A stretch of DNA of 64,000 bases from the NCBI GenBank assembly GCA_036874045.1, contig JAZBRI010000011.1, forward strand, positions 8,237,501 to 8,301,500. The letters are read 5' to 3'. Numbering within the stretch: the first letter of the stretch is position 1; each line of letters opens with the position of its first letter. This document shows positions 1-64,000 of this stretch, piece by piece. A program made the translations under genes and the position numbers. The stretch is from Cymodocea nodosa. Lineage: Eukaryota; Streptophyta; Magnoliopsida; Alismatales; Cymodoceaceae. The notes beneath the pieces were generated by a model that was not told the DNA's origin, did not search any database, and saw only the letters and a list, made by a program, of their open reading frames with translations.

Positions 1-719
1 TTTGCTGCAATATTCCTTGTACACCTGTAGTTAGTCCAAAATATTCAATTGTCTTTTTCTTTTTCTAACTATATGTCTGTAGTGTTTCAGGTTGTTCAGG
101 AGGTTTTAAAATTGTCTTAATTTCTCCTATTAAAGGCACCTAGGGTCTTGATGGTCCTTCACCATGATGCCTAGGTTGTAATAATGGAATATAGAGTTTT
201 AAGTTCTCAACCTCTGTCATTTTAAGTTGATAAACTCTTTGTCCTTCACTTTGAAGGCCCATTTTACTAATGGTAGTTTTCTGTTCATCTATACACTATT
301 TAATATCATCTAAAATAGTTGGGGGAAAATAATATTGGGAATACAAGGATTGTAATTCCCTATTTGCATTTCCGATCATTGGTCCCCACTTCTTTCCGTA
401 GTAAGTGAGACTATACTGATGTCTCTTGTACATGTCTAGAACTTACACCTGCAGGGTTAGGTTGTAAATTTCTTTTCCATAAATGCAATGTGGAAAGTTC
501 AGTCTGTTTTAGTCTAAACTGTGTTTCAGCATAATTGTGAATAAATTTCCAATAGAAATTTTTCTCATCTTGAACAGCTTTTCTGATTTCGTGTAGTACT
601 TCATTTGAAAAAGTGTACCTAGAATAGATGTCGTTGATTTCATTATGTATTTTCTATAATTCTAGCTTTTTTTTTTGCACTTTTGTCATTCTACCATGTC
701 CTCTTCCACATCCTGACAT
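1..719 (-). pseudogene. Unidentified retroelement reading frame, partial
   Basis: I do not recognise this protein. Read on the minus strand from the ATG at 719, a frame of about 240 codons runs off the left edge. It needs two frame changes: one in the A-run near 670 and one near 410. It also has several in-frame stops that look like CAA/CAG-to-TAA/TAG changes. The N-terminus is short and basic (MSGCGRGHGRM). A charged, probably helical stretch follows, then segments rich in Tyr and Trp (for example YYGKKWGPMIG). No zinc knuckle, protease, RT or integrase motif is visible. It lies on the same strand as the SIRE-type LTR and primer site to its right, so it may be an accessory ORF of that element or of a second element fused to it. 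Confidence 0.4.
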
Positions 720-849
720 TGTCAATTAATCTTCGTTGTGCACTGTAGAACTTAGTGGAAGTGAAGATTACGAAACTAGGGTTTTACCAAGGTAGAAACA
801 CGAAAGGTTGTTAGTAAAACATTTATAACTTTTCGAGTTTATAAACGGA

Positions 850-1620
850 TAAACAGATTCAATCATTGAAATCATAAATATAAGATCCGTTACTGATAAA
901 TAAGTCGAGTGCTTGCAATAACTGTACAAGTTTTACAACCAACAATTGCAGAATACTTAGCGTAACTGTTCATATAAAGAAAATAACTTCAGGCTAAGTG
1001 AAAAGTGAGAAAACTCGAAGACTTATGATAACTGTTCGAGTTTTTCGAAGGAATAGGTGTGAAAAGTCGAAGAGTTAAACATAACTGTTCGAGTTTCAAT
1101 TGAGACATTATAAAGTAGTGAAATTCAACATGTGCACAATTTTAACTTAAGGAGTTCAGAAAGTTTCAAAGACTTATAAACCTAACTATCTGATGCTCAG
1201 GTGCATTTCAGAGAGTTACTGATAACCTTCCGAAAGATAACTTAAGTCAATCTTCCAGATCACGACATGTGTACTTAAGTAGTTTTATAATACAGAGATG
1301 TTTCGGACAGTTACAAATCTAACTTTCCGATGCCTAAACGCATTTCGGAGAGTTACAGAAAACTTACCGAAAATCCACTGAAGTCATGCATTATGACTTC
1401 GACACGTGTACTTTAGGAAATAATAAAATATTCTACTAAACGTTTTAAAACATAACTGTCCGATACTTGCAATATAACTTGCTGAAACAATAGAAAATTC
1501 GGATACTTAAGAATTAAAAAGCCTGCAAGTCACCGATAGTTCAGAAATGTACGTAATTAAAGTGTAATTCTTGAAATTATGCAGATTCTTTCATGAAAAC
1601 ATATAATAGTTCATAAGAGA
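850..1620 (-). repeat. Athila-type LTR start fragment with hairpin repeats
   Basis: On the minus strand this matches the beginning of the Athila-family LTR seen at 42521 onward and at 59940-60117. Shared landmarks include the AAGCCTGCAA stretch, the ACACGTGTA/AATAATAAAATATTC stretch and several CGGATAGTTA/TAACTCACCG-like inverted repeats. It is isolated from any other Athila part, so it is a fragment embedded in the SIRE-0 region. 720-849 holds nothing I can identify except A/T-rich sequence leading to the ATG at 719. Confidence 0.5.
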
Positions 1621-2619
1621 TGAATTATTATACGAGAAATTGCTCCCCCTACATAAATGTAGTGTAAAGCATCTATGGCATACTTAAACTAGGTTACCAA
1701 GCCCTAAGTAGATTTGGCTTTAAAATGTCAAATAGCTTACTTAAAGAGGATGCTAAGCCTTAAATAGATTTGAGTCTCTCCTTCTTCTTCTTTTTTAAAT
1801 TTAAATTAAATACAAAAATAAGTAGTAGAGTTAACAATTTAGACTTTCTGGCTTTTATCTTATTTAGTTTACAAAAGAAAATTCATAGAGATATACCTTT
1901 AGGAACTTAAAAGAATTCAATAATGAGTACACAAACTTAAGACAATAAATATTGTACATTATGTGTAAAAAGTAGATAATAACAAAAAAAATAACAATGA
2001 TTATATGCACAGACTATGGCAGGATTGTTATAACACCTTGAAAGATAAATGAAGCTTGAGTACATTGCCCCCTTTTTTTTCTTTTATATTCATATATATA
2101 TTTTATGTATTATCTCCCACAATATCATCTTTTTACGTGATCACAATCCCTTGCTTAGGGGAAAGATAACCAGTTACTTAATGACAATTGAGAACAGGTA
2201 ATTTTTAATTTTTTTAATTTTTAATTGTAATCTGAATTACTTGCAAAATGAGTTTTCAGTCAGCACATCCCAAACTAGTTGGTTTAAGTGACTAGGGTTT
2301 AAGATCCCCCAACAGACTTAATTACTCAAGTAATTACAGAGAAAAATAAACAAAAAATAAAACAAGAAAGTAAAGTAAATTAGAGGCAACCGCAAGACTT
2401 AATTTTTCTAACAGAATGTTAATAACTTTCCTTTAATAAAAAGTACATACTTTCTATATATTTTCCTATTAAAATCTCTGTAATAGCATATACATAAGTA
2501 ACAAAAATATAGTTGGCACTCATATTGAATCAATTTAACTATCCTTAAGTAATCTTTTCTGAATTTTTCTTAAATAAACTGACTTCAATAAAAATCAGAA
2601 TTTCACAAATTGCTAATTA
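1621..2619. other. AT-rich sequence, no gene recognised
   Basis: I see no coding frame here. On the minus strand there is a polypurine stretch near 1646 (GTAGGGGGAGCAATT) and another near 2070 (an A-run followed by GGGGGC). Such tracts are common in Sirevirus 3' regions, so this is probably rearranged internal SIRE-0 sequence. Confidence 0.35.
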
Positions 2620-2773
2620 TAGGATTGCTAATTAAATGCCATAATTTGAAATTGATTGACTGAAAGAATACTTTCATCCTATATTTCTAGTAGCCATAAT
2701 TGCTACCTTCAAATATGGGAGGACAATTAGTGGTCTGTCCTTCAATCATAACTAAGATTTCAGTATTATCCAT
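2620..2773 (-). pseudogene. SIRE-type gag, N-terminal fragment
   Basis: From the ATG at 2773 the minus strand encodes about 50 residues. They align by eye to the start of the intact SIRE gag at 36344-38593, with motifs PPIFEGSNYGY and KYRMKVFFQSIN against PPLFDGIYFEYWKYRMTVFLQSID. One Trp codon has become a stop. The homology ends near 2620, where the element has been deleted or rearranged. The position, about 140 nt downstream of the primer site, is right for gag. Gag proteins form the virus-like particle that packages element RNA; this remnant cannot. Confidence 0.75.
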
Positions 2774-2914
2774 TTTAAATAGATAATCTTAAGAAAATGA
2801 TAGGAAAAACCGATTCCTAAATAGAGAAATAAAAGCTCTTAATTATGATAATAATGCTCTAATTCCAGTTGTAGCAAAGCGTAGTAAATTTGACAAAAAT
2901 AAGTGAAAAAAAAT

Positions 2915-2926
2915 GCTCTGATACTA
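2915..2926 (-). other. tRNA-Met primer binding site (SIRE-0)
   Basis: The minus strand reads TAGTATCAGAGC, one change from TGGTATCAGAGC, the complement of the plant initiator tRNA-Met 3' end. It lies two bases from the LTR boundary, the standard place for minus-strand DNA priming. Confidence 0.8.
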
Positions 2927-2928
2927 GT

Positions 2929-4195
2929 TGTAGGATCGTTTGTATCACAAGAGGGGAGTGAATTGTGTCTTTAGTAATTAAATACTAGCGGATAAAACAA
3001 GAGCACAAAACACTCGTAAATGAAATTCTATTCTTTTATTTCAAGACAGAATTTACAATATCTTTTTAGCTCAATTCCCTTCTTGACGGTTTTGATACAG
3101 TAATGTTCGATATATAATTCAAATAGGAAAACAAAGCTCTTATTCAAGAGGGGGGGTGAATTGTATAAAACCTGATCTTTATGCACACAGCTTCTTTCTT
3201 TCTCTTTGCTCAGCTTCTGTATCTCTTCTTCTTTAGTTATCGAATTTCCAAACCTCTTACATTTTCAACTCCTTTTCTAAAATTGCTTGGAATTTCGAAC
3301 TTCTTATGATGTTGGAGAACTTTTCAGAATATGAATATTCAAACTTAACTTTTCAGTTAGGGATCCAGATTGAATATTCAGACTTGGTTTTTGAGATTGG
3401 GATCCTCTCATTGTAATGTAGCTCATACTCTCTATTAGTAGTCGAACTCTGTTGTCCTTCACGTTCAACATGTTCATCCACTTGATACACAATCCATAAT
3501 CCACGTACTAATTTTCTCTTTAATCCAAATTACTTTCTTTTTGAGTTTCCACTTTCTCCACAATCATTTTGAATTTCCACAATCTCCACTTGTAGATAGA
3601 TCGAGAATGTTTATGTTCCTGGAGTCTTGTAGAATATCTTCTAAGTTTTCAATTTAGTCGAACATTTATCCTTTAAGTCCTGTAAAAACTCGAACATTTA
3701 TCCTTTAAGTCCTGTAAAAACTCGAACACTTATCCTTTAACTCTTCGAGTTTTTGCACCTGCAAAACACGTGACTAAACAAAGAAACTTATTTGTTTGTT
3801 AGTCCTTTTATAAAACTCGAATAGTTATCTATCCATGCGTATAAAAACTCAGACAGTTATCTAACTATTCGATTTTTCATTTTCGAATGCACATGAAAAA
3901 CACGTGACAACTTAAAACATTAAAAACACACGTGTAGATAACTTAACTATACGAGTTTTTAATATAAAGTATTTGACAAAAACGAAACATTAACTATCCG
4001 AAAGTTTAACTATCCAAAACATTAACTATCTAAAAGTTTAACTATTGCAAATCTAACTCTTTGGAAATCTTTAATTTATCAAATATAAAAATGAAACTTT
4101 TCGATAGTATGTTAACTATTATACTTAGAGAATATTATGTAGACTTATTTAAAAACGTTAATAAAGCATATATCATCAAAATTAAATACCTAACA
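2929..4195 (-). repeat. SIRE-type LTR of SIRE-0 (5' LTR, minus strand)
   Basis: The plus strand starts TGTAGGATCG and ends CCTAACA, giving TG...CA ends. The first 40 nt match the SIRE-A LTR at 29556 (TGTAGGATCG, then CACAAGAGGGG and GTGAATTGTGT). The primer site sits directly to the left, so this is the 5' LTR of a minus-strand element whose other end is outside the window or lost. A second CAAGAGGGGGGGTGAATTGT occurs at 3146, perhaps an internal duplication. The body contains arrays of CGAATAGTTA/TAACTATTCG-like inverted repeats and ACACGTG motifs. It is inserted in the ATH-1 3' LTR. Confidence 0.75.
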
Positions 4196-4386
4196 TCACC
4201 GAAAATCCACTTAAATCATGCATTAAGGTTTCAACACGTGTATTCTAGGAAATAATAAACTATTCATTTAAAACATAATTGTCCAGTACATAAAACATAA
4301 CTCTTCGAAACAATAGAAAATTTCGATACCTAAGAATTTCAAAGCCTGCAATTCATCAACAATTCAAAAATGTACTTAATTAACGT
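4196..4386 (-). repeat. ATH-1 3' LTR, first part
   Basis: Minus-strand sequence collinear with the first about 190 nt of the Athila-family LTR (compare 42521-42710 and 59930-60117). It is cut at 4195 by the SIRE-0 insertion, so the rest of this LTR is not seen in place. Confidence 0.55.
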
Positions 4387-6372
4387 TAATTCTCTGAAAT
4401 TATGTAAATTCTTTCATTAAAGCATATAACAGTGCAATTATAATATAATGGCTTAATTCTCATATGCTAAATATTATGCAATTAACCATCATTTAACCCT
4501 TAATATTATGCACTTTTTCATTCTAAACACTTCCCCCATACTTAAATTTTACTAGTCTCTTAGCAAACTAAGATCTAACTAGTGGTCTTTCTGAAGTTGC
4601 TAGAATTAATTCTTCATTTTATTCTTCTTCAGAATAATAAATTAGATTACTATATGGATATTCTATATTTTTTAGTAATCTATTTTAACTTTGTTTTCTC
4701 CTCTTCAACCTGCAAATATATTTAAAACACATGTAAATTACATACAAAATATATTAGTATCATATAGGTGTTAATTATATTATCATTTTTTCTTCTTTTC
4801 AAACATCTGTTATCCTGAATTTTCCAATATGATTTCCAGAATAAATTTCAACTACATATGAATCAAAACACAATCCAATTCAATATGATTAAAGCAAGTA
4901 AAATAATGAATTGTATCTCAAATAAACAACTTCAAAAGTCTAATCTAGATTCATACTTCAGTAATCTTAGATAACAGAAAATATACTTAATTCAAAAGAT
5001 TTCTATATTTCACAAAACATTTTTATCTTTTCAGAACAGTATATGCATATTTGTACTTTAAAAGTTAATTTGAAAAGCTTGAATCATACAAGAGCTTTCT
5101 AGTGTACCCATGCATCGAGCTTTCAATCAACAATCCCAGATCTAATCAGGATCTTTGGTTGCCAGATTTAAAGAGTCCTTTTTCAAGTCAACAATCCTTA
5201 CATATCTATTGGCTCAAGTACAAAAGGCTCATGATCAAACGTGCCAATAAACTCTCAAAGTTTTTCTTCTTCTTTTTTTCTTTTCTTTTCAACACAGTAT
5301 ATATATGTATTTCATTAATACAGATGCAATAAAACACAAATCTCATATAGTCCTGCTTCTATTATTTACTAAAAACATGAATCCATATCAATAAGTTTAT
5401 ACTTTTTCTATAGTTTAATAAGATCTACACATAAATCATTCTACAAGTTTAATCACTCAAATTAAATGTATCCTTGATCATATGCATCTCATTTAATCCA
5501 AAAATCAACATTTTAGCTCTTTTAGGATTTTAGATAATTTACTGAGTTTTAGTTAAGCATTTTGATTTCTTTTTTAAAATCATGAAACTGTTAAATTCAT
5601 AAAATTCAGCAAAAACATAAGATACTATATCTAGATTTGTATGAATAGTAAAATTTTGTAGCATCTTATATAAGATTTTAAAATATAACATTCAAGTAGT
5701 TAAAGTTCTTAAAAATTTTACAGTCTCAATTATCAGATAGTTACAGCAAATTCATAAAAATAATTTTCAATTTCCACATAACTTTTGCAGTACCATTCTA
5801 ATTCCTCTAATTAACAAAATTACTTGGATTTTAATTAAATTACCTCCCCCCATACCTACATTTTGCATTGTACTCAATGTAAAAGATTTTATAGTAAATA
5901 TAGTAATTGTTAGTAGGTAGGAATATTGTTTCGTTGACTTAGCACCTAACTCAACAAACTTAATTTGTTGAATTAATGAATAACTCCACGAACTAAGTTG
6001 AAATGTAAATTCAAGATAAGTAATCAATTACATATCTTGTTCTTTTGTATCTCCTTCAATATCTTCCAACTTTTGATTCTGAAAAACTTTTCATTCACAA
6101 ATAAAAGCAAAATATATAACAAAATAACACTTACAACAAAACATAAATTGTTAATTCAGTGTCTTGTGTGGAACCTAGGCTCCCATGCCTTTGGTGGCTC
6201 ACAAGCAAGCTAGTTGGTTTCCTAGAATAGATACCAACAAACTAGATTGATATTTTGTTTTTTTTTTTCTTTTCTTTTTATAAAATAAAATAAAAACTAA
6301 AAATTTTCTTTCTTTTCTTTTCCTAAAAATAAATGTAGAATACACATAACATTAAAAGTGCAAAATCGCAAT
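4387..6372 (-). repeat. ATH-1 3' noncoding region with shared module
   Basis: Noncoding 3' region of the Athila-type element, collinear with 40628-42520 (ATH-2) and 60118-62018 (ATH-4). It contains the typical Athila 3' signature near 5845-5885: on the minus strand, CAATGCAAAATG followed by a GGGGGGAGG polypurine run. It also has a strongly conserved block at about 5060-5260 and a conserved segment near 6160-6240 just after the F-box ORF. The portion 4740-5680 is homologous to 34230-35190 inside the copia element SIRE-A. Open frames here are short and not conserved, so I do not call genes. Confidence 0.7.
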
Positions 6373-6610
6373 TTAAGAACATGATTGAAAAGTAGTAACA
6401 AATGGAATAAATGTGTCAGTCTAAGTAAACTTTTTAGGCATAATTTTTCTTTCTATTAATTCTATTTTAATGCAGTCTGCTTTCTTTTTTAACTTGTACA
6501 CTTGCAGTATGTTATCAATACTAAATATGAGTGTATTTCCATTAATGAATTGAAATGTAGAAAGGGATCCTCTTTTGTTCCAAGATAATGTAGTTGTTTC
6601 TATTTCTACA
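6373..6610 (-). pseudogene. F-box protein ORF, C-terminal fragment (ATH-1)
   Basis: About 79 codons matching the C-terminal end of the F-box ORF at 39488-40627. Motifs INVEIET, FINGNTLIF, NILQVYKLK, MPKKF and TDTFIPFV are shared with the ATH-2 and ATH-4 copies. One Trp codon is now TAG. The N-terminal about 300 codons are missing: the fragment is fused near 6610 to sequence that in ATH-2 lies at about 27230. An internal deletion therefore removed the gag core and most of the F-box ORF. Nothing here could be functional, but it shows that the F-box ORF is a family trait and not a one-off capture. Confidence 0.8.
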
Positions 6611-6683
6611 TTAATATGAATAGTTTTACATTGCATTTAGTCAGACATTTTTCAATACAAATATAAGTAGACGAACAATACAA

Positions 6684-8936
6684 TTAGTCTTTCTTCCTAA
6701 GTTTATCTACTTCCTTCTGGAGTTTTTCTAATTATTGCTCTAATTGATTTATCCGATCCACAGCTCTAATAATGTCTCTAGAAAATACAAGTACTTTAGT
6801 AACTACAGCATTGTAGTTTTTGTATTCCTTCACTAAAATGGCTCTTGATTTTATCCATTTAGATGTCCATTTCGTAAAGTCAATATAGTCCACCATCAAT
6901 ATAGGTATCAAATCTCAATAAAGTAATTTCTTCTTTACATATTTTATCTTGGACAGGAAGACTTGACACTAGTTAATTTGGATTCTATTCACAACTGCAT
7001 ATGTGGCCCATTTGACAACTTGACTTAGTTCAATATCATGGCCTTGTTGTTGGTAGACATTTTTAATCAAAATGTTAGCTACCATGTGTGCTTTACCATT
7101 TAAGTGCTTTAGTCTGTTTAATAATGGTACACCAGGATTGATAGCTAAACAATCCTTGATATCCTGTTCTGTCCACTCAATGGCAGTTGTGCTTTCCAAA
7201 ATTTCTTTTCCTTCATTTTTCAATCCTAAAATGTTGTGGAGAAGCTCTGGTGTTATTTGTACATCAGCTTGCTCCACATTGGAAATTAATTCACTTTCTT
7301 CTTCTCTTAAATTTACATAGAAGTAGGGTACTAGATTCTCATATACTATATGCCCTCTCTGTTGAGAAATAAATTGGAGTAGACCCTGGAACTCAAATAA
7401 ATCCTTAATTTGTTGCATACCGTCCTAGTTTACTGGTCTACTGTAAATTATATCATAACCCCTAATCTCTTGATATTTATTATATGTTTTCTAACTCCAA
7501 AAGTGTACTTTATTCAAAACTGTTGCTTTAGTCGAGTCAAGAATTTGAATTTGTTGCTCTAGAGGGGTTTGTTCTTGAATTTCCTCTTCCATGTGTTGAA
7601 CTTGAATTTGTTGAAAATGCTCGATAGATTCCTTCATTTTTGCTTCTGCTTTTGTCTATGGTGGAGAGACGGCAAAACTCTCCACTCTTCTTTCTTGCAT
7701 CCTCTCTAAAATTTGCTGAAGAGTTTCTCCCTCTTCGATGAAATCTGTCGAGTCATTCCTTTCTTATTCAATATATACTTGTTCAACTTCTCGTTCAGTT
7801 TCTGTTCTTTCTTCTTCCTCCTGACTACCAATCTGCATTGTCACTGTTCTTTCTGATTCTGTGGCAGATTGGGATAGAGTTACGAGCAAATCAACTTCTG
7901 CCCTAATTTCTATTTCTTCTATTTGTACAGGCTGCAGACTAATTTCAACCTATTTTTCTTCTTCTCTTTGCTCTTGCTGCTGCTGCTCCTCCTCAGATTC
8001 GGATAGCAGGTTTACAAAAATTGGCTCTGTAGGTCCTATTGATATTGTTGGCTCAGGTTTAATCTCTTCTTGATGTTCAAGCACTATCTCTTTTCCTTTC
8101 CTTCTTCTAATTAGCTGTGCCTGATCTTCCTCTTCTTCTTTTGAGATTAAATCTACAAAAATGGGCTTTGCAGGCCTTCAAGCTACAGGTACTAGCTCTT
8201 TCTGTTTAACTTTTTCTATAACTACTAGTCTTGAAGGACCAGCTTCAATTTCTTTTGTAGCACTTGATCTAGTTGCTTCCTAATGCTGTTCAACTTTAAT
8301 TTTGTATTGGGCCCTCAACTTTTCTTTGGCCCTTCTTTTCTTTATAGCATCATACAAAATATGTGCCTTGGCAATAGCCATTTCTTCATCATCTCCTTGG
8401 TCTTTTGCTGTTTTGACCAAGCTAGCAAACTCTTTATTTTCTTCTTCAGTTCTCGACCAAGCAAATGCTACTCGTGATAATGGCTCTGTTGGTGAAACTA
8501 AAGGTCCTGACTGTTGTTCTTCAGTTACTAGTTTTTCAGCAACTGGCTTTGCAATTGTAGGTTCTCCAGCTACCTTCCTCTATTGCTCCCAGATTGCCCA
8601 GCGGGCACGTCCACCAATGCATCTTTTGAATGATAATTAGGACTTATGTTGGATCAATTCTAGGGAAACTTCATTATTTGGTCTGATTTTTCTCCCTCTA
8701 TTTAATGCAACTTCTGTAGCTACTTTGATACTTGTTTCCATAATCTGAGGTATTTTTATGTCTAAATCTACTAAAACTTTCCTCCAATAGAAAAGGACAT
8801 ATTCTACCTTTTGTAGTTCTTTTTCTTATGTTGTATTTCTGATCTTCTGCCTCATATTCCATTCTTTAGATTCTTTGAGAAAACTTGTTGTGTTAATTGC
8901 TTCCTCCCAAAACTCTGCCGTCATCTTTGTCATCAT
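6684..8936 (-). pseudogene. Env-like ORF of Athila-type element (750 codons)
   Basis: A single reading frame of 750 codons on the minus strand, ATG at 8936 to TAA at 6684-6686, with about ten in-frame stops and no frameshift. Its order is as follows. Residues 1-100 are a mixed N-terminal region (WEEAINTTSFLKESKEW). Residues 100-500 are very rich in Glu, Gln, Lys and Ser and low in complexity. Residues 507-690 form a compact domain (DLFEFQGL, FYVNL, ITPELLHNILGLKNEG, NRIQIN). A short coiled coil ends the protein. The position after integrase is where Athila elements carry env-like ORFs. I see no signal peptide or clear membrane span, so the env label is positional. The compact domain is homologous to the ORF at 33368-34180 and resembles the domain often annotated as putative plant transposon protein. 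ATH-2 has lost this ORF. Confidence 0.7.
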
Positions 8937-9655
8937 GGAGTAATGGAATGGAACAAAATCGCTCTGATCTCTACTATTCTAAGTTCTAAATGAGTCTGTG
9001 GATAATGCCCCGAAATCCTAAATTTTAGTATAAATAAGTCCTAAGTTTAGGCGGGTAATCGGGTCATTTTCCCACGCAAACTCTTGCTCTCTCACTCACT
9101 TCTCCGTGGAATTACGATTAACTCTACGGACTAAGTCTGTGGACTTAGCTATAGTACTCCGTTGAGTTATAGTTAACTCAACGAGGTAAGTTCATTAACT
9201 TATCCTAGACTCAACGAAGTAAGTTCGTTGAGTTAAGTGTAACTCAACGGACTTCTTGTAAAGTTATAACTAATAAAAATACTTATAATAATAATTTTCA
9301 CTTCGGTCAAGGTCGAAGAATTTCTGGTCTAAACGACTCTTAATTTTTTTTTCAACATTTTAGAATTTCAGTCAAACCGTTATATTCCTCGGTTGAACTA
9401 AAATTAATTACACTTTTCTTTTTACCAATTGAACTGATACTATGCTTGGTAAAATCGACATCTTTACTTAATATAATATATAGATTTTTTTTATGTTTTT
9501 ATGTTTCGATTAGACCGATGGATCTTGTCAGTTGAACTGCAATGATTTTTTCTTTTAATATATGTTTTGGTAAAATCGATAATTTCTTCCGGTTGAACTG
9601 TAACTATGTTTAAATAAGTTTTTTTTTTTTTGTAAACTACTTAGATAATTTCTTA
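8937..9655 (-). repeat. ATH-1 spacer between integrase and env-like ORF
   Basis: Noncoding. 9100-9260 holds several CCGTTGAGTTA / TAACTCAACGG inverted repeats. 9290-9620 holds a looser repeat family around CGGTTGAACTG and GGTAAAATCGA. The equivalent plus-strand spacer is 21450-22072. Confidence 0.65.
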
Positions 9656-12600
9656 CTAAGTAAAGCTCGAGTAGTCCTCTACTCTTACTTCTTCTATAAT
9701 TCCAAAGGAACTTTTTGGTATTTTCAAAATAGGTCTAAGTCTTTGTCCATTTACTTTAAATATATTCTGATTTTTAGGATTTTCAATTTCAATAGCTCCA
9801 TAGGAATAAATATTTCAAATTATGTAAGGTCCTGCCTATCTAGATCTTAATTTTCCTAGATGGTTATGGAGTCTAGTCATGTAAAGATATACTTCTTGTC
9901 CTATTTGAAAGGTTTTTGGAATAATTTTCTTGTCATGCTAGAACTTCATTTTCTCTTATAGTCTTCGAATAAGCTTCATTCCTAAATTCTTCTAATTCAA
10001 TCAATTGTATTTTCCTATTTTCAATAGCTTGATTTAAATTAGTGTTTAAAGATTTTAATGCCCAATAAGCTTTATGTTCAATTTCAGCTGGTAAATGACA
10101 ACATTTTCCATATACTAGCATAAAAGGTGATATACCTAAGCTTGTCTTATAAGTAGTTCTATAAGCCCAAAGTACATCTATTAATTTATTAGCCCAATCT
10201 TTTCTAGTAGGATTTACTACTTTTTCTAAGATTAACTTAATTTCTTTGCTTGCACTTTCTACTTGTCCACTTATTTGCAAGTGATATGATGTTGCAATTT
10301 TGTGGTTTACTCCATATTTCTTCATTAAGGCTTCAAAACTTCTATTACAGAAATGAGTTCCTCTATCACTGATAATAGCTTTAGGTATTCCAAATCTGGC
10401 AATTATATTGGTTCTTATAAAATGTATTACCACTTTGTTGTCATTAGTTTTTGTAGGAATAGCTTCTATCCATTTAGATACATAATCCACCTCCAACAAT
10501 ATATAATTAAATTGATTAGACATAGGAAATGGACTCATAAAATCTATTCCCCATATATCAAAAATTTCAACCTCAACAATAGGATTAAGAGGCATCATAT
10601 TTCTCTTTGATATTCTTCCTATTTTTTGACATCTTAAACAACTTAAGCAATATTTATGAGCATCTTTGAATAGTGTTGCCCAATAAAATCCACATTGCAG
10701 AATTTTTGCAACAGTTTTCCCCGAACCAAAATGCCCTCCACATGCTTGGTCATGATAGAAAGACAATATGCTATGATATTCAGTTTCTGGAACACAACTC
10801 CTTAAAACTAGATCAAGACATTTCTTAAATAAGTATGAGTCTTCCCAATAATAATATTTTACTCTTGAAAAGAACAATTTCTTATCCTATCTATTCCAAT
10901 CCTTAAGTCTTAAACTAGTAACTAAGTAATTAACTATGACTACATACCAATCAGGTGCTTGTATTATAGGAGTTGAAATTAAGCTAGTTTTATCAAAGTT
11001 TCAGAAAAATGCTTCTTTGCAATTTTTATCAAAGTTTAATGGGACATCTTTTAATAGATTAGTTAAAGGTCTAGCTATTTTGCTAAAATCTTTAATGAAT
11101 CTTCTATAAAATCCAGCATGTCCTAGAAATGATCTAATATCTTTTACTGATTTAGGTTCTGGGAGATTAGAAATTACTTCTATTTTAGCTTTATCTACTT
11201 CCAACCCTTTATTTGAAACAACATGTCCGAAGACTATTCCTTGTTTAACTTTGAAGTGACATTTTTCTCAATTTAGAACCAGACTTTTTTATACACAGCG
11301 TTTTAATACTAGGTCTAAATTGTTTAAACATACTTCATATGAAGTTCTATAAACAGTAAAATCATCCATAAATATTTCTAAAACATCTTCAGTCATTCTA
11401 GTGAATATGTCCAACATACACCTTTGAAAGGTGGCTAGTGCATTGCATAATCTAAATGGCATTCTCTTAAAAGCATAAGTTCCATTAGGGCAGGTGAAAG
11501 TTGTTTTCTCTTGATCTTCTAATGCTATTGGAACTTGGTTATATCCTGAATACACCCATCTAGGAAACAAAAATATTCTTGCCCTACTAATTTCTCTAGC
11601 ATTTGATCTATAAAGGTTAAGGAAAAATGATCTTTCCCAATCACAACATTCAGCTTTCTATAGTCTATACACTCTCTAGCCTGATTGAATTCTAGTAGGT
11701 ATCAAGTCCTGACTTTCATTCCTAATAACTGTTAATCCTCATTTCTTAGGAACTACATGGATTGGACTAACCCATGAGCTATCAGAAATCGGATAAATTA
11801 TATCATTATCTAACCATTTCACTATTTCTTTCCTAACTACTTCTTTAAAATTTGGATTTAATCTCCTCTCAGGAATTCTAACTGGTTTAGCATTCTCTTC
11901 TAAATATATGTGGTGATAGCATAAAGTTGAACTTAACCTTTTTATATTAGTCATAGTCCATCCTATTGCTTCTTTATAAGTTTTTACTACATCTTTTAAT
12001 TTAGAAATTTGATCTTCTTTTAAATCTGAAGCAATAATGATTGGACATGTTTGTTTTTCTTTCAGAAATATATAGGTTAATCCAGGAGGTAAAGGTTTTA
12101 AATCTAAATGTTGCCCATCATAAGCTAGGGCTCCTAATTGAACATTTTCATCTTCAATATTAATCTCTTCTTGATCTCCTTCTATATTTATGCTTTCACT
12201 TTGTCCTAAAGTTTCAAAATTTAGTTCTTCTTAAATCACATCATCTAGCATATCTCATTCATCCTTTAAAAAGTCTATAGTATGTAAGGACATTTCTAAC
12301 TCCTTAAACTTTTCTAGTTTGAAAATGTTTAATTAAGTATCCTCATTACCATATGCTAACTTCATTACTTCAGTTTTACAATTTATAATAGCCCCTGATA
12401 TTGCTAAGAATGGCCTTCCTAAAATTAAAGATGTGTTATGATTTTGATGATTAATTTGTTGAGAATCCAAAATCACAATATCAATAGGATATATAAAGTT
12501 TTTGATTTTAATTTGGACATCCTCTATTTTTCCTCTAAGGTATCTTATACTTCTATCTACTAATTGAATAACAGTTCTAGTAGGGATTAAGCTTTCTAAT

Positions 12601-13846
12601 CCTAAGGATGCAAATATATCACTCGACATAACATTTATACCTACACTTAGGTCTATTAAGGTTCTTTCTAGAATGGTATTTCCTATGATGTATGATATAA
12701 CAGAGATTCCAGGATCAGATAACTTTTTAGGAATTTATGGCAAAAATAGGGAACTACTTTGCTCAGCGAAAAGGACTTCCTTAAAACTTTTCGCTCTCTT
12801 TTCTTAGTACACCAATCCTTAAGAAATTTAGCACAAGGTGGCATTTTCTGCAATAAGTCTAACAAAGGAATGTTAACTTGTAATTTTTCAAAAATTTCTC
12901 TACTTTTTTCGTGTTTTTCAGGAAATGTTTGTTGTAATTTTTTAGGATAGGGTGCTAATGATTGTGATTTACAAGATTCTTTTTCTTTCATTTCATTTGT
13001 TTGATCATTTTTAGTCTCATTTTCAAATTCAGATTTTTCTTTAGTGATTTCTACGTTTTCAGATATTACATTTTCATTATCATTTTGTTTTTTGTTCTTA
13101 TCCACCTTCATATTACTTTCTTTTTGAATTCTTGGTGGTATATCAGTTCCAGATCTTAATGTTATACATACATCTTTCAGATTTTCATTACTTTTATGAT
13201 GTTCTTATATTTCATTTTCGTGATTATGATCTTCAACTGTTTTTAGTTTTAACTTACATTCTTTAAATTCTATTGCATTGGTATTTTCTTTTGTCTATAT
13301 ATCTTGCGAATTATGCAAATTTGTAACATTAAAGTTTTCATTTGTGTTTTCCTGTTGCATAACTTGTAATTTCATTGTAAATTCATCCAATGCTTTTAGT
13401 TTTCTTTCCAAATCATCTAATCTCATTGCATTCAATTTTTGATCTATTTTCATTATGGTTTTTTCAGTTTCTTAAATGATATCAATTTTAGGTTCTGTAT
13501 ATTCTTCCTTATAGTATAATTGGTTGACTTCTTGTTGCTGACACATGTATTGTTCTAGTTTTTCCATGTTCTGCTCTAAGCTATGCTCTAGTCTATCATA
13601 CCTATCCCAAACTTCTGTGTCTCTCAACACATTACACATTCTAAACTGACCATCAGTTGGGTAAACTATAGGATTCTCATACTCAGCTCTATTATATTGA
13701 ACATAATTCATTTGTTGTTCATGTGCTCTAACCATCTGTAATCATCTCAGTTTCAAACAATCAGAGATGTCGTGACCTTCCAAATTGCAAAATTCACATA
13801 TGCTAACTACAGGTTTTAGAAATCTTTGAGCATAAGCATATGCCAT
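9656..13846 (-). pseudogene. pol: Athila-type ORF1: zinc knuckle, PR, RT, INT (RNase H deleted)
   Basis: Ty3/gypsy polyprotein of the Athila type, ATG at 13846, end at 9656. N-terminal zinc knuckle CEFCN..GHDISDC sits at 13750-13810 with no gag core before it. A coiled, charged linker and the Athila-typical LAPYP...LLQKMPPCAKFLKDWC segment follow. The protease region (about 12690-12330) has DLSVGIN where the sister copy has DLGAGIN. RT spans about 11950-11010 with FMDDF at about 11370. Integrase (10877 to about 9700) has an HHCC finger (HDQACGG...CLSCLRC), [19 protein letters not shown] and SGQVES for the DDE triad, and a C-terminal GPYI...NGQRLKPIL tail. The RNase H domain is missing: sequence jumps near 10947 from APDW to the post-RNase H linker. 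Many stops and several frameshifts are present. Confidence 0.9.
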
Positions 13847-13927
13847 ATTCTCGATTATAGAATAAAACACACAACACTCCCTCTGCTCTTAAAACAAAAT
13901 AGCACTTATAGTTGCTTAGTTTCTCAA

Positions 13928-13945
13928 TCCCCAACAACGGTGTTA
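13928..13945 (-). other. tRNA-Asp primer binding site, mutated (ATH-1)
   Basis: The minus strand reads TAACACCGTTGTTGGGGA, against TGGCGCCGTTGCCGGGGA expected opposite the plant tRNA-Asp 3' end. All differences are transitions (G-to-A or C-to-T). It is about 80 nt upstream of the zinc-knuckle ATG, leaving no room for a gag core. A second degraded primer-like motif (GGCACCAGAAAACTTG on the plus strand) occurs at 13984-13999, suggesting a small local duplication of the LTR/primer junction. Confidence 0.75.
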
Positions 13946-13951
13946 GAAGAC

Positions 13952-15398
13952 TTGTCTTGGATTTGTTAACTTCTGTTTGTTAAGCGGCACCAGAAAACTT
14001 GTTTGGTTTGTTTTTATGCTTATATAAATAATTACTTTTAGAATTAAACAAACAACCTTTCACACAAATTAGATATTAAATTCAATTTGTGCTTTTAACT
14101 ACAAGTGCATAGTGTATATTGTATTTGTGTGCAAGTACAGGTCGATCCCACAAAGATTGAGTAAGAATTGTGTACTATTCCGATTTTTATATTGGAGTTT
14201 ATGTGTATTTAGTTAAGAATCCCGTTGAGTTATAGTTAACACAATGGACTAAGTTCGTGGACTTATGGTTAACTCAATGGACTAATCTCGTAGACTTACA
14301 GTTAACTCGACAAGCCTATCTTTCTAGTTAAATACTGCTATTTACAAAGGAATTCGGCCAACCATTGGGCGGTTCCACAAATTGTAAATAACATCAATTA
14401 AGCTCTTTAATTTTAGTTAATATTAGATTTACCATTAAGCAATACTAACATTCAGATATTTCAAACAGTAACCATTAAAATATTTAAGTATCTGGAACGA
14501 ATCAATTTCAGTAAACTGTAAAACTATTTTCTATTTTCTAAATCAAATAAACATAAAACATTCACAATACTGACAATGATAACATTAATTACGATACAAA
14601 ACAAACAATACAATACTTTAATACTAAATGTAAAGATAGATAATTTGTTGTTTTTGGTATTTTTGTTTTGATATGTTCCTGAAGATGAATGAAAGGTGAA
14701 ATGTAAAAATCTCTATCGATAGTAAAAACTTCCGTCACTACATGCGACGCGATTACACCACTGAAAACTTAATCACTTACAATCCTGCCTCCTCTCCCTA
14801 TAGAATTGCGAATCCAGAATTGTAAGATGATCTCCTCTTCAGCATACCAGCATCAACCCGAAACCAAGGCTAGAAGCTTTACGATCCCCTGAGATATGAG
14901 TCGGTGCTTGGTGAAAATGGCTTCCCTTCCTGTGACACGATAATTCCTCACAGTGGTTGTCAAGCACCGTGTTTGGCTCAAAATTACCCGACATCAGGAA
15001 AGTATCCTCATAGACCTCCAATGATTGGTGATTTTGGTGGTGGTGTGGAGCTTTAGGGAACTTCCGATGCTTCCTGTCGTTAGCGTGGTTCTCCACCTCT
15101 ACACACACTTTTTTTCGTCTTTTATATTTCTTATAGTAGTAACTGCTCTGCTTAAATGATCGGTTGGATTTCCTTCATTCATATTAACGATGGTGATTTC
15201 TTCTTTCTTCCACGAGTGAATTCCTACGTGATATGTGTAATCGTGGTTTTCCTTTGAATGTCTTATTTCTATAACTGCTACAGTGGCATATTAGAAAATA
15301 AATGGTCTGTGGAATTACAAATAACTCAACGGTCTTACTTCGTTGATTTAACCATAAAACACGTGCAATAAAGAAATAAGCTGCTAACATAATGCGTT
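13952..15398 (-). repeat. ATH-1 5' LTR, truncated
   Basis: Minus-strand LTR matching 15399-16700 (inverted), 42521-44581, 58493-60117 and 62594-64000. Landmarks: GTCGATCCCACAAAG near 14140, CCGTTGAGTTA inverted repeats at 14220-14310, and a TATA-like TATAAAAGA on the minus strand near 15118-15126. The upstream LTR end is lost at the junction with ATH-2 near 15398. The first about 700 nt expected from the longer family copies are absent. Confidence 0.7.
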
Positions 15399-16700
15399 AC
15401 CTATAAACTACGTTTATACATATCACGCAGGGAGAAGAAAGCATCGCCATTGATATGAATAAAGGAAATCCAACCGACCATTCAAGTAGAAGCAGTTACT
15501 ACTGAAGAAATATAAAAGAAAAGAAGAAAAAAAAGAAGAGGTGTGTGATCGATGGGCGAACAGTGTGTGCAGAGGAGGATCAACGTCGCAATTCTCTGAA
15601 GTACCACACCAACCATCATCATCACCATCACCACACCATAATCACCAACCATCGAAGGTCTATGAGGATACTTGCCCGATGTCGGGTCGATTCCGAGTCA
15701 AACACAGTGCCTAACAACCACTGTGAGGAGTGATCGCGTCGCGGGAAGGGAAGCCATTTTCACCAAGCGCCGACTCATATTTCAGGAGATCATAAAGCTT
15801 TTAGCCTTGGCTTCGGGTTGATGCCTATATGTTGAAGAGATCATCTTGCAATTCTGGACTTGCGATTCTATAGGGAGAGGAGACAGAATTGTAAGTGGTT
15901 TAATTTTCAATGGTGTAATCGCGTTGCAAGTAGTGTCGGAAGTATTTATTGTCAAGTGAGATTACTTTACATTTCACCTGTCTCCCATTTCCATATTCAT
16001 ATTAAAACAAAAATACCAAAAACAATTTATCTATGTTTGTATGTTGTATTTGAGTGTTGTATTGTTTGTGTTGTATCGTGATTAATGTTATCTTTGTCAG
16101 TGTTGTGATTGTTTTATGTTTATTTTAGTATTACAGTTTACTGAAATTGGTTCGTTCAAAAGACTTAAAGATTTTAATGGTTACTATTTGAATTATCTTA
16201 ATGTTAGTATTGCTCAATGATAAATCCAATGTTAACTAACATTAAATAGCTTAATTGATGTTATTTACAATTTGTGGAATCGCCCAAAGGTTGTTCGAAT
16301 TCCTCTGTAAATAGCAGTATTAAAAGAAAAGACAGGCTCGTGGAGTTAACTTAAGTCCACGAGGTTAGTCTGTTGAGTTATCCATAACTCAACGAACTTA
16401 GTCCATTGAGTTAGCTGTAATTCAACGGAGAGCTTATTGAATATATAAATTTGATTTTAACAAGCAAATAGTTCTCAAGTTCGTCAGCAATTCCTTGTGG
16501 GATCGACCTGTACTTGCACACTGATACAATAGACATTGTGCACTTGCAGTTAAAGTACAAATTGGAATTAATATCTAAATTGTATTAAAGGTTGTTTGTT
16601 TACTTCTAAAAGAAAAAATAGACATAAAGATAAATTAACTAAGTAAAATAGAAGTAACAAATCCAAGTTTTTCTAGTGTAGTGTTGGGAAAACCCAAACA
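15399..16700 (+). repeat. ATH-2 5' LTR, truncated
   Basis: Plus-strand LTR ending CCCAAACA just before the primer site. Over the about 315 nt I aligned by eye (15421-15740 against 43301-43620) it differs from the ATH-2 3' LTR at about 7-8 percent of sites. It also lacks 16 nt between two ATCACG repeats near 15430. A CAT/CAC microsatellite lies at 15612-15650. CCGTTGAGTTA-type inverted repeats lie at 16340-16435. About 870 nt of the 5' end is missing compared with 42521-44581. Confidence 0.75.
15511..15518 (+). promoter_or_regulatory. LTR TATA box
   Basis: TATAAAAG followed by a purine-rich stretch. It is conserved at the same place in the sister LTR (43391-43398) and in the ATH-5 LTR near 63193. 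This is the likely core promoter and implies transcription start about 30 nt downstream; the start site itself is not visible. Confidence 0.55.
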
Positions 16701-16707
16701 AGTTTTA

Positions 16708-16725
16708 TGGCGCCGTTGCCAGGGA
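16708..16725 (+). other. tRNA-Asp primer binding site (ATH-2)
   Basis: TGGCGCCGTTGCCAGGGA matches the complement of the plant tRNA-Asp 3' end with one change. tRNA-Asp priming is typical of Athila-type elements. It lies 7 nt after the LTR CA end. Confidence 0.85.
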
Positions 16726-16809
16726 ATTGAATTGAATAGATATAAGCAACTATTAGAGCTGTTTCATTTTAATAGCTAGAATTGTGTGTTTTTTTCTGTA
16801 ATTGAGAAT

Positions 16810-19800
16810 ATGGCATATGCTTATGCTCAAAGATTTCTGAAACCTGTAATTAGCATATGTGAATTCTGCAATTCTGAAGGACACGACATTTCTGATTGTT
16901 TGAAACTGAGACGTTTACAGATGGTTAGATCCCATGAACAACAAATGAATTATCCTCAATATAATAGACCCAAGTATGAGAATCCTATCGTTTACCCAAC
17001 TAATGGTAAGTATAGAATGTGTAATATGATGAGAGACCCAGAAGTTTGGGATAGCTATGAGAGACTTGAGCATAGTATAGAGCAAAATCTAGACAAACTG
17101 GAATACTTTATGTGTCAACAACAAGAAGTCAACCAATTAAACTATAAGGAAGCATATTCAGAACCTAAACAGGATATAATTTACGAAACTGAAAAAAAAC
17201 ATAAAGGAAATTGATCAAAAATTGAATGCAATGAAACTAGATGATCTAGAAACAAAATTAAAAGCATTAGACGAAAATGCAATGAAAATACAAGTTATGC
17301 AATAGGACAATGAAAATTATAATATTATAAACCTGCATAATTTGCAAAATATACAGCAAACAGAAAATACTAATGCAAGAGAATTTAAAGAATGCACTTT
17401 AAAACTAAAAACAATTGAAGATCATAATCACAAAAATGATATACAAAAACATCATGAAAGTAACGAAAATCTAGAAGATGTATGTGTAACATTAAGATCT
17501 GGAACTGATATACCACCAAGAACTCAAAATGAAAATGATATGAAGGTGGATAAGAGTAAAAATCAAAATGATAATGAAAATGTAATAGCTGAAAATCTAG
17601 AAATCACTAAAGAACAATCTGAATCTGCGAATGAAGCTAAAAATGATCAAACAAATCAACTGAAAGAAAAAGAGTCTTTGAAATCAAAATCTTTAGCACC
17701 CTATCCTGAAAGATTACAACAAATAATTCTTGAAAAACAAGAAAAAATCAGAGAAATTTTTGAAAAAGTACAAGTTAACATTCCTTGGTTAGATCTATTG
17801 CAGAAAATGAAACATTGTGCTAAATTTCTTAAGGATTGGTGTACTAAGAAAAGAGAGCGAAAAGTTCTTAGAAAGGTCTTTTTAGCTGCAAAGTAGTTCC
17901 CTATTTCTGCCACAAATTCCTAAAAAGTTATCTGATCTTGGAATCCCTGTTATATCATGCACCATAGGAAATACCATTCTAGAAAGAACCTTAATAGACT
18001 TAGGTGCAGGTATAAATGTTATGCCAAGTGATATATTTGCATCCTTAGGATTAGAAGGCTTAATTCCTACTAGTACGGTTATTCAATTAGTTGATAGAAG
18101 TATAAGATACCCTAGAAGAAAAATAGAGGATGTCTTAATTAAAATCAAAAATTTTATATCCTATTGATATTGTAATTTTGGATTCCCAACAAATTAAGCA
18201 TAAAAATAGTGATACATCTTTAATTTTGGGGAGGCCATTTTTAGCAACATCAGGGGCTATTATAAATTGTAAAATTGGAGTAATGAAGTTAGCATATGGT
18301 AATGAGTATACTCAATTAAATATTTTGAAACCAGAAAGGTTTGAGGAGTTAGAAATGTCCTTACATACCATAGACTTTTTAGAGGATGAAGGAGATATGT
18401 TAGATGATGTGATTCAAGAAGAATTAAATAGGCAAATCAATTCTGAAATTTTAAAAGAAAGTGAAAGCATAAATATAGAAGGAGATCGGGAAGAAATTAA
18501 TTTAAAAAATGATGATGTTCAACTAGGAGCTCTAACTTCTAATGGGCAGCATTTAGACTTAAAACCTTTACCTTCTGAATTAACCAATATATTTCTGGAA
18601 GATAAACGAACATGTCCAATCATTATTGCTTCAGATTTAAAAGAGGATCAAATAGCTAAATTAAAAGATTTAGTAAAAAGTTATAAAGAAGCAATAGGAT
18701 GGACCATGACTGATATAAAAGGGTTAAATTCAACTTTATGCTGTCACTACATATATTTAGAAGAGAATGCTAAACCTGTTAGAATTCCTAAGAGGAGATT
18801 AAATCCAAACCTTAAAGAAGTAGTCAGGAAGGAAATAGTTAAATGATTAGATAATGATATAATTTATCCGATTTCTAATAGCTTGTGGGTTAGTCCAATC
18901 CATATAGTTCCCAAGAAATCAGGATTAATAGTTATTAGGAATGAAAGTCAAGACTTGATACCTACTAGAATTCAATCAGGCTGGAGAGTATGTGTAGACT
19001 ATAGGAAGTTGAATGCTGTGACTAGGAAAGATCATTTTCCCTTACATTTTATAGATCAAATGTTGGAAAGATTAGTAGGGCAAGAATATTTTTGTTTCCT
19101 AGACGGGTATTCAGGGTATAATCAAATTCCAGTAGCATTAGAGGATCAAGAGAAAACAACTTTCACCTGTCCTAATGGAACTTATGCTTTTAAAAGAATG
19201 TCATTCGGATTATGCAATGCACCAGCTACCTTTCAAAGGTGTGTGCAAGACATATTTACTAGAATGACTGAAGATTTTTTAGAAATATTTATGGATGATT
19301 TTACTGTATATGGCAACTCATATGAAGTGTGTTTAAGCAATTTAGACCAAATATTAAAACGCTGTGTGGAAAAAAATCTAGTTTTAAATTGGGAAAAATG
19401 TCACTTGATGGTTAAACAAGGAATAGTCATAGGACATGTTGTTTCTAAAAAAGGGTTGGAAGTAGATAAAGCTAAAATAGAAGTAATTTCTAATCTACCA
19501 GAACCTAAATCATTAAAAGATATTAGATCATTTCTAATACATGCTGGTTTTTATAGAAGATTTATTAAAGACTTTAGCAAGATAGCTAGACCTTTAACTA
19601 ATCTATTAAAAGATGTTCAATTTAACTTTGATAAAATTTGCAAGGAAGCATTTTTCAGACTTAAGACTAGCTTAATTTCAACTCCTATAATTCAAGCACC
19701 TGATTGGAACCATCCATTTGAGTTAATGTACGATGCTTCTGATTTTGCTGTAGGAGTAGTGTTAGGATAGAAGATAGAAAAATCTCCTAAAGTGATTCAT

Positions 19801-21449
19801 TATGCAAGCAAAACCTTAAATGATGCTCAAGTTAATTACACAACTATTGAAAAAGAATTATTAGCTGTTGTGTTTGCTTTAGAAAAGTTTAGATCATATC
19901 TGATTGGAGCTAAAGTAATAGTATACATGGATCATTCAGCTCTAAAAGATCTAATAAAGAAAAAAGAAACTAAACCTAGATTGATCCAATGGATATTATT
20001 ATTGCAAGAATTTGATCTAGAAATTAAAGATAAAAAAGGTTGTGAGAATGTAGTAGTAGATCATTTATCAAGATTACAAATAGAAAAATCAAATATTGAA
20101 ATTAAGGATAATTTTCCTAATGAACAATTAATGACCATCAACACAATGCCTTGGTATGCAGACAGTTAATTACTTAGTTACTGGTTTAACACCTAAGGAT
20201 TGGAATAGACAGATAAGAAATTATTTTTCTCAAGAGTAAAATATTACTATTGGGAAGACCCATACTTATTTAAGAAATGTCCTGATCTGGTTTTAAGGAG
20301 GTGTGTTCCAGAAACTGAATATTCGAGCATATTGTCTTTCTATCATGACCAAGCTTGTGGAGGGTATTTTGGTTCAGGGAAAACTTCTGCAAAACTTCTA
20401 CAATGTGGGTTTTATTGGCCAACACTATTCAAAGATGCTCATAAATATTGCTTAAGTTGTTTAAGATGTCAACAAATAGGAAGAATATCAAAGAGGAATA
20501 TGATGCCTCTTAATCCTATTGTTGAGTTTGAAATCTTTGATGTATGGGAATAGATTTTATAGGTCCATTTCCTATGTCTAATCAATTTAATTACATATTG
20601 TTGGGGGTGGATTATGTATCAAAATGGATAGAAGCTATTCCTACAAAAACTAATGACAACAAAGTGGTAATTCAATTTATAAGAACAAATATATTTGCCA
20701 GATTTGGAATACCTATAGCTATTATTAGTGATAGAGGAACTCATTTCTGTAATAGAAGTTTTGAAGCCTTAATGAAGAAATATGGAGTAAACCACAAAAT
20801 TGCAACATCATATCATCTGCAAACAAGTGGACAAGTAGAAAGTGCAAACAAACAGATTAAATTAATCTTGGAAAAAGTAGTAAATCCTACTAGAACATAT
20901 TGGGCTAATAGATTGATAAATGCACTTTGGGCTTATAGAACTACTTATAAAACGATCTTAGGTATGTCACCTTTTAGGCTAGTATATGGAAAAAGTTGTC
21001 ATTTACCTGTTGAAATAGAACATAAAGCTTATTGGGCATTAAAAACTTTGAACACTAATTTAAATCAAGCTGCTAAAAATAGAAAAATGTAATTAATTGA
21101 ATTAGAAGAATTTAGAAATGAAGCTTTTTCGAAGACTGTAAGAGAAAAAGAAAAAATTAAATTTTGGCATGATAGAAAAATTATTCCAAAAAGCTTTGAA
21201 ATAGGACAAGAAGTATATCTTTATATGGCTAGACTCCATAACCATCCAGGAAAATTGAAATCTAGATGGGTAGGACCTTACATAGTTCGAAATGTTTATC
21301 CTTATGGAGCTATTGAAATTAAGAATCTTAAAAATCAGAATATATTTAAAGTAAATGGGCAAAGACTTAAACCTATTCTGAAAACACCAAAAAGCTCCTT
21401 TGGAATTATAGAAGAAGTTAGAGTAGAGGACTACTCGAGCTTTACTTAG
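16810..21449 (+). pseudogene. pol: Athila-type ORF1: zinc knuckle, PR, RT, RNase H, INT
   Basis: The best preserved gypsy polyprotein here. ATG at 16810 (MAYAYAQRF) is followed within 20 residues by the zinc knuckle CEFCNSEGHDISDC. The linker ends in the Athila-typical CVTLRSG and LLQKM...AKFLKDWC segments. Protease has DLGAGIN near 18000. RT includes RRLNPN, WVSPIH.VPKK, YRKLNAVTRKDHFPL and the catalytic FMDDF near 19290. RNase H follows ([32 protein letters not shown]). Integrase has its HHCC finger (20340-20475), [23 protein letters not shown] and a C-terminal GPYIVRNVYPYGAIEIKN tail. Damage: frameshifts near 17195, 18160 and 20545, and stops including TGA 18844, TAG 19768, TAA 20167 and TAA 21090. 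Function before decay: cDNA synthesis and integration. The gag core is not here but at 28259. Confidence 0.93.
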
Positions 21450-22072
21450 TGAGAAATCAATTTTTATGTTTATATATAAAAAAAAAAACATTAAAAATAT
21501 ATATAAAACATAAAAATCATTGCGGTTCAACTAATTGAATCCATCGGTATGACCGAAACATAAAAAATGTATATTAATTTTCAGAAAAAAAAATGTTGGT
21601 TTTACTGAAACATAGTATCGGTTCAACTGAAGAAAAAATATATATATATAAATAATAAAAAATATTTAGGTCTGATCGAAACATAGTATCAGTTAAACTG
21701 GTAAAAAAACAGAAAAACTATTCTTTGTAATATTTTTATTATTATATTTGCCTATACGGGGATTCCGTTGAGTTACGCTTAACTCAACGAGCTTACTCCG
21801 TTGAGTCTTGAGTTAGTCAACGAGCTTACTCCGTTGAGTATTGAGTTAGTCAACGAGCTTATTCCGTTGAGTTAACTGTAACTCAACGGAGTACTGTAGC
21901 TAAAACCTTGGATAAAATAGTAATAGTTGGTTCGGGAAATGACCTGATTACCTGCCTAAACTTATGGCTTATTTAAACTAAAACCTAGGGTTTTGGGGGC
22001 ATTATCCGGCAAATCATTTAGAATCTAGAATAGTAGAAATCAGAGCGATTTCGTGCTGTTGTGTAACTCCAC
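21450..22072 (+). repeat. ATH-2 post-integrase spacer with tandem and inverted repeats
   Basis: Noncoding. 21510-21710 repeats a CGGTTCAACTG / CCGAAACATA theme. 21760-21892 has CCGTTGAGTTA-type inverted repeats, including a 33-nt unit (CTTACTCCGTTGAGT plus TTGAGTTAGTCAACGAG) present twice with a diverged third copy. 21900-22070 matches ATH-1 8940-9080 inverted, the stretch just before the env-like ATG. Confidence 0.65.
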
Positions 22073-22376
22073 TGTTATGCAAAGGGAAATGCAGAAAGGG
22101 AGAAGCTTGGACTCGTTGAAAAGAAAGAAGAAGACAAATGGGAAAAACGTGTGAAGCAAATGCAAAAACACCAAGGTTTAACGTGGTTCCCCAATTGGTA
22201 CGTCCACGGATGGAGCTCAACTGAATGATTCTCTAGGTGATCACAAAGGGATACAAGATTCAACATCTATCTCTAAGCACACGTTGGAGGTCTATTTATA
22301 ACATTTTTGTACCCCAAGTGGCTAAGGACAAAACTACCCCTATGTGTAACAAACTAATTCAAGACACATAATAACA
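22073..22376 (-). repeat. Tork-1 3' LTR
   Basis: 304 nt with perfect 6-nt inverted ends (TGTTAT...ATAACA). On the minus strand it is preceded by the polypurine tract AAGGCAAGGTGGAGAT (plus-strand 22377-22392), which primes plus-strand DNA. The 5 nt on its left are TCCAC; the matching duplication is lost with the other end. Confidence 0.85.
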
Positions 22377-22450
22377 ATCTCCACCTTGCCTTGAATTTAC
22401 AAACTCCACCTAGAACCAAACAAATTTCCATCTTCAAAAGACTCAAAGGG

Positions 22451-25400
22451 TCAACTATAAGCAAACACATTAAGTAAGTCTAAGCAATGCTTAAACTTAC
22501 TTTCAAGAATGCCTTTCGTAAACATATCGGCTGGATTGTCATGTGTGTTGATCTTCAAAATCTTCACGCGATCTTCTATTCTAAGAAAGTGATAACGAAC
22601 ATCAATGTGCTTTGTCCTGTCATGAAATACATTGTCCTTTGTTAAGCTGATGGCACTGAGACTATCATAGAAAATTTCTGCTTTATCATATCGTAGACCA
22701 AAGTCTCCAAGTAACCCCTTCAGCCAAATACCTTCTTTTGCAGCTTCTGTCATCGCCATATACTCAGCCTCTATGGTGGATAAAGATACAGTAGGCTGTA
22801 GAGTAGATTTCCAACTAATAATGGAATCTGCCAATGTGAAGACATATCCTGTTAAGGATCTATGCTAATCAACATCACCTGCAAAATCTGAATCAGAATA
22901 TCCCGCTACACTACAGTTATGTTTAACACCATAAATCAGTCCTACATCAGACGTACCCTTCAAGTACCTAAAGATCCTTTTCACGGCCTACCAATGACTC
23001 TTCCCAGGATTTGACATAAACCTGCTTACAAAACACTAAGAGGGTAAGCAAGATCCGGACGATTACAAACCATGGCATACATAAGACTGCCAACTGCCTA
23101 TGAATATGGAACTTTCTTCATGTACTCTTTTTCAGATGGTGTTTGAGGTGCCATAGCAACTGATAATCGCAGGTTCCTATCATAGGGCATTCTGATGGCC
23201 TTGCTTGAAGCCATGCCAAACCTGCTCAAAATCTTCAGAACATAACTGTGCTGATGGAGAAATAATCTTCCAATGTTGCTGTCACGATAAATCTCCATCC
23301 CAAGGATTTTACTTGCCAGTCCTAAATCCTTCATTGCAAATTTAGATTTCAATGTGTCTTTCAAAACCTGTATTTCATTGACATCTTTGGCTGCAATCAA
23401 AATGTCATCCACATACAAGAGCAAGTAAACAAATTCTTCTTTAATTTGTTTAATATAGACACATGAATCAAAACTACTTCTAACAAAACCAACATCAGTG
23501 ATAAAAGAATCAAATCTTTTATACCACTGCTTGGGAGACTGTTTCAGCCCATACAAAGATTTCTACAGCTTACAAACGAGGTCTGATCTACCTCTTTTTG
23601 CAAAACCTGTTGGCTGTTCCATCCAGATGTCCTCATCTAAATCACCATGCAAGAAAGCTGTTTTCACATCCAACTGTTCAAGTTCTAAATCCTTTACTGC
23701 AACAATTGCCAAAAGGACTCGAATGGAGGTGTGTCTAACTAGGTGTGTCTAACTACTGGAGCAAAGACTTCATTGAAGTCCACACCCTCCTTCTGTGAAA
23801 ACCCTTTTGCTACCAATCTTGCCTTATATTGTATTCCAAGGTTGCCCTGTGTTCCTGATTTCTTTTTGAACACCCATTTGCAACCAACAATATTCCTGTC
23901 CTTGGGACGTTTTACCAACTCCCAAGTCCTATTCTTATGCAAAGATTGTAGTTCTTCTTGCATAGCTCCCAACCAATGTACGGCTTTTGGTCTGCTAACG
24001 GCAACATCAAAACTAGGTGGGTCAGCATCCTCCACCTCACCAGCTACCTGTAGGGCAAAAGCGACCATATTATTGTAGCCATACCTTTGTGGAGGGTGAT
24101 AATCCCTCCTAGGATGATCTCTGGCAACACACCTTGAACGTGTGTCCTCAACAAATTCATCTCCTCGATCTTCTTCTAAAATCAAACGTTGATCTGTATC
24201 AACAGGAACAGACTGATCAGATATCACCAGTTGATTCAAATCAAGCTCCACCTACTCAGGAGTTCTAGGTGGATTCAAAATAGTTGGATTTTCTTTCTTG
24301 TGCATCAAAGAAACCACATCAAAGGTAACATCCCTACTATGAATGACCTTTCTTGTTTCTTTATCATATATCCTATATCCTTTTACTCTCATTCCATATC
24401 CCACAAATATGCCTTCCTTGGCACACGACTCCAATTTACCATGATTAATATGGTAATACGCAGGACATCCAAATACTTTCAATTTGGAATAGTTAGCCTC
24501 TTTATCCATCCATACTTCATAAGGGATCTTGTCGCCAATTGCATTGGATGGCGACCTGTTCACCAAATAGGAGGCTATGTTAACAGCTTCAGCCCAAAAA
24601 CATTTTTTCAGCCCAGCATAAGAGAGCATACACCTAGCTCTCTCCAACAACGTCCTATTAAGACGTTCTGCAACTCCATTCTGTTGTGGAGTTCCCCTGA
24701 CAGTATAATGCCTAGTTATGCCTGCATCTATGCAAAAAATGTCAAATTCATTTGAGCAAAATTCTAAACCATTATCTGTTCTCAAGTATTTTACTTTCCT
24801 CCCTACTTGGTTTTCAACAATAACCTTCCATTGTTTAAAGTTATTGAAGGCTTCACTCTTATGTTTCATAACGAAAACCCAAGTCATATGACTAAAGTCA
24901 TCAACAATGGAGAGAAAATACTTAGAACCTGCTAAAGAGGGTTGTTGAGATGGTCCCCAACAATCTGCATGAACATAATCCAACTTCCCCTTGGTAGAAT
25001 GTTCTGCTCTTTCAAAGGAAACACGTTTATGTTTCCCATAGATACAATGCCTGCATAAATCAATATCTGTAAAGATATGACCATCTAACCTGCCAAGTGT
25101 ACTAAGCTTCTGCATTCCCTTTAGGCCCAAATGTCCTAACCTGGAATGTCAAATAGCTGACATAGACTATTGATCACTTATTGTCGTAGCTATCGATCCA
25201 ATGATAGGTTTGCCCTGAAGAATGTATAAAGGTCCATTCTTGATTCCCTTCATTACTACTAGGGAACCTTTCAAAATGTGAAGTTTACCTCCTCCACCTG
25301 AAAAACTGAAACCTTTCTGATCAAGAGCCATTAGCGAAATAAGGCTCTTGCCTAACCTTGGCACATGCCAAACATTCTCCAAGACTTTGATTGTCCCATC

Positions 25401-26390
25401 ATGCATCCTGAATCTGATAGATCCAACACCTATTTTGTCACAAACATCATTATCTGCTAAAATGACCTGTCCACCATCTACCTCCTCATATGTATGGAAA
25501 TATTCTCTGTTGGGAGTCATATGATGTGATGCACCAGAATCCATAATCCAACTCTGATCGGAGTAGACACTACAGCATACAGTACGGAAGAAATCACAGT
25601 CAGACCTTGAGTCTCCATTTTCGGCGACTGTTGCATTTCCCTTAATCTTCAATTTAAGGCAGTTTACCTTCCAATGCCCATTTTCCTTTCAATAATTGCA
25701 AGTGTCCTTGGAAATTCTACCTCTAAACTTACTTCTGCCACTGCGCCTGTTGTCTCTTCTACTCTGCCATCCTCTAGACTCTGAATGATGCACTGTCAAA
25801 CCTGATCCGCTAGCATCATTGCTACCATGTGTAGCCAAATGTCTCAATTCTCGAGAATGAAAACTCAATCTTACCTCCTCCAAAATAATAGAATCTTTGC
25901 CAACCACAAAAGATTGCACAAAATTCTCAAAAGAGAGAGGGAGAGATACCAATAAGATGAGAGTAGCATCCTCATCTTCCACAGTAACACCAATGTTCCT
26001 CAACTCCATGAGAATGGTGTTGAGCTTATCCAAATGTTGCTTCAATGGTGTACCTTTCTTCATTCTTAGAGAGAACACCCTTTGCTTCAACAACAGCTTA
26101 TTCGTAAGAGACTTAGTCATATATAGAGATTCTAACTTATTCCAAAGACCCAAAGTTATATTTTCATCTGCTACTTCAATGATTATCTCATCTGATAAAC
26201 ATAGCAGAATAGTCGAATGTGCCTTTTCCTCTTGCTGTTCAAATTTGATAGACTTCTTATCAAGGGTTGTCTCCACATTTAAGGGAGTCCAAATACCCTG
26301 CTGTTTCAAAAGTGCTTTCATCTTATTCTGCCACAAACTAAAGTTGTTCTTGCCATTAAACTTTTCAACTTTCAAGGCTGAAGATGCCAT
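22451..26390 (-). pseudogene. Tork-type copia gag-pol polyprotein
   Basis: Minus strand, ATG at 26390. Gag (26390-25690) begins MASSALKVEKFNGKNNFSLWQNKM, the UBN2-type capsid, and runs into a zinc knuckle at about 25690. Protease has MDSGASHHMT at about 25540. Integrase (25130 to about 24250) includes the GKHKRVSF finger region, SIVDDFSHMTW, TDNGLEF and PQQNGVAERLNRT, in copia order (integrase before RT). RT has FAPVVR, LYGLKQSPKQWYKRFD and YLLLYVDDILIA. RNase H ends with [29 protein letters not shown] and [10 protein letters not shown]. Damage: stops between gag, PR, INT and RT; a 14-nt exact tandem duplication at 23727-23754 that shifts the frame at the INT/RT border; and a broken RNase H start near 22860-23100. 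Confidence 0.92.
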
Positions 26391-27148
26391 GACAGTAGAA
26401 CAACACAAACACAGCAAGCAAATACCAAATAATTCGGACAACAAATAAGCACAAAATTTGTTATCCCAAAGCTCCGGATGAATCTTTCATTCAAAATATC
26501 CCAACTAACAAATGCAACTACCAAATTCAAAAGATCACTCGCAAAGAATCCAAAACAAACAAAGATGAACCAAGATCACACGTATTGTCTCAAAATTCCC
26601 AAAGAACTTCAAAGAATTCCAAAGAACTGCTAAAGAATTCCAAAGAACTTCAAAGAATTCCAAAGAACTGCTAAAGAATTCCAAAAAACTGCTAAAGAAT
26701 TCCAAAGAACTGGCCACACTTGATCTACCCCAAAAAGGTTAAAAAAGAATTCCGCAAAATCACAATGACAAACTTCAAAAGTTATGATAGGAATTCTTAC
26801 TACTCGTTTCACCAACGTGGAAACGACAGATGACCAAGTGCACATTGACAGCTTCAAGATCGCAGGCGTCGAACAAGAATTTCAACCACAGATGCTTTGT
26901 CACGAACACAAGTCACGAGCAAAGATCGCATGAGCAAACCGCAAGTGCTGGCGTCGAACAAAGAACGACGCAGACAAATGCTCGCAGGCGCTAGCGTCGA
27001 GCGAGGACGCAAGCGGTTGCGTGCAGGCATTGGCACGGACGAAGACGCAAGCGAATATGCGCAGGTGCAGGCACGGGCAGAGACACAGACATTCACGTGG
27101 GCAAGAACACGGGCGAATGCGCGTAGATGTTGGCGTAGGCGGAGACGC
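26391..27148 (-). repeat. Tork-1 untranslated leader with tandem and GC-rich repeats
   Basis: Noncoding leader upstream of gag. 26594-26712 is a tandem repeat built on AAAGAATTCCAAAGAACT with CTGCT or TTC spacers. 26860-27148 is strikingly GC-rich for the window, with a recurring GACGCAAGCG / GGCGTCGAACAA theme. Long open frames exist on both strands here, a compositional effect and not evidence of genes. The leader is cut near 27148. Confidence 0.6.
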
Positions 27149-28258
27149 ATAGAGATTAAATTGTATTGTTCGTCTACTTGTGTAAAATTATATGAAATTG
27201 TATGATGTACTTTTAATGTAATTGATTCATATTAATGAATGTAAATTTTTCAGATGCAATTTTCATACGTGTTTTGGATGTGAAATGAATGGAATTTATT
27301 GAATATTATGTTATTGTGAAACTTTATGAATGAATATGTAACAGATTTACAATTTGCTGAATGACAAGATAAATGCTTAAAAATTTCTACATGTTGCAAG
27401 GTAAAATGTAAATTCTGCATAACAAAAAATAACCTGCAAGTTAAATCTTTATATAATGCTCAGATTTAAATTATTTTATTTAGAATGATGCATTAATGAC
27501 ATAGATTTAACTTTATTTCAGTTAGCAGAATGAAAAAGAAAAAAAGAATAGAGAGGAACTTACGAGAGTAAAACTTAGATGTTGTCAAGTGTTAACTCAA
27601 CGAAGTAAGACCGTTGAGTTAACCGTAACTCCACGAGGTCAGTAATATAATATAAAGTCACTCCGTTGAGTTATCTGTAACTCAACGAAGTTAGTCCGTG
27701 GAGTTAGCAACAGTAATCAACTGTATTCTATTGAGTTTTCTGTAACTCAACGAGGTTAGTTCGTGGATTAAGCAGAACGGTTATTCTTTTAACCACGAAC
27801 GAAACTTCGTCGGTTTAGCGGTTACCAAATTTGAAATTAGTAGTGGTACACGTACCCATATAAATAGGAACCACGATGCATGTTGCAAGCCACGTTCTTG
27901 CAACGAGATTTATTCACTTTATGGATGCGCAGTATATATATAAAATAGAATGTTATTTATGAGTTACCAGCACTTTTAAAAGAAAGGAGAATACTTTGGA
28001 GGAATTGGAAGGAGAAGCAGCTGATTCAACTTCATCCGACAACAACTATATATAGAATGGAAAACTTCAAACTGGTATGTAATTAATCTTCTGCTATTTA
28101 TTTATGAGCACATAGACTCATTCTCTAAGCACTAAACGATTAGTAAGAACACCTACCTAGGAATTTTCATTGCAAAGGAGTACTTAAAAATTTTCTAAAC
28201 TGAACTTTAACGAAATTCTTTGGGTGTAGCTAACCTTTCTTTAAAAGAGAACATAGAG
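27149..28258 (+). promoter_or_regulatory. ATH-2 spacer with hairpins and possible internal promoter
   Basis: It begins with ATTGTATTGTTCGTCTACTT, which in ATH-1 directly follows the env-like stop (6660-6686), so it is genuine Athila sequence. 27595-27775 carries a run of inverted repeats of the GTTGAGTTA / TAACTCAAC type. A TATAAATA box lies at 27859-27866. A good splice-donor-like CTG/GTATGTAATT lies near 28074. I infer an internal promoter for the gag-core ORF; only the motifs are seen. Confidence 0.45.
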
Positions 28259-29440
28259 ATGGCTGCTCCAGTAGAAAAACCATTAGGAGAGATTCTATAT
28301 CCTGAATTAATTGATGAACCTTCTTGTATTCGATTGCCAAACTTTGAGGGAGATAGGTTTGAACTGAAATCTAATTATATTAGTCAATTACCACATTTTC
28401 ATGGATTAGAAAGAGAGGATGCCCTATTATTTCCTTAGAGAATTTAACGAAGTTTGTCAAATGATGAAAATGCCGAACATGAGTATAGATGCTATTAAAC
28501 TTAGATATATCCCTTTTTCTTTAAAAGACACAGCTAAGAGATGGTTATATACTTTGTCGCTTGATTCAATTTCTACATGGACTGAATTGTGCTCTGTTTT
28601 TTTGGAAAAATATTATCCAACACATCAAACGATTAAAAAGAAGAAAGAAATATTAATGTGTAGCCAAAAACAAGGTGAATCATTCTGGAAATATTTTGAA
28701 AGATTTAAAGATTTACTGACTCAATGTCCACATCATGCAATCAGTAAAGCACAACTAATAGGTATAATTTATGAAGGCATAGATGTTTCAACGAAATCTT
28801 TATTAGAATCTACTTGTCAAAATGGATTTTTAAAATTATGTAGTGAAGAAGCATGGGCATATTTAGAGAATTTTGCGGAATAAGAACTACACATTGGGAA
28901 AATTCGGTTGAAGCTATTGCAGATAAAAGAAAATTGCTAAGAGGAATACATGAAATAGATTCCAATACTATGCCTGAGGTGAAATTAAATAAATTAACAA
29001 AGAAAATAGAAGAGTTATCATTAAATCAAAAGCTAGCAGAAAAGAATGCAAACATAAATGACTTAGATATTATTTATGCTAGAAACCAGAGAGATAACTT
29101 GGGAAATTCTTATCATCCTAATTGGAGAAATCACTCGAATTTATCTTGGAGAAACAACAATTTCCAGGGAGGAGAAAATATAAATGAGAAGAACATAAGT
29201 TATGAAGTATTAATTGAACAAGGAGCTAGAATAGAGAAATTAGAAAAGATAATCCAACAAGTAAATAATCGTCTAGAATTTATATTTGGAAATGCTGCAA
29301 TTCAAAATCAGAATAGAAATATATCACTTAGATAGAAGGAACCAATGGAAGTTAGACCTACTGGAGGATTGCCAATACAAGCTATACCTAACCTATCAAT
29401 AGAATGGTTAATGAAATTGTTACCTCTTTTGGGAGGGTAG
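28259..29440 (+). pseudogene. gag: Separate gag-core ORF (Athila-type capsid)
   Basis: Capsid-type gag of the Ty3/gypsy retrotransposon gag family. From ATG at 28259 (MAAPVEKPLGEILYPEL) it has RLPNFEGDRFELKSNYISQLP, then EFNEVCQMMK, KLRYIPFSLKDTAKRWLYTL, TWTELCSVFLEKYYPTHQT, SFWKYFERFKDLLTQCPHH, and EAWAYLENFAE. After these come a linker with PNWRNHSNLSWRNNN and a coiled coil (VLIEQGARIEKLEKIIQQV). There are single-nt frame changes near 28421 and 28880 and a TAG at 29333. In ordinary Athila elements this domain precedes the zinc knuckle at the 5' end. Here it is an independent ORF downstream of integrase, while the knuckle stays with ORF1. It is followed after about 110 nt by the SIRE-A insertion and then the F-box ORF. 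Confidence 0.85.
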
Positions 29441-29555
29441 CTGAATGAAGTAGCATATCTGAAGCAACTATTTGTATGTATATATGTTTTTTTTTATTTT
29501 TTTATAGTATCGTAGAGTTAATTTTTAACTCAACAAACTTAGTCCGTTGAGTTAT
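29441..29555 (+). other. ATH-2 spacer and SIRE-A target site
   Basis: Short noncoding stretch with a CAACAAACTTAGTCCGTTGAGTTAT hairpin arm. Bases 29551-29555 (GTTAT) are the left copy of the SIRE-A target duplication. Confidence 0.85.
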
Positions 29556-32500
29556 TGTAGGATCGTATGGCTACACAAGAGGGGGGTGAATTGTGTATCT
29601 TTAATATTTTCTAAAATATAATTGAAACTTTAAAACTCAAAAACAAGTTGAGACATTGTTTTCATAAAATCATTTTTATTCAAGGTTTCAATTACAATAT
29701 ACAATTCAATTCTCCTCAGAAATTGTAGATGCAATTATATCTCGATACCATATATCATCTAAACAATTTCATAACTACAAACAGAGAAAACTAATTTGCG
29801 GAATTTAAAACATTTCTCCTTGCTTGAGATCTTTCTTCTTCTCCTTTTTCTTCTTCAGCAATTCTTCAGTGACAAATATCTTGTCTTTCTCTGCTTCACC
29901 GAATTTACTTTCTTTTGATACTTCAAATCTTCAGCGACATAAATCTGACATTTTCTATTGTTAGGATCGGTAGACTCACCAGAGGGGGGGTGAATGGTGA
30001 AAGTGTGTAATTTTTAAGTTCTTTTGATTGTTGAAACAAATGAATCAAATAGAAGTGAAATGAGATGAATTTAAACGAATGCAAAGCAGTAAAGAAAGAT
30101 AACACACAGCAAGTTTTAGGTGGTTCCCAACTTGGCTAGTCCACCCCCAAGATTCACTTCGGCTTCACAAAGTGATTCAGCACTTACACACTTGCTTTTA
30201 AGTCAAAGCAAGAACCAACAACACAGAAGTTTTTAGGTAAAAACTTCAATAAACCAACCTCTAGAGTTTTCAGGTCAAAACTCAAACCAACAACTGAATG
30301 CAGCTTTCATGTTGAAGCCACGAACCAACAGCTTGAATCTTTCAATCAAAGTTTGGCGCACAGAGCTTTTTCTACAGTAAGTCTTTAGAGTATACTTCAC
30401 TGTTTGCAGACTTGAGTGTATTTGAAATTGGGGTGTAGCTCACTATATAAATTATATCTGTTGTGTGTATCTTCTTCTCTTAAACTCCTCATATATATGC
30501 TAAAGGCATAACGATCATATTTTTCTTTTAACGGATGTATTCTGTTGTACTTACTAAATAATCAGACCTAAATATGGTAAGTTACCGTTCTATCTGATAA
30601 TCAGTAAATAACCTTCCTAAAATCTCAAGCTTTCGGATGGTTATAAAAATAACTTACCAAAAAGAATCCATAACTTGTCGATTCATCACTCATGTTCTGT
30701 TCTTTGAGTCACGTGAGGATTTTAAGTTGCTCACGTGTAAAGTTGAATGTTCGGAGTCTTGTATTTAACTTACCGAAAGAGCTCCTAATTTTCGGATAGT
30801 TAACTACTGTAACTTACCGAACTTTCATTTAAGCCTCTAACAGCTGTTCCTTCAAAACTGCACGTGCATAAAAACATAACTTAAGTTTCGGATAGTTAAG
30901 CCATAACTCACCGAAATTCTCTTGAGATTTCGGATAGTTATCTTTCTAACTCTCCGAAAAACCCATCTGAACATCTGTCTGGAATTCTGCATGTGGGAAA
31001 ATCACTAACTTAAGTTTCGGATAGTTAAACCATAACTCACCGAAATTCTCTTAAGATTTCGGATAGTTATCTTTCTAACTCTCTGAAAACTTAAATGATC
31101 TTCTTTCTAGAATTCTACATGTGGCAATTTCTATAACTTAAGTTTTGGATAGTTATCTAACTCTCCGATAAGTCCTTTAAGCTTCCGTTCTATATTTCTG
31201 TACATGATTTATTGAATGACTTAAGTTTCGGATAGTTAGCCTTTCTAACTTTCCGATTTTCCTTTTTCTTTCGGATAGTTAACTCCATAACTCTCCGATC
31301 ATTCAACCAACTTAACTGTCTGATATAATAACTCTCCAAAGGCTTTGTAAAATTCAGATAGTTATCCTTCTAATTGTCTGATAGTCTTGCTACTATTTTA
31401 TTCTTCGAATGCTTGAACCTGTAACTGTCTGATTTTACTGTAACTTGAAAGTATTATCATCTGGAGCCTTCTCAATCTGTTTGTCTGCTTGGAAATTGTT
31501 CAAATAGCCTTCTGAACTAAAGCAGTGTAGACTTAATTGAAATACAATATGTTTCCTCACATAGGTTTTGCATTATCAAAATACTCGGGTTCTAACATCT
31601 ACTTCACTGAATTTTCTTCCACTTGAGAGATTTTTCCCGAAAAGGTGTTTTTGATCCTTGAAAAAGATTTTTCTTTTGGAGTGCAAGGATGGTTTGATCC
31701 TTGAAAAGATTTTTCATTTTGTGTGTAAGGATGGTTTGATCAACGAGAACTCTATGCCTTTTATATTGTATCTTCATTTCATGCATATCCTCCACGTTTA
31801 ATCACTACTAGTTTTCCACTTCTCCACATCTTTTCTTTTTCCTTCATCGAAACACACACGTTCTAACCTATGTTTATATTTCAAATTTCCTTTAATCATC
31901 AGTCTTTGATCTCTGAAAAATTTCTTGCAAAATAAACTTTCTCGTCCAAAAATTTTTCATCAGTGTAATAAGAAGTCATTACTTTAATGTTAACTAAACG
32001 AGTAACACAAGTATATATATATAACTTAACGACTTCCTCATGTGCCATAACTCAATGAACTAGCTTAACCTTTCTTTCGGAAGGTTAAACGATAACTCAC
32101 CGAAAATAGTTTAAGTTTCGGATAATTACGGATGTAAGTCACCGAAAAACTCTTTATATTATAAAACTAGTGAGAAACGTGTCAAGACCTGAAAACATGA
32201 CTTAAGTTACCTTTCAGATAGTTACGACTGTAAGTCTCCGAAAAACTTTAACTCACCGATTCAATAATAAACAAATGTTTTTATAATAAGAATTTTACCA
32301 CGTGCAAAAATAACAACTTAAGTTTATAACGCTAACCTAACGCATTGCCTTAGTGTTCAATATAGCAACTCAACCCATTTAGTTATGTTAATTTAACGAG
32401 TTAAACATGTGCACCTCACGTGATACAATACAACATTTGTAACTTATAATTTCACCACGTGTATAACACTAACTTAACGAGTTCGTCTCTTCTTTTACTC

Positions 32501-32881
32501 ACTAACTTAACGAGTTATCACGTGACCTATTTTAACCTTTAAGCCTCTAACTTAAGGAGTTCTCACGTGACCTCTATACAAACAAAACTCTAACTTAACG
32601 AGTTGTCTAAACATACACTATTCATGATACAGAAGATATACCTTTAAAACATATCATGCTTTTCAATAAAAACACACGTTAACTTAACGTTTAGCTAAAT
32701 GAGAAATTAATGCAACGAAACGACTAGTTATTAACTTCAGATCCAATACAGACAAGTATTTATATCAGTAAGCTTTTTTTGTATTAATTGATGATTTTAA
32801 TTTCTTTTCACAAGCAATAGTAATTGAGCAAATATGATTATTTTCATTCAGCACACATAATCAAAACAAAAATACTCAACA
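29556..32881 (-). repeat. SIRE-A 3' LTR (with nested solo LTR)
   Basis: Starts TGTAGGATCG and ends ACTCAACA; about 1.68 kb once the nested solo LTR and one target copy are removed. Its right part (32090-32880) has ACTTAACGAG, CACGTG and TAACTCACCGAAA motifs. It aligns to the shorter 5' LTR at both ends. A polypurine tract adjoins it at 32882. Confidence 0.88.
29959..31597 (-). repeat. SIRE-B solo LTR
   Basis: 1639 nt with ends TGTTAGGATC...GTTCTAACA, flanked by TCTAT (29954-29958) and TCTAC (31598-31602), a target duplication with one mismatch. Read on the minus strand it matches the SIRE-C LTR at both ends (AAAACCTATGTGAGGAAAC; CACCCCCCCTCT). No internal sequence is present, so it is a solo LTR left by LTR-LTR recombination. 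30530-31480 is an array of TTTCGGATAGTTA / TAACTCACCGAAA hairpins separated by CTTAAG and CACGTG-like motifs. 30190-30330 holds short hairpins with a conserved loop. Confidence 0.88.
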
Positions 32882-32896
32882 ATCTCCCCCTTTTTG
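32882..32896 (-). other. SIRE-A polypurine tract
   Basis: The minus strand reads AAAAAGGGGGAGAT immediately before the LTR TGTTGAG. This is the plus-strand primer for reverse transcription and a hallmark of Sirevirus elements. Confidence 0.85.
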
Positions 32897-33367
32897 ATGA
32901 TGACAAAACCATATTAAATCAATTATTAAATATGTTTAACTCAACAAAGCACTTAACTTTTAATTCAACAAACTTGTTTGTTGACTTAAGTTCACTTAAG
33001 TTTATTTCTATTGTTTGTGTAAATTTTACCTCTCAGAACTAAAACTCTCAGATGTCAATAATTATATAAGTATTAGTTTTCTAATTATCATCTGTCAGAT
33101 TACAATAACCATTTAAATAGCATCTCCTTTTATAGTATATATATGCAATTAAGATCATAATCATCTTTTTATAATATTTCTCCCCCTTTTTGTCATTAAT
33201 CAAAAAGATAATTACAGAGAATATATATATGTATATAAGAGAATTACAACAACGATTTCTGTAAACAAGAATAATAATTGAACACATTTATCGAAAAATG
33301 TATTGTTCAATGAATCAAACAAGTAATACAAACAGTACATTTTGAATTCAGAAACAAACAAAAACAG
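32897..33367 (-). other. SIRE-A 3' noncoding stretch
   Basis: AT-rich sequence between the env-like stop and the polypurine tract. A second purine tract (GGGGGAGAAAT on the minus strand) lies near 33178-33190; multiple such tracts are known for Sireviruses. No gene is seen. Confidence 0.5.
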
Positions 33368-34180
33368 TTATCGACCCCTCCTAAGTATATCACTTATAGC
33401 AGTACATATTTTATCTCCTAGATGCCTAATATCATTTCTAATGTCGTTAAGCACTACATTTAAGTTAGGAGGTAACTGGGTTTGCTGTTCTGCTTGAACT
33501 GAATAACTTTGTTGTTGTTGTTGTATATGGTCTGTATCAGGTTGTTGTTGTCGTTGAGGTTTATGCATGGCCTGGAATTTTTGCAAATCTTTGACACTAA
33601 ATGCTCTCATGCCTTTAGTTTCAGAGGGCTAGTCGGATAAAGTCAATTGGCTTGCAAGGATTCTACATACAACATCACCATAAAATAACTTTGAACTCAT
33701 ATGCTATAGTTGAGACATAAAAACATCAAACCAATTTATTTGAATTCTATTCAACAGGCCATAAGTTGCATATAAACAGCTTCTACTGACTTCCAAATTG
33801 TGTCCAACTCTCTTAAATAAATTTGCATGCAATATATTTGTAATAAACATTGCCTCTACATTCAGATTTTCCATTAATCTCATTTCAGAATATACATCTA
33901 GAATTTTTGATAAAGACTGAATGTTCCATTCCAGTTGTCTTATCATGTCAAATCTGTTGGTAACAACAACACCTTCATTCTTTAATCCTAAAACTTCAAA
34001 AATTAACTCAGGAGACAATATAAACTCCTGTTCATTTATTTGAGTTTTTAGAAAATTTCCATTCTTGACCAGATTGCTATAAAAAGCTGCAATAAGCTCT
34101 ATGTATTGCTTCCATTTTATTCCTATTGGCAAGAATTTAATGAGGCCTTGAAACTCAAACAGATCTCTTATTTCCATCAA
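33368..34180 (-). pseudogene. SIRE-A env-like ORF
   Basis: One reading frame of 270 codons from ATG 34180 to the stop at 33368, interrupted by two stops (about 33704 and 33636). Residues 1-185 form the same compact domain as the C-terminal third of the Athila env-like ORF. Shared landmarks are RDLFEFQGL, FYSNL, LSPELIFEVLGLKNEG and LLNRIQINW. A Gln-rich tail follows (residues 195-245), then a short basic end. Sireviruses are the copia lineage that carries an env-like ORF at this place. No signal peptide or membrane segment is visible, so a true envelope role is unsupported. I cannot tell whether the shared domain was passed from gypsy to copia or the reverse. Confidence 0.65.
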
Positions 34181-34199
34181 ATGTCTGAATGTTAATGCT

Positions 34200-35270
34200 C
34201 CCCCTATAAATATACTTCAAATATATTCAATCAACATACAAAATATACTTGTAGTGACAATAGATGTTAAGTATAACTATACTTTTAAATTTTCTTTTCA
34301 GAGACTTCCATTATCCTAACATCATCAAAAATGATTTCCAGAATCAATTCCTACAGTATATGAATCAAAACACAACTTTGAACTCAATGTGATTAATTCA
34401 AGGAGAATAAAAGAATGTATCTTAAATAAACGTTTTCAAAAGTACTAATGTTGATTCAATAAATCAGTAGTCATATTGGTAGAAACTATATGTGATTCAA
34501 AGATATCTGTAATTAATGAAATAACACTTCTTCTTTTTTCTTCTTTTTTTTCAAAATAGTGAATATTGATAATTTTCTTTAAAAGTTAGTTTGAAAAGCT
34601 TGAATCATACAAGAGCTTTCTAATGTACCCGTGTAATGAGCTTTCAGTCAACAATCCCAGATCTAATCAGGACCTTAGGTTGCCAGATTTAAAGAATCCT
34701 TTTTTAGGACAACAATCCTTACATACCTATCTACTCAAGTACAAAAGGCTCGTGATCAAACTGATCAATAAACTCGCAAAGATTTTCACTTTGTAAGCAC
34801 TTTTCATTTTAAGCACAGTATATATGTATTCCATTAATACAGATGTAATAAAACACAAATCTCATACAATTTTTACTTCTATGATTGTACTGAGAAATAT
34901 GAATCAGTTTCAATAAGCTTATACTTTTGATTAATAGTTTAAGATGAGTTACATATAACTTATTCTACAAGTTTAATCAATTAATTCAAATTTATGCATG
35001 ATCATATGCATTTTCCTTGATTCAAAGAAAACATTTAATCAAAATTTCAGAATGTCAGAAGTATTTAATGTTTTTCATTTACACTTCCACTTAAAATCGT
35101 AAAAACCATTAAAATTGATAAACTACTTAAAATCAATAAGATACTACTACGATTTTACAATAAATACATAGTATCTTAAGTAGTAGTTTAGATATTACTT
35201 TAGATATTTATAATAAGTATATAATATCTATGAGGTGAACAACATCATTAATAATATTTATCTTTTTATG
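34200..35270 (-). repeat. Noncoding module shared with Athila 3' regions
   Basis: Lies between RNase H and the env-like ORF of SIRE-A. 34230-35190 aligns by eye over about 900 nt with ATH-1 4740-5680, ATH-4 60480-61420 and, inverted, ATH-2 about 41230-42200. The best conserved part, 34580-34790, contains TGAATCATACAAGAGCTTTC, AACAATCCCAGATCTAATCA and CAAGTACAAAAGGCTC in the same order as the Athila copies. It is in the same orientation relative to transcription in both element types. No ORF is conserved. Confidence 0.8.
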
Positions 35271-35285
35271 TGGAGTTTAAGCATT

Positions 35286-36102
35286 TTATACATCACATAG
35301 CCTACAAATACCTAAATTTAATCTAATGTTGCAGAATGTATTTTCGTCTAGAGGTTTTGTAAATATATCAGCTAATTGATTTTTACTAGGCACAAATTCT
35401 AATTTAATTTTTCCTTTAATTATATTATCTCTTAGAAAATGATGTCTAACCGCTATATGCTTTGCTCTTGAATGTAATATAGGATTTTTGGAAAAATTTA
35501 TTATAGGACTACTGTCACAATAAATCTCAGTTGTATCATAAGATAATCCAAAATCTTCTAAAGTTTGCCTTATCCACAGAATTTGAGTGCAACACAGTGC
35601 AACAACAACATATTCAGCTTCTGTAGTAGAAAGTGCTACATAGTTTTACTTTTTACTAAACCATGACACCAAATTATTTCCCAATAATTGACATGTGCCA
35701 CTAGTACTCTTTCTATCAGATTTAGATCCTGCATAATCAGCATCAGTATATCCTATAAGATCTATTGAACTATCCTTAGAATAATACAGTCCAAAATTTT
35801 TAGTTCCTTGTATATATCTAAATATTCTTTTAATTGCAATTAAGTGTGATTCTTTAGGATTAGATTGAAATCTAGCACAAACTCACACAACAAACATAAT
35901 ATTAGGTTTACTAGCAATCAAATAAAGTAAAGAACCAATCATACTTCTGTATTTTCTTTGATCTATAGATTTTCCTATGTCATCAATATCTAACTTTAAA
36001 GTAGTACTCATAGGAGTTCCTTGAATCCTTGTATCATTAAAATTAAATTTTTAAGCATTTCATCTACATATTTTTTCTGATTTAAAAATATACCTTTATC
36101 CA
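35286..36102 (-). pseudogene. SIRE-A RT tail and RNase H remnant
   Basis: Copia RT C-terminus and RNase H. Motifs on the minus strand: GIFLNQKKYVDEMLK, SMIGSLLYL, ADYAGSKSDRKSTSG, ALSTTEAEYV, LEDFGLSYD, SKNPILHSRAKHI and QLADIFTKPLDE. It is fused without a frame change to the protease start, so integrase and most of RT are gone. Several stops are present. Confidence 0.85.
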
Positions 36103-36311
36103 TTATGACACTCAGCAAATTAAATCCTAGGTTTTCTACATATAGTACATTCGAAATAACATAAGTAGGAGTTATTTGAACATTGCCCATACCTATGATT
36201 TTATCTTTGCTTTTGTTTCCAAATGTTACACTTCCTTTCATGGTATTTGTAAAATTTTGTAATAGACTTTTCTGTCCAGTCATGTGACTTGACGCTCCAC
36301 TATCCAAGATC
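36103..36311 (-). pseudogene. SIRE-A protease, N-terminal part
   Basis: Begins with the retropepsin active site LDSGASSHMTG and continues VTFGNKSKDKIIGMGNVQI to NLLSV, typical of the Sirevirus protease region. It then jumps near 36103 into the RT tail. It processed the gag-pol polyprotein in the ancestral element. Confidence 0.85.
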
Positions 36312-36343
36312 CATTTTGATGTTGTTTTCTCCTACAACACAAA

Positions 36344-38593
36344 TTAAGAAAAACTTTTTCTTGGCACCCAATGTTGTTGAGGACTAAGTTCATGAAATGC
36401 ATATTTCTTCTTTTTGTTTAAAAATAGTTTAACATTATCATTTATATTCTTATTAGTTGTAAGTACTATTGATTTATCATTAGCTTCATACTCACATATA
36501 GCATTATTGCTTTTGCAATCATTCTTTTTGTTTTCAGATATAGTATAATCAAGACCAAACATATTTTTATAAGATGTTAATTTATTTCGGTCATGCTCAT
36601 ACATTTCAGTAAGTTCATACCAAGATTTTGTACTTGTATTAACATTTTCTGTACATACAAAATCTTTTTCTGCACAAGAATTTTTAGTTTTATCACATGC
36701 AGAATGAGTAATTGGTCTAATACCAGTGTATTGAATTACATGCTCAAGTTTTTGAATTTTCAGTTTACTACAATTGTTTGAAATTTTAGAAACATTAGAA
36801 ACTAAATTTCTAGAACAAGAAATAAGATTTTTTGAAACATTTATAGTCATGTTAGAAGTACAATTTGACAAATCACATTGATTTATATTATTACTGCATG
36901 ATTCATCCCTTGAAGTACCTACTTCTACATATTTATTACCTTGTTTCATGATAAAATGAATTTTAGTCTTAGATTTACTTGAACTGCAACTAATAAATCC
37001 TTTATTGGCTTGAGGTTCAGGATAATCAAATCCTAAGCCAAATTTATAAGACACCGCAGGGGTACTAGTTAGTTTGTTTAACTTAGTTTGACTTAAATTC
37101 CATTTCTCAATGGTAGAATTTAAATCTTGCTCTCTTAGTTTTAATTTATCTATCTCTAATTCAAGTTCATTTATATTGTTTCTCAATATTTCATTTTCAG
37201 ATTCTATCTTTAATTTTTTAGCATTTATATTCTGTATTTGTTCATGCAAGATACATTCATTAAATCTAAATTTTTGCAAATCTCTAGCATGATTTTCATT
37301 ATCACATTTAAACTTTTCTAATGTAGTAGATAGGAAACAATTTTCTTCTTCCATAATGGATGAAGATTTTCTAATATTCTTATTTTCCAGTTTACATACT
37401 TTAAGTTTTTGTAATAATGTATGATAAGCACATAATGATTCATCAAAGTTGAAATCTGAATGACTTTCAGGATCAGATATTACCTCAGACTCATCTGCCA
37501 TGAAGCACACATGAGCAACGTCTTCTAACTCTTGTTCTCCTTCTGAATGTGAAGATTTTGATGTTGATTCCTCAGATTCAGACTCTTCAGACGTGTCATC
37601 CCAAGTGACCTTCAAAGCCTTTTCCTTGTAAAACTTTTTCTGAGTTTTCTGAGCCATCTTCTTCTGATTTGTCCTACTATGCTTTTCATTTTTCCTCATA
37701 GGACAATTTGGAGAAAGATGTCCAGGTTTCTTATAGTTGTAACATATATACTTTCTAGATGAAGAATTCTTGTCATTCAGTGATTTTGACATTAAGGGTT
37801 TATCATTTTTGTTCCTTTGCTGTTTCCTAGCTTTCCATGCTTTCTTGAATTTCCTAGTTAGCAAAATCAAATTCTCGTCAGAATCAATAGATATATCAGA
37901 ATCTAAATTAATTTCGAATGCTATTTCTTTCTTCATTTTTAGTTTGTTGTGACTCAGTGATTCATTTAATTGAACTTCATAAGCTATTAAATTTCCTATT
38001 AGTTCATTCATAATATAAACATTTAAATCTCGTGATTCCTCAATTGATGTTACTTTTTGAGACCATTTAGAACTTAGGGATCTGAGAATTTTCCTCACCA
38101 AATCCTTCTGTTCAAAATTCTTTCCTAAACATTTTAAAGAGTTTATGATATCAAGAAATCTAGAAAACATCTCAGAAATATTTTTGTCTTCATGCATCTT
38201 AAAGAGTTCATACTTATGAATCAACATGTTTATTTTAGTCTCTTTAACTTGAGAAGTACCTTCATGTGAAACTTCTAATGCATGCCACACCTCATAACCA
38301 GATTTATATGCCGACACTTTACTGAACTGTTCATAACTCAATGCACAAAATAAAATATTTAAGCCCTTAGCATTCAGAGTTTCATTTTCTTTTTCAGTAA
38401 TTGTCCAAGTATTATAAGGAGTAGTTAACGAAGTATATGGTTTAGAAATCATGAACCACAACTTATGATCTATGCTTTGAAGAAAAACAGTCATCCTATA
38501 TTTCCAATATTCAAAATATATTCCATCAAATAAAGGAGGATGATTAAGATTTTGGCCTTCATATAAAGAAAAATTACCATTTCCAGTAGCCAT
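36344..38593 (-). CDS. gag: SIRE-A gag, intact 749-residue ORF
   Basis: The longest uninterrupted ORF in the window. ATG at 38593 (MATGNGNFSLYEGQNLNHPP) lies about 190 nt from the primer site. Residues 1-230 are the UBN2-type capsid region (KYRMTVFLQSIDHKLW, LFKMHEDKNISEMFSRF, RKILRSL). A zinc knuckle lies near residue 285 but reads CYNYKKPGHLSPNC: the second Cys is Tyr, so RNA binding by this finger is doubtful. Residues 340-385 are acidic and Ser-rich, and 400-500 predict a coiled coil. The tail ends WVPRKSFS just before protease. The length fits the long Sirevirus gag. The intact frame, against heavy decay elsewhere, marks SIRE-A as a recent insertion, although the element itself lacks integrase. 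Confidence 0.9.
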   Translation of the reverse strand: MATGNGNFSLYEGQNLNHPPLFDGIYFEYWKYRMTVFLQSIDHKLWFMISKPYTSLTTPYNTWTITEKENETLNAKGLNILFCALSYEQFSKVSAYKSGYEVWHALEVSHEGTSQVKETKINMLIHKYELFKMHEDKNISEMFSRFLDIINSLKCLGKNFEQKDLVRKILRSLSSKWSQKVTSIEESRDLNVYIMNELIGNLIAYEVQLNESLSHNKLKMKKEIAFEINLDSDISIDSDENLILLTRKFKKAWKARKQQRNKNDKPLMSKSLNDKNSSSRKYICYNYKKPGHLSPNCPMRKNEKHSRTNQKKMAQKTQKKFYKEKALKVTWDDTSEESESEESTSKSSHSEGEQELEDVAHVCFMADESEVISDPESHSDFNFDESLCAYHTLLQKLKVCKLENKNIRKSSSIMEEENCFLSTTLEKFKCDNENHARDLQKFRFNECILHEQIQNINAKKLKIESENEILRNNINELELEIDKLKLREQDLNSTIEKWNLSQTKLNKLTSTPAVSYKFGLGFDYPEPQANKGFISCSSSKSKTKIHFIMKQGNKYVEVGTSRDESCSNNINQCDLSNCTSNMTINVSKNLISCSRNLVSNVSKISNNCSKLKIQKLEHVIQYTGIRPITHSACDKTKNSCAEKDFVCTENVNTSTKSWYELTEMYEHDRNKLTSYKNMFGLDYTISENKKNDCKSNNAICEYEANDKSIVLTTNKNINDNVKLFLNKKKKYAFHELSPQQHWVPRKSFS

Positions 38594-38779
38594 CTTACCT
38601 TAGATTTTTCAACCTATTTGATTTTAAACAGTCTAAAAGCTTTAAAACAACTTGAGCCTTAAATCAAGAAAGTTAAATGTATGCTCAGATATTAATTTCT
38701 GTTTAAAAACAAGGAAGGTAGAATAAGCAATGATATTCAATAAGTTGATATAGATTTTATATCAAAGATTATTAACAAA

Positions 38780-38791
38780 GCTCTGATACTA
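38780..38791 (-). other. tRNA-Met primer binding site (SIRE-A)
   Basis: The minus strand reads TAGTATCAGAGC, one mismatch to the initiator tRNA-Met complement, two bases from the 5' LTR. Confidence 0.85.
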
Positions 38792-38793
38792 CT

Positions 38794-39400
38794 TGTTGGA
38801 TCGTATGGCTACACAAGAGGGGGGTGAAATAACAACTTAAGTTTGTAACGCTAACCTAACGCGTTGCCTTAGTGTTCAATATAGCAACTCAACCCATTTA
38901 CTTATGTTAACTTAACGAGTTAAACATGTGCACTTCACGTGATATAATACAACATTCGTAACTTATAATTTCACCACGTGTATAACACTAACTTAACAAG
39001 TTCGTCTCTTCTTTTACTCACTAACTTAATGAGTTATCACGTGACCTATTTTAACCTTTAAGCCTCTAACTTAATGAGTTCTCACGTAACCTCTATACAA
39101 ACAAAACTCTAACTTAACGAGTTGTCTAAACGTGCACTATTCATGATATATAAGATATACCTTTAAAACATATCATGCTTTTCAATAAAAACACACGTTA
39201 ACTTAACGTTTTGCTAAATGAGAAATTAATGCAACGAAACGACTAGTTATTAACTTCAGATCCAATACATATAAGTATTTATATCAGTAAGCTTTTTCTA
39301 TATTAATTGATGATTTTAATTTCTTTTCACAAGCAATAGTAATTGAGCAAATATGATTATTTTCATTCAGCACACATCATCATAACAAAAATACTCAACA
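38794..39400 (-). repeat. SIRE-A 5' LTR, internally deleted
   Basis: 607 nt, TGTTGGATCG...ACTCAACA. It joins the first about 35 nt (to GGGGGGTGAA) directly to sequence that in the 3' LTR begins at about 32310, so about 1.07 kb of LTR is missing. It is followed by the right target copy GTTAT at 39401-39405. Confidence 0.9.
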
Positions 39401-39487
39401 GTTATGCCTTAACTCCACGAGGGTGTGCAGTATCATGTTAATTTTTGTCTCTGCTAAATTTTTATTTGTGTTTTACAGAATCGACAA

Positions 39488-40627
39488 ATGGAATTGATGT
39501 AATTATCATTGGATGCACTAAGGGAAGTACTAAGTAACTTGTCAGCTAAAGATCTGTCTAGGCTGTGTTGTGTATCAAAGGAAATTAAAGACTGTATTGA
39601 AGAAAAATATTTTCAGGGACTACAAGCTGCAAAAATGACTAAGATTAGAGATGGATTCATATGGAGGTCATTTAATCGTAGTTCAAATACTCATGAATAT
39701 CTGGTTATGGAAGAAAATACTGGAATTCCACCCAATGCATTAGAAGGAATAAATCATATTATAGGGATAGATGAAGGATTAATCATATACAAGATGAGAC
39801 CAAGGTATGCAAGTTTATTATTACTTGATATTTTGATAAGAAATCCTATAACAGGAGAATAATGGAATATAGGAAGACCTAATAGATTTGAAGCACCAAC
39901 TGTAAATTGTGGGTCAGCTTTAATATTTTCTGATAAAAATTCTGCAATTCCTGAAAAATTATATTATTGGAGACCTACAGGAAATTAGGGTGAAGATTTA
40001 CACTTAAGTGTGTATAATTTTCTGAACAGATCTTGGAAAGAAAATATTATGATATATCTAGGATAGAAATCATTAATTAACCAAACACATGTCATACTTG
40101 ATGGATATATATATCTAGTCATGGAGATATCATTAGCATATGGATCTTATTTATACATAGTGAGCATAGACAGTTATGATGAATATATAGAAATTTTACC
40201 TGTACCGAGTGAAATAGCTAAACCACCATCTGCGGAATTTAATGAAATTCAAATAGGAATGTGGTATAATGAAGAAGATGATCCTACTTTATGTCTGATA
40301 AGATGGTGGGATGAACTGATGAAATTTCAAATATGGATTATGGAAGACATAAATGAATGGAAGTGGGAAGAGGAGTATATTGAAATAGATGTAGAAATAG
40401 AAACTGCTACATTACCCTGGAACCAAAAAGGATCCCTTTCTGCATTACATATCATTAATGGTAATACACTCGTATTTGGAATTTATAATATATTACATGT
40501 TTACAAATTAAGAAGGAACAAGAACTGCATTAAAACAAAATTAATAGCAAGAAGAACTATGCCTAAAAAGTTTGCTTGGACTGATACATTTATTCCATTT
40601 GTTTCTACTTTTCAATCATGTTCTTAA
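39488..40627 (+). pseudogene. F-box protein ORF carried by Athila-type element
   Basis: One frame of 379 codons plus stop, ATG at 39488, with in-frame stops at 39500, 39860, 39986 and 40064 and no frameshift. Residues 8-45 are a plant F-box (LSLDALREVLSNLSAKDLSR, then LCCVSKEIKDCI), the segment that binds SKP1/ASK in SCF ubiquitin ligases. The rest resembles F-box-associated domains: NPITGE, HVILDGYIYLV, EILPVPSEI, IRWWDEL.KFQIWIMEDINEW and a conserved end MPKKFAWTDTFIPFV. An AG acceptor after a T-rich tract (TTTGTGTTTTACAG) lies just upstream at 39479, so the message may be spliced. Partial copies occur in ATH-1 (6373-6610) and ATH-4 (62019-62593), each followed by the same 3' region. It is therefore part of the element, not a host gene hit by insertion. 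Substrate unknown. Confidence 0.85.
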
Positions 40628-42520
40628 GCTTTGATTTTGTGTGTTTAATGTTGTGTGTATTCTGCATTTATTGTTAAAAAAAAAAATTTATAGTTTTCAT
40701 TTTTATTTTATAAAAGAAAAAAAAAACAAAATATCAATCCAGTTTGTTAGTATCTGTTCTGGGAAACCAACTGGCTTGCTTGTGAGCCACCAAAGGCATA
40801 AGAGTCTGGGTTTCACACAAGACACTGATTTATTAATATCTGTTAAATGTTATTTTGTTTTATAGTTTGCTTTTATCTGTGAATGAAAAGTTTTTCAGAA
40901 TCAAAAATCGGAATATGCTGAAGGAGATACAAATGAAACAAGGTATGTAACTAATTACTCATCCTCAATTTTAAATCAAGCAAAACTGTATTCATGCCTG
41001 CTACAATTACTGTACTTATTGTCAAATCTTTTACATTGAGGACAATGCAAAATGTTGGTATGGGGGGAGGTAATTGAAGTAACACCCATGTAAATTTGTT
41101 AATTAAAGAAATTAAAATGGTACTGCAAAGTTGTGGAAATTGAAAATTTTTATGAACTTGCTGTAACTATCTGATAAATGAGACTGTAAAATTTTTATAA
41201 ACTGCTTGATTGTTATATTTAGAAGGCTATATGAGATGCTATTGAATTTACTATTTATGCAAATCTAGATATAGTATATTATGTTTTTCTGAATTTCATG
41301 AGTTTAATAGTTTCACGATTTTAAAATGAAATCAGAATGCTTAATGAAAAAAATCAGTAAATTATCTGAAGTCCTAAAAGAGCTGAGATGTGAATTCTAG
41401 ATTAAATGAAACACATATGATTAAAGATACATTTAATTTGACTGATTGAACTTGTAGAATGATTTATGTGTAGATCTTATTAAACTACAGAAAAAGTATG
41501 AGCTTATTGTTATGGATTCATATTTTCAGTAACTGATATAAGCAGGACTATATGAGATTGGCATTTTACCACATCTGTATTATTGAAATACATACATATA
41601 TAGTATGTGATTAATGTTTTGTTTTGTGGTTGTAGTTTGAAGAAAAAAAAAAGAGAGGAAATTTTGAGAGTTTATTGACTTGTTTGATCACGAGCCTTTT
41701 GTACTTGAGCAGATAGGTATGTAAGGATTGTTGACCTGAAAAAGGACTCTTAAAATCTGGCAACCTAAGATCCTGATCAGATCTGGGATTGTTGACTGAA
41801 AGCTCGTTACATGGGTACATTAGAAAGCTCTTGTATGATTCAAGCTTGTCAAATTAACTTTTAAAGTACGAAAATATATATATATATATATACATATATT
41901 GTTCTGAAAAGATACAGGTGTTTTGTGAAATACAGATATCTTATGAATCGAGTATATTTTCTGTTATCTAGAATTACTGAAATATGAATCTGGAATTGAC
42001 TTTTGAAGTTGTTTAAGGGAGATACAATTCTTTATTCTACTTGTCTTAATCAAATTGAATTGGATTGTACTCTGATTCGTATGTTGTTGAAATTTCTTCT
42101 AGAAATCTTATTGGAAAATTTAGGATGAAAGATGATGAAAAGAAGAATAAACGATAATATAATTAACACCTATATGATGATGATATACTTGGTATGTAAT
42201 TTACATATATTCTAAGTATATTTGCAGGTTGATTACTGAAACATATAGAATATATTTTTATGCTAAACAGAAGAAAAACAAAAGGGGAAGAATTAATTCT
42301 AGCACTTTTAAAGACCAATTAATTAGATCTTAGTTTGCTAAGGGACTAGAAAAATTTAGGTATGGGAGAAGTGTTTAGAATGAAATAGTGCATATTATTA
42401 ATAGTTAAATGATGGTTAATTGCATAATATTTAGCTTATCATATAAGAATTAAGCCATTATGTTATAATTGCACTGTTATATACATTAATTGAGGAATTT
42501 ACTTAATGTGGGGGAATTAA
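40628..42520 (+). repeat. ATH-2 3' noncoding region and polypurine tracts
   Basis: Noncoding. After the F-box stop comes a conserved segment (about 40745-40850). Next is a possible mini-exon bounded by TTTTTCAG (about 40905) and AAGGTATGTAA (about 40945), then the Athila signature CATTGAGGACAATGCAAAATG with a GGGGGGAGG run (41036-41072). The block shared with SIRE-A follows, with its conserved core at 41650-41850. TGTGGGGGAATTAA at 42507-42520 directly precedes TGTTAATTTAG and is my candidate polypurine tract for the LTR start. Confidence 0.65.
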
Positions 42521-44581
42521 TGTTAATTTAGTACATTTATGAACTGTCGGTAAGTTGCAAGCTGTGAAATTCTTAAGTATCCGAATTTTCTGATATTTCG
42601 GATAGTTATGTTTAAATTGCCGAACAGTTATGTTTTGAGAGAATATTTTATTATTTCCTAAAGTACACGTGTTGAAACCATAATGAATGACTTAAGTGAA
42701 CTTCCGATGAGTTATCTATAACTATCCAAAATTGCAGCTGAGCATCGGATAGTTATCCCTGTAACTCTCCGAAATCTCTTTTTATTTAGAAAATAGCTGA
42801 GGACACGTATCATGTTCTAGGAAAGTGACTTAAGTGGATTTTCGGTGAGTTAGCTGTAACTATCCGAAATACATCTGAGCATCGAATAGTTAGACCTGTA
42901 ACTCTCCGAAATGTTATTTTATGATTAAACTACTGCTGACACGTGTCGAGATCTAGTAGATTTACTTAAGTTATATATCGGTGAGTTTTTTGTAACTATC
43001 TGAAATGCATCTGAGCATCGGATAGTTAAGTTTATAAGTATCCGAAATGCACCTGAGCATCGAATAGTTAAATTTATGCACGTGTTGAATTTAAATGCTT
43101 TAGAATATCACGTGAGATACACATGTTTAACTCGTTAAGTTAGCATAACTGTACACGTTGAGTTACATGAATATTACACTAAGGTAACGCGTTATGTTAG
43201 TAGCTTATTTATTTATATTTTCTAATATGCCACTATAGCGGTTGTAGAAACAGACAGTTGGAATAGAAAAACCACGTTTGCGTGTATCACGTAGGAATTC
43301 AATCACGTAGGGAGAAGAAAGCATCACCGTTGATATGAATGAAGGAAATCCAGCTGACCATTCAAGCAGAAGTAGTTACTACTGAAGAAATATAAAAGAA
43401 AAGAAGAAAAAAAAGAAGAGGTGTGTGATCGATGGGCGGACAGTGTCCGTAGAGAAGGATCAGCATCGCAATTCTCTGAAGTACCATACCAACCATCATC
43501 ATCACCATCACCACACCATAATCACCAACCATCGGAGGTCTGTGAGGATACTTGCCTGATGTCGGGTTGATTCCGAGCCAAACACAGTGCCTAACAATCA
43601 CTGTGAGGAGTGATCACGTCACGGGAAGGGAAGCCATTTTTACCAAGTGTCGACTCATATTTCAGGCGATCGTAAAGCTTTTAGCCTTGGCTTCGGGTTG
43701 ATGCCTGCATGTTGAAGAGGAGATCATCTTGCAATTCTGGACTCGCGATTCTATAGGGAGAGGAGACAAAATTGTAAGTGGTTTAATTTTTAGTGGTGTA
43801 ATCGCATTGCAAGTATTGTTGGAAGTATTTACTGTCAAGTGAGATTACTTTACATTTCACCTATCGCCCATTTCCATATTCATATTAAAACAAAAATACC
43901 AAAAACAATTTATCTATGTTTGTATGTTGTATTTGAGTGTTGTATTGTTTGTGTTGTATCGTGATTAATGTTATCTTTGTCAGTGTTGTGATTGTTTTAT
44001 GTTTATTTTAGTATTACAGTTTACTGAAATTGGTTCGTTCAAAAGACTTAAAGATTTTAATGGTTATTGTTTGAATTATCTGGATGTTAGTATTGCTCAA
44101 TGATAAATCCAATGTTAACTAACATTAAAGAGCTTAATTGATGTTATTTACAATCTATGGAATCGCCCAATGGTTGTCTAAATTCCTCTATAAATAGCAG
44201 TATTAAAAAGAAAAGGCAGGCTTGTGGAGTTAACTTAAGTCCACGAGGTTAGTCCGTTGAGTTATCCATAACTCAACGAACTTAGTCCGTTGAGTTAGCT
44301 GTAATTCAACGGAGAGCTTATTGAATATATAAATTTGATTTTAACAAGCAAATAGTTCTCAAGTTCATCAGCAATTCCCTATGAGATCGACCTGTACTTG
44401 CACACTAATACAATAGACACTATGCACTTGCACTTAAAGTTCAAATTGGACTTAATATCTAAATTGTATTAAAGGTTGTTTGTTTACTTCTAAAAGAAAG
44501 AATAGGCATAAAGATAAATTAACTAAGTAAAACAGAAGTAACAAATCCAAGTTTTTCTAATGTAGTGCTGGGAAAACCTAA
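42521..44581 (+). repeat. Athila LTR shared by ATH-2 (3') and ATH-3 (5')
   Basis: The most complete Athila LTR here, about 2.06 kb from TGTTAATTTAG to GGGAAAACCTA, lacking only the last few nt. 42590-43150 is an array of CGGATAGTTA / TAACTCTCCG inverted repeats with CACGTG motifs. TATAAAAG lies at 43391-43398, a CAT/CAC microsatellite at 43494-43525, and CCGTTGAGTTA pairs at 44222-44315. The left boundary is inferred from the polypurine tract and is uncertain. What follows after SIRE-C is the beginning of another ORF1, so this LTR also serves as the 5' LTR of ATH-3. Confidence 0.65.
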
Positions 44582-46330
44582 ACAGATATGATAGCTCAGC
44601 AAAAGATCAGAAAGTAGATGAACAGATGGAGAGAGTTCTAGAAGATACTACTATAGAGCTACAGGAAAATCAGACAATTACAGGTCTAAGTATCCGAAGA
44701 ACAAGTTTAAAGCAGCAGCAATACTATCGGATAGTTAGAAGAATAACTATCCAAAATTATAAAGCCTTTAGAGAGTTATGAAAGGTAGTTGATTGAATGA
44801 TCGGAGAGTTAAGGAGTTAACTATCCGAAAGCAAAAAGAAAATCGGAAAGTTAGAAAGGCTAACTATCCGAAACTTAAGTCATTCAATTAACCACGTGCT
44901 GAAATTCAGAACAAAAGCTTAAAGGATTTTTCGAAGAGTTAGGAAGATAACTATCCAACTTTTTCGGTGAGTTACAGGTATAACTTTCTGGAACTTAAGT
45001 TATCCTATTACGCACGTGCAGAATGGAGAAGACGGTAGTTAAAAGCTTAAAAGGAAAAATGGTAGAGTTAGATAACTATCCAAAATTTGAAGAGAGTTTC
45101 GGTGAGTTACAGTTTAACTATCCGAAACTTAAGTCCTTGAATTTCCCACATGCAGAAATCCAAACAGAAGCTTAAAAGGAAAATCGAAAAGTTACTGCAG
45201 ATAACTATCCGAAATCTTGAAGCGTTTCGGTGAGTTACAAGTATAACCATCTAAAACTTAAGTTAGTCTTTTATGCACGTGCTGAATTGAAGCAATCAGA
45301 AACTTAATGGAGGGTTACTGTAGCTAACTATCCAATAGTTGAGTTACAGTTCGGTAAGTTACAGCTACAAGTATCCGATTGAATGACAGCTCGCATTGTA
45401 TGATCTAGAATCCTACATGGTAGAAAGACTTAAGTGATCTTTCGGTGAGTTACAAACATTCTTTGGAGAGTTACATAGCTAACTATTCGAAAGGTTAAGA
45501 AAATCGGAAGGATATCTTGAAATATCTTTCTGAATGGTAACTTACCGTATTTGGGACTGAAGTCAAATCAAGTACAGTAGAATAAATCCGTTGAGGAGAA
45601 AATATGATCATTGGATATTCAAGCATATATACAGTCAGATCATTCAGTATTTAAAAAGAGCTTACAAGTGAGATTACAGATACAATTACATACAGAGATA
45701 CAGTATACATTGCAGATCAATTACTAATATAGAAGAAAGCTCAAATTCAGTTCAATAAAGAATCGATTGAAAGCTGGATTTACAAGAAGATTCTTAAAGC
45801 TCTCCATGTGTTGAAAGTCTAATACAAGAATGATCATTTGGTTAGTAGCTACAACCTTAAAGCTTCATTTAGTTGTTGGTTTGAGTTTCGACCTAAAAAC
45901 TCAAGAGGTTGGTTTTCTGGAGTTTATACCTGAAAACTTCTAAGTGTTGGTTTTCTAGAGTTTATACCTAAAAACTTATGAGTGTTGGTTTCTAGAGTTT
46001 ATACTTGAAAACTTCTGAGTATTGGTTTTCTAGAGTTTATACCTGAAAACTTCTATGTGGTTGGTTCTTGCTTCGACCTAAAAGCAAGTGTGTAAGTGTT
46101 GAGACACTTAGTGAAGCCCAAGTGACCCTTGGGGGTGGACTAGCCGAGTTGGTGAACCACCTAAAATTCTCTTGTGTTTCTTACCTTTATTTCCGCTGTG
46201 CATGATATTTTTATCTGATTATTACTTGTGCAAACTGATTAATCAAATTAGTTAGTAAAGTGAAAAATAGGCTTAAATTCACACTATTCTCCATTCACCC
46301 CCCCTCTAGTGAAGCTATTCGTTCCTAACA
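44582..46330 (+). repeat. SIRE-C 5' LTR, 5'-truncated
   Basis: Aligns to 49485-51178. 44690-45540 is an array of TCGG(A/T)(G/T)AGTTA / TAACTATCCGA hairpins, with CTTAAG and GCACGTGC motifs between units. 45890-46095 is a tandem array of about 38-nt units (GTTGGTTTTCTAGAGTTTATACC...GAAAACTTC). It ends CCTAACA at 46330. Confidence 0.88.
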
Positions 46331-46332
46331 AT

Positions 46333-46343
46333 TGGTATCAGAG
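46333..46343 (+). other. tRNA-Met primer binding site (SIRE-C)
   Basis: TGGTATCAGAG, a perfect match to the initiator tRNA-Met complement, two bases after the LTR. Confidence 0.9.
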
Positions 46344-46382
46344 TAGGTTGATCTCTTTTTATAGATTTAACCATTTGAGATC

Positions 46383-47892
46383 ATGACATTATTTCATAGA
46401 GAGGGTCAGAACATCCATCGTCCTCCCCTGTTTGATGGTATTAATTATAATTACAGGAAAAACAGGATGGAATGTTTCCTCAAAAGCTCAGATGTGAGTT
46501 TATGGAAAATGGTTGTTCTAGGAACACCTATTCCACCTAGTCATGAGGATGACTGGACTAAGGAGGATGAGAGAACCATCCAAATGGATGCTCGAGGGTT
46601 GAATATTATTTACTGTGCCTTATCTGCTGAATAATATAATAAAGTTTCAGCTTGTAAATCTACTCACGAGACTTGGAACACTCTTCAAATAACCTTTGAA
46701 GGAACCAACCAAGTGAAAGACACTAAAATAAGCATTTTACTTAGAAAGCTTGAATTATTTAAAATGCTTGATGATGAAACTATCACTGATATGTTTTCAA
46801 GATTCACTAAGATTATTAATGGCTTAAGAGGTTTGGGAAAGGAATTTTCTGTCCGTGAACAGGTACAGAAAATCCTTAGAAGCTTAACTATGGAATGGAA
46901 GCAAAAGTCCACATCGATACAAGATTCTAAAGACCTCAACAAATACTCAGTAGAGGATCTAATGGGCAACCTGCTGGCCCATGAAGGAATAGAAAGTTTA
47001 GGAAGGTAGTGGTAAAAAGAAAACTGAAACAAAGAAAAAACTAGCCTTTCCATCAACACATGAACTTCAAAGCTCGGATGATGATGAAGTTGTGCTACTG
47101 GCTAGAAAATTCAGAGAATGGATGAAGAAAAATAATCATGCCAGTACATCAAAAAGCAATGCACTAATATGCTTTAAATGCAAGAAGTAGGGACATATAC
47201 AACCTGATTGTCCACTGCAACAAGAAAAAGAAAAAGAAATGAAGAAGAAGAAGAGGAGCTACAAAAAGAAAATGACATTGAAGGCTACTTGGGATGACAG
47301 TTGTTCTTCTAGTAGCTCATCTAGTTCAGATGAAGAGGTACCAGTAAACGTGTGCTATACAGCATAAGAGGTATGTTCCACTTCATCTCAAAGTGATTCT
47401 GATGTAGACAATGATAATCTAGATGTAAATATTCTTTTGTCTACTGTTGACAGCTTATATGTTAAATGCAAAAAGTATAAAAAGGAAATTAAGCATTTAA
47501 CTGCATGCTTAGAAGAAGCATATACTAAACTTGAAAATTTGCATGGTGAAGATACAAAATGCAATAATGATAAATGAAAATGAAAATTTGAAATCAGAAA
47601 TCATTGATTTGAAAAATTCTGTGCATAAATTTACCAATGGATAGAAAAGATTAGATCAAATCATTGGTTCACAAAGACATGGCTAAATAGATTTGGCTTA
47701 GGGTATGCTACTCCACAGGAAATACCCTATTGTGGTGGTGTTATCCGATCTTATAGAGATGGTACAACAGTGTTTGCCATTAAAAGAAGATCTAGTTCAA
47801 TGTGGCTGCTAAAAGGCAATAAACTAAATATTGTCAAGACTAACACTTATGGACCCAAGAAAGTATGGGTACCAAAATCTATTTCTGTTTGA
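46383..47892 (+). pseudogene. gag: SIRE-C gag
   Basis: ATG at 46383 (MTLFHREGQNIHRPPLFDG). UBN2-type capsid motifs are NRMECFLKSSDVSLW, LFKMLDDETITDMFSRF and VQKILRSLTMEWKQK; the first two blocks are in one frame broken by a TAA at 46632. A frame change near 47000 precedes a zinc knuckle CFKCKK.GHIQPDC at 47170-47210, with a stop inside it. A Lys/Glu stretch, Ser/Asp-rich acidic region and coiled coil follow. The end reads GPKKVWVPKSISV, where SIRE gag normally continues into protease. Compared with the SIRE-A gag it is of similar plan but another subfamily. Confidence 0.85.
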
Positions 47893-49423
47893 ATTGCAGG
47901 ATTATATGGTTTAGGGGGAGTAGTTGATCTATAGCTCCAAACCAGTTATGACAGTAAAAATTTGGTATTACAAGAGGCACCATAAATTGGTAGAAAGTGC
48001 TCACTTAGATTGAGTGGAAATTGTGCCTAAAATCTTGATGCTCAAGGAAAGCAAAATTTGTAGCAACCAGACTACAGTCACAAATTACTCTCTGCATATG
48101 TTTTGAAGGAATCTATTGAAGAGAGAGTTTAAGAAGCTAAACAGTTGGTAATCAAAAGGCAATTAGTTAAGAATCAGTTATGATACTCTGAAATTAACAA
48201 TTGGCATCAAAAGTAGCATCAATGATTGAATCATGTTCTTTAAAGGAAACAAGGCTTGCACGAGCCAAGTTGAATGACTACAAACGTAGGGAAATCAGAT
48301 TTATCAAAGGATAACCAAAATCTGCAATAGACAGATTACAGTCTTCAAATTATCTTCTACAAATAGAAGAACCACTTGAAACAAAGATCCAAGAGAAGAT
48401 AAACGAATTGGAGTTAGAAGCAAATTGATTGAAAATGTTTTATGATATTTTTGATTAACAATTGGTATTTAGTTCAATTGGTATCATATATGACATTCAT
48501 TTTGCAGAACAAGTGCAACAAATTTGTTTGGAAGGAAAAACATATAAGTAGGGGGAGAACCTACTATATGAAGAGAATTCAGAATGTTACTTCAGTACAA
48601 AATAAAAGTGTATAAAGAGGGCATGCATATAGGGGGAGAGCCTATAGCTTGCTATTATAAATCAGAGAACCTCCATACAAATAGGAGGAGAGCATGTGGC
48701 AGAAATTACAAATATTAACTGCATATTTATAAATTGCTACATTAACTATTAGCATTTCACTATTTTCAGTTTTTACAAATGATGCAGTAATTACACGAAA
48801 ACAAAGGAAGAAATATCATAAATCAGGAGAGCAATTACTGACTTCTCAGATGATAGAATGTCAACAACTAGCATCAAACAAGGATTAAGGAAATTGACAC
48901 TTCAATTAATACTATGCTCGAATAAGAAAGAAGAAAAGCAGCACAACATCAAAGGAAAAGAAGAAAATAGACTTCAATGATGAAAATATCTCAACAATTG
49001 AGATCTACACATTAACAGTCTACATTTGATAGAAAATCAAAAATTGGTATTTGAAGATATTGATGCATTTGATTCTTTTCACAACTTGATATCTGACAGG
49101 ATTATAGAGATCAGAAAATTGGTATATCATCATATACAAATTTAATGAACAAAAGGGGAGAAGAAAATTCACCAAAAGAAAATCGTGGAACTCCTTTTAT
49201 CTAATGACAAAAAGGAGGAGAAGAATATAGAAAATTACATAGAAGGCAGGGGGAGCATTCCCAACACACAGACAAGGCGAGAATTTAACTTCATTGTATT
49301 ATATTCATTGTAAATCTTTGCTTTACTTAGTTTTTGTGTGATTGAATGTATAGCAACAATCTAGGGAGTGAAATACATGTAATTTAATGTAAATGATTTT
49401 GTCATTATCAAAAAGGGGGAGAT
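47893..49423 (+). other. SIRE-C 3' noncoding region with repeated polypurine motifs
   Basis: No pol domain is found. Three related stem-like motifs occur at about 48545-48570 (AGTAGGGGGAGAACCTACTA), 48627-48652 (ATAGGGGGAGAGCCTATAG) and 48680-48695 (ATAGGAGGAGAGC). Then come GGGGAG tracts at 49155, 49215 and 49245, and the priming tract AAAAAGGGGGAGAT at 49410-49423 next to the LTR. Multiple polypurine tracts are a known Sirevirus feature. Confidence 0.6.
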
Positions 49424-51178
49424 TGTTAGGACCCTAGTATTTTGATAATGCAAAAACCTATGTGAGGAAACCAAATTGTATTTCACAGATATGATAGCTC
49501 AGTAAAAGATCAGAAAGCAGACGAACAGATGGAGAAAGTTCTAGAAGATACTGCTATAGAGCTATAGGAAAATCAGACAGTTACAAGTCTAAGTATCTGA
49601 AGAGCAAGTTTAAAGCAGCAACAATACTATCGGACAGTTAGAAGAATAACTATCCGAAATTATAAAGCCTTCGGAGAGTTATGAAAGGCAGTTGGTTGAA
49701 TGATCGGATAGTTAAGGAGTTAACTATTCGAAAGCAAAAGGAAAATTGGAAAGTTAGAAAGGTTAACTATCCGAAACTTAAGTCATTCAATTAACCACGT
49801 GCAGAAATTCAAAATAGAAGCTTAAAGGATTTTTCAGATAGTTAGGAAGATAACTATCCGACCTTTTTGGTGAGTTACAGGTATAACTTTCCAGAACTTA
49901 AGTTATCCTATTACGCACGTGCAGAATGGAGAAGACGGTAGTTAAAAGCTTAAAAGGAAAATTCGAAGAGTTAGATAACTATCTAAAATTTCAAGAGAGT
50001 TTCAATGAATTACAGTTTAACTATCTAAAACTTAAGTCATTGAATTTCCCACGTGCAGAAATCCAAACAGAAGCTTAAAAGGAAAATTGAAAAGTTACTG
50101 GAGATAACTATCCGATATCTTGAAGAGTTTCATGAGTTACAAGTATAACCATCTGAAACTTAAGTCAGTCTTTTATGCATGTGCTGAATTGAAGCAATCG
50201 GAAACTTAACGGAGGGTTATTGTAGCTAACTATCCGATAGTTAAGTTATAGTTCGGTAAGTTACAACTACAAGTATCCGATTGAATGATAGTTTGCATTG
50301 TATGATTTGGAATCCTACATGGTAGAAAGACTTAAGTGATCTTTTGGTGAGTTACAAACATTCTTCGGAGAGTTACACAGCTAACTATCCGAAAGGTTAA
50401 GAAAATCGGAAGGATATCTTGAAATATCTTTCTGAACGGTAACTTACCGTATTTGGGACTGAAGTCAAATCAAGTACAGCAGAATAAATCCGTTGAGGAG
50501 AAAATATGATCGTTGGATATTCAAGCATATATACAATCAGATCATTCAGTATTCAAAACGAGCTTACAAGTGAGATTACAGATACAGTATATATTGCAGA
50601 TCAATTACTAATATAGAAGAAAGCTCAAATTCAATTCAATAAAGAATCGATTGAAAGCTGGATTTACAAGAAGATTCTTAAAGCTCTCCATGTGCTGAAA
50701 GTCTAATCCAAGAAGGATCATTTGATTCGTGGCTTCAATCTTAAAGCTTCATTCAGTTGTTGGTTTGAGTTTCGACCTGAAAACTCAAGAGGTTGGTTTT
50801 CTGAAGTTTATACCTGAAAACTTCTAGGTGTTGGTTTCTGGAGTTTATACCTGAAAACTTCTAACTGTTGGTTTTCTAGAGTTTATACCTGAAAACTTTT
50901 GTGTGGTTGGTTCTTGCTTCGACCTATTAAAAGCAAGTGTATAAGTGTTGAGACACTTAGTGAAGCCCAAGTGACCCTTAGGGGTGGACTAGCCAAGTTG
51001 GTGAACCACCTAAAATTCTCTTGTGTTTCTTACCTTTATTTCCGTTGTGCATGATATTTTTATCTGATTATTACTTGTGCAAAGTGATTAATCAAATTAA
51101 TTAGTAAAGTGAAAAATAGGCTTAAATTCACACTGTTCTCCATTCACCCCCCTCTAGTGAAGCCATTCGTTCCTAACA
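49424..51178 (+). repeat. SIRE-C 3' LTR
   Basis: 1755 nt, TGTTAGGACC...CCTAACA. It has the same hairpin array and loop-repeat array as the 5' LTR, but with one fewer of the 38-nt units (50757-50900). The five nt after it are TTATC, directly continuing ATH-3 ORF1. Confidence 0.9.
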
Positions 51179-51570
51179 TTATCTTCAATATAATAGAGTT
51201 GAGTATGATAATCCAATAGTTTACCCAACTAGTAGTCAGCTTAGAATGTGTAATATGTTGAGAGACAAGGAAGTGTAGGATAAGTATGACAGATTGGAGT
51301 GTAGCTTAGAGCAAAATAAGAACAAACTGGAACAATATGTGTGTTAGCAACAAGAAGTCAACCAATTAAACTATAAGGAAGAATAGTCAGAACCTAAAAT
51401 TGATATCATTTATGAAACTAAAAAAACCATAATGAAATTTGATCAAAAAACCATAATGCAATGAGATCAGATGATCTGGAAAGAAAATTAAAACCATTGG
51501 ATGAATTTACAATGAAATTACAAGTTATGCAACAGGAAAACAGAAATGAAAACTTTAATGTTACAGATAT
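51179..51570 (+). pseudogene. ATH-3 ORF1 fragment after the zinc knuckle
   Basis: Matches ATH-2 16950-17330. It reads YNRVEYDNPIVYPTS, then the ..RMCNMLRD.EV region and QQQEVNQLNYKEE, with several stops and an imperfect duplication of a short AAAACCATAATG stretch near 51425. The zinc knuckle and start are deleted. It resumes at 57052 beyond Tork-2; GATAT at 51566-51570 is the left target copy of Tork-2. Confidence 0.8.
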
Positions 51571-51943
51571 TGTGATGCATGTGTCATCCATCAAGTATAT
51601 GTATGTGTCATTGAATATGGTTGTATTTCTTTGATAATTTGTACAGGGGCAAACTTGTCTTTTGGGTATCACCAATCGTTGCCCCTATATATGTAAGGAG
51701 TCATCCACATCCAAGGCATGCCATGCCAAACCATCCCTTGATTTTGTTCTCCCCCTTCTTTGTACCAACAACCATACAGCAAGGAATCATGATAGATTGA
51801 TCACCCGTGGACGTACCTGTGTTGGGGAACCACGTAAATTTGTTGTTCTTCGAATTCTCCACTCGCAATCCTCTCTTCCACGTAGATCTCTTCTCCACGC
51901 CACCCATAGATGCTCCACGTTTGTTTGATCTTTCCACACAACA
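51571..51943 (+). repeat. Tork-2 5' LTR
   Basis: 373 nt. It includes CTATATATGTAAGG near 51693 as a TATA-like element and GGGGAACCACGT, which is shared with the Tork-1 LTR. It is followed by the tRNA-Met primer site TGGTATCAGAG at 51946-51956. Confidence 0.9.
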
Positions 51944-52674
51944 ACTGGTATCAGAGTGAGGTTGGACATCTCCAGGTTTGCATCTGAAGTTTTGAAGAGT
52001 TTCATCAAGGTTCAAGCAATTTCCGCAAGGGATCTCTCCATTGTTGAAATTGTCGTCGTCGTTGGCGCCAATCTGCACACTCCAACGCCAAGTCGTGTGC
52101 CTTCCTCATCCGTACTCCGTTGCATCTCAAATTTTGAGGACGTGTAGTAAGCTTCCTGAACTTCCTTCCTTTAAAATTTCGAAGAGATTGATCAAGGTTC
52201 AAGCCATTGCCGTAACTGCCGTCGTCGCTGGCACCAGTCTGCACACTCCGACGCCAAGTCGTGCGCCTTCCTCGTCCGTGCTCTGTTGTGTCTCAAATTT
52301 TGAGGACGTGTAGTAAGCTTCTTGAAATTCCTTCCTTTAAAATTTCGTAGTCAGAAGTTTCTTATTCAGAGAGATACAACAGGAGGCGTCTGGCTAGGGC
52401 ATGGTAGTTTTCTAGACGAGTGACTCTTTAATTGTCAGATTTTGGGCATTTTGTGATTGTGGTTTTGTGCTTGGTTTGTGCGAGTATTTGCTACTGTTTT
52501 GTGCTAAGTAGTGTACTTGGCTTGTGGCTGATTGCATTTCGTTAGAATCAGTAGTTTCAGTAGCATATTGTTGTTGAGATATTGGTTGCTATTGTGTACC
52601 TTGCCGTAGAATTGTGTTTGTTGAAATCACATTGTATCTCGTGTGTATTGCTGGTTGTTTGTTGTTTTGTAAAC
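51944..52674 (+). repeat. Tork-2 leader with 166-nt tandem duplication
   Basis: Untranslated leader starting with the primer site. Two tandem copies of a 166-nt unit end at about 52182 and 52348 (landmarks TTTTGAGGACGTGTAGTAAGC at 52133 and 52299). Each copy has an open frame ending in the same CVSNFEDV- or CISNFEDV-type peptide before the shared TAG. The duplication may reflect leader structure or upstream ORFs. Confidence 0.7.
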
Positions 52675-55600
52675 ATGAATACTTTGGGGATGAAGATAGA
52701 AAAGTTTGATAGTAAGAATAGCTTCAGCTTATGGCAAATTAAGATGAAAGCACTTCTAAAGCAATAAGGTATTTGGACTCCTTTAAATAAGGAAACTACT
52801 ATGAACAGAAATTCGCTAGAGTTTGAATTGCAGGAGGAGAAAGCTCACTCCACCATCTTGTTGTGTTTGTCTGATGAAGTTATAATAGAAGTTGCTGATG
52901 AATCTACCTCGTTAGGTCTTTGACAGAAACATGAGTCATTGTATATGACTAAGTCTTTAACAAACAAATTATTGTTAAAGCAAAGACTGTTCTCTTTAAA
53001 GATGATAGAAGTGTACCTCTTAAGCAGCATTTAGATCAACTAAATGCTATTCTGATGGAACTCAAGAATATTGGAGTAATCATAGAAGATGAAGATGCAG
53101 CTCTTATCTTGCTTTGTTCACTCCCATTGAGTTATGAAAACTTTGTTCAGTCTTGTGTAGTTGGAAGAGATTCAATTACACTGGAAGAAGTGAGGTCCAG
53201 CCTTCATTCCAGGGAGCTCAGGCACATGGTGCATGGTAGAAACGAGGCAAGTGGTGTTGGCCTCTCAGCTCAGCAGCAAGAGAACAGGGGAAGAAGCCAA
53301 AGACAAGGTGGAGGGAAGAATAGAAGCAGAAGCAAGTCGAAGGGCAAGTACTCTAGGGATACTTGCCATTACTGTAAGGAGAAAGGACATTGAAAATCAC
53401 ATTGTCCCAAGCTTTTGAACAAAGGAAAGGCTATTGTGGTAGAAACCAGTTCTGCGTCAAGTGATGACTTTTCTCTTACAGTTTGTTGCAATGCCTATTG
53501 TAATGATCAGTGGATTTTGGACTCAAGAGCTTCACATCATATGACTACTACTTGGGAGTATTTTGACACTTACGAGTAGGTGGAGGGTGGTCAAGTGACT
53601 TTGGCCAATGATGATGTGTGTTCTAGAGTTGGTGTGGGCATTATAAAATTTAAACTGCATGATGTCATAGTTAGAATTCTAGAGGATGTTTGGCACGTCC
53701 CAAAGCTTGGAAAAAGTCTGATCTCACTGATGGCCCTTGATGCTAAGGGTTATAGATATATAAGTGGTGAGGGAAAGATCAACATACTGAAAGGCTCGTT
53801 AGTTGTTATGAAGGGAACCAAATCTGGTCCCTTATACATTTTGCAGGGTACTCCAATTGTTGGCGCAATTACATCAGCTATATCTGGTCAGTAGGATTTT
53901 TCTGTCATGTGGCACTCAAGGATGGGTCATTTGGGGCAGAAAGGAATGCAAAAACTGAGTAGTTTGGGCAAGTTTGATGGGCACAAGGTTGCTTGTATTG
54001 ACATGTGCAAGCATTGTGTCTTTGGCAAACAGAAAAGAGTGTCATTTGCATGCAGTCAGCATAGCTCCAAGGGAGTTCTTGATTATATTCATGCTAATTG
54101 TTAGGGGCCTTCACGTCAGCCTTCTATTGCAGGTTCCAGATATTTTCTTTCTATCATTGACTGCCATTGAAGGATGAACTGGGTTTTCTTTTTGACACAC
54201 AAAAGTGAAGCTTTTTCTTGCTTCAAGCATTGGAAGAAGCAGGTAGAAAACCAAACAGACAGAAAGGTAAAATATCTTAGAACTGATAATGGTCTTGAGT
54301 TTTGTTCTCAAGAATTTGATAACTTTTGTAAAGGTGAAGGCATTACATGGCATAACACTGTTAGGTATGCCCCTCAACAAAATGGAGTGGTTGAAAGATT
54401 GAACAGAATACTCCTAGAAAAGGCATGTTGTATGTTGTCTCATGTAGGTTTGAGCAAGAAGTTTTGGGCAGAGGCTGTTAACATAGCTTCCTATCTGGTG
54501 AACAGGTCCCCTTCTAGTGCCTTAGATGGGAAGATACATCATGAGGTATGGTTGAAAAGATCTACTAGTTATTCAAAGCTCAGAATTTTCAGGTATCCAG
54601 CTTACTATCATGTGAACAATGGCAAGTTGGAACCACGTGCCAAGAAAGGCATATTTGTCGGCTATGGTGTTGGTGTAAAGGGATACAAGATATATGATAT
54701 TGAATCTCACAAAGTAATATATAGCCGTGATGTTACTTTTTATGAGAATTCTCTTTTGCAGGCAACAGATAAACTAGTAGGTGAAACACCAGAAATTGAG
54801 CACACCCTTCCTGAACAAATGGAGATAGATGACGCACAGCAGCCACCTATCACTGATCAAGTTGAAATTAGAGAAATCTCATCTAAAACTCAGGAAAATG
54901 AAGTTGAGGAGGAAGAGGTGGAGCAACCACCACCAAGAACCATTGGCAAAGATCGTCCTAGAAGAGATGTTAGACCTCTGATTAGATATGGCTATGATAG
55001 TTTGGTTGCTTTTGCCTTACAAGTAGCAGTTGAGGTGGAGGATTCTGTTGATCCACCTACATATAAAGCTGCAATGAAAGATTCAGAAGCTGGTCTTTGG
55101 ATGTCTGCTATGGAGGAGGAACTCCAATCTCTCCACAAAAATAAGACATGGGAACTGGTGAAACGTCCAAAGAACACAAATATTGTTGGTTGCAAATGGG
55201 TCTATAAGAAGAAGATTGGGACTCAAGGCAACGTGGGTGTGCAGCACAAGGCAAGATTAGTCGCCAAAGGTTATTCACAGCAAGAAGGAGTTGACTTCAA
55301 TGAGGTATTTGCTCCTGTTGTATATCATATATCTATTAGAATTTTTGTTATCCATTGCTACAGCACAGAATTTAGAATTGGAACAACTAGATGTAAAGAT
55401 GGCCTTCTTGCATGGTGAGTTGGAAGAAAATATTTGGATGGAACAACCAATAGGGTTTGTGGTGAAAGGTAAATCTGATTGGGTGTACAAATTAAATAAC
55501 TCCTTATATGGACTTAAACAGTCACCACACCAATGGTACAAAAGGTTTGATGCCTTTATAGTTAAAGTTGGTTTTAGATGCAGCAACTATGATTCATGTG

Positions 55601-56610
55601 TATATGTTAAAACTCTTGATAAGAGTACACATGTTTATTTGTTATTGTATGTTGATGATATTCTTATAGCTGCGAAGAATATCGAAATGATACAGGAGCT
55701 GAAGGACACATTAAAATCAGAATTTGATATGAAGGATCTTGGTCTAGCTAGCAGAATTCTTGGAATAGAGATTAGGCGTGAAAGAAATTCTGGTAAGCTG
55801 TTTTTGAATCAACAGAAGTATATTGAGAAGATCCTTAGCAGATTTGGTATGGCTTCATGCAAAGCCATTAGCATGCCTTATGACAGAAATGTCAAATTAT
55901 TATCTGCGATGTGTCCACAAACTGATTCTAAAAAGCTTGATATGCAGCGAGTTCCTTATGCACAAGCAGTTGGAAGTCTTATGTATGCTATGGCATGCAC
56001 TAGGCCTGATTTGGCATATCCTTTGAGTGTTGTTAGTAGGTTCATGTCCAATCCGGGTAGGGAACATTGGAAAGCAGTTAAAAGGATATTCAGATATTTG
56101 AAAGGAACTTCAGGTGTTGGCTTGATGTATGCAGCAGATCAGGGTTGTACTATGGCTAGTTATACAGACTCAGACTATGCAGGTGATGTTGACAGAAGGA
56201 AATCATTATCTGGTTATGTTTTTACATTTGCAGGTTCTATTGTGAGTTGGAAATCAACTCTTCAGCCTACGGTATCTCTGTCCACAACTAAGGCTGAATA
56301 TGTGGTTATGACAGAAGCTGCAAAGGAAGGGATTTGGTTGAAAGGCTTACTTGGAGACTTTGGTTGGCGCATTGATAAAGCTGATATCTTCTATGATAGT
56401 CTTAGCGCTATTTGTCTCTCCAAAAATAATGTCTTTCATGATAGAACTAAATATATTGATGTTAAGTATCACTTCCTCAGGAATGAAGACAAGATAAAGA
56501 TTATGAAGGTCAACACAAATGATAATCCGGCTAATATGTTTACAAAGGGCGTTATTGAAAGCAAGTTCAAGCATTGTTTGGACTTACTCAACATCTATTG
56601 CTGCTGCTGA
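52675..56610 (+). pseudogene. Tork-type copia gag-pol polyprotein (Tork-2)
   Basis: ATG at 52675. Gag starts MNTLGMKIEKFDSKNSFSLW; stops at about 52768 and 52921 and a frame change near 53010 break it. The zinc knuckle CHYCKEKGH (53370) is followed by a stop. Protease has DSRASHHMT near 53520: the active-site Gly is Arg. Integrase: a pre-integrase finger (MWHSRMGHLGQKGMQKL), TDNGLEF and APQQNGVVERLNR. The first-Asp block near 54160 is damaged. A frame change near 55320 leads to RT (LDVKMAFLHGELEE, LYGLKQSPHQWYKRFD, YLLLYVDDILIA) and RNase H (SDYAGDVDRRKSLSGY, VSLSTTKAEYV, DNPANMFTKG), which form a 439-codon open frame from 55291 to 56610. A polypurine tract AAGGTGGAGATT lies at 56667-56678. 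Confidence 0.92.
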
Positions 56611-56678
56611 CCCAAGTTGGGTCTTGGCGATCCATCACCTGTTCGTGGTGAAGATTGATGAAAGACAAGGTGGAGATT

Positions 56679-57051
56679 TGTGATGCGTGTGTCTTCCATC
56701 AAGTATATGTATGTGTCATTGAATATGGTTGTATTTCTTTGATAATTTGTACATGGGCAAACTTGTCTTTTAGGTATCACCAACCGTTGCCCCTATATAT
56801 GTAAGGGGTCATCCACGTCCAAGGGATGTCATGCCAAACCATCCCTTAATTTTGTTCTCCCCCTTCTTTGTACCAGCAACCATACAGCAAGGAATCACGA
56901 TAGATTGATCACCCGTGGACATACCCGTGTTGGGGAACCACGTAAATTTGTTGTTCTTCGAATTCTCCACTCGCAATCCTCTCTTCCATGTAGATCTCTT
57001 CTCCACGCCACCCCTAGATGCTCCACGTTTGTTTGATCTTTCCGCACAACA
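56679..57051 (+). repeat. Tork-2 3' LTR
   Basis: Same length as the 5' LTR; most differences between the two are transitions. It is followed by GATCT, the right target copy. Confidence 0.92.
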
Positions 57052-58492
57052 GATCTCCATAATTTGCAAGACATATAGACAAAAGAAAATATCAATGCAA
57101 TAGAATTTAAAGAATGCAATTTAAGACTAAAAACAGTTGAAGATCATAAGCACGAAAATGAAATACAAGAACATCATGAAAGTAACAAAAATCTAGAAGA
57201 TGTATGTATAACATTAAGATCTAGAACTAATGTACCACCAAGAATTCAAAAAGAAAATAATATGAAGGTGGATAATAACAAAAATCAAAATGATAATGAA
57301 AATGTAATATCTAAAAACTTAGAAATCAATGAAGAAAAATCTAAATCTGAAAATGAGACTAAAAATGATTAAACAAATGAAATGAAAGAAAAAGAATCTT
57401 TTAAATCACAATCATTAGCACCCTAACCTGAAAGATTACAACAAACATTTCCTGAAAAATAAGAAAAAATTAGAGAAATTTTTGAAAAGTATAAGTTAAC
57501 ATTCCTTTATTAGACTTATTGTAGAAAATGCCACCTTGTGCTAAATTTCTTAGGGATTGGTGTACTAAGAAGAGAGAGCGAAAAGTTTTAAGGAAAGTCT
57601 TTTAGCTAAGCAAAGTAGTTCTCTATTTCTGCCACAAATTCTTAAAAAGTTATCTGATATTGGAATCCCTGTTATATCATACACCATAGGAAATACCATT
57701 CTAGAAAGAACCTTAATAGACCTAGTTGCAAGTATAAATGTTATGCCAAGTGATATATTTGCATTCTTAGGATTAGAAGGCTTAATCCCTACTAGGAATG
57801 TTATTCAATTAGTTGATAGAAGTATAAGATACCCTAGAGGAAAAATAGAGGATGTCTTAATTAAAATCAAAAACTTCATATATCCTATTGATATTGTAAT
57901 TTTGGATTCCCAACAAATTAAGCATAAAAATTGTGATACATCTTTAATCTTGGGAAGACCATTCTTAGCAACATTAGGGGCTGTTATAAATTGTAAAACT
58001 AGAGTAATGAAGTTGGCATATGGTAATGAGGATACTCAATTAAACATTTTCAAACTAGAAAAGTTTGAGGAGTTAGAAATTTCCTTACATACTATAGAAT
58101 TTTTAAAGGATGAAGGAGATATGCTAGATGATGTGATTCAAGAAGAATTAAATAGGCAACTCAATTCTGAAAATTTAGAAGAAAGTGAAAGCATAAATAT
58201 AGAAAGAGATCAGAAAGAGATTAATATAGAAAATGAAAATGTTCAATTAGGAGCTCTAGCTTCTGATGGTCAACATTTAGAATTAAAACATTTACCTCCT
58301 GAATTAACCTATATATTTCTAGAAGAAAAACTAACATGTCAAATCATTATTGCTTCAGATTTAAAAAAGGATCAAATTTCTAAATTAAAAGATGTAGTAA
58401 AAACTTATAAAGAAGCAATAGGATGGACTATGACTGATATAAAAGGGTTAAGTGCAACTTTATGCTATCACCACATATATTTAGAAGAGAAT
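57052..58492 (+). pseudogene. pol: ATH-3 ORF1: linker, protease, start of RT
   Basis: Continues ATH-3 after Tork-2. The linker (57060-57600) is full of stops. The protease region, about 57680-58000, has DLVASIN at the active-site position, then MPSDIFAFLGLEGLIPTRN, DRSIRYPRGKIEDVL and LILGRPFLA. The acidic connector and IGWTMTDIKGLSATLCYHHI follow. The frame is open from about 57743 for 250 codons and matches ATH-2 18010-18765. It ends abruptly at LEEN, just before the RT palm, and is fused to an inverted LTR. Confidence 0.88.
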
Positions 58493-60117
58493 TGTGTACT
58501 GTCCTCATTTTTATATTAGAGTTTATGTGTTTAGTTAAGCACTCCGTTGAGTTACAATTAACACAACGGACTAAGTTCGTGGAGTTATGGTTAACTCAAC
58601 GGACTAACCTCGTAGACTTAAGTTAACTCTACGAGCCTATCTTTCCAGTTAAATACTGCTATTTATAGAGGAATCCGGCCAACCATTGGGCAGTTCCACA
58701 GATTCTAAATAACATCAATTAAGCTCTTTAATGCTAGTTAATATTAGATTTATCATTAAGCAACACTAACATTCAAATATTTCAAACATTAACTATTAAA
58801 ATCTTCAAGTATCTAGAATGAATCAATTTCAGTAAACTGTAAAACTATTTTCTATTTTTTAAATCGAACAAACAAAAAACATTCACAATATTGACAATGA
58901 TAACATTAATCATGATACAAAACAAACAATACAACACTTAAATACTAAATGTAAACACAGATAAGTTGTTTTTGGTATTTTTGTTTTGATATGTTCATGA
59001 AAATGGGTGAAAGGTGAAATGTAAAAATCTCTATCAACAGTAAAAACTTTCATCACTACATGCGACACAATTACACCATTGAAAACTTAATCACTTACAA
59101 TCTTGCCTCCTCTCCCTATAGAATCGCGAGTCCATAATTGCAAGATGATCTCCTCTTCAGCATAATGGCATCAACCCGAAACCAAGGCTAAAAGCTTTAC
59201 GATCTCCTAAGATATGAGTCGGTGCTTGGTGAAAATGGCTTTCCTTCCCGCAACGCAATCACTCCTCACAGTGGTTGTCAGGCATCGTGTTTGGCTCGGA
59301 ATTGACCTGACATTAGGAAAGTATCCTCACAGACCTTTGATGGTTGGTGATTATGGTGATGGTGTGGAGCTTTAGGGAACTTCTGATGGTGCCTACAGTT
59401 AGTGCAGTCTACCTCTACGCACACACACTTTCTTCGTCTTTTCTCCTTTTCTTTTATATTTCTTTAGTAGTAACTACTTCTACTTAGATGATCGGTTGGA
59501 TTTCCTTCATTCATAACAAGGATGGTGATTTCTTCTTCCTTCCACAAGTGAATTCCTGTGTGATACGTGTAATCGCGGTTTTCCTACGAATGTCCTGTTT
59601 CTGTAACCGTTATAGTGGCATATTAGAAAATAAATGGTTCGTGGAGTTACAGATAACTCAACGGACTTACTTCATTGATTTAACTATAAAACACATGCAA
59701 TAAAGAAATAAGCTACTAACATAACGCGTTACCTTAGTGTGTATTCATGTAACTCAACGCGTACAGTTATGCTAACTTAACGAGTTAAACATGTGCATCT
59801 CACGTGATCTACTAAAGCATTTAAATTCAACACGTGCATAATTCTAACTTAACAAATTCAAATATTTCGAACACTTAAGAACCTAACTATCCGATGCCTA
59901 GATGCATTTCAGATAGTTAATAGATAACTTACCGAAAATCCACTAAAGTCATGCATTAAGGTTTCAACACGTGCATTCCAGGAAATAATAAAATATTCTT
60001 TTAAAACATACTATCTGGTATATGCAGTATAACTCTCCGAAATAACAAAAAGTTCAGATACTTAAGAATTTTACAGCCTGCAATTTACCGACAATTCAGA
60101 AATATACTAAATTAACA
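58493..60117 (-). repeat. ATH-4 3' LTR, truncated
   Basis: Minus-strand Athila LTR. It begins on that strand at 60117 (TGTTAATTTAGTA, after the GGGAATTAA tract) and is cut at 58493 inside the LTR. CCGTTGAGTTA-type pairs lie at 58540-58640. The minus-strand TATA (TATAAAAGA) lies near 59452. GGATAGTTA/CACGTG arrays lie at 59750-60060. Confidence 0.75.
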
Positions 60118-62018
60118 TTAATTCCCTGAAATTATGTAGATTCCTTCATCAATGCTTATAACAGTGCAATTATAACATAATGGCTTAATTCTCATATGAT
60201 AAGCTAAATATTATGCAATTAACCATCATTTAACCGTTAATATTATGCACTTTTTCATTCTAAATACTTTCCCTATACTTAAATTTTGCTAGTTCCTTAG
60301 CAAACTAAGATCTAACTAATTGGTCTTTCTAAAGTGCTAGAATTAATTCTTCACTTCATTTTTCTTCAGAATAATAAATTAGATTACTATATAGATATTC
60401 TGTATGTTTTAGTAATCTGTTTTAACTTTGTTTTCTCCTCTTCAACTTGCAAATATATTTAGAATATATGTAAATTACATACAAAATATATCAGCATCAC
60501 ATAGGCGTTAATTATATTATCATTTTTCTTCTTTTCAGCATCTATCATCCTGACTTTTCCAATATGATTTCAAGAATAAATTTCAACTACATATGAATCA
60601 AAACACAATCCAATTCAATATGATTAAGACAAGTAGAATAAAGAATTGTATCTCAAATAAACAATGTCTAAAGTCTATTCTAGATTCATACTTTAGTAAT
60701 CTTAGCTAATAGAAAATATACTCGATTCAAAAGATATCTGTATTTCACAAAACACTTGTATCTTTTCAGAACATTAGATGCATATTTGTACTTTAAAAGT
60801 TAATTTGACAAGCTTGAATCATACAAGAGTTTTCTAGTGTACCCATGTATCAAGCTTTCAATCAACAATCCCAAATCTAATCAGGATCTTAGGTTGCCAG
60901 ATTTAAAGAATCCTTTTCAAGTCAACAATCCTTACCTACCTATCTGCTCAAGTATAAAAGACTCGTGATCAAACAAGTCAATAAACTCTCAAAGTTTTTT
61001 TTTTTTTACTAAACAATCACAGTATATATATGTATTTCATTAATACAGATGTAATAAAACACAAATCTCATATAGTCCTGCTTCTATTATTTACTGAAAA
61101 TATGAATCCACATCAATAAGCTCATACTTTTTCTATAGTTTAATAAGATTTACACATAAATCATTCTACAAGTTTAATCAATCAAATTAAATGTATCCTT
61201 GATCATATGTACTTCATTTAATCCAAAAATCAACATTTCAGCTCTTTCAGGATTTCATATAATTTACTGAGTTTCAGTTAAGCATTCTAATTTCTTTTTA
61301 AAATCGTGAAACTATTAAACTCATAAAATTCAGCAAAAACATAATATATTATATCTAGATTTGTATGAATAGTAAAATTCTATAGCATCTTATATAACAT
61401 TCTAAATATAACATTCAAGTAGTTACAGTAAATTCATAAAAAAAAAATTCAATTTCCACAGAACTTTTGCAGTACCATTCTAATTCCTTTAATTAACAAA
61501 ATTACATAGTTGTTACTTTAATTACCTCCCCTAATACCTACATTTTGCATTGTCCTCAATGTAAAAGATTTTACATTAAATACAGTAAATATAGCAGGCA
61601 TGAATATTATTTTATTGACTTAGCACCTAACTCAATGAACTGAGTTTAAATGTAAATTCAGGATAAGTAATCAATTACATACCTTGTCCTTTTGTATCTC
61701 CTTCAATATCTTCTGATTTTTGATTCTGAAAAACCTTTCATTCACAAATAATAGTAGAATATATAACAAAATAACATTTAACAACAAAACATAACTTGTT
61801 AAATCAGTGTCCTGTGTGGAACCCAAGCTCCTATGCCTTTGGTGGCTCACAAGTAGGCCAATTGGTTTCCCAAAACAAATACCAACAAACTAGATTGATA
61901 TTTTGTTTTTTCTTTTCTTATAAAATAAAACTAAAACTAAAATTTTTCTTCCTTTTCTCTTTTTTTTTCTAAAAATAAATGCAGAATACACACAACATTA
62001 AACGCACAAAATCACAGT
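60118..62018 (-). repeat. ATH-4 3' noncoding region with shared module
   Basis: Collinear with 4387-6372. The conserved core is at 60790-60990, the Athila CAATGCAAAATG/polypurine signature at 61520-61565, a conserved donor-like AAGGTATGTAATTG (minus strand) near 61675-61690, and the segment after the F-box stop at 61800-61880. No gene is seen in it. Confidence 0.72.
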
Positions 62019-62593
62019 TTAAGAACATGATTGAAAAGTAGTAACAAATGGAATAAATGTGTCAGTCCAAGCAAACTTTTTAGGCATAATTCTTCTTGCT
62101 ATTAATTCTGTTTTAGTGCAGTTCGTTTTCCTTTTTAGCTTGTAAACTTGCAGTATGTTATCAATACTAAATATAAGTGTATTTCCATTAATGAAATGAA
62201 ATGCAGAAAGGGATCCTCTTCTGTTCCAAGTTAGTGTAGCTGTTTCTATTTCTACATCTATTTCAATATATTCTTCTTCTCACTTCTATTCATTTAGGTC
62301 TTTTATAATCCATATTTGAAATTTCCTCAATTCATCCCACCATCTTATTATACATAAAGTAGGATCATCATATTCATTATACCACATTCCTAATTGAATT
62401 TTATCATATTCTACAGATGGTGGTTTAGCTATTTCACTTGGTATAGGTAATATTTCTATAAAATCATCATCATAACTATCTATGCTTACTATGTATAAAT
62501 CAGATCTAAATGCAACTGATATATCTGTGACTAAATATATATATCCATCAAGTATGACATGTATGCTGTTAATTAATGCTTTCTGTCCTAGAT
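62019..62593 (-). pseudogene. F-box protein ORF, C-terminal half (ATH-4)
   Basis: About 190 codons matching residues 189-379 of the ATH-2 F-box ORF. Landmarks are HVILDGYIYLV, IVSIDSYD, EILPIPSEIAKPPS, GMWYNE.DDPTLC, RWWDELRKFQIW, FINGNTLIF and MPKKFAWTDTFIPFV. The Gln codon at the position of the ATH-2 stop at 40064 is intact here, showing that the ATH-2 stop is secondary. Two Trp codons near 62285 have become stops. The N-terminal half including the F-box itself is lost at the junction with ATH-5. Confidence 0.85.
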
Positions 62594-64000
62594 ATCGGAG
62601 AGTTATATTGCATGCACTAGACAATTATGTTTTAAACGCTTAAAGAATATTTTATTATTTCCTAGAGTACATGTGTTGTAACCATAATGCATGACTTAAG
62701 TGGATTTTCAGTAAGTTATCTAGTAACTATCCAAAATGCATCTCAACATCGAATAATTAAGTTTGTAAGTATCTGAAATATTTGAACTCGTTAAGTTAGA
62801 ATTATGCATGTGTTGAATTTAAATGCTTTATTATGTCACGTGAACTGCACATATATAACTCGTTAAGTTAGCATAACTATACGTGTTGAGTTAATTGAAT
62901 ATACACTAAGGTAACGTGTTGTGTTAGTAAGCTTATAAGTTATTTCTTTATTGCACATGTTTTATAGTTAAATCAACGAAGTAAGTCCGTGGAGTTACAC
63001 TAACTCCATGAATCATTTATTTTCTAATATGCCATTGTAGTAGTTGCAGAAATAGGAAATTCGAAGGAAAACCACGATTGCACGTATCACGTAGGAATTC
63101 AGTCGTGGAATGAAGAAGAAATCACCATCGTTGATATGAATGAAGGAAATCCAACTAATCATTTAAGCAGAAGCAGTTATTACTGAAATAAATATAAAAG
63201 AAGAGAAGAAAGACGAAAAAAGTGTGTGTAGGAGGAGAACCGCGCTAACTATAGGAAGCATCGGTAGTTCCCTGAAGCTCCACACCACCACCAAAACCAC
63301 CAACATCACCAACCATCGGAGGTCTGTAAGGATACTTTTCGGATGTTGAGTCGATTTCGAGCCAAACACGATGATTGACTACTATGAGGAGTGATTGCGT
63401 CACAAGAAGGGAAGCCATTTTCACCAAACATCGACTCATATCTCAAGAGATCGTAAAGCTTCTAGCCTTGGTTTCAAGTTCATGCCAATATGATGAAGAG
63501 GAGATCATCTTACAATTCTTGATTCGTGATTCTATAGGAAGAGGAGGCAAGATCGTAAGTGATTAAGTTTTTAGTGGTGTAATCGTGTCACATGTAGTGA
63601 CGGAAGTTTTTACTGTCGATAGAGATTTTTACATTTCACCTTTCGCTCATCTTCAAGAACATATCAAAACAAAAATACCAGAAACAACAAACTATATGTG
63701 TTTACATTTAGTATTAAAGTGTTGTATTGTTTGCTTTGTATCGTGATTAACATTATCATTGTCAGTATTTTGAATGTTTTATGTTTGTTTGATTCAGAAA
63801 ATAGAAAATAGTTTTACAGTTTACTGAAAATTGAATTGTCCTAGATACTTAAAGATTTTAATGGTTACTCTTTGAAATATTTAAATGTTAGTGTTGCTTA
63901 ATGACAAATCTAATATTAACTAACATTAAAGAGCTTAACTGATGTTATTTACATTTTGTGGAACTACCCAATGGTTGGTTGAATTCCTTTGTAAATAACA
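62594..64000 (+). repeat. ATH-5 LTR, partial
   Basis: Plus-strand Athila LTR entering in its interior (TCGGAGAGTTATATTGC), so the first about 60-80 nt are lost, and running off the right edge shortly before the LTR end. It contains CACGTGAACTG and GGTAACGTGTTGTG motifs, CCGTGGAGTTA pairs at 62980-63010, and a TATAAAAGA box near 63193. Whether an internal region follows is outside the window. Confidence 0.75.

What the first reader, a model, noticed from the sequence alone, without database searches (positions are those of the whole stretch)
39488..40627. F-box gene built into an Athila-type retrotransposon family
Seen: a 379-codon frame with an N-terminal F-box and an F-box-associated-like body lies between the gag-core ORF and the 3' region of ATH-2. 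Partial copies lie in ATH-1 (6373-6610) and ATH-4 (62019-62593), each followed by the same element-specific 3' sequence. The frame has four stops, all explainable by single transitions, and no frameshift. Known: F-box proteins bind SKP1 in SCF ubiquitin ligases, and some plant viruses carry F-box proteins that act against RNA silencing (polerovirus P0, nanovirus Clink). Inference: an element-encoded F-box protein could redirect host ubiquitination, perhaps against silencing factors. I know of no Athila-type element with such an ORF.
Basis: partly seen in the sequence, partly recalled or inferred. Interest (0 to 1): 0.92.

Follow-up and report, generated by a model that had tools for sequence, protein, structure and literature searches.

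The report
F-box gene inside a plant retrotransposon
A plant jumping gene carries, in hundreds of copies, its own gene for an F-box protein (the kind of part that tells a cell's protein-disposal machinery what to destroy); that gene has been kept under natural selection and its message appears to be made by splicing, so the element may steer its host's protein disposal.

Summary
Frame 39488-40627 has a genuine F-box (PF00646, E=1e-7 here, down to 1e-11 in relatives); the FBA-like body is weak. In this 375-Mb plant genome at least 258 distinct places carry the frame, in two subfamilies. In 30 of 30 copies read, the same element's 3' region follows; 18 of 20 examined further reach its LTR. Seven of seven copies picked by noncoding sequence carry it. 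Of the eight best-scoring F-box hits of the genome, seven are element-borne. Between subfamilies dN/dS is 0.18-0.45 in 26 of 28 pairs (simulated neutrality 0.80-0.94); young copies decay about neutrally. So it is a standing gene of the element, not a passenger. New: 8 of 30 copies lack exactly the ~1.56-kb GT..AG stretch holding the gag capsid frame, in at least three separate places of the tree, and the join puts a start codon in frame with the F-box. They look like retro-copies of spliced RNA: unspliced RNA would give Gag, spliced RNA the F-box protein. The capsid frame lies behind pol. SKP1 binding, target and anti-silencing are untested; Athila membership is consistent, not proven. Ten paper searches found no LTR element with an F-box gene.

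The parts
39488..40627 (+). F-box frame, 379 codons and stop, four in-frame stops in this copy
39500..39610 (+). F-box domain (PF00646)
   Evidence: residues 5-41 of the frame
28057..28074 (+). coding end of the short upstream exon (start codon to splice donor); in frame with the F-box after splicing
   Evidence: seen joined in 8 of 30 copies
28075..39478 (+). intron-like stretch GT..AG; about 1.56 kb in copies without the copia insertion; missing to the base in 8 of 30 copies
28259..29335 (+). gag capsid-core region (PF03732 at about 28506-28781); this copy is frame-broken
29556..39400 (.). copia-type insertion, itself composite, between gag and F-box; target-site duplication GTTAT at 29551-29555 and 39401-39405
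27157..28056 (+). stretch between ORFX and the short exon, with a TATA-like ATAWAAA near 27858; promoter role untested
40628..42371 (+). 3' noncoding region of the element, ending in a purine-rich stretch
42372..44584 (+). LTR behind the F-box (TGTTT..AAACA, about 2.2 kb); start placed by a solo LTR in L039
15422..16700 (+). truncated LTR, 94% identical to 43302-44584, probably the 5' LTR of the same element
16708..16725 (+). primer-binding-site-like TGGCGCCGTTGCCAGGGA
   Evidence: tRNA-Asp match is recalled
16780..21489 (+). CCHC (by eye), protease (by eye), RT and integrase region; no capsid core in front of it
6373..6622 (-). ATH-1 remnant of the F-box frame followed by the same 3' region
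62019..62595 (-). ATH-4 remnant of the F-box frame; seed of the second subfamily
6690..8930 (-). ORFX of ATH-1 (decayed); in L059 its C-terminus resembles Transposase_32 below cut-off

Best explanation
A high-copy Ty3-type LTR retrotransposon of this plant encodes an F-box protein as a standing gene. Order: LTR, primer site, CCHC-protease-RT-RNase H-integrase, ORFX, promoter-like stretch, short exon, intron holding the gag capsid frame, F-box exon, 3' noncoding region, LTR. Shown by sequence: position, copy number, purifying selection between subfamilies, exact absence of the GT..AG stretch in some copies. Inferred: the element's RNA is partly spliced; unspliced RNA gives Gag, spliced RNA gives the F-box protein from the upstream start codon. 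Inferred from the domain: the protein binds a host SKP1/ASK subunit, joins an SCF ubiquitin ligase, and its faster-changing body presents a target, most likely a host factor that limits the element.
For: F-box by profile. 108 scored places of one subfamily, 31 without a stop inside, and 150 of a second, none shared. 3' region directly behind in 30 of 30, element sequence directly in front in 29 of 30, the exception being the window copy with its copia; same-strand LTR in 18 of 20. Seven of seven copies chosen by noncoding DNA hold the frame, three of them whole and ungapped. dN/dS 0.18-0.45 in 26 of 28 between-subfamily pairs against 0.80-0.94 simulated; 9 of 10 pairs at 0.30-0.49 without the F-box domain. 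Gag in the same copies 0.13 and 0.25. Intron absence exact in 8 of 30, start codon in frame in 8 of 8, donor present in 4 of 4 unspliced copies found to reach it, at least three separate tree positions.
Against: No RNA or protein evidence at all. Copies chosen by noncoding DNA show a ratio of 0.89 (0.60-1.36), not different from neutral. Two of 28 between-subfamily pairs are 0.60 and 0.61, and one of 10 is 0.77 without the domain. The between-subfamily copies were picked by F-box score and pairs are not independent. Body without firm family, models too poor to compare. No relatives found in the protein database.
Confidence: 0.72

Rival explanations
1. Passenger: a host F-box gene was captured once and hitch-hikes in the element without use.
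For: Young copies decay about neutrally; captured gene pieces in LTR elements are known (passages of PMC7264820).
Against: Purifying selection between subfamilies with the frame kept in all of them; 31 of 108 places without a stop.
Confidence: 0.08
2. Self-regulation: the F-box protein sends the element's own Gag, integrase or RNA-protein complex to turnover, or is needed at a step of particle maturation, with no host target.
For: It is made, by inference, from the spliced alternative to the Gag message, which would suit feedback.
Against: No direct evidence either way; the body evolves faster than gag, which suits a changing host target better.
Confidence: 0.15
3. The F-box-like part binds SKP1 only for stability, as reported for polerovirus P0 in one virus, and the protein's work lies elsewhere.
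For: Abstract of PMC6593998: P0-SKP1 interaction not directly required for suppression but stabilises P0.
Against: Here the domain scores as a full F-box (E to 9.3e-12), not only a motif; function untested.
Confidence: 0.08
4. The missing intron-like stretch is an ordinary deletion that spread by recombination or template switching, not a product of splicing.
For: Four of the eight intron-less copies lie near one another in the tree, and L024 is weakly placed; recombination could carry one deletion around.
Against: Both edges are exact splice consensus (GTATGT, TTTTACAG) in 8 of 8 and give an in-frame start; L025 pairs with an unspliced copy at support 0.98.
Confidence: 0.06
5. A host F-box gene family was spread by segmental duplication together with nearby retrotransposons.
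For: L051 and L052 share their flank and are duplicates of one another.
Against: Other LTR ends meet differing flanks; places on 22 of 28 contigs; same position inside the element in all copies read.
Confidence: 0.01

Closest known systems
Plant Ty3/gypsy LTR elements with extra ORFs, OTA superclade / Athila (PMC6317226, PMC7264820: passages read)
   Same: LTR element with RT, RNase H and integrase, an extra sense frame between pol and 3' LTR, long noncoding 3' part, no chromodomain or additional RNase H found in the pieces scanned.
   Different: The extra frame is an F-box gene; the gag capsid frame lies behind pol inside an intron; a second extra frame (ORFX) precedes it.
Plant env-like elements with spliced message, barley Bagy2; Ogre with an intron between gag-prot and RT (both from passages of PMC7264820 and PMC6317226)
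   Same: Splicing used to express a downstream frame.
   Different: Here the intron holds gag and the spliced product is an F-box protein; splicing is inferred from intron-less copies, not from RNA.
Orchid Ty3/gypsy elements with an m6A demethylase-type domain (PMC9289625: passages read)
   Same: A plant LTR element family that took up and kept a functional-looking cellular domain.
   Different: Different domain and function.
Polerovirus P0 and crinivirus p22, F-box-like silencing suppressors (PMC6593998 abstract, PMC6784205 listing)
   Same: A parasite-borne F-box-type protein in plants.
   Different: No sequence relation was found or sought; silencing suppression untested here; full-length F-box protein of 379 aa or more.
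VANC anti-silencing proteins of VANDAL transposons (PMC5735166 abstract)
   Same: Would be a transposon-borne counter-defence, if the target were silencing.
   Different: DNA transposon; VANC acts on methylation through sequence motifs, not known to use SCF.
F-box genes fused to a Tc1/Mariner HTH domain in nematodes (PMC12062965: passages read)
   Same: F-box and mobile-element parts joined.
   Different: There a host gene took a transposon domain; here the element holds the F-box gene.

Membership tests
F-box proteins | F-box domain above the curated profile cut-off | tested here: met
   PF00646
F-box proteins | binding to SKP1/ASK in an SCF ligase | not testable with these tools
   needs a binding assay
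F-box proteins with FBA body | FBA domain above cut-off | tested here: not met
   PF07734 at E 0.009-0.04, below cut-off
Ty3-type LTR retrotransposon | LTRs, primer site, RT, RNase H and integrase in Ty3 order | tested here: met
Athila lineage | place in an RT/INT tree | not tested
   no named reference set was at hand
Athila lineage | no additional (archaeal-type) RNase H, unlike Tat | tested here: inconclusive
   only RT_RNaseH profiles matched in the pieces scanned; not the whole region
Athila lineage | Athila ORF-1 domain (PF03078; in 16% of Athila elements by PMC6317226) | tested here: not met
   not among the matches; rare in the lineage, so weak
Extra ORF as a fixed element gene | present across copies and subfamilies and under selection | tested here: met
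Viral-type F-box silencing suppressor | suppression of RNA silencing or loss of AGO1 | not testable with these tools
   needs a plant assay

The most novel reading that the evidence does not exclude
A plant LTR retrotransposon runs a retrovirus-like two-message programme: unspliced RNA makes Gag from a capsid gene displaced into an intron behind pol, spliced RNA makes an accessory F-box protein that commandeers host SCF ubiquitin ligases against a host restriction or silencing factor, a transposon counterpart of P0 and of retroviral accessory proteins.
Probability: 0.33. Interest if true: 0.95.

Novelty: new variant of a known kind. Interest (0 to 1): 0.86.

Why it matters
Extra ORFs of plant LTR elements mostly lack known domains (passages of PMC6317226, PMC9289625), and whether they do anything is open. 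Here one has a readable domain with a known biochemical role, selection at the level of the element, and a splice signature that predicts its message to the base. That makes the question how a plant retrotransposon acts on its host directly testable. It also warns that F-box gene counts in such genomes may include element genes: 7 of the 8 best-scoring F-box hits examined here were element-borne.

Tried and rejected
Fold comparison: both AlphaFold models were too poor (mean pLDDT 34.8 and 38.1), so no fold search was run. PDB by sequence: no match for the 10-row alignment at E up to 1; one chance-level match (E 0.05) for the 11-row one. Protein database: none scored for the frame with X at stops or for ten stop-free copies; the integrase as control gave 7846 relatives among 7976 scored candidates, many from named plants, so plants are held there. 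Rfam and tRNA scans of the window: nothing. The 30 best-scoring copies gave dN/dS about 0.45; I do not use this as proof, because they were chosen by F-box score. The sample chosen by noncoding DNA gave 0.89; it leaves out the 7 places already in the F-box list, the window copy and one place with a split match, so it leans towards decayed copies. I first took the LTR start as 43195; the solo LTR in L039 moved it to 42372. My notes say that 17 copies share the LTR end; recounted, 15 of 17 end in CCCAAACA (L043 runs on into the primer site) and L047 and L049 differ in the last two bases. TATAAATA is exact in the window copy only; the looser ATAWAAA is in 12 of 12 copies looked at, window included. 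L003 has frame shifts inside the compared stretch, which inflates its dN/dS. No host donor gene was found: searches with the frame return element copies first. A search for the L008-type subfamily did not complete.

Full report
What was checked. The frame at 39488-40627 is as described: 379 codons, four stops, no frameshift. Its N-terminus is an F-box by profile (PF00646, E=1.1e-7, above the curated cut-off). The rest matches FBA_1 only weakly, below cut-off.

Where it lies. Self-comparison of the window shows the end of the F-box frame and the DNA behind it again in ATH-1 and ATH-4. A copia-type insertion (29556-39400) with the target duplication GTTAT separates gag from F-box here. In other copies gag runs straight into the F-box region at exactly that point.

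The genome. The window is G000:C11:8237501-8301500 of a 374.6-Mb genome in 28 contigs. The frame, with X at stops, has 108 scored places (of 7006 first-look candidates); 107 match at 90-94% over nearly the whole length, the other is the window copy; 31 of 108 have no stop inside. The ATH-4 type has 150 scored places of 5563 candidates, 149 at 85-93% besides itself, none within 2 kb of the first set. Together they lie on 22 of 28 contigs. These are lower bounds. A noncoding stretch behind the F-box gave 40 places and one fragment; 8 of the 40, the window copy included, are also among the 108, which as a rough recapture suggests several hundred copies.

Context. In 30 of 30 copies read (L009-L038; L009 is the window copy) the element's 3' region follows the F-box, and 29 of 30 have element sequence directly before it; the window copy has the copia. 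Of 20 downstream stretches, 18 reach the LTR on the same strand, L040 has it only reversed, L057 not at all. Of 17 LTR ends, 15 read CCCAAACA, two differ in the last two bases; the flanks differ except L051 and L052, which are duplicates. Those 30 copies were the best scoring. So I took 7 copies by noncoding DNA alone, leaving out places already in the F-box list and one with a split match: 7 of 7 hold the frame, three whole and ungapped (L061, L063, L067), one whole with a one-base gap (L066), three partial in the fetched stretch (L062, L064, L065).

Element order. L059 and L060, read upstream of one unspliced (L013) and one intron-less copy (L016), run integrase, ORFX, the 27157-28000 stretch (in L059 also the short exon; in L060 the run continues in L016). 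Behind the LTR and primer site comes a frame with a CCHC knuckle and protease motif (both by eye) and RT, without a capsid core; the other copy in the window and L042 show the same joint. So the capsid frame lies behind pol. I know of no such order; that is recall, not a search.

The splice signature. In 8 of 30 copies (L014, L016, L019, L022, L024, L025, L026, L034) the stretch from GTATGT (after 28074) to TTTTACAG (before 39479) is missing to the base. The join puts MESF(K/R)L in frame with the F-box in 8 of 8. The donor is present in 4 of 4 unspliced copies that my pattern found reaching it (window, L033, L046, L059). In the tree of 30 copies the intron-less ones fall in at least three separate places: L014/L022/L026/L034 inside a clade of support 1.0 with unspliced copies, L016 with L019 (1.0), and L025 beside unspliced L032 (0.98); L024 is a fourth, weakly placed. 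The simplest cause is repeated reverse transcription of spliced genomic RNA; recombination of one such event is possible. Because the intron-less copy L016 has pol and ORFX upstream (L060), the spliced RNA was genome-like. A TATA-like ATAWAAA lies about 200 nt before the start codon in 12 of 12 copies looked at; promoter activity is untested.

Selection. Among 7 copies chosen by noncoding DNA the ratio of nonsynonymous to synonymous differences over its neutral expectation is 0.89 (bootstrap 0.60-1.36): young copies decay about neutrally. Between subfamilies it is different. Of the 8 best PF00646 hits (150 of 4219 candidates were scored) 7 are element-borne frames, 57-84% identical to L017 and beside gag, 3' region or LTR; L005 alone is an ordinary host gene. 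Their open pieces, compared as they stand, gave 28 between-subfamily pairs: dN/dS 0.18-0.45 in 26, 0.60 and 0.61 in two (L003-L006a, L003-ATH4); simulated neutral change gives means of 0.80-0.94. The upper bootstrap bound is below 0.8 in 26 of 28. Pairs share sequences and are not independent. Without codons 1-45, 9 of 10 pairs give 0.30-0.49 and L006a-L003 0.77. Gag pieces of the same copies give 0.13 (L008) and 0.25 (L003). So the F-box frame was under purifying selection while element lineages diverged, more loosely than gag.

Function. The domain predicts SKP1/ASK binding; that and all beyond it is inference. The body has no firm family and no usable model. As the spliced alternative to Gag it looks like an accessory gene. 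A host target is my favoured reading; silencing factors are one class among several.

Known or not. Ten paper searches of the held open-licence library, passages of six papers and two abstracts gave no LTR element with an F-box gene. 'F-box' does not occur in the main texts of PMC7264820, PMC11963269, PMC6317226 and PMC9289625. Supplements could not be read, and PMC6317226 says that 21.4% of extra-ORF proteins match domains listed in a supplement, so an unnoticed earlier case is possible.

Noticed in passing
whole window; clusters at 30671-32601, 42598-43142, 44727-45490, 49630-50392, 27593-27753, 9174-9235: TAACTNNNCGA occurs 100 times, 1.2 expected from shuffles (largest 5), clustered in LTRs and noncoding parts of apparently unrelated families. 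A shared host factor site or a VANC-like target array would explain it.
   Followed up: partly
16700-18843 and 28259-29335: The gag capsid core lies behind pol and ORFX, while the frame behind the 5' LTR starts with a CCHC knuckle and protease: an unusual gene order.
   Followed up: partly
15402-15422: Two LTRs of this family meet head to head, making an 8.9-kb inverted pair (10947-19707) at 84% identity.
   Followed up: no
34208-35081: A stretch resembling the element's 3' noncoding region (73-77% identical) lies inside the copia-type insertion.
   Followed up: no
L059:3243-4016: C-terminus of ORFX weakly resembles Transposase_32 (PF20167, E=1.1e-5, below cut-off).
   Followed up: no
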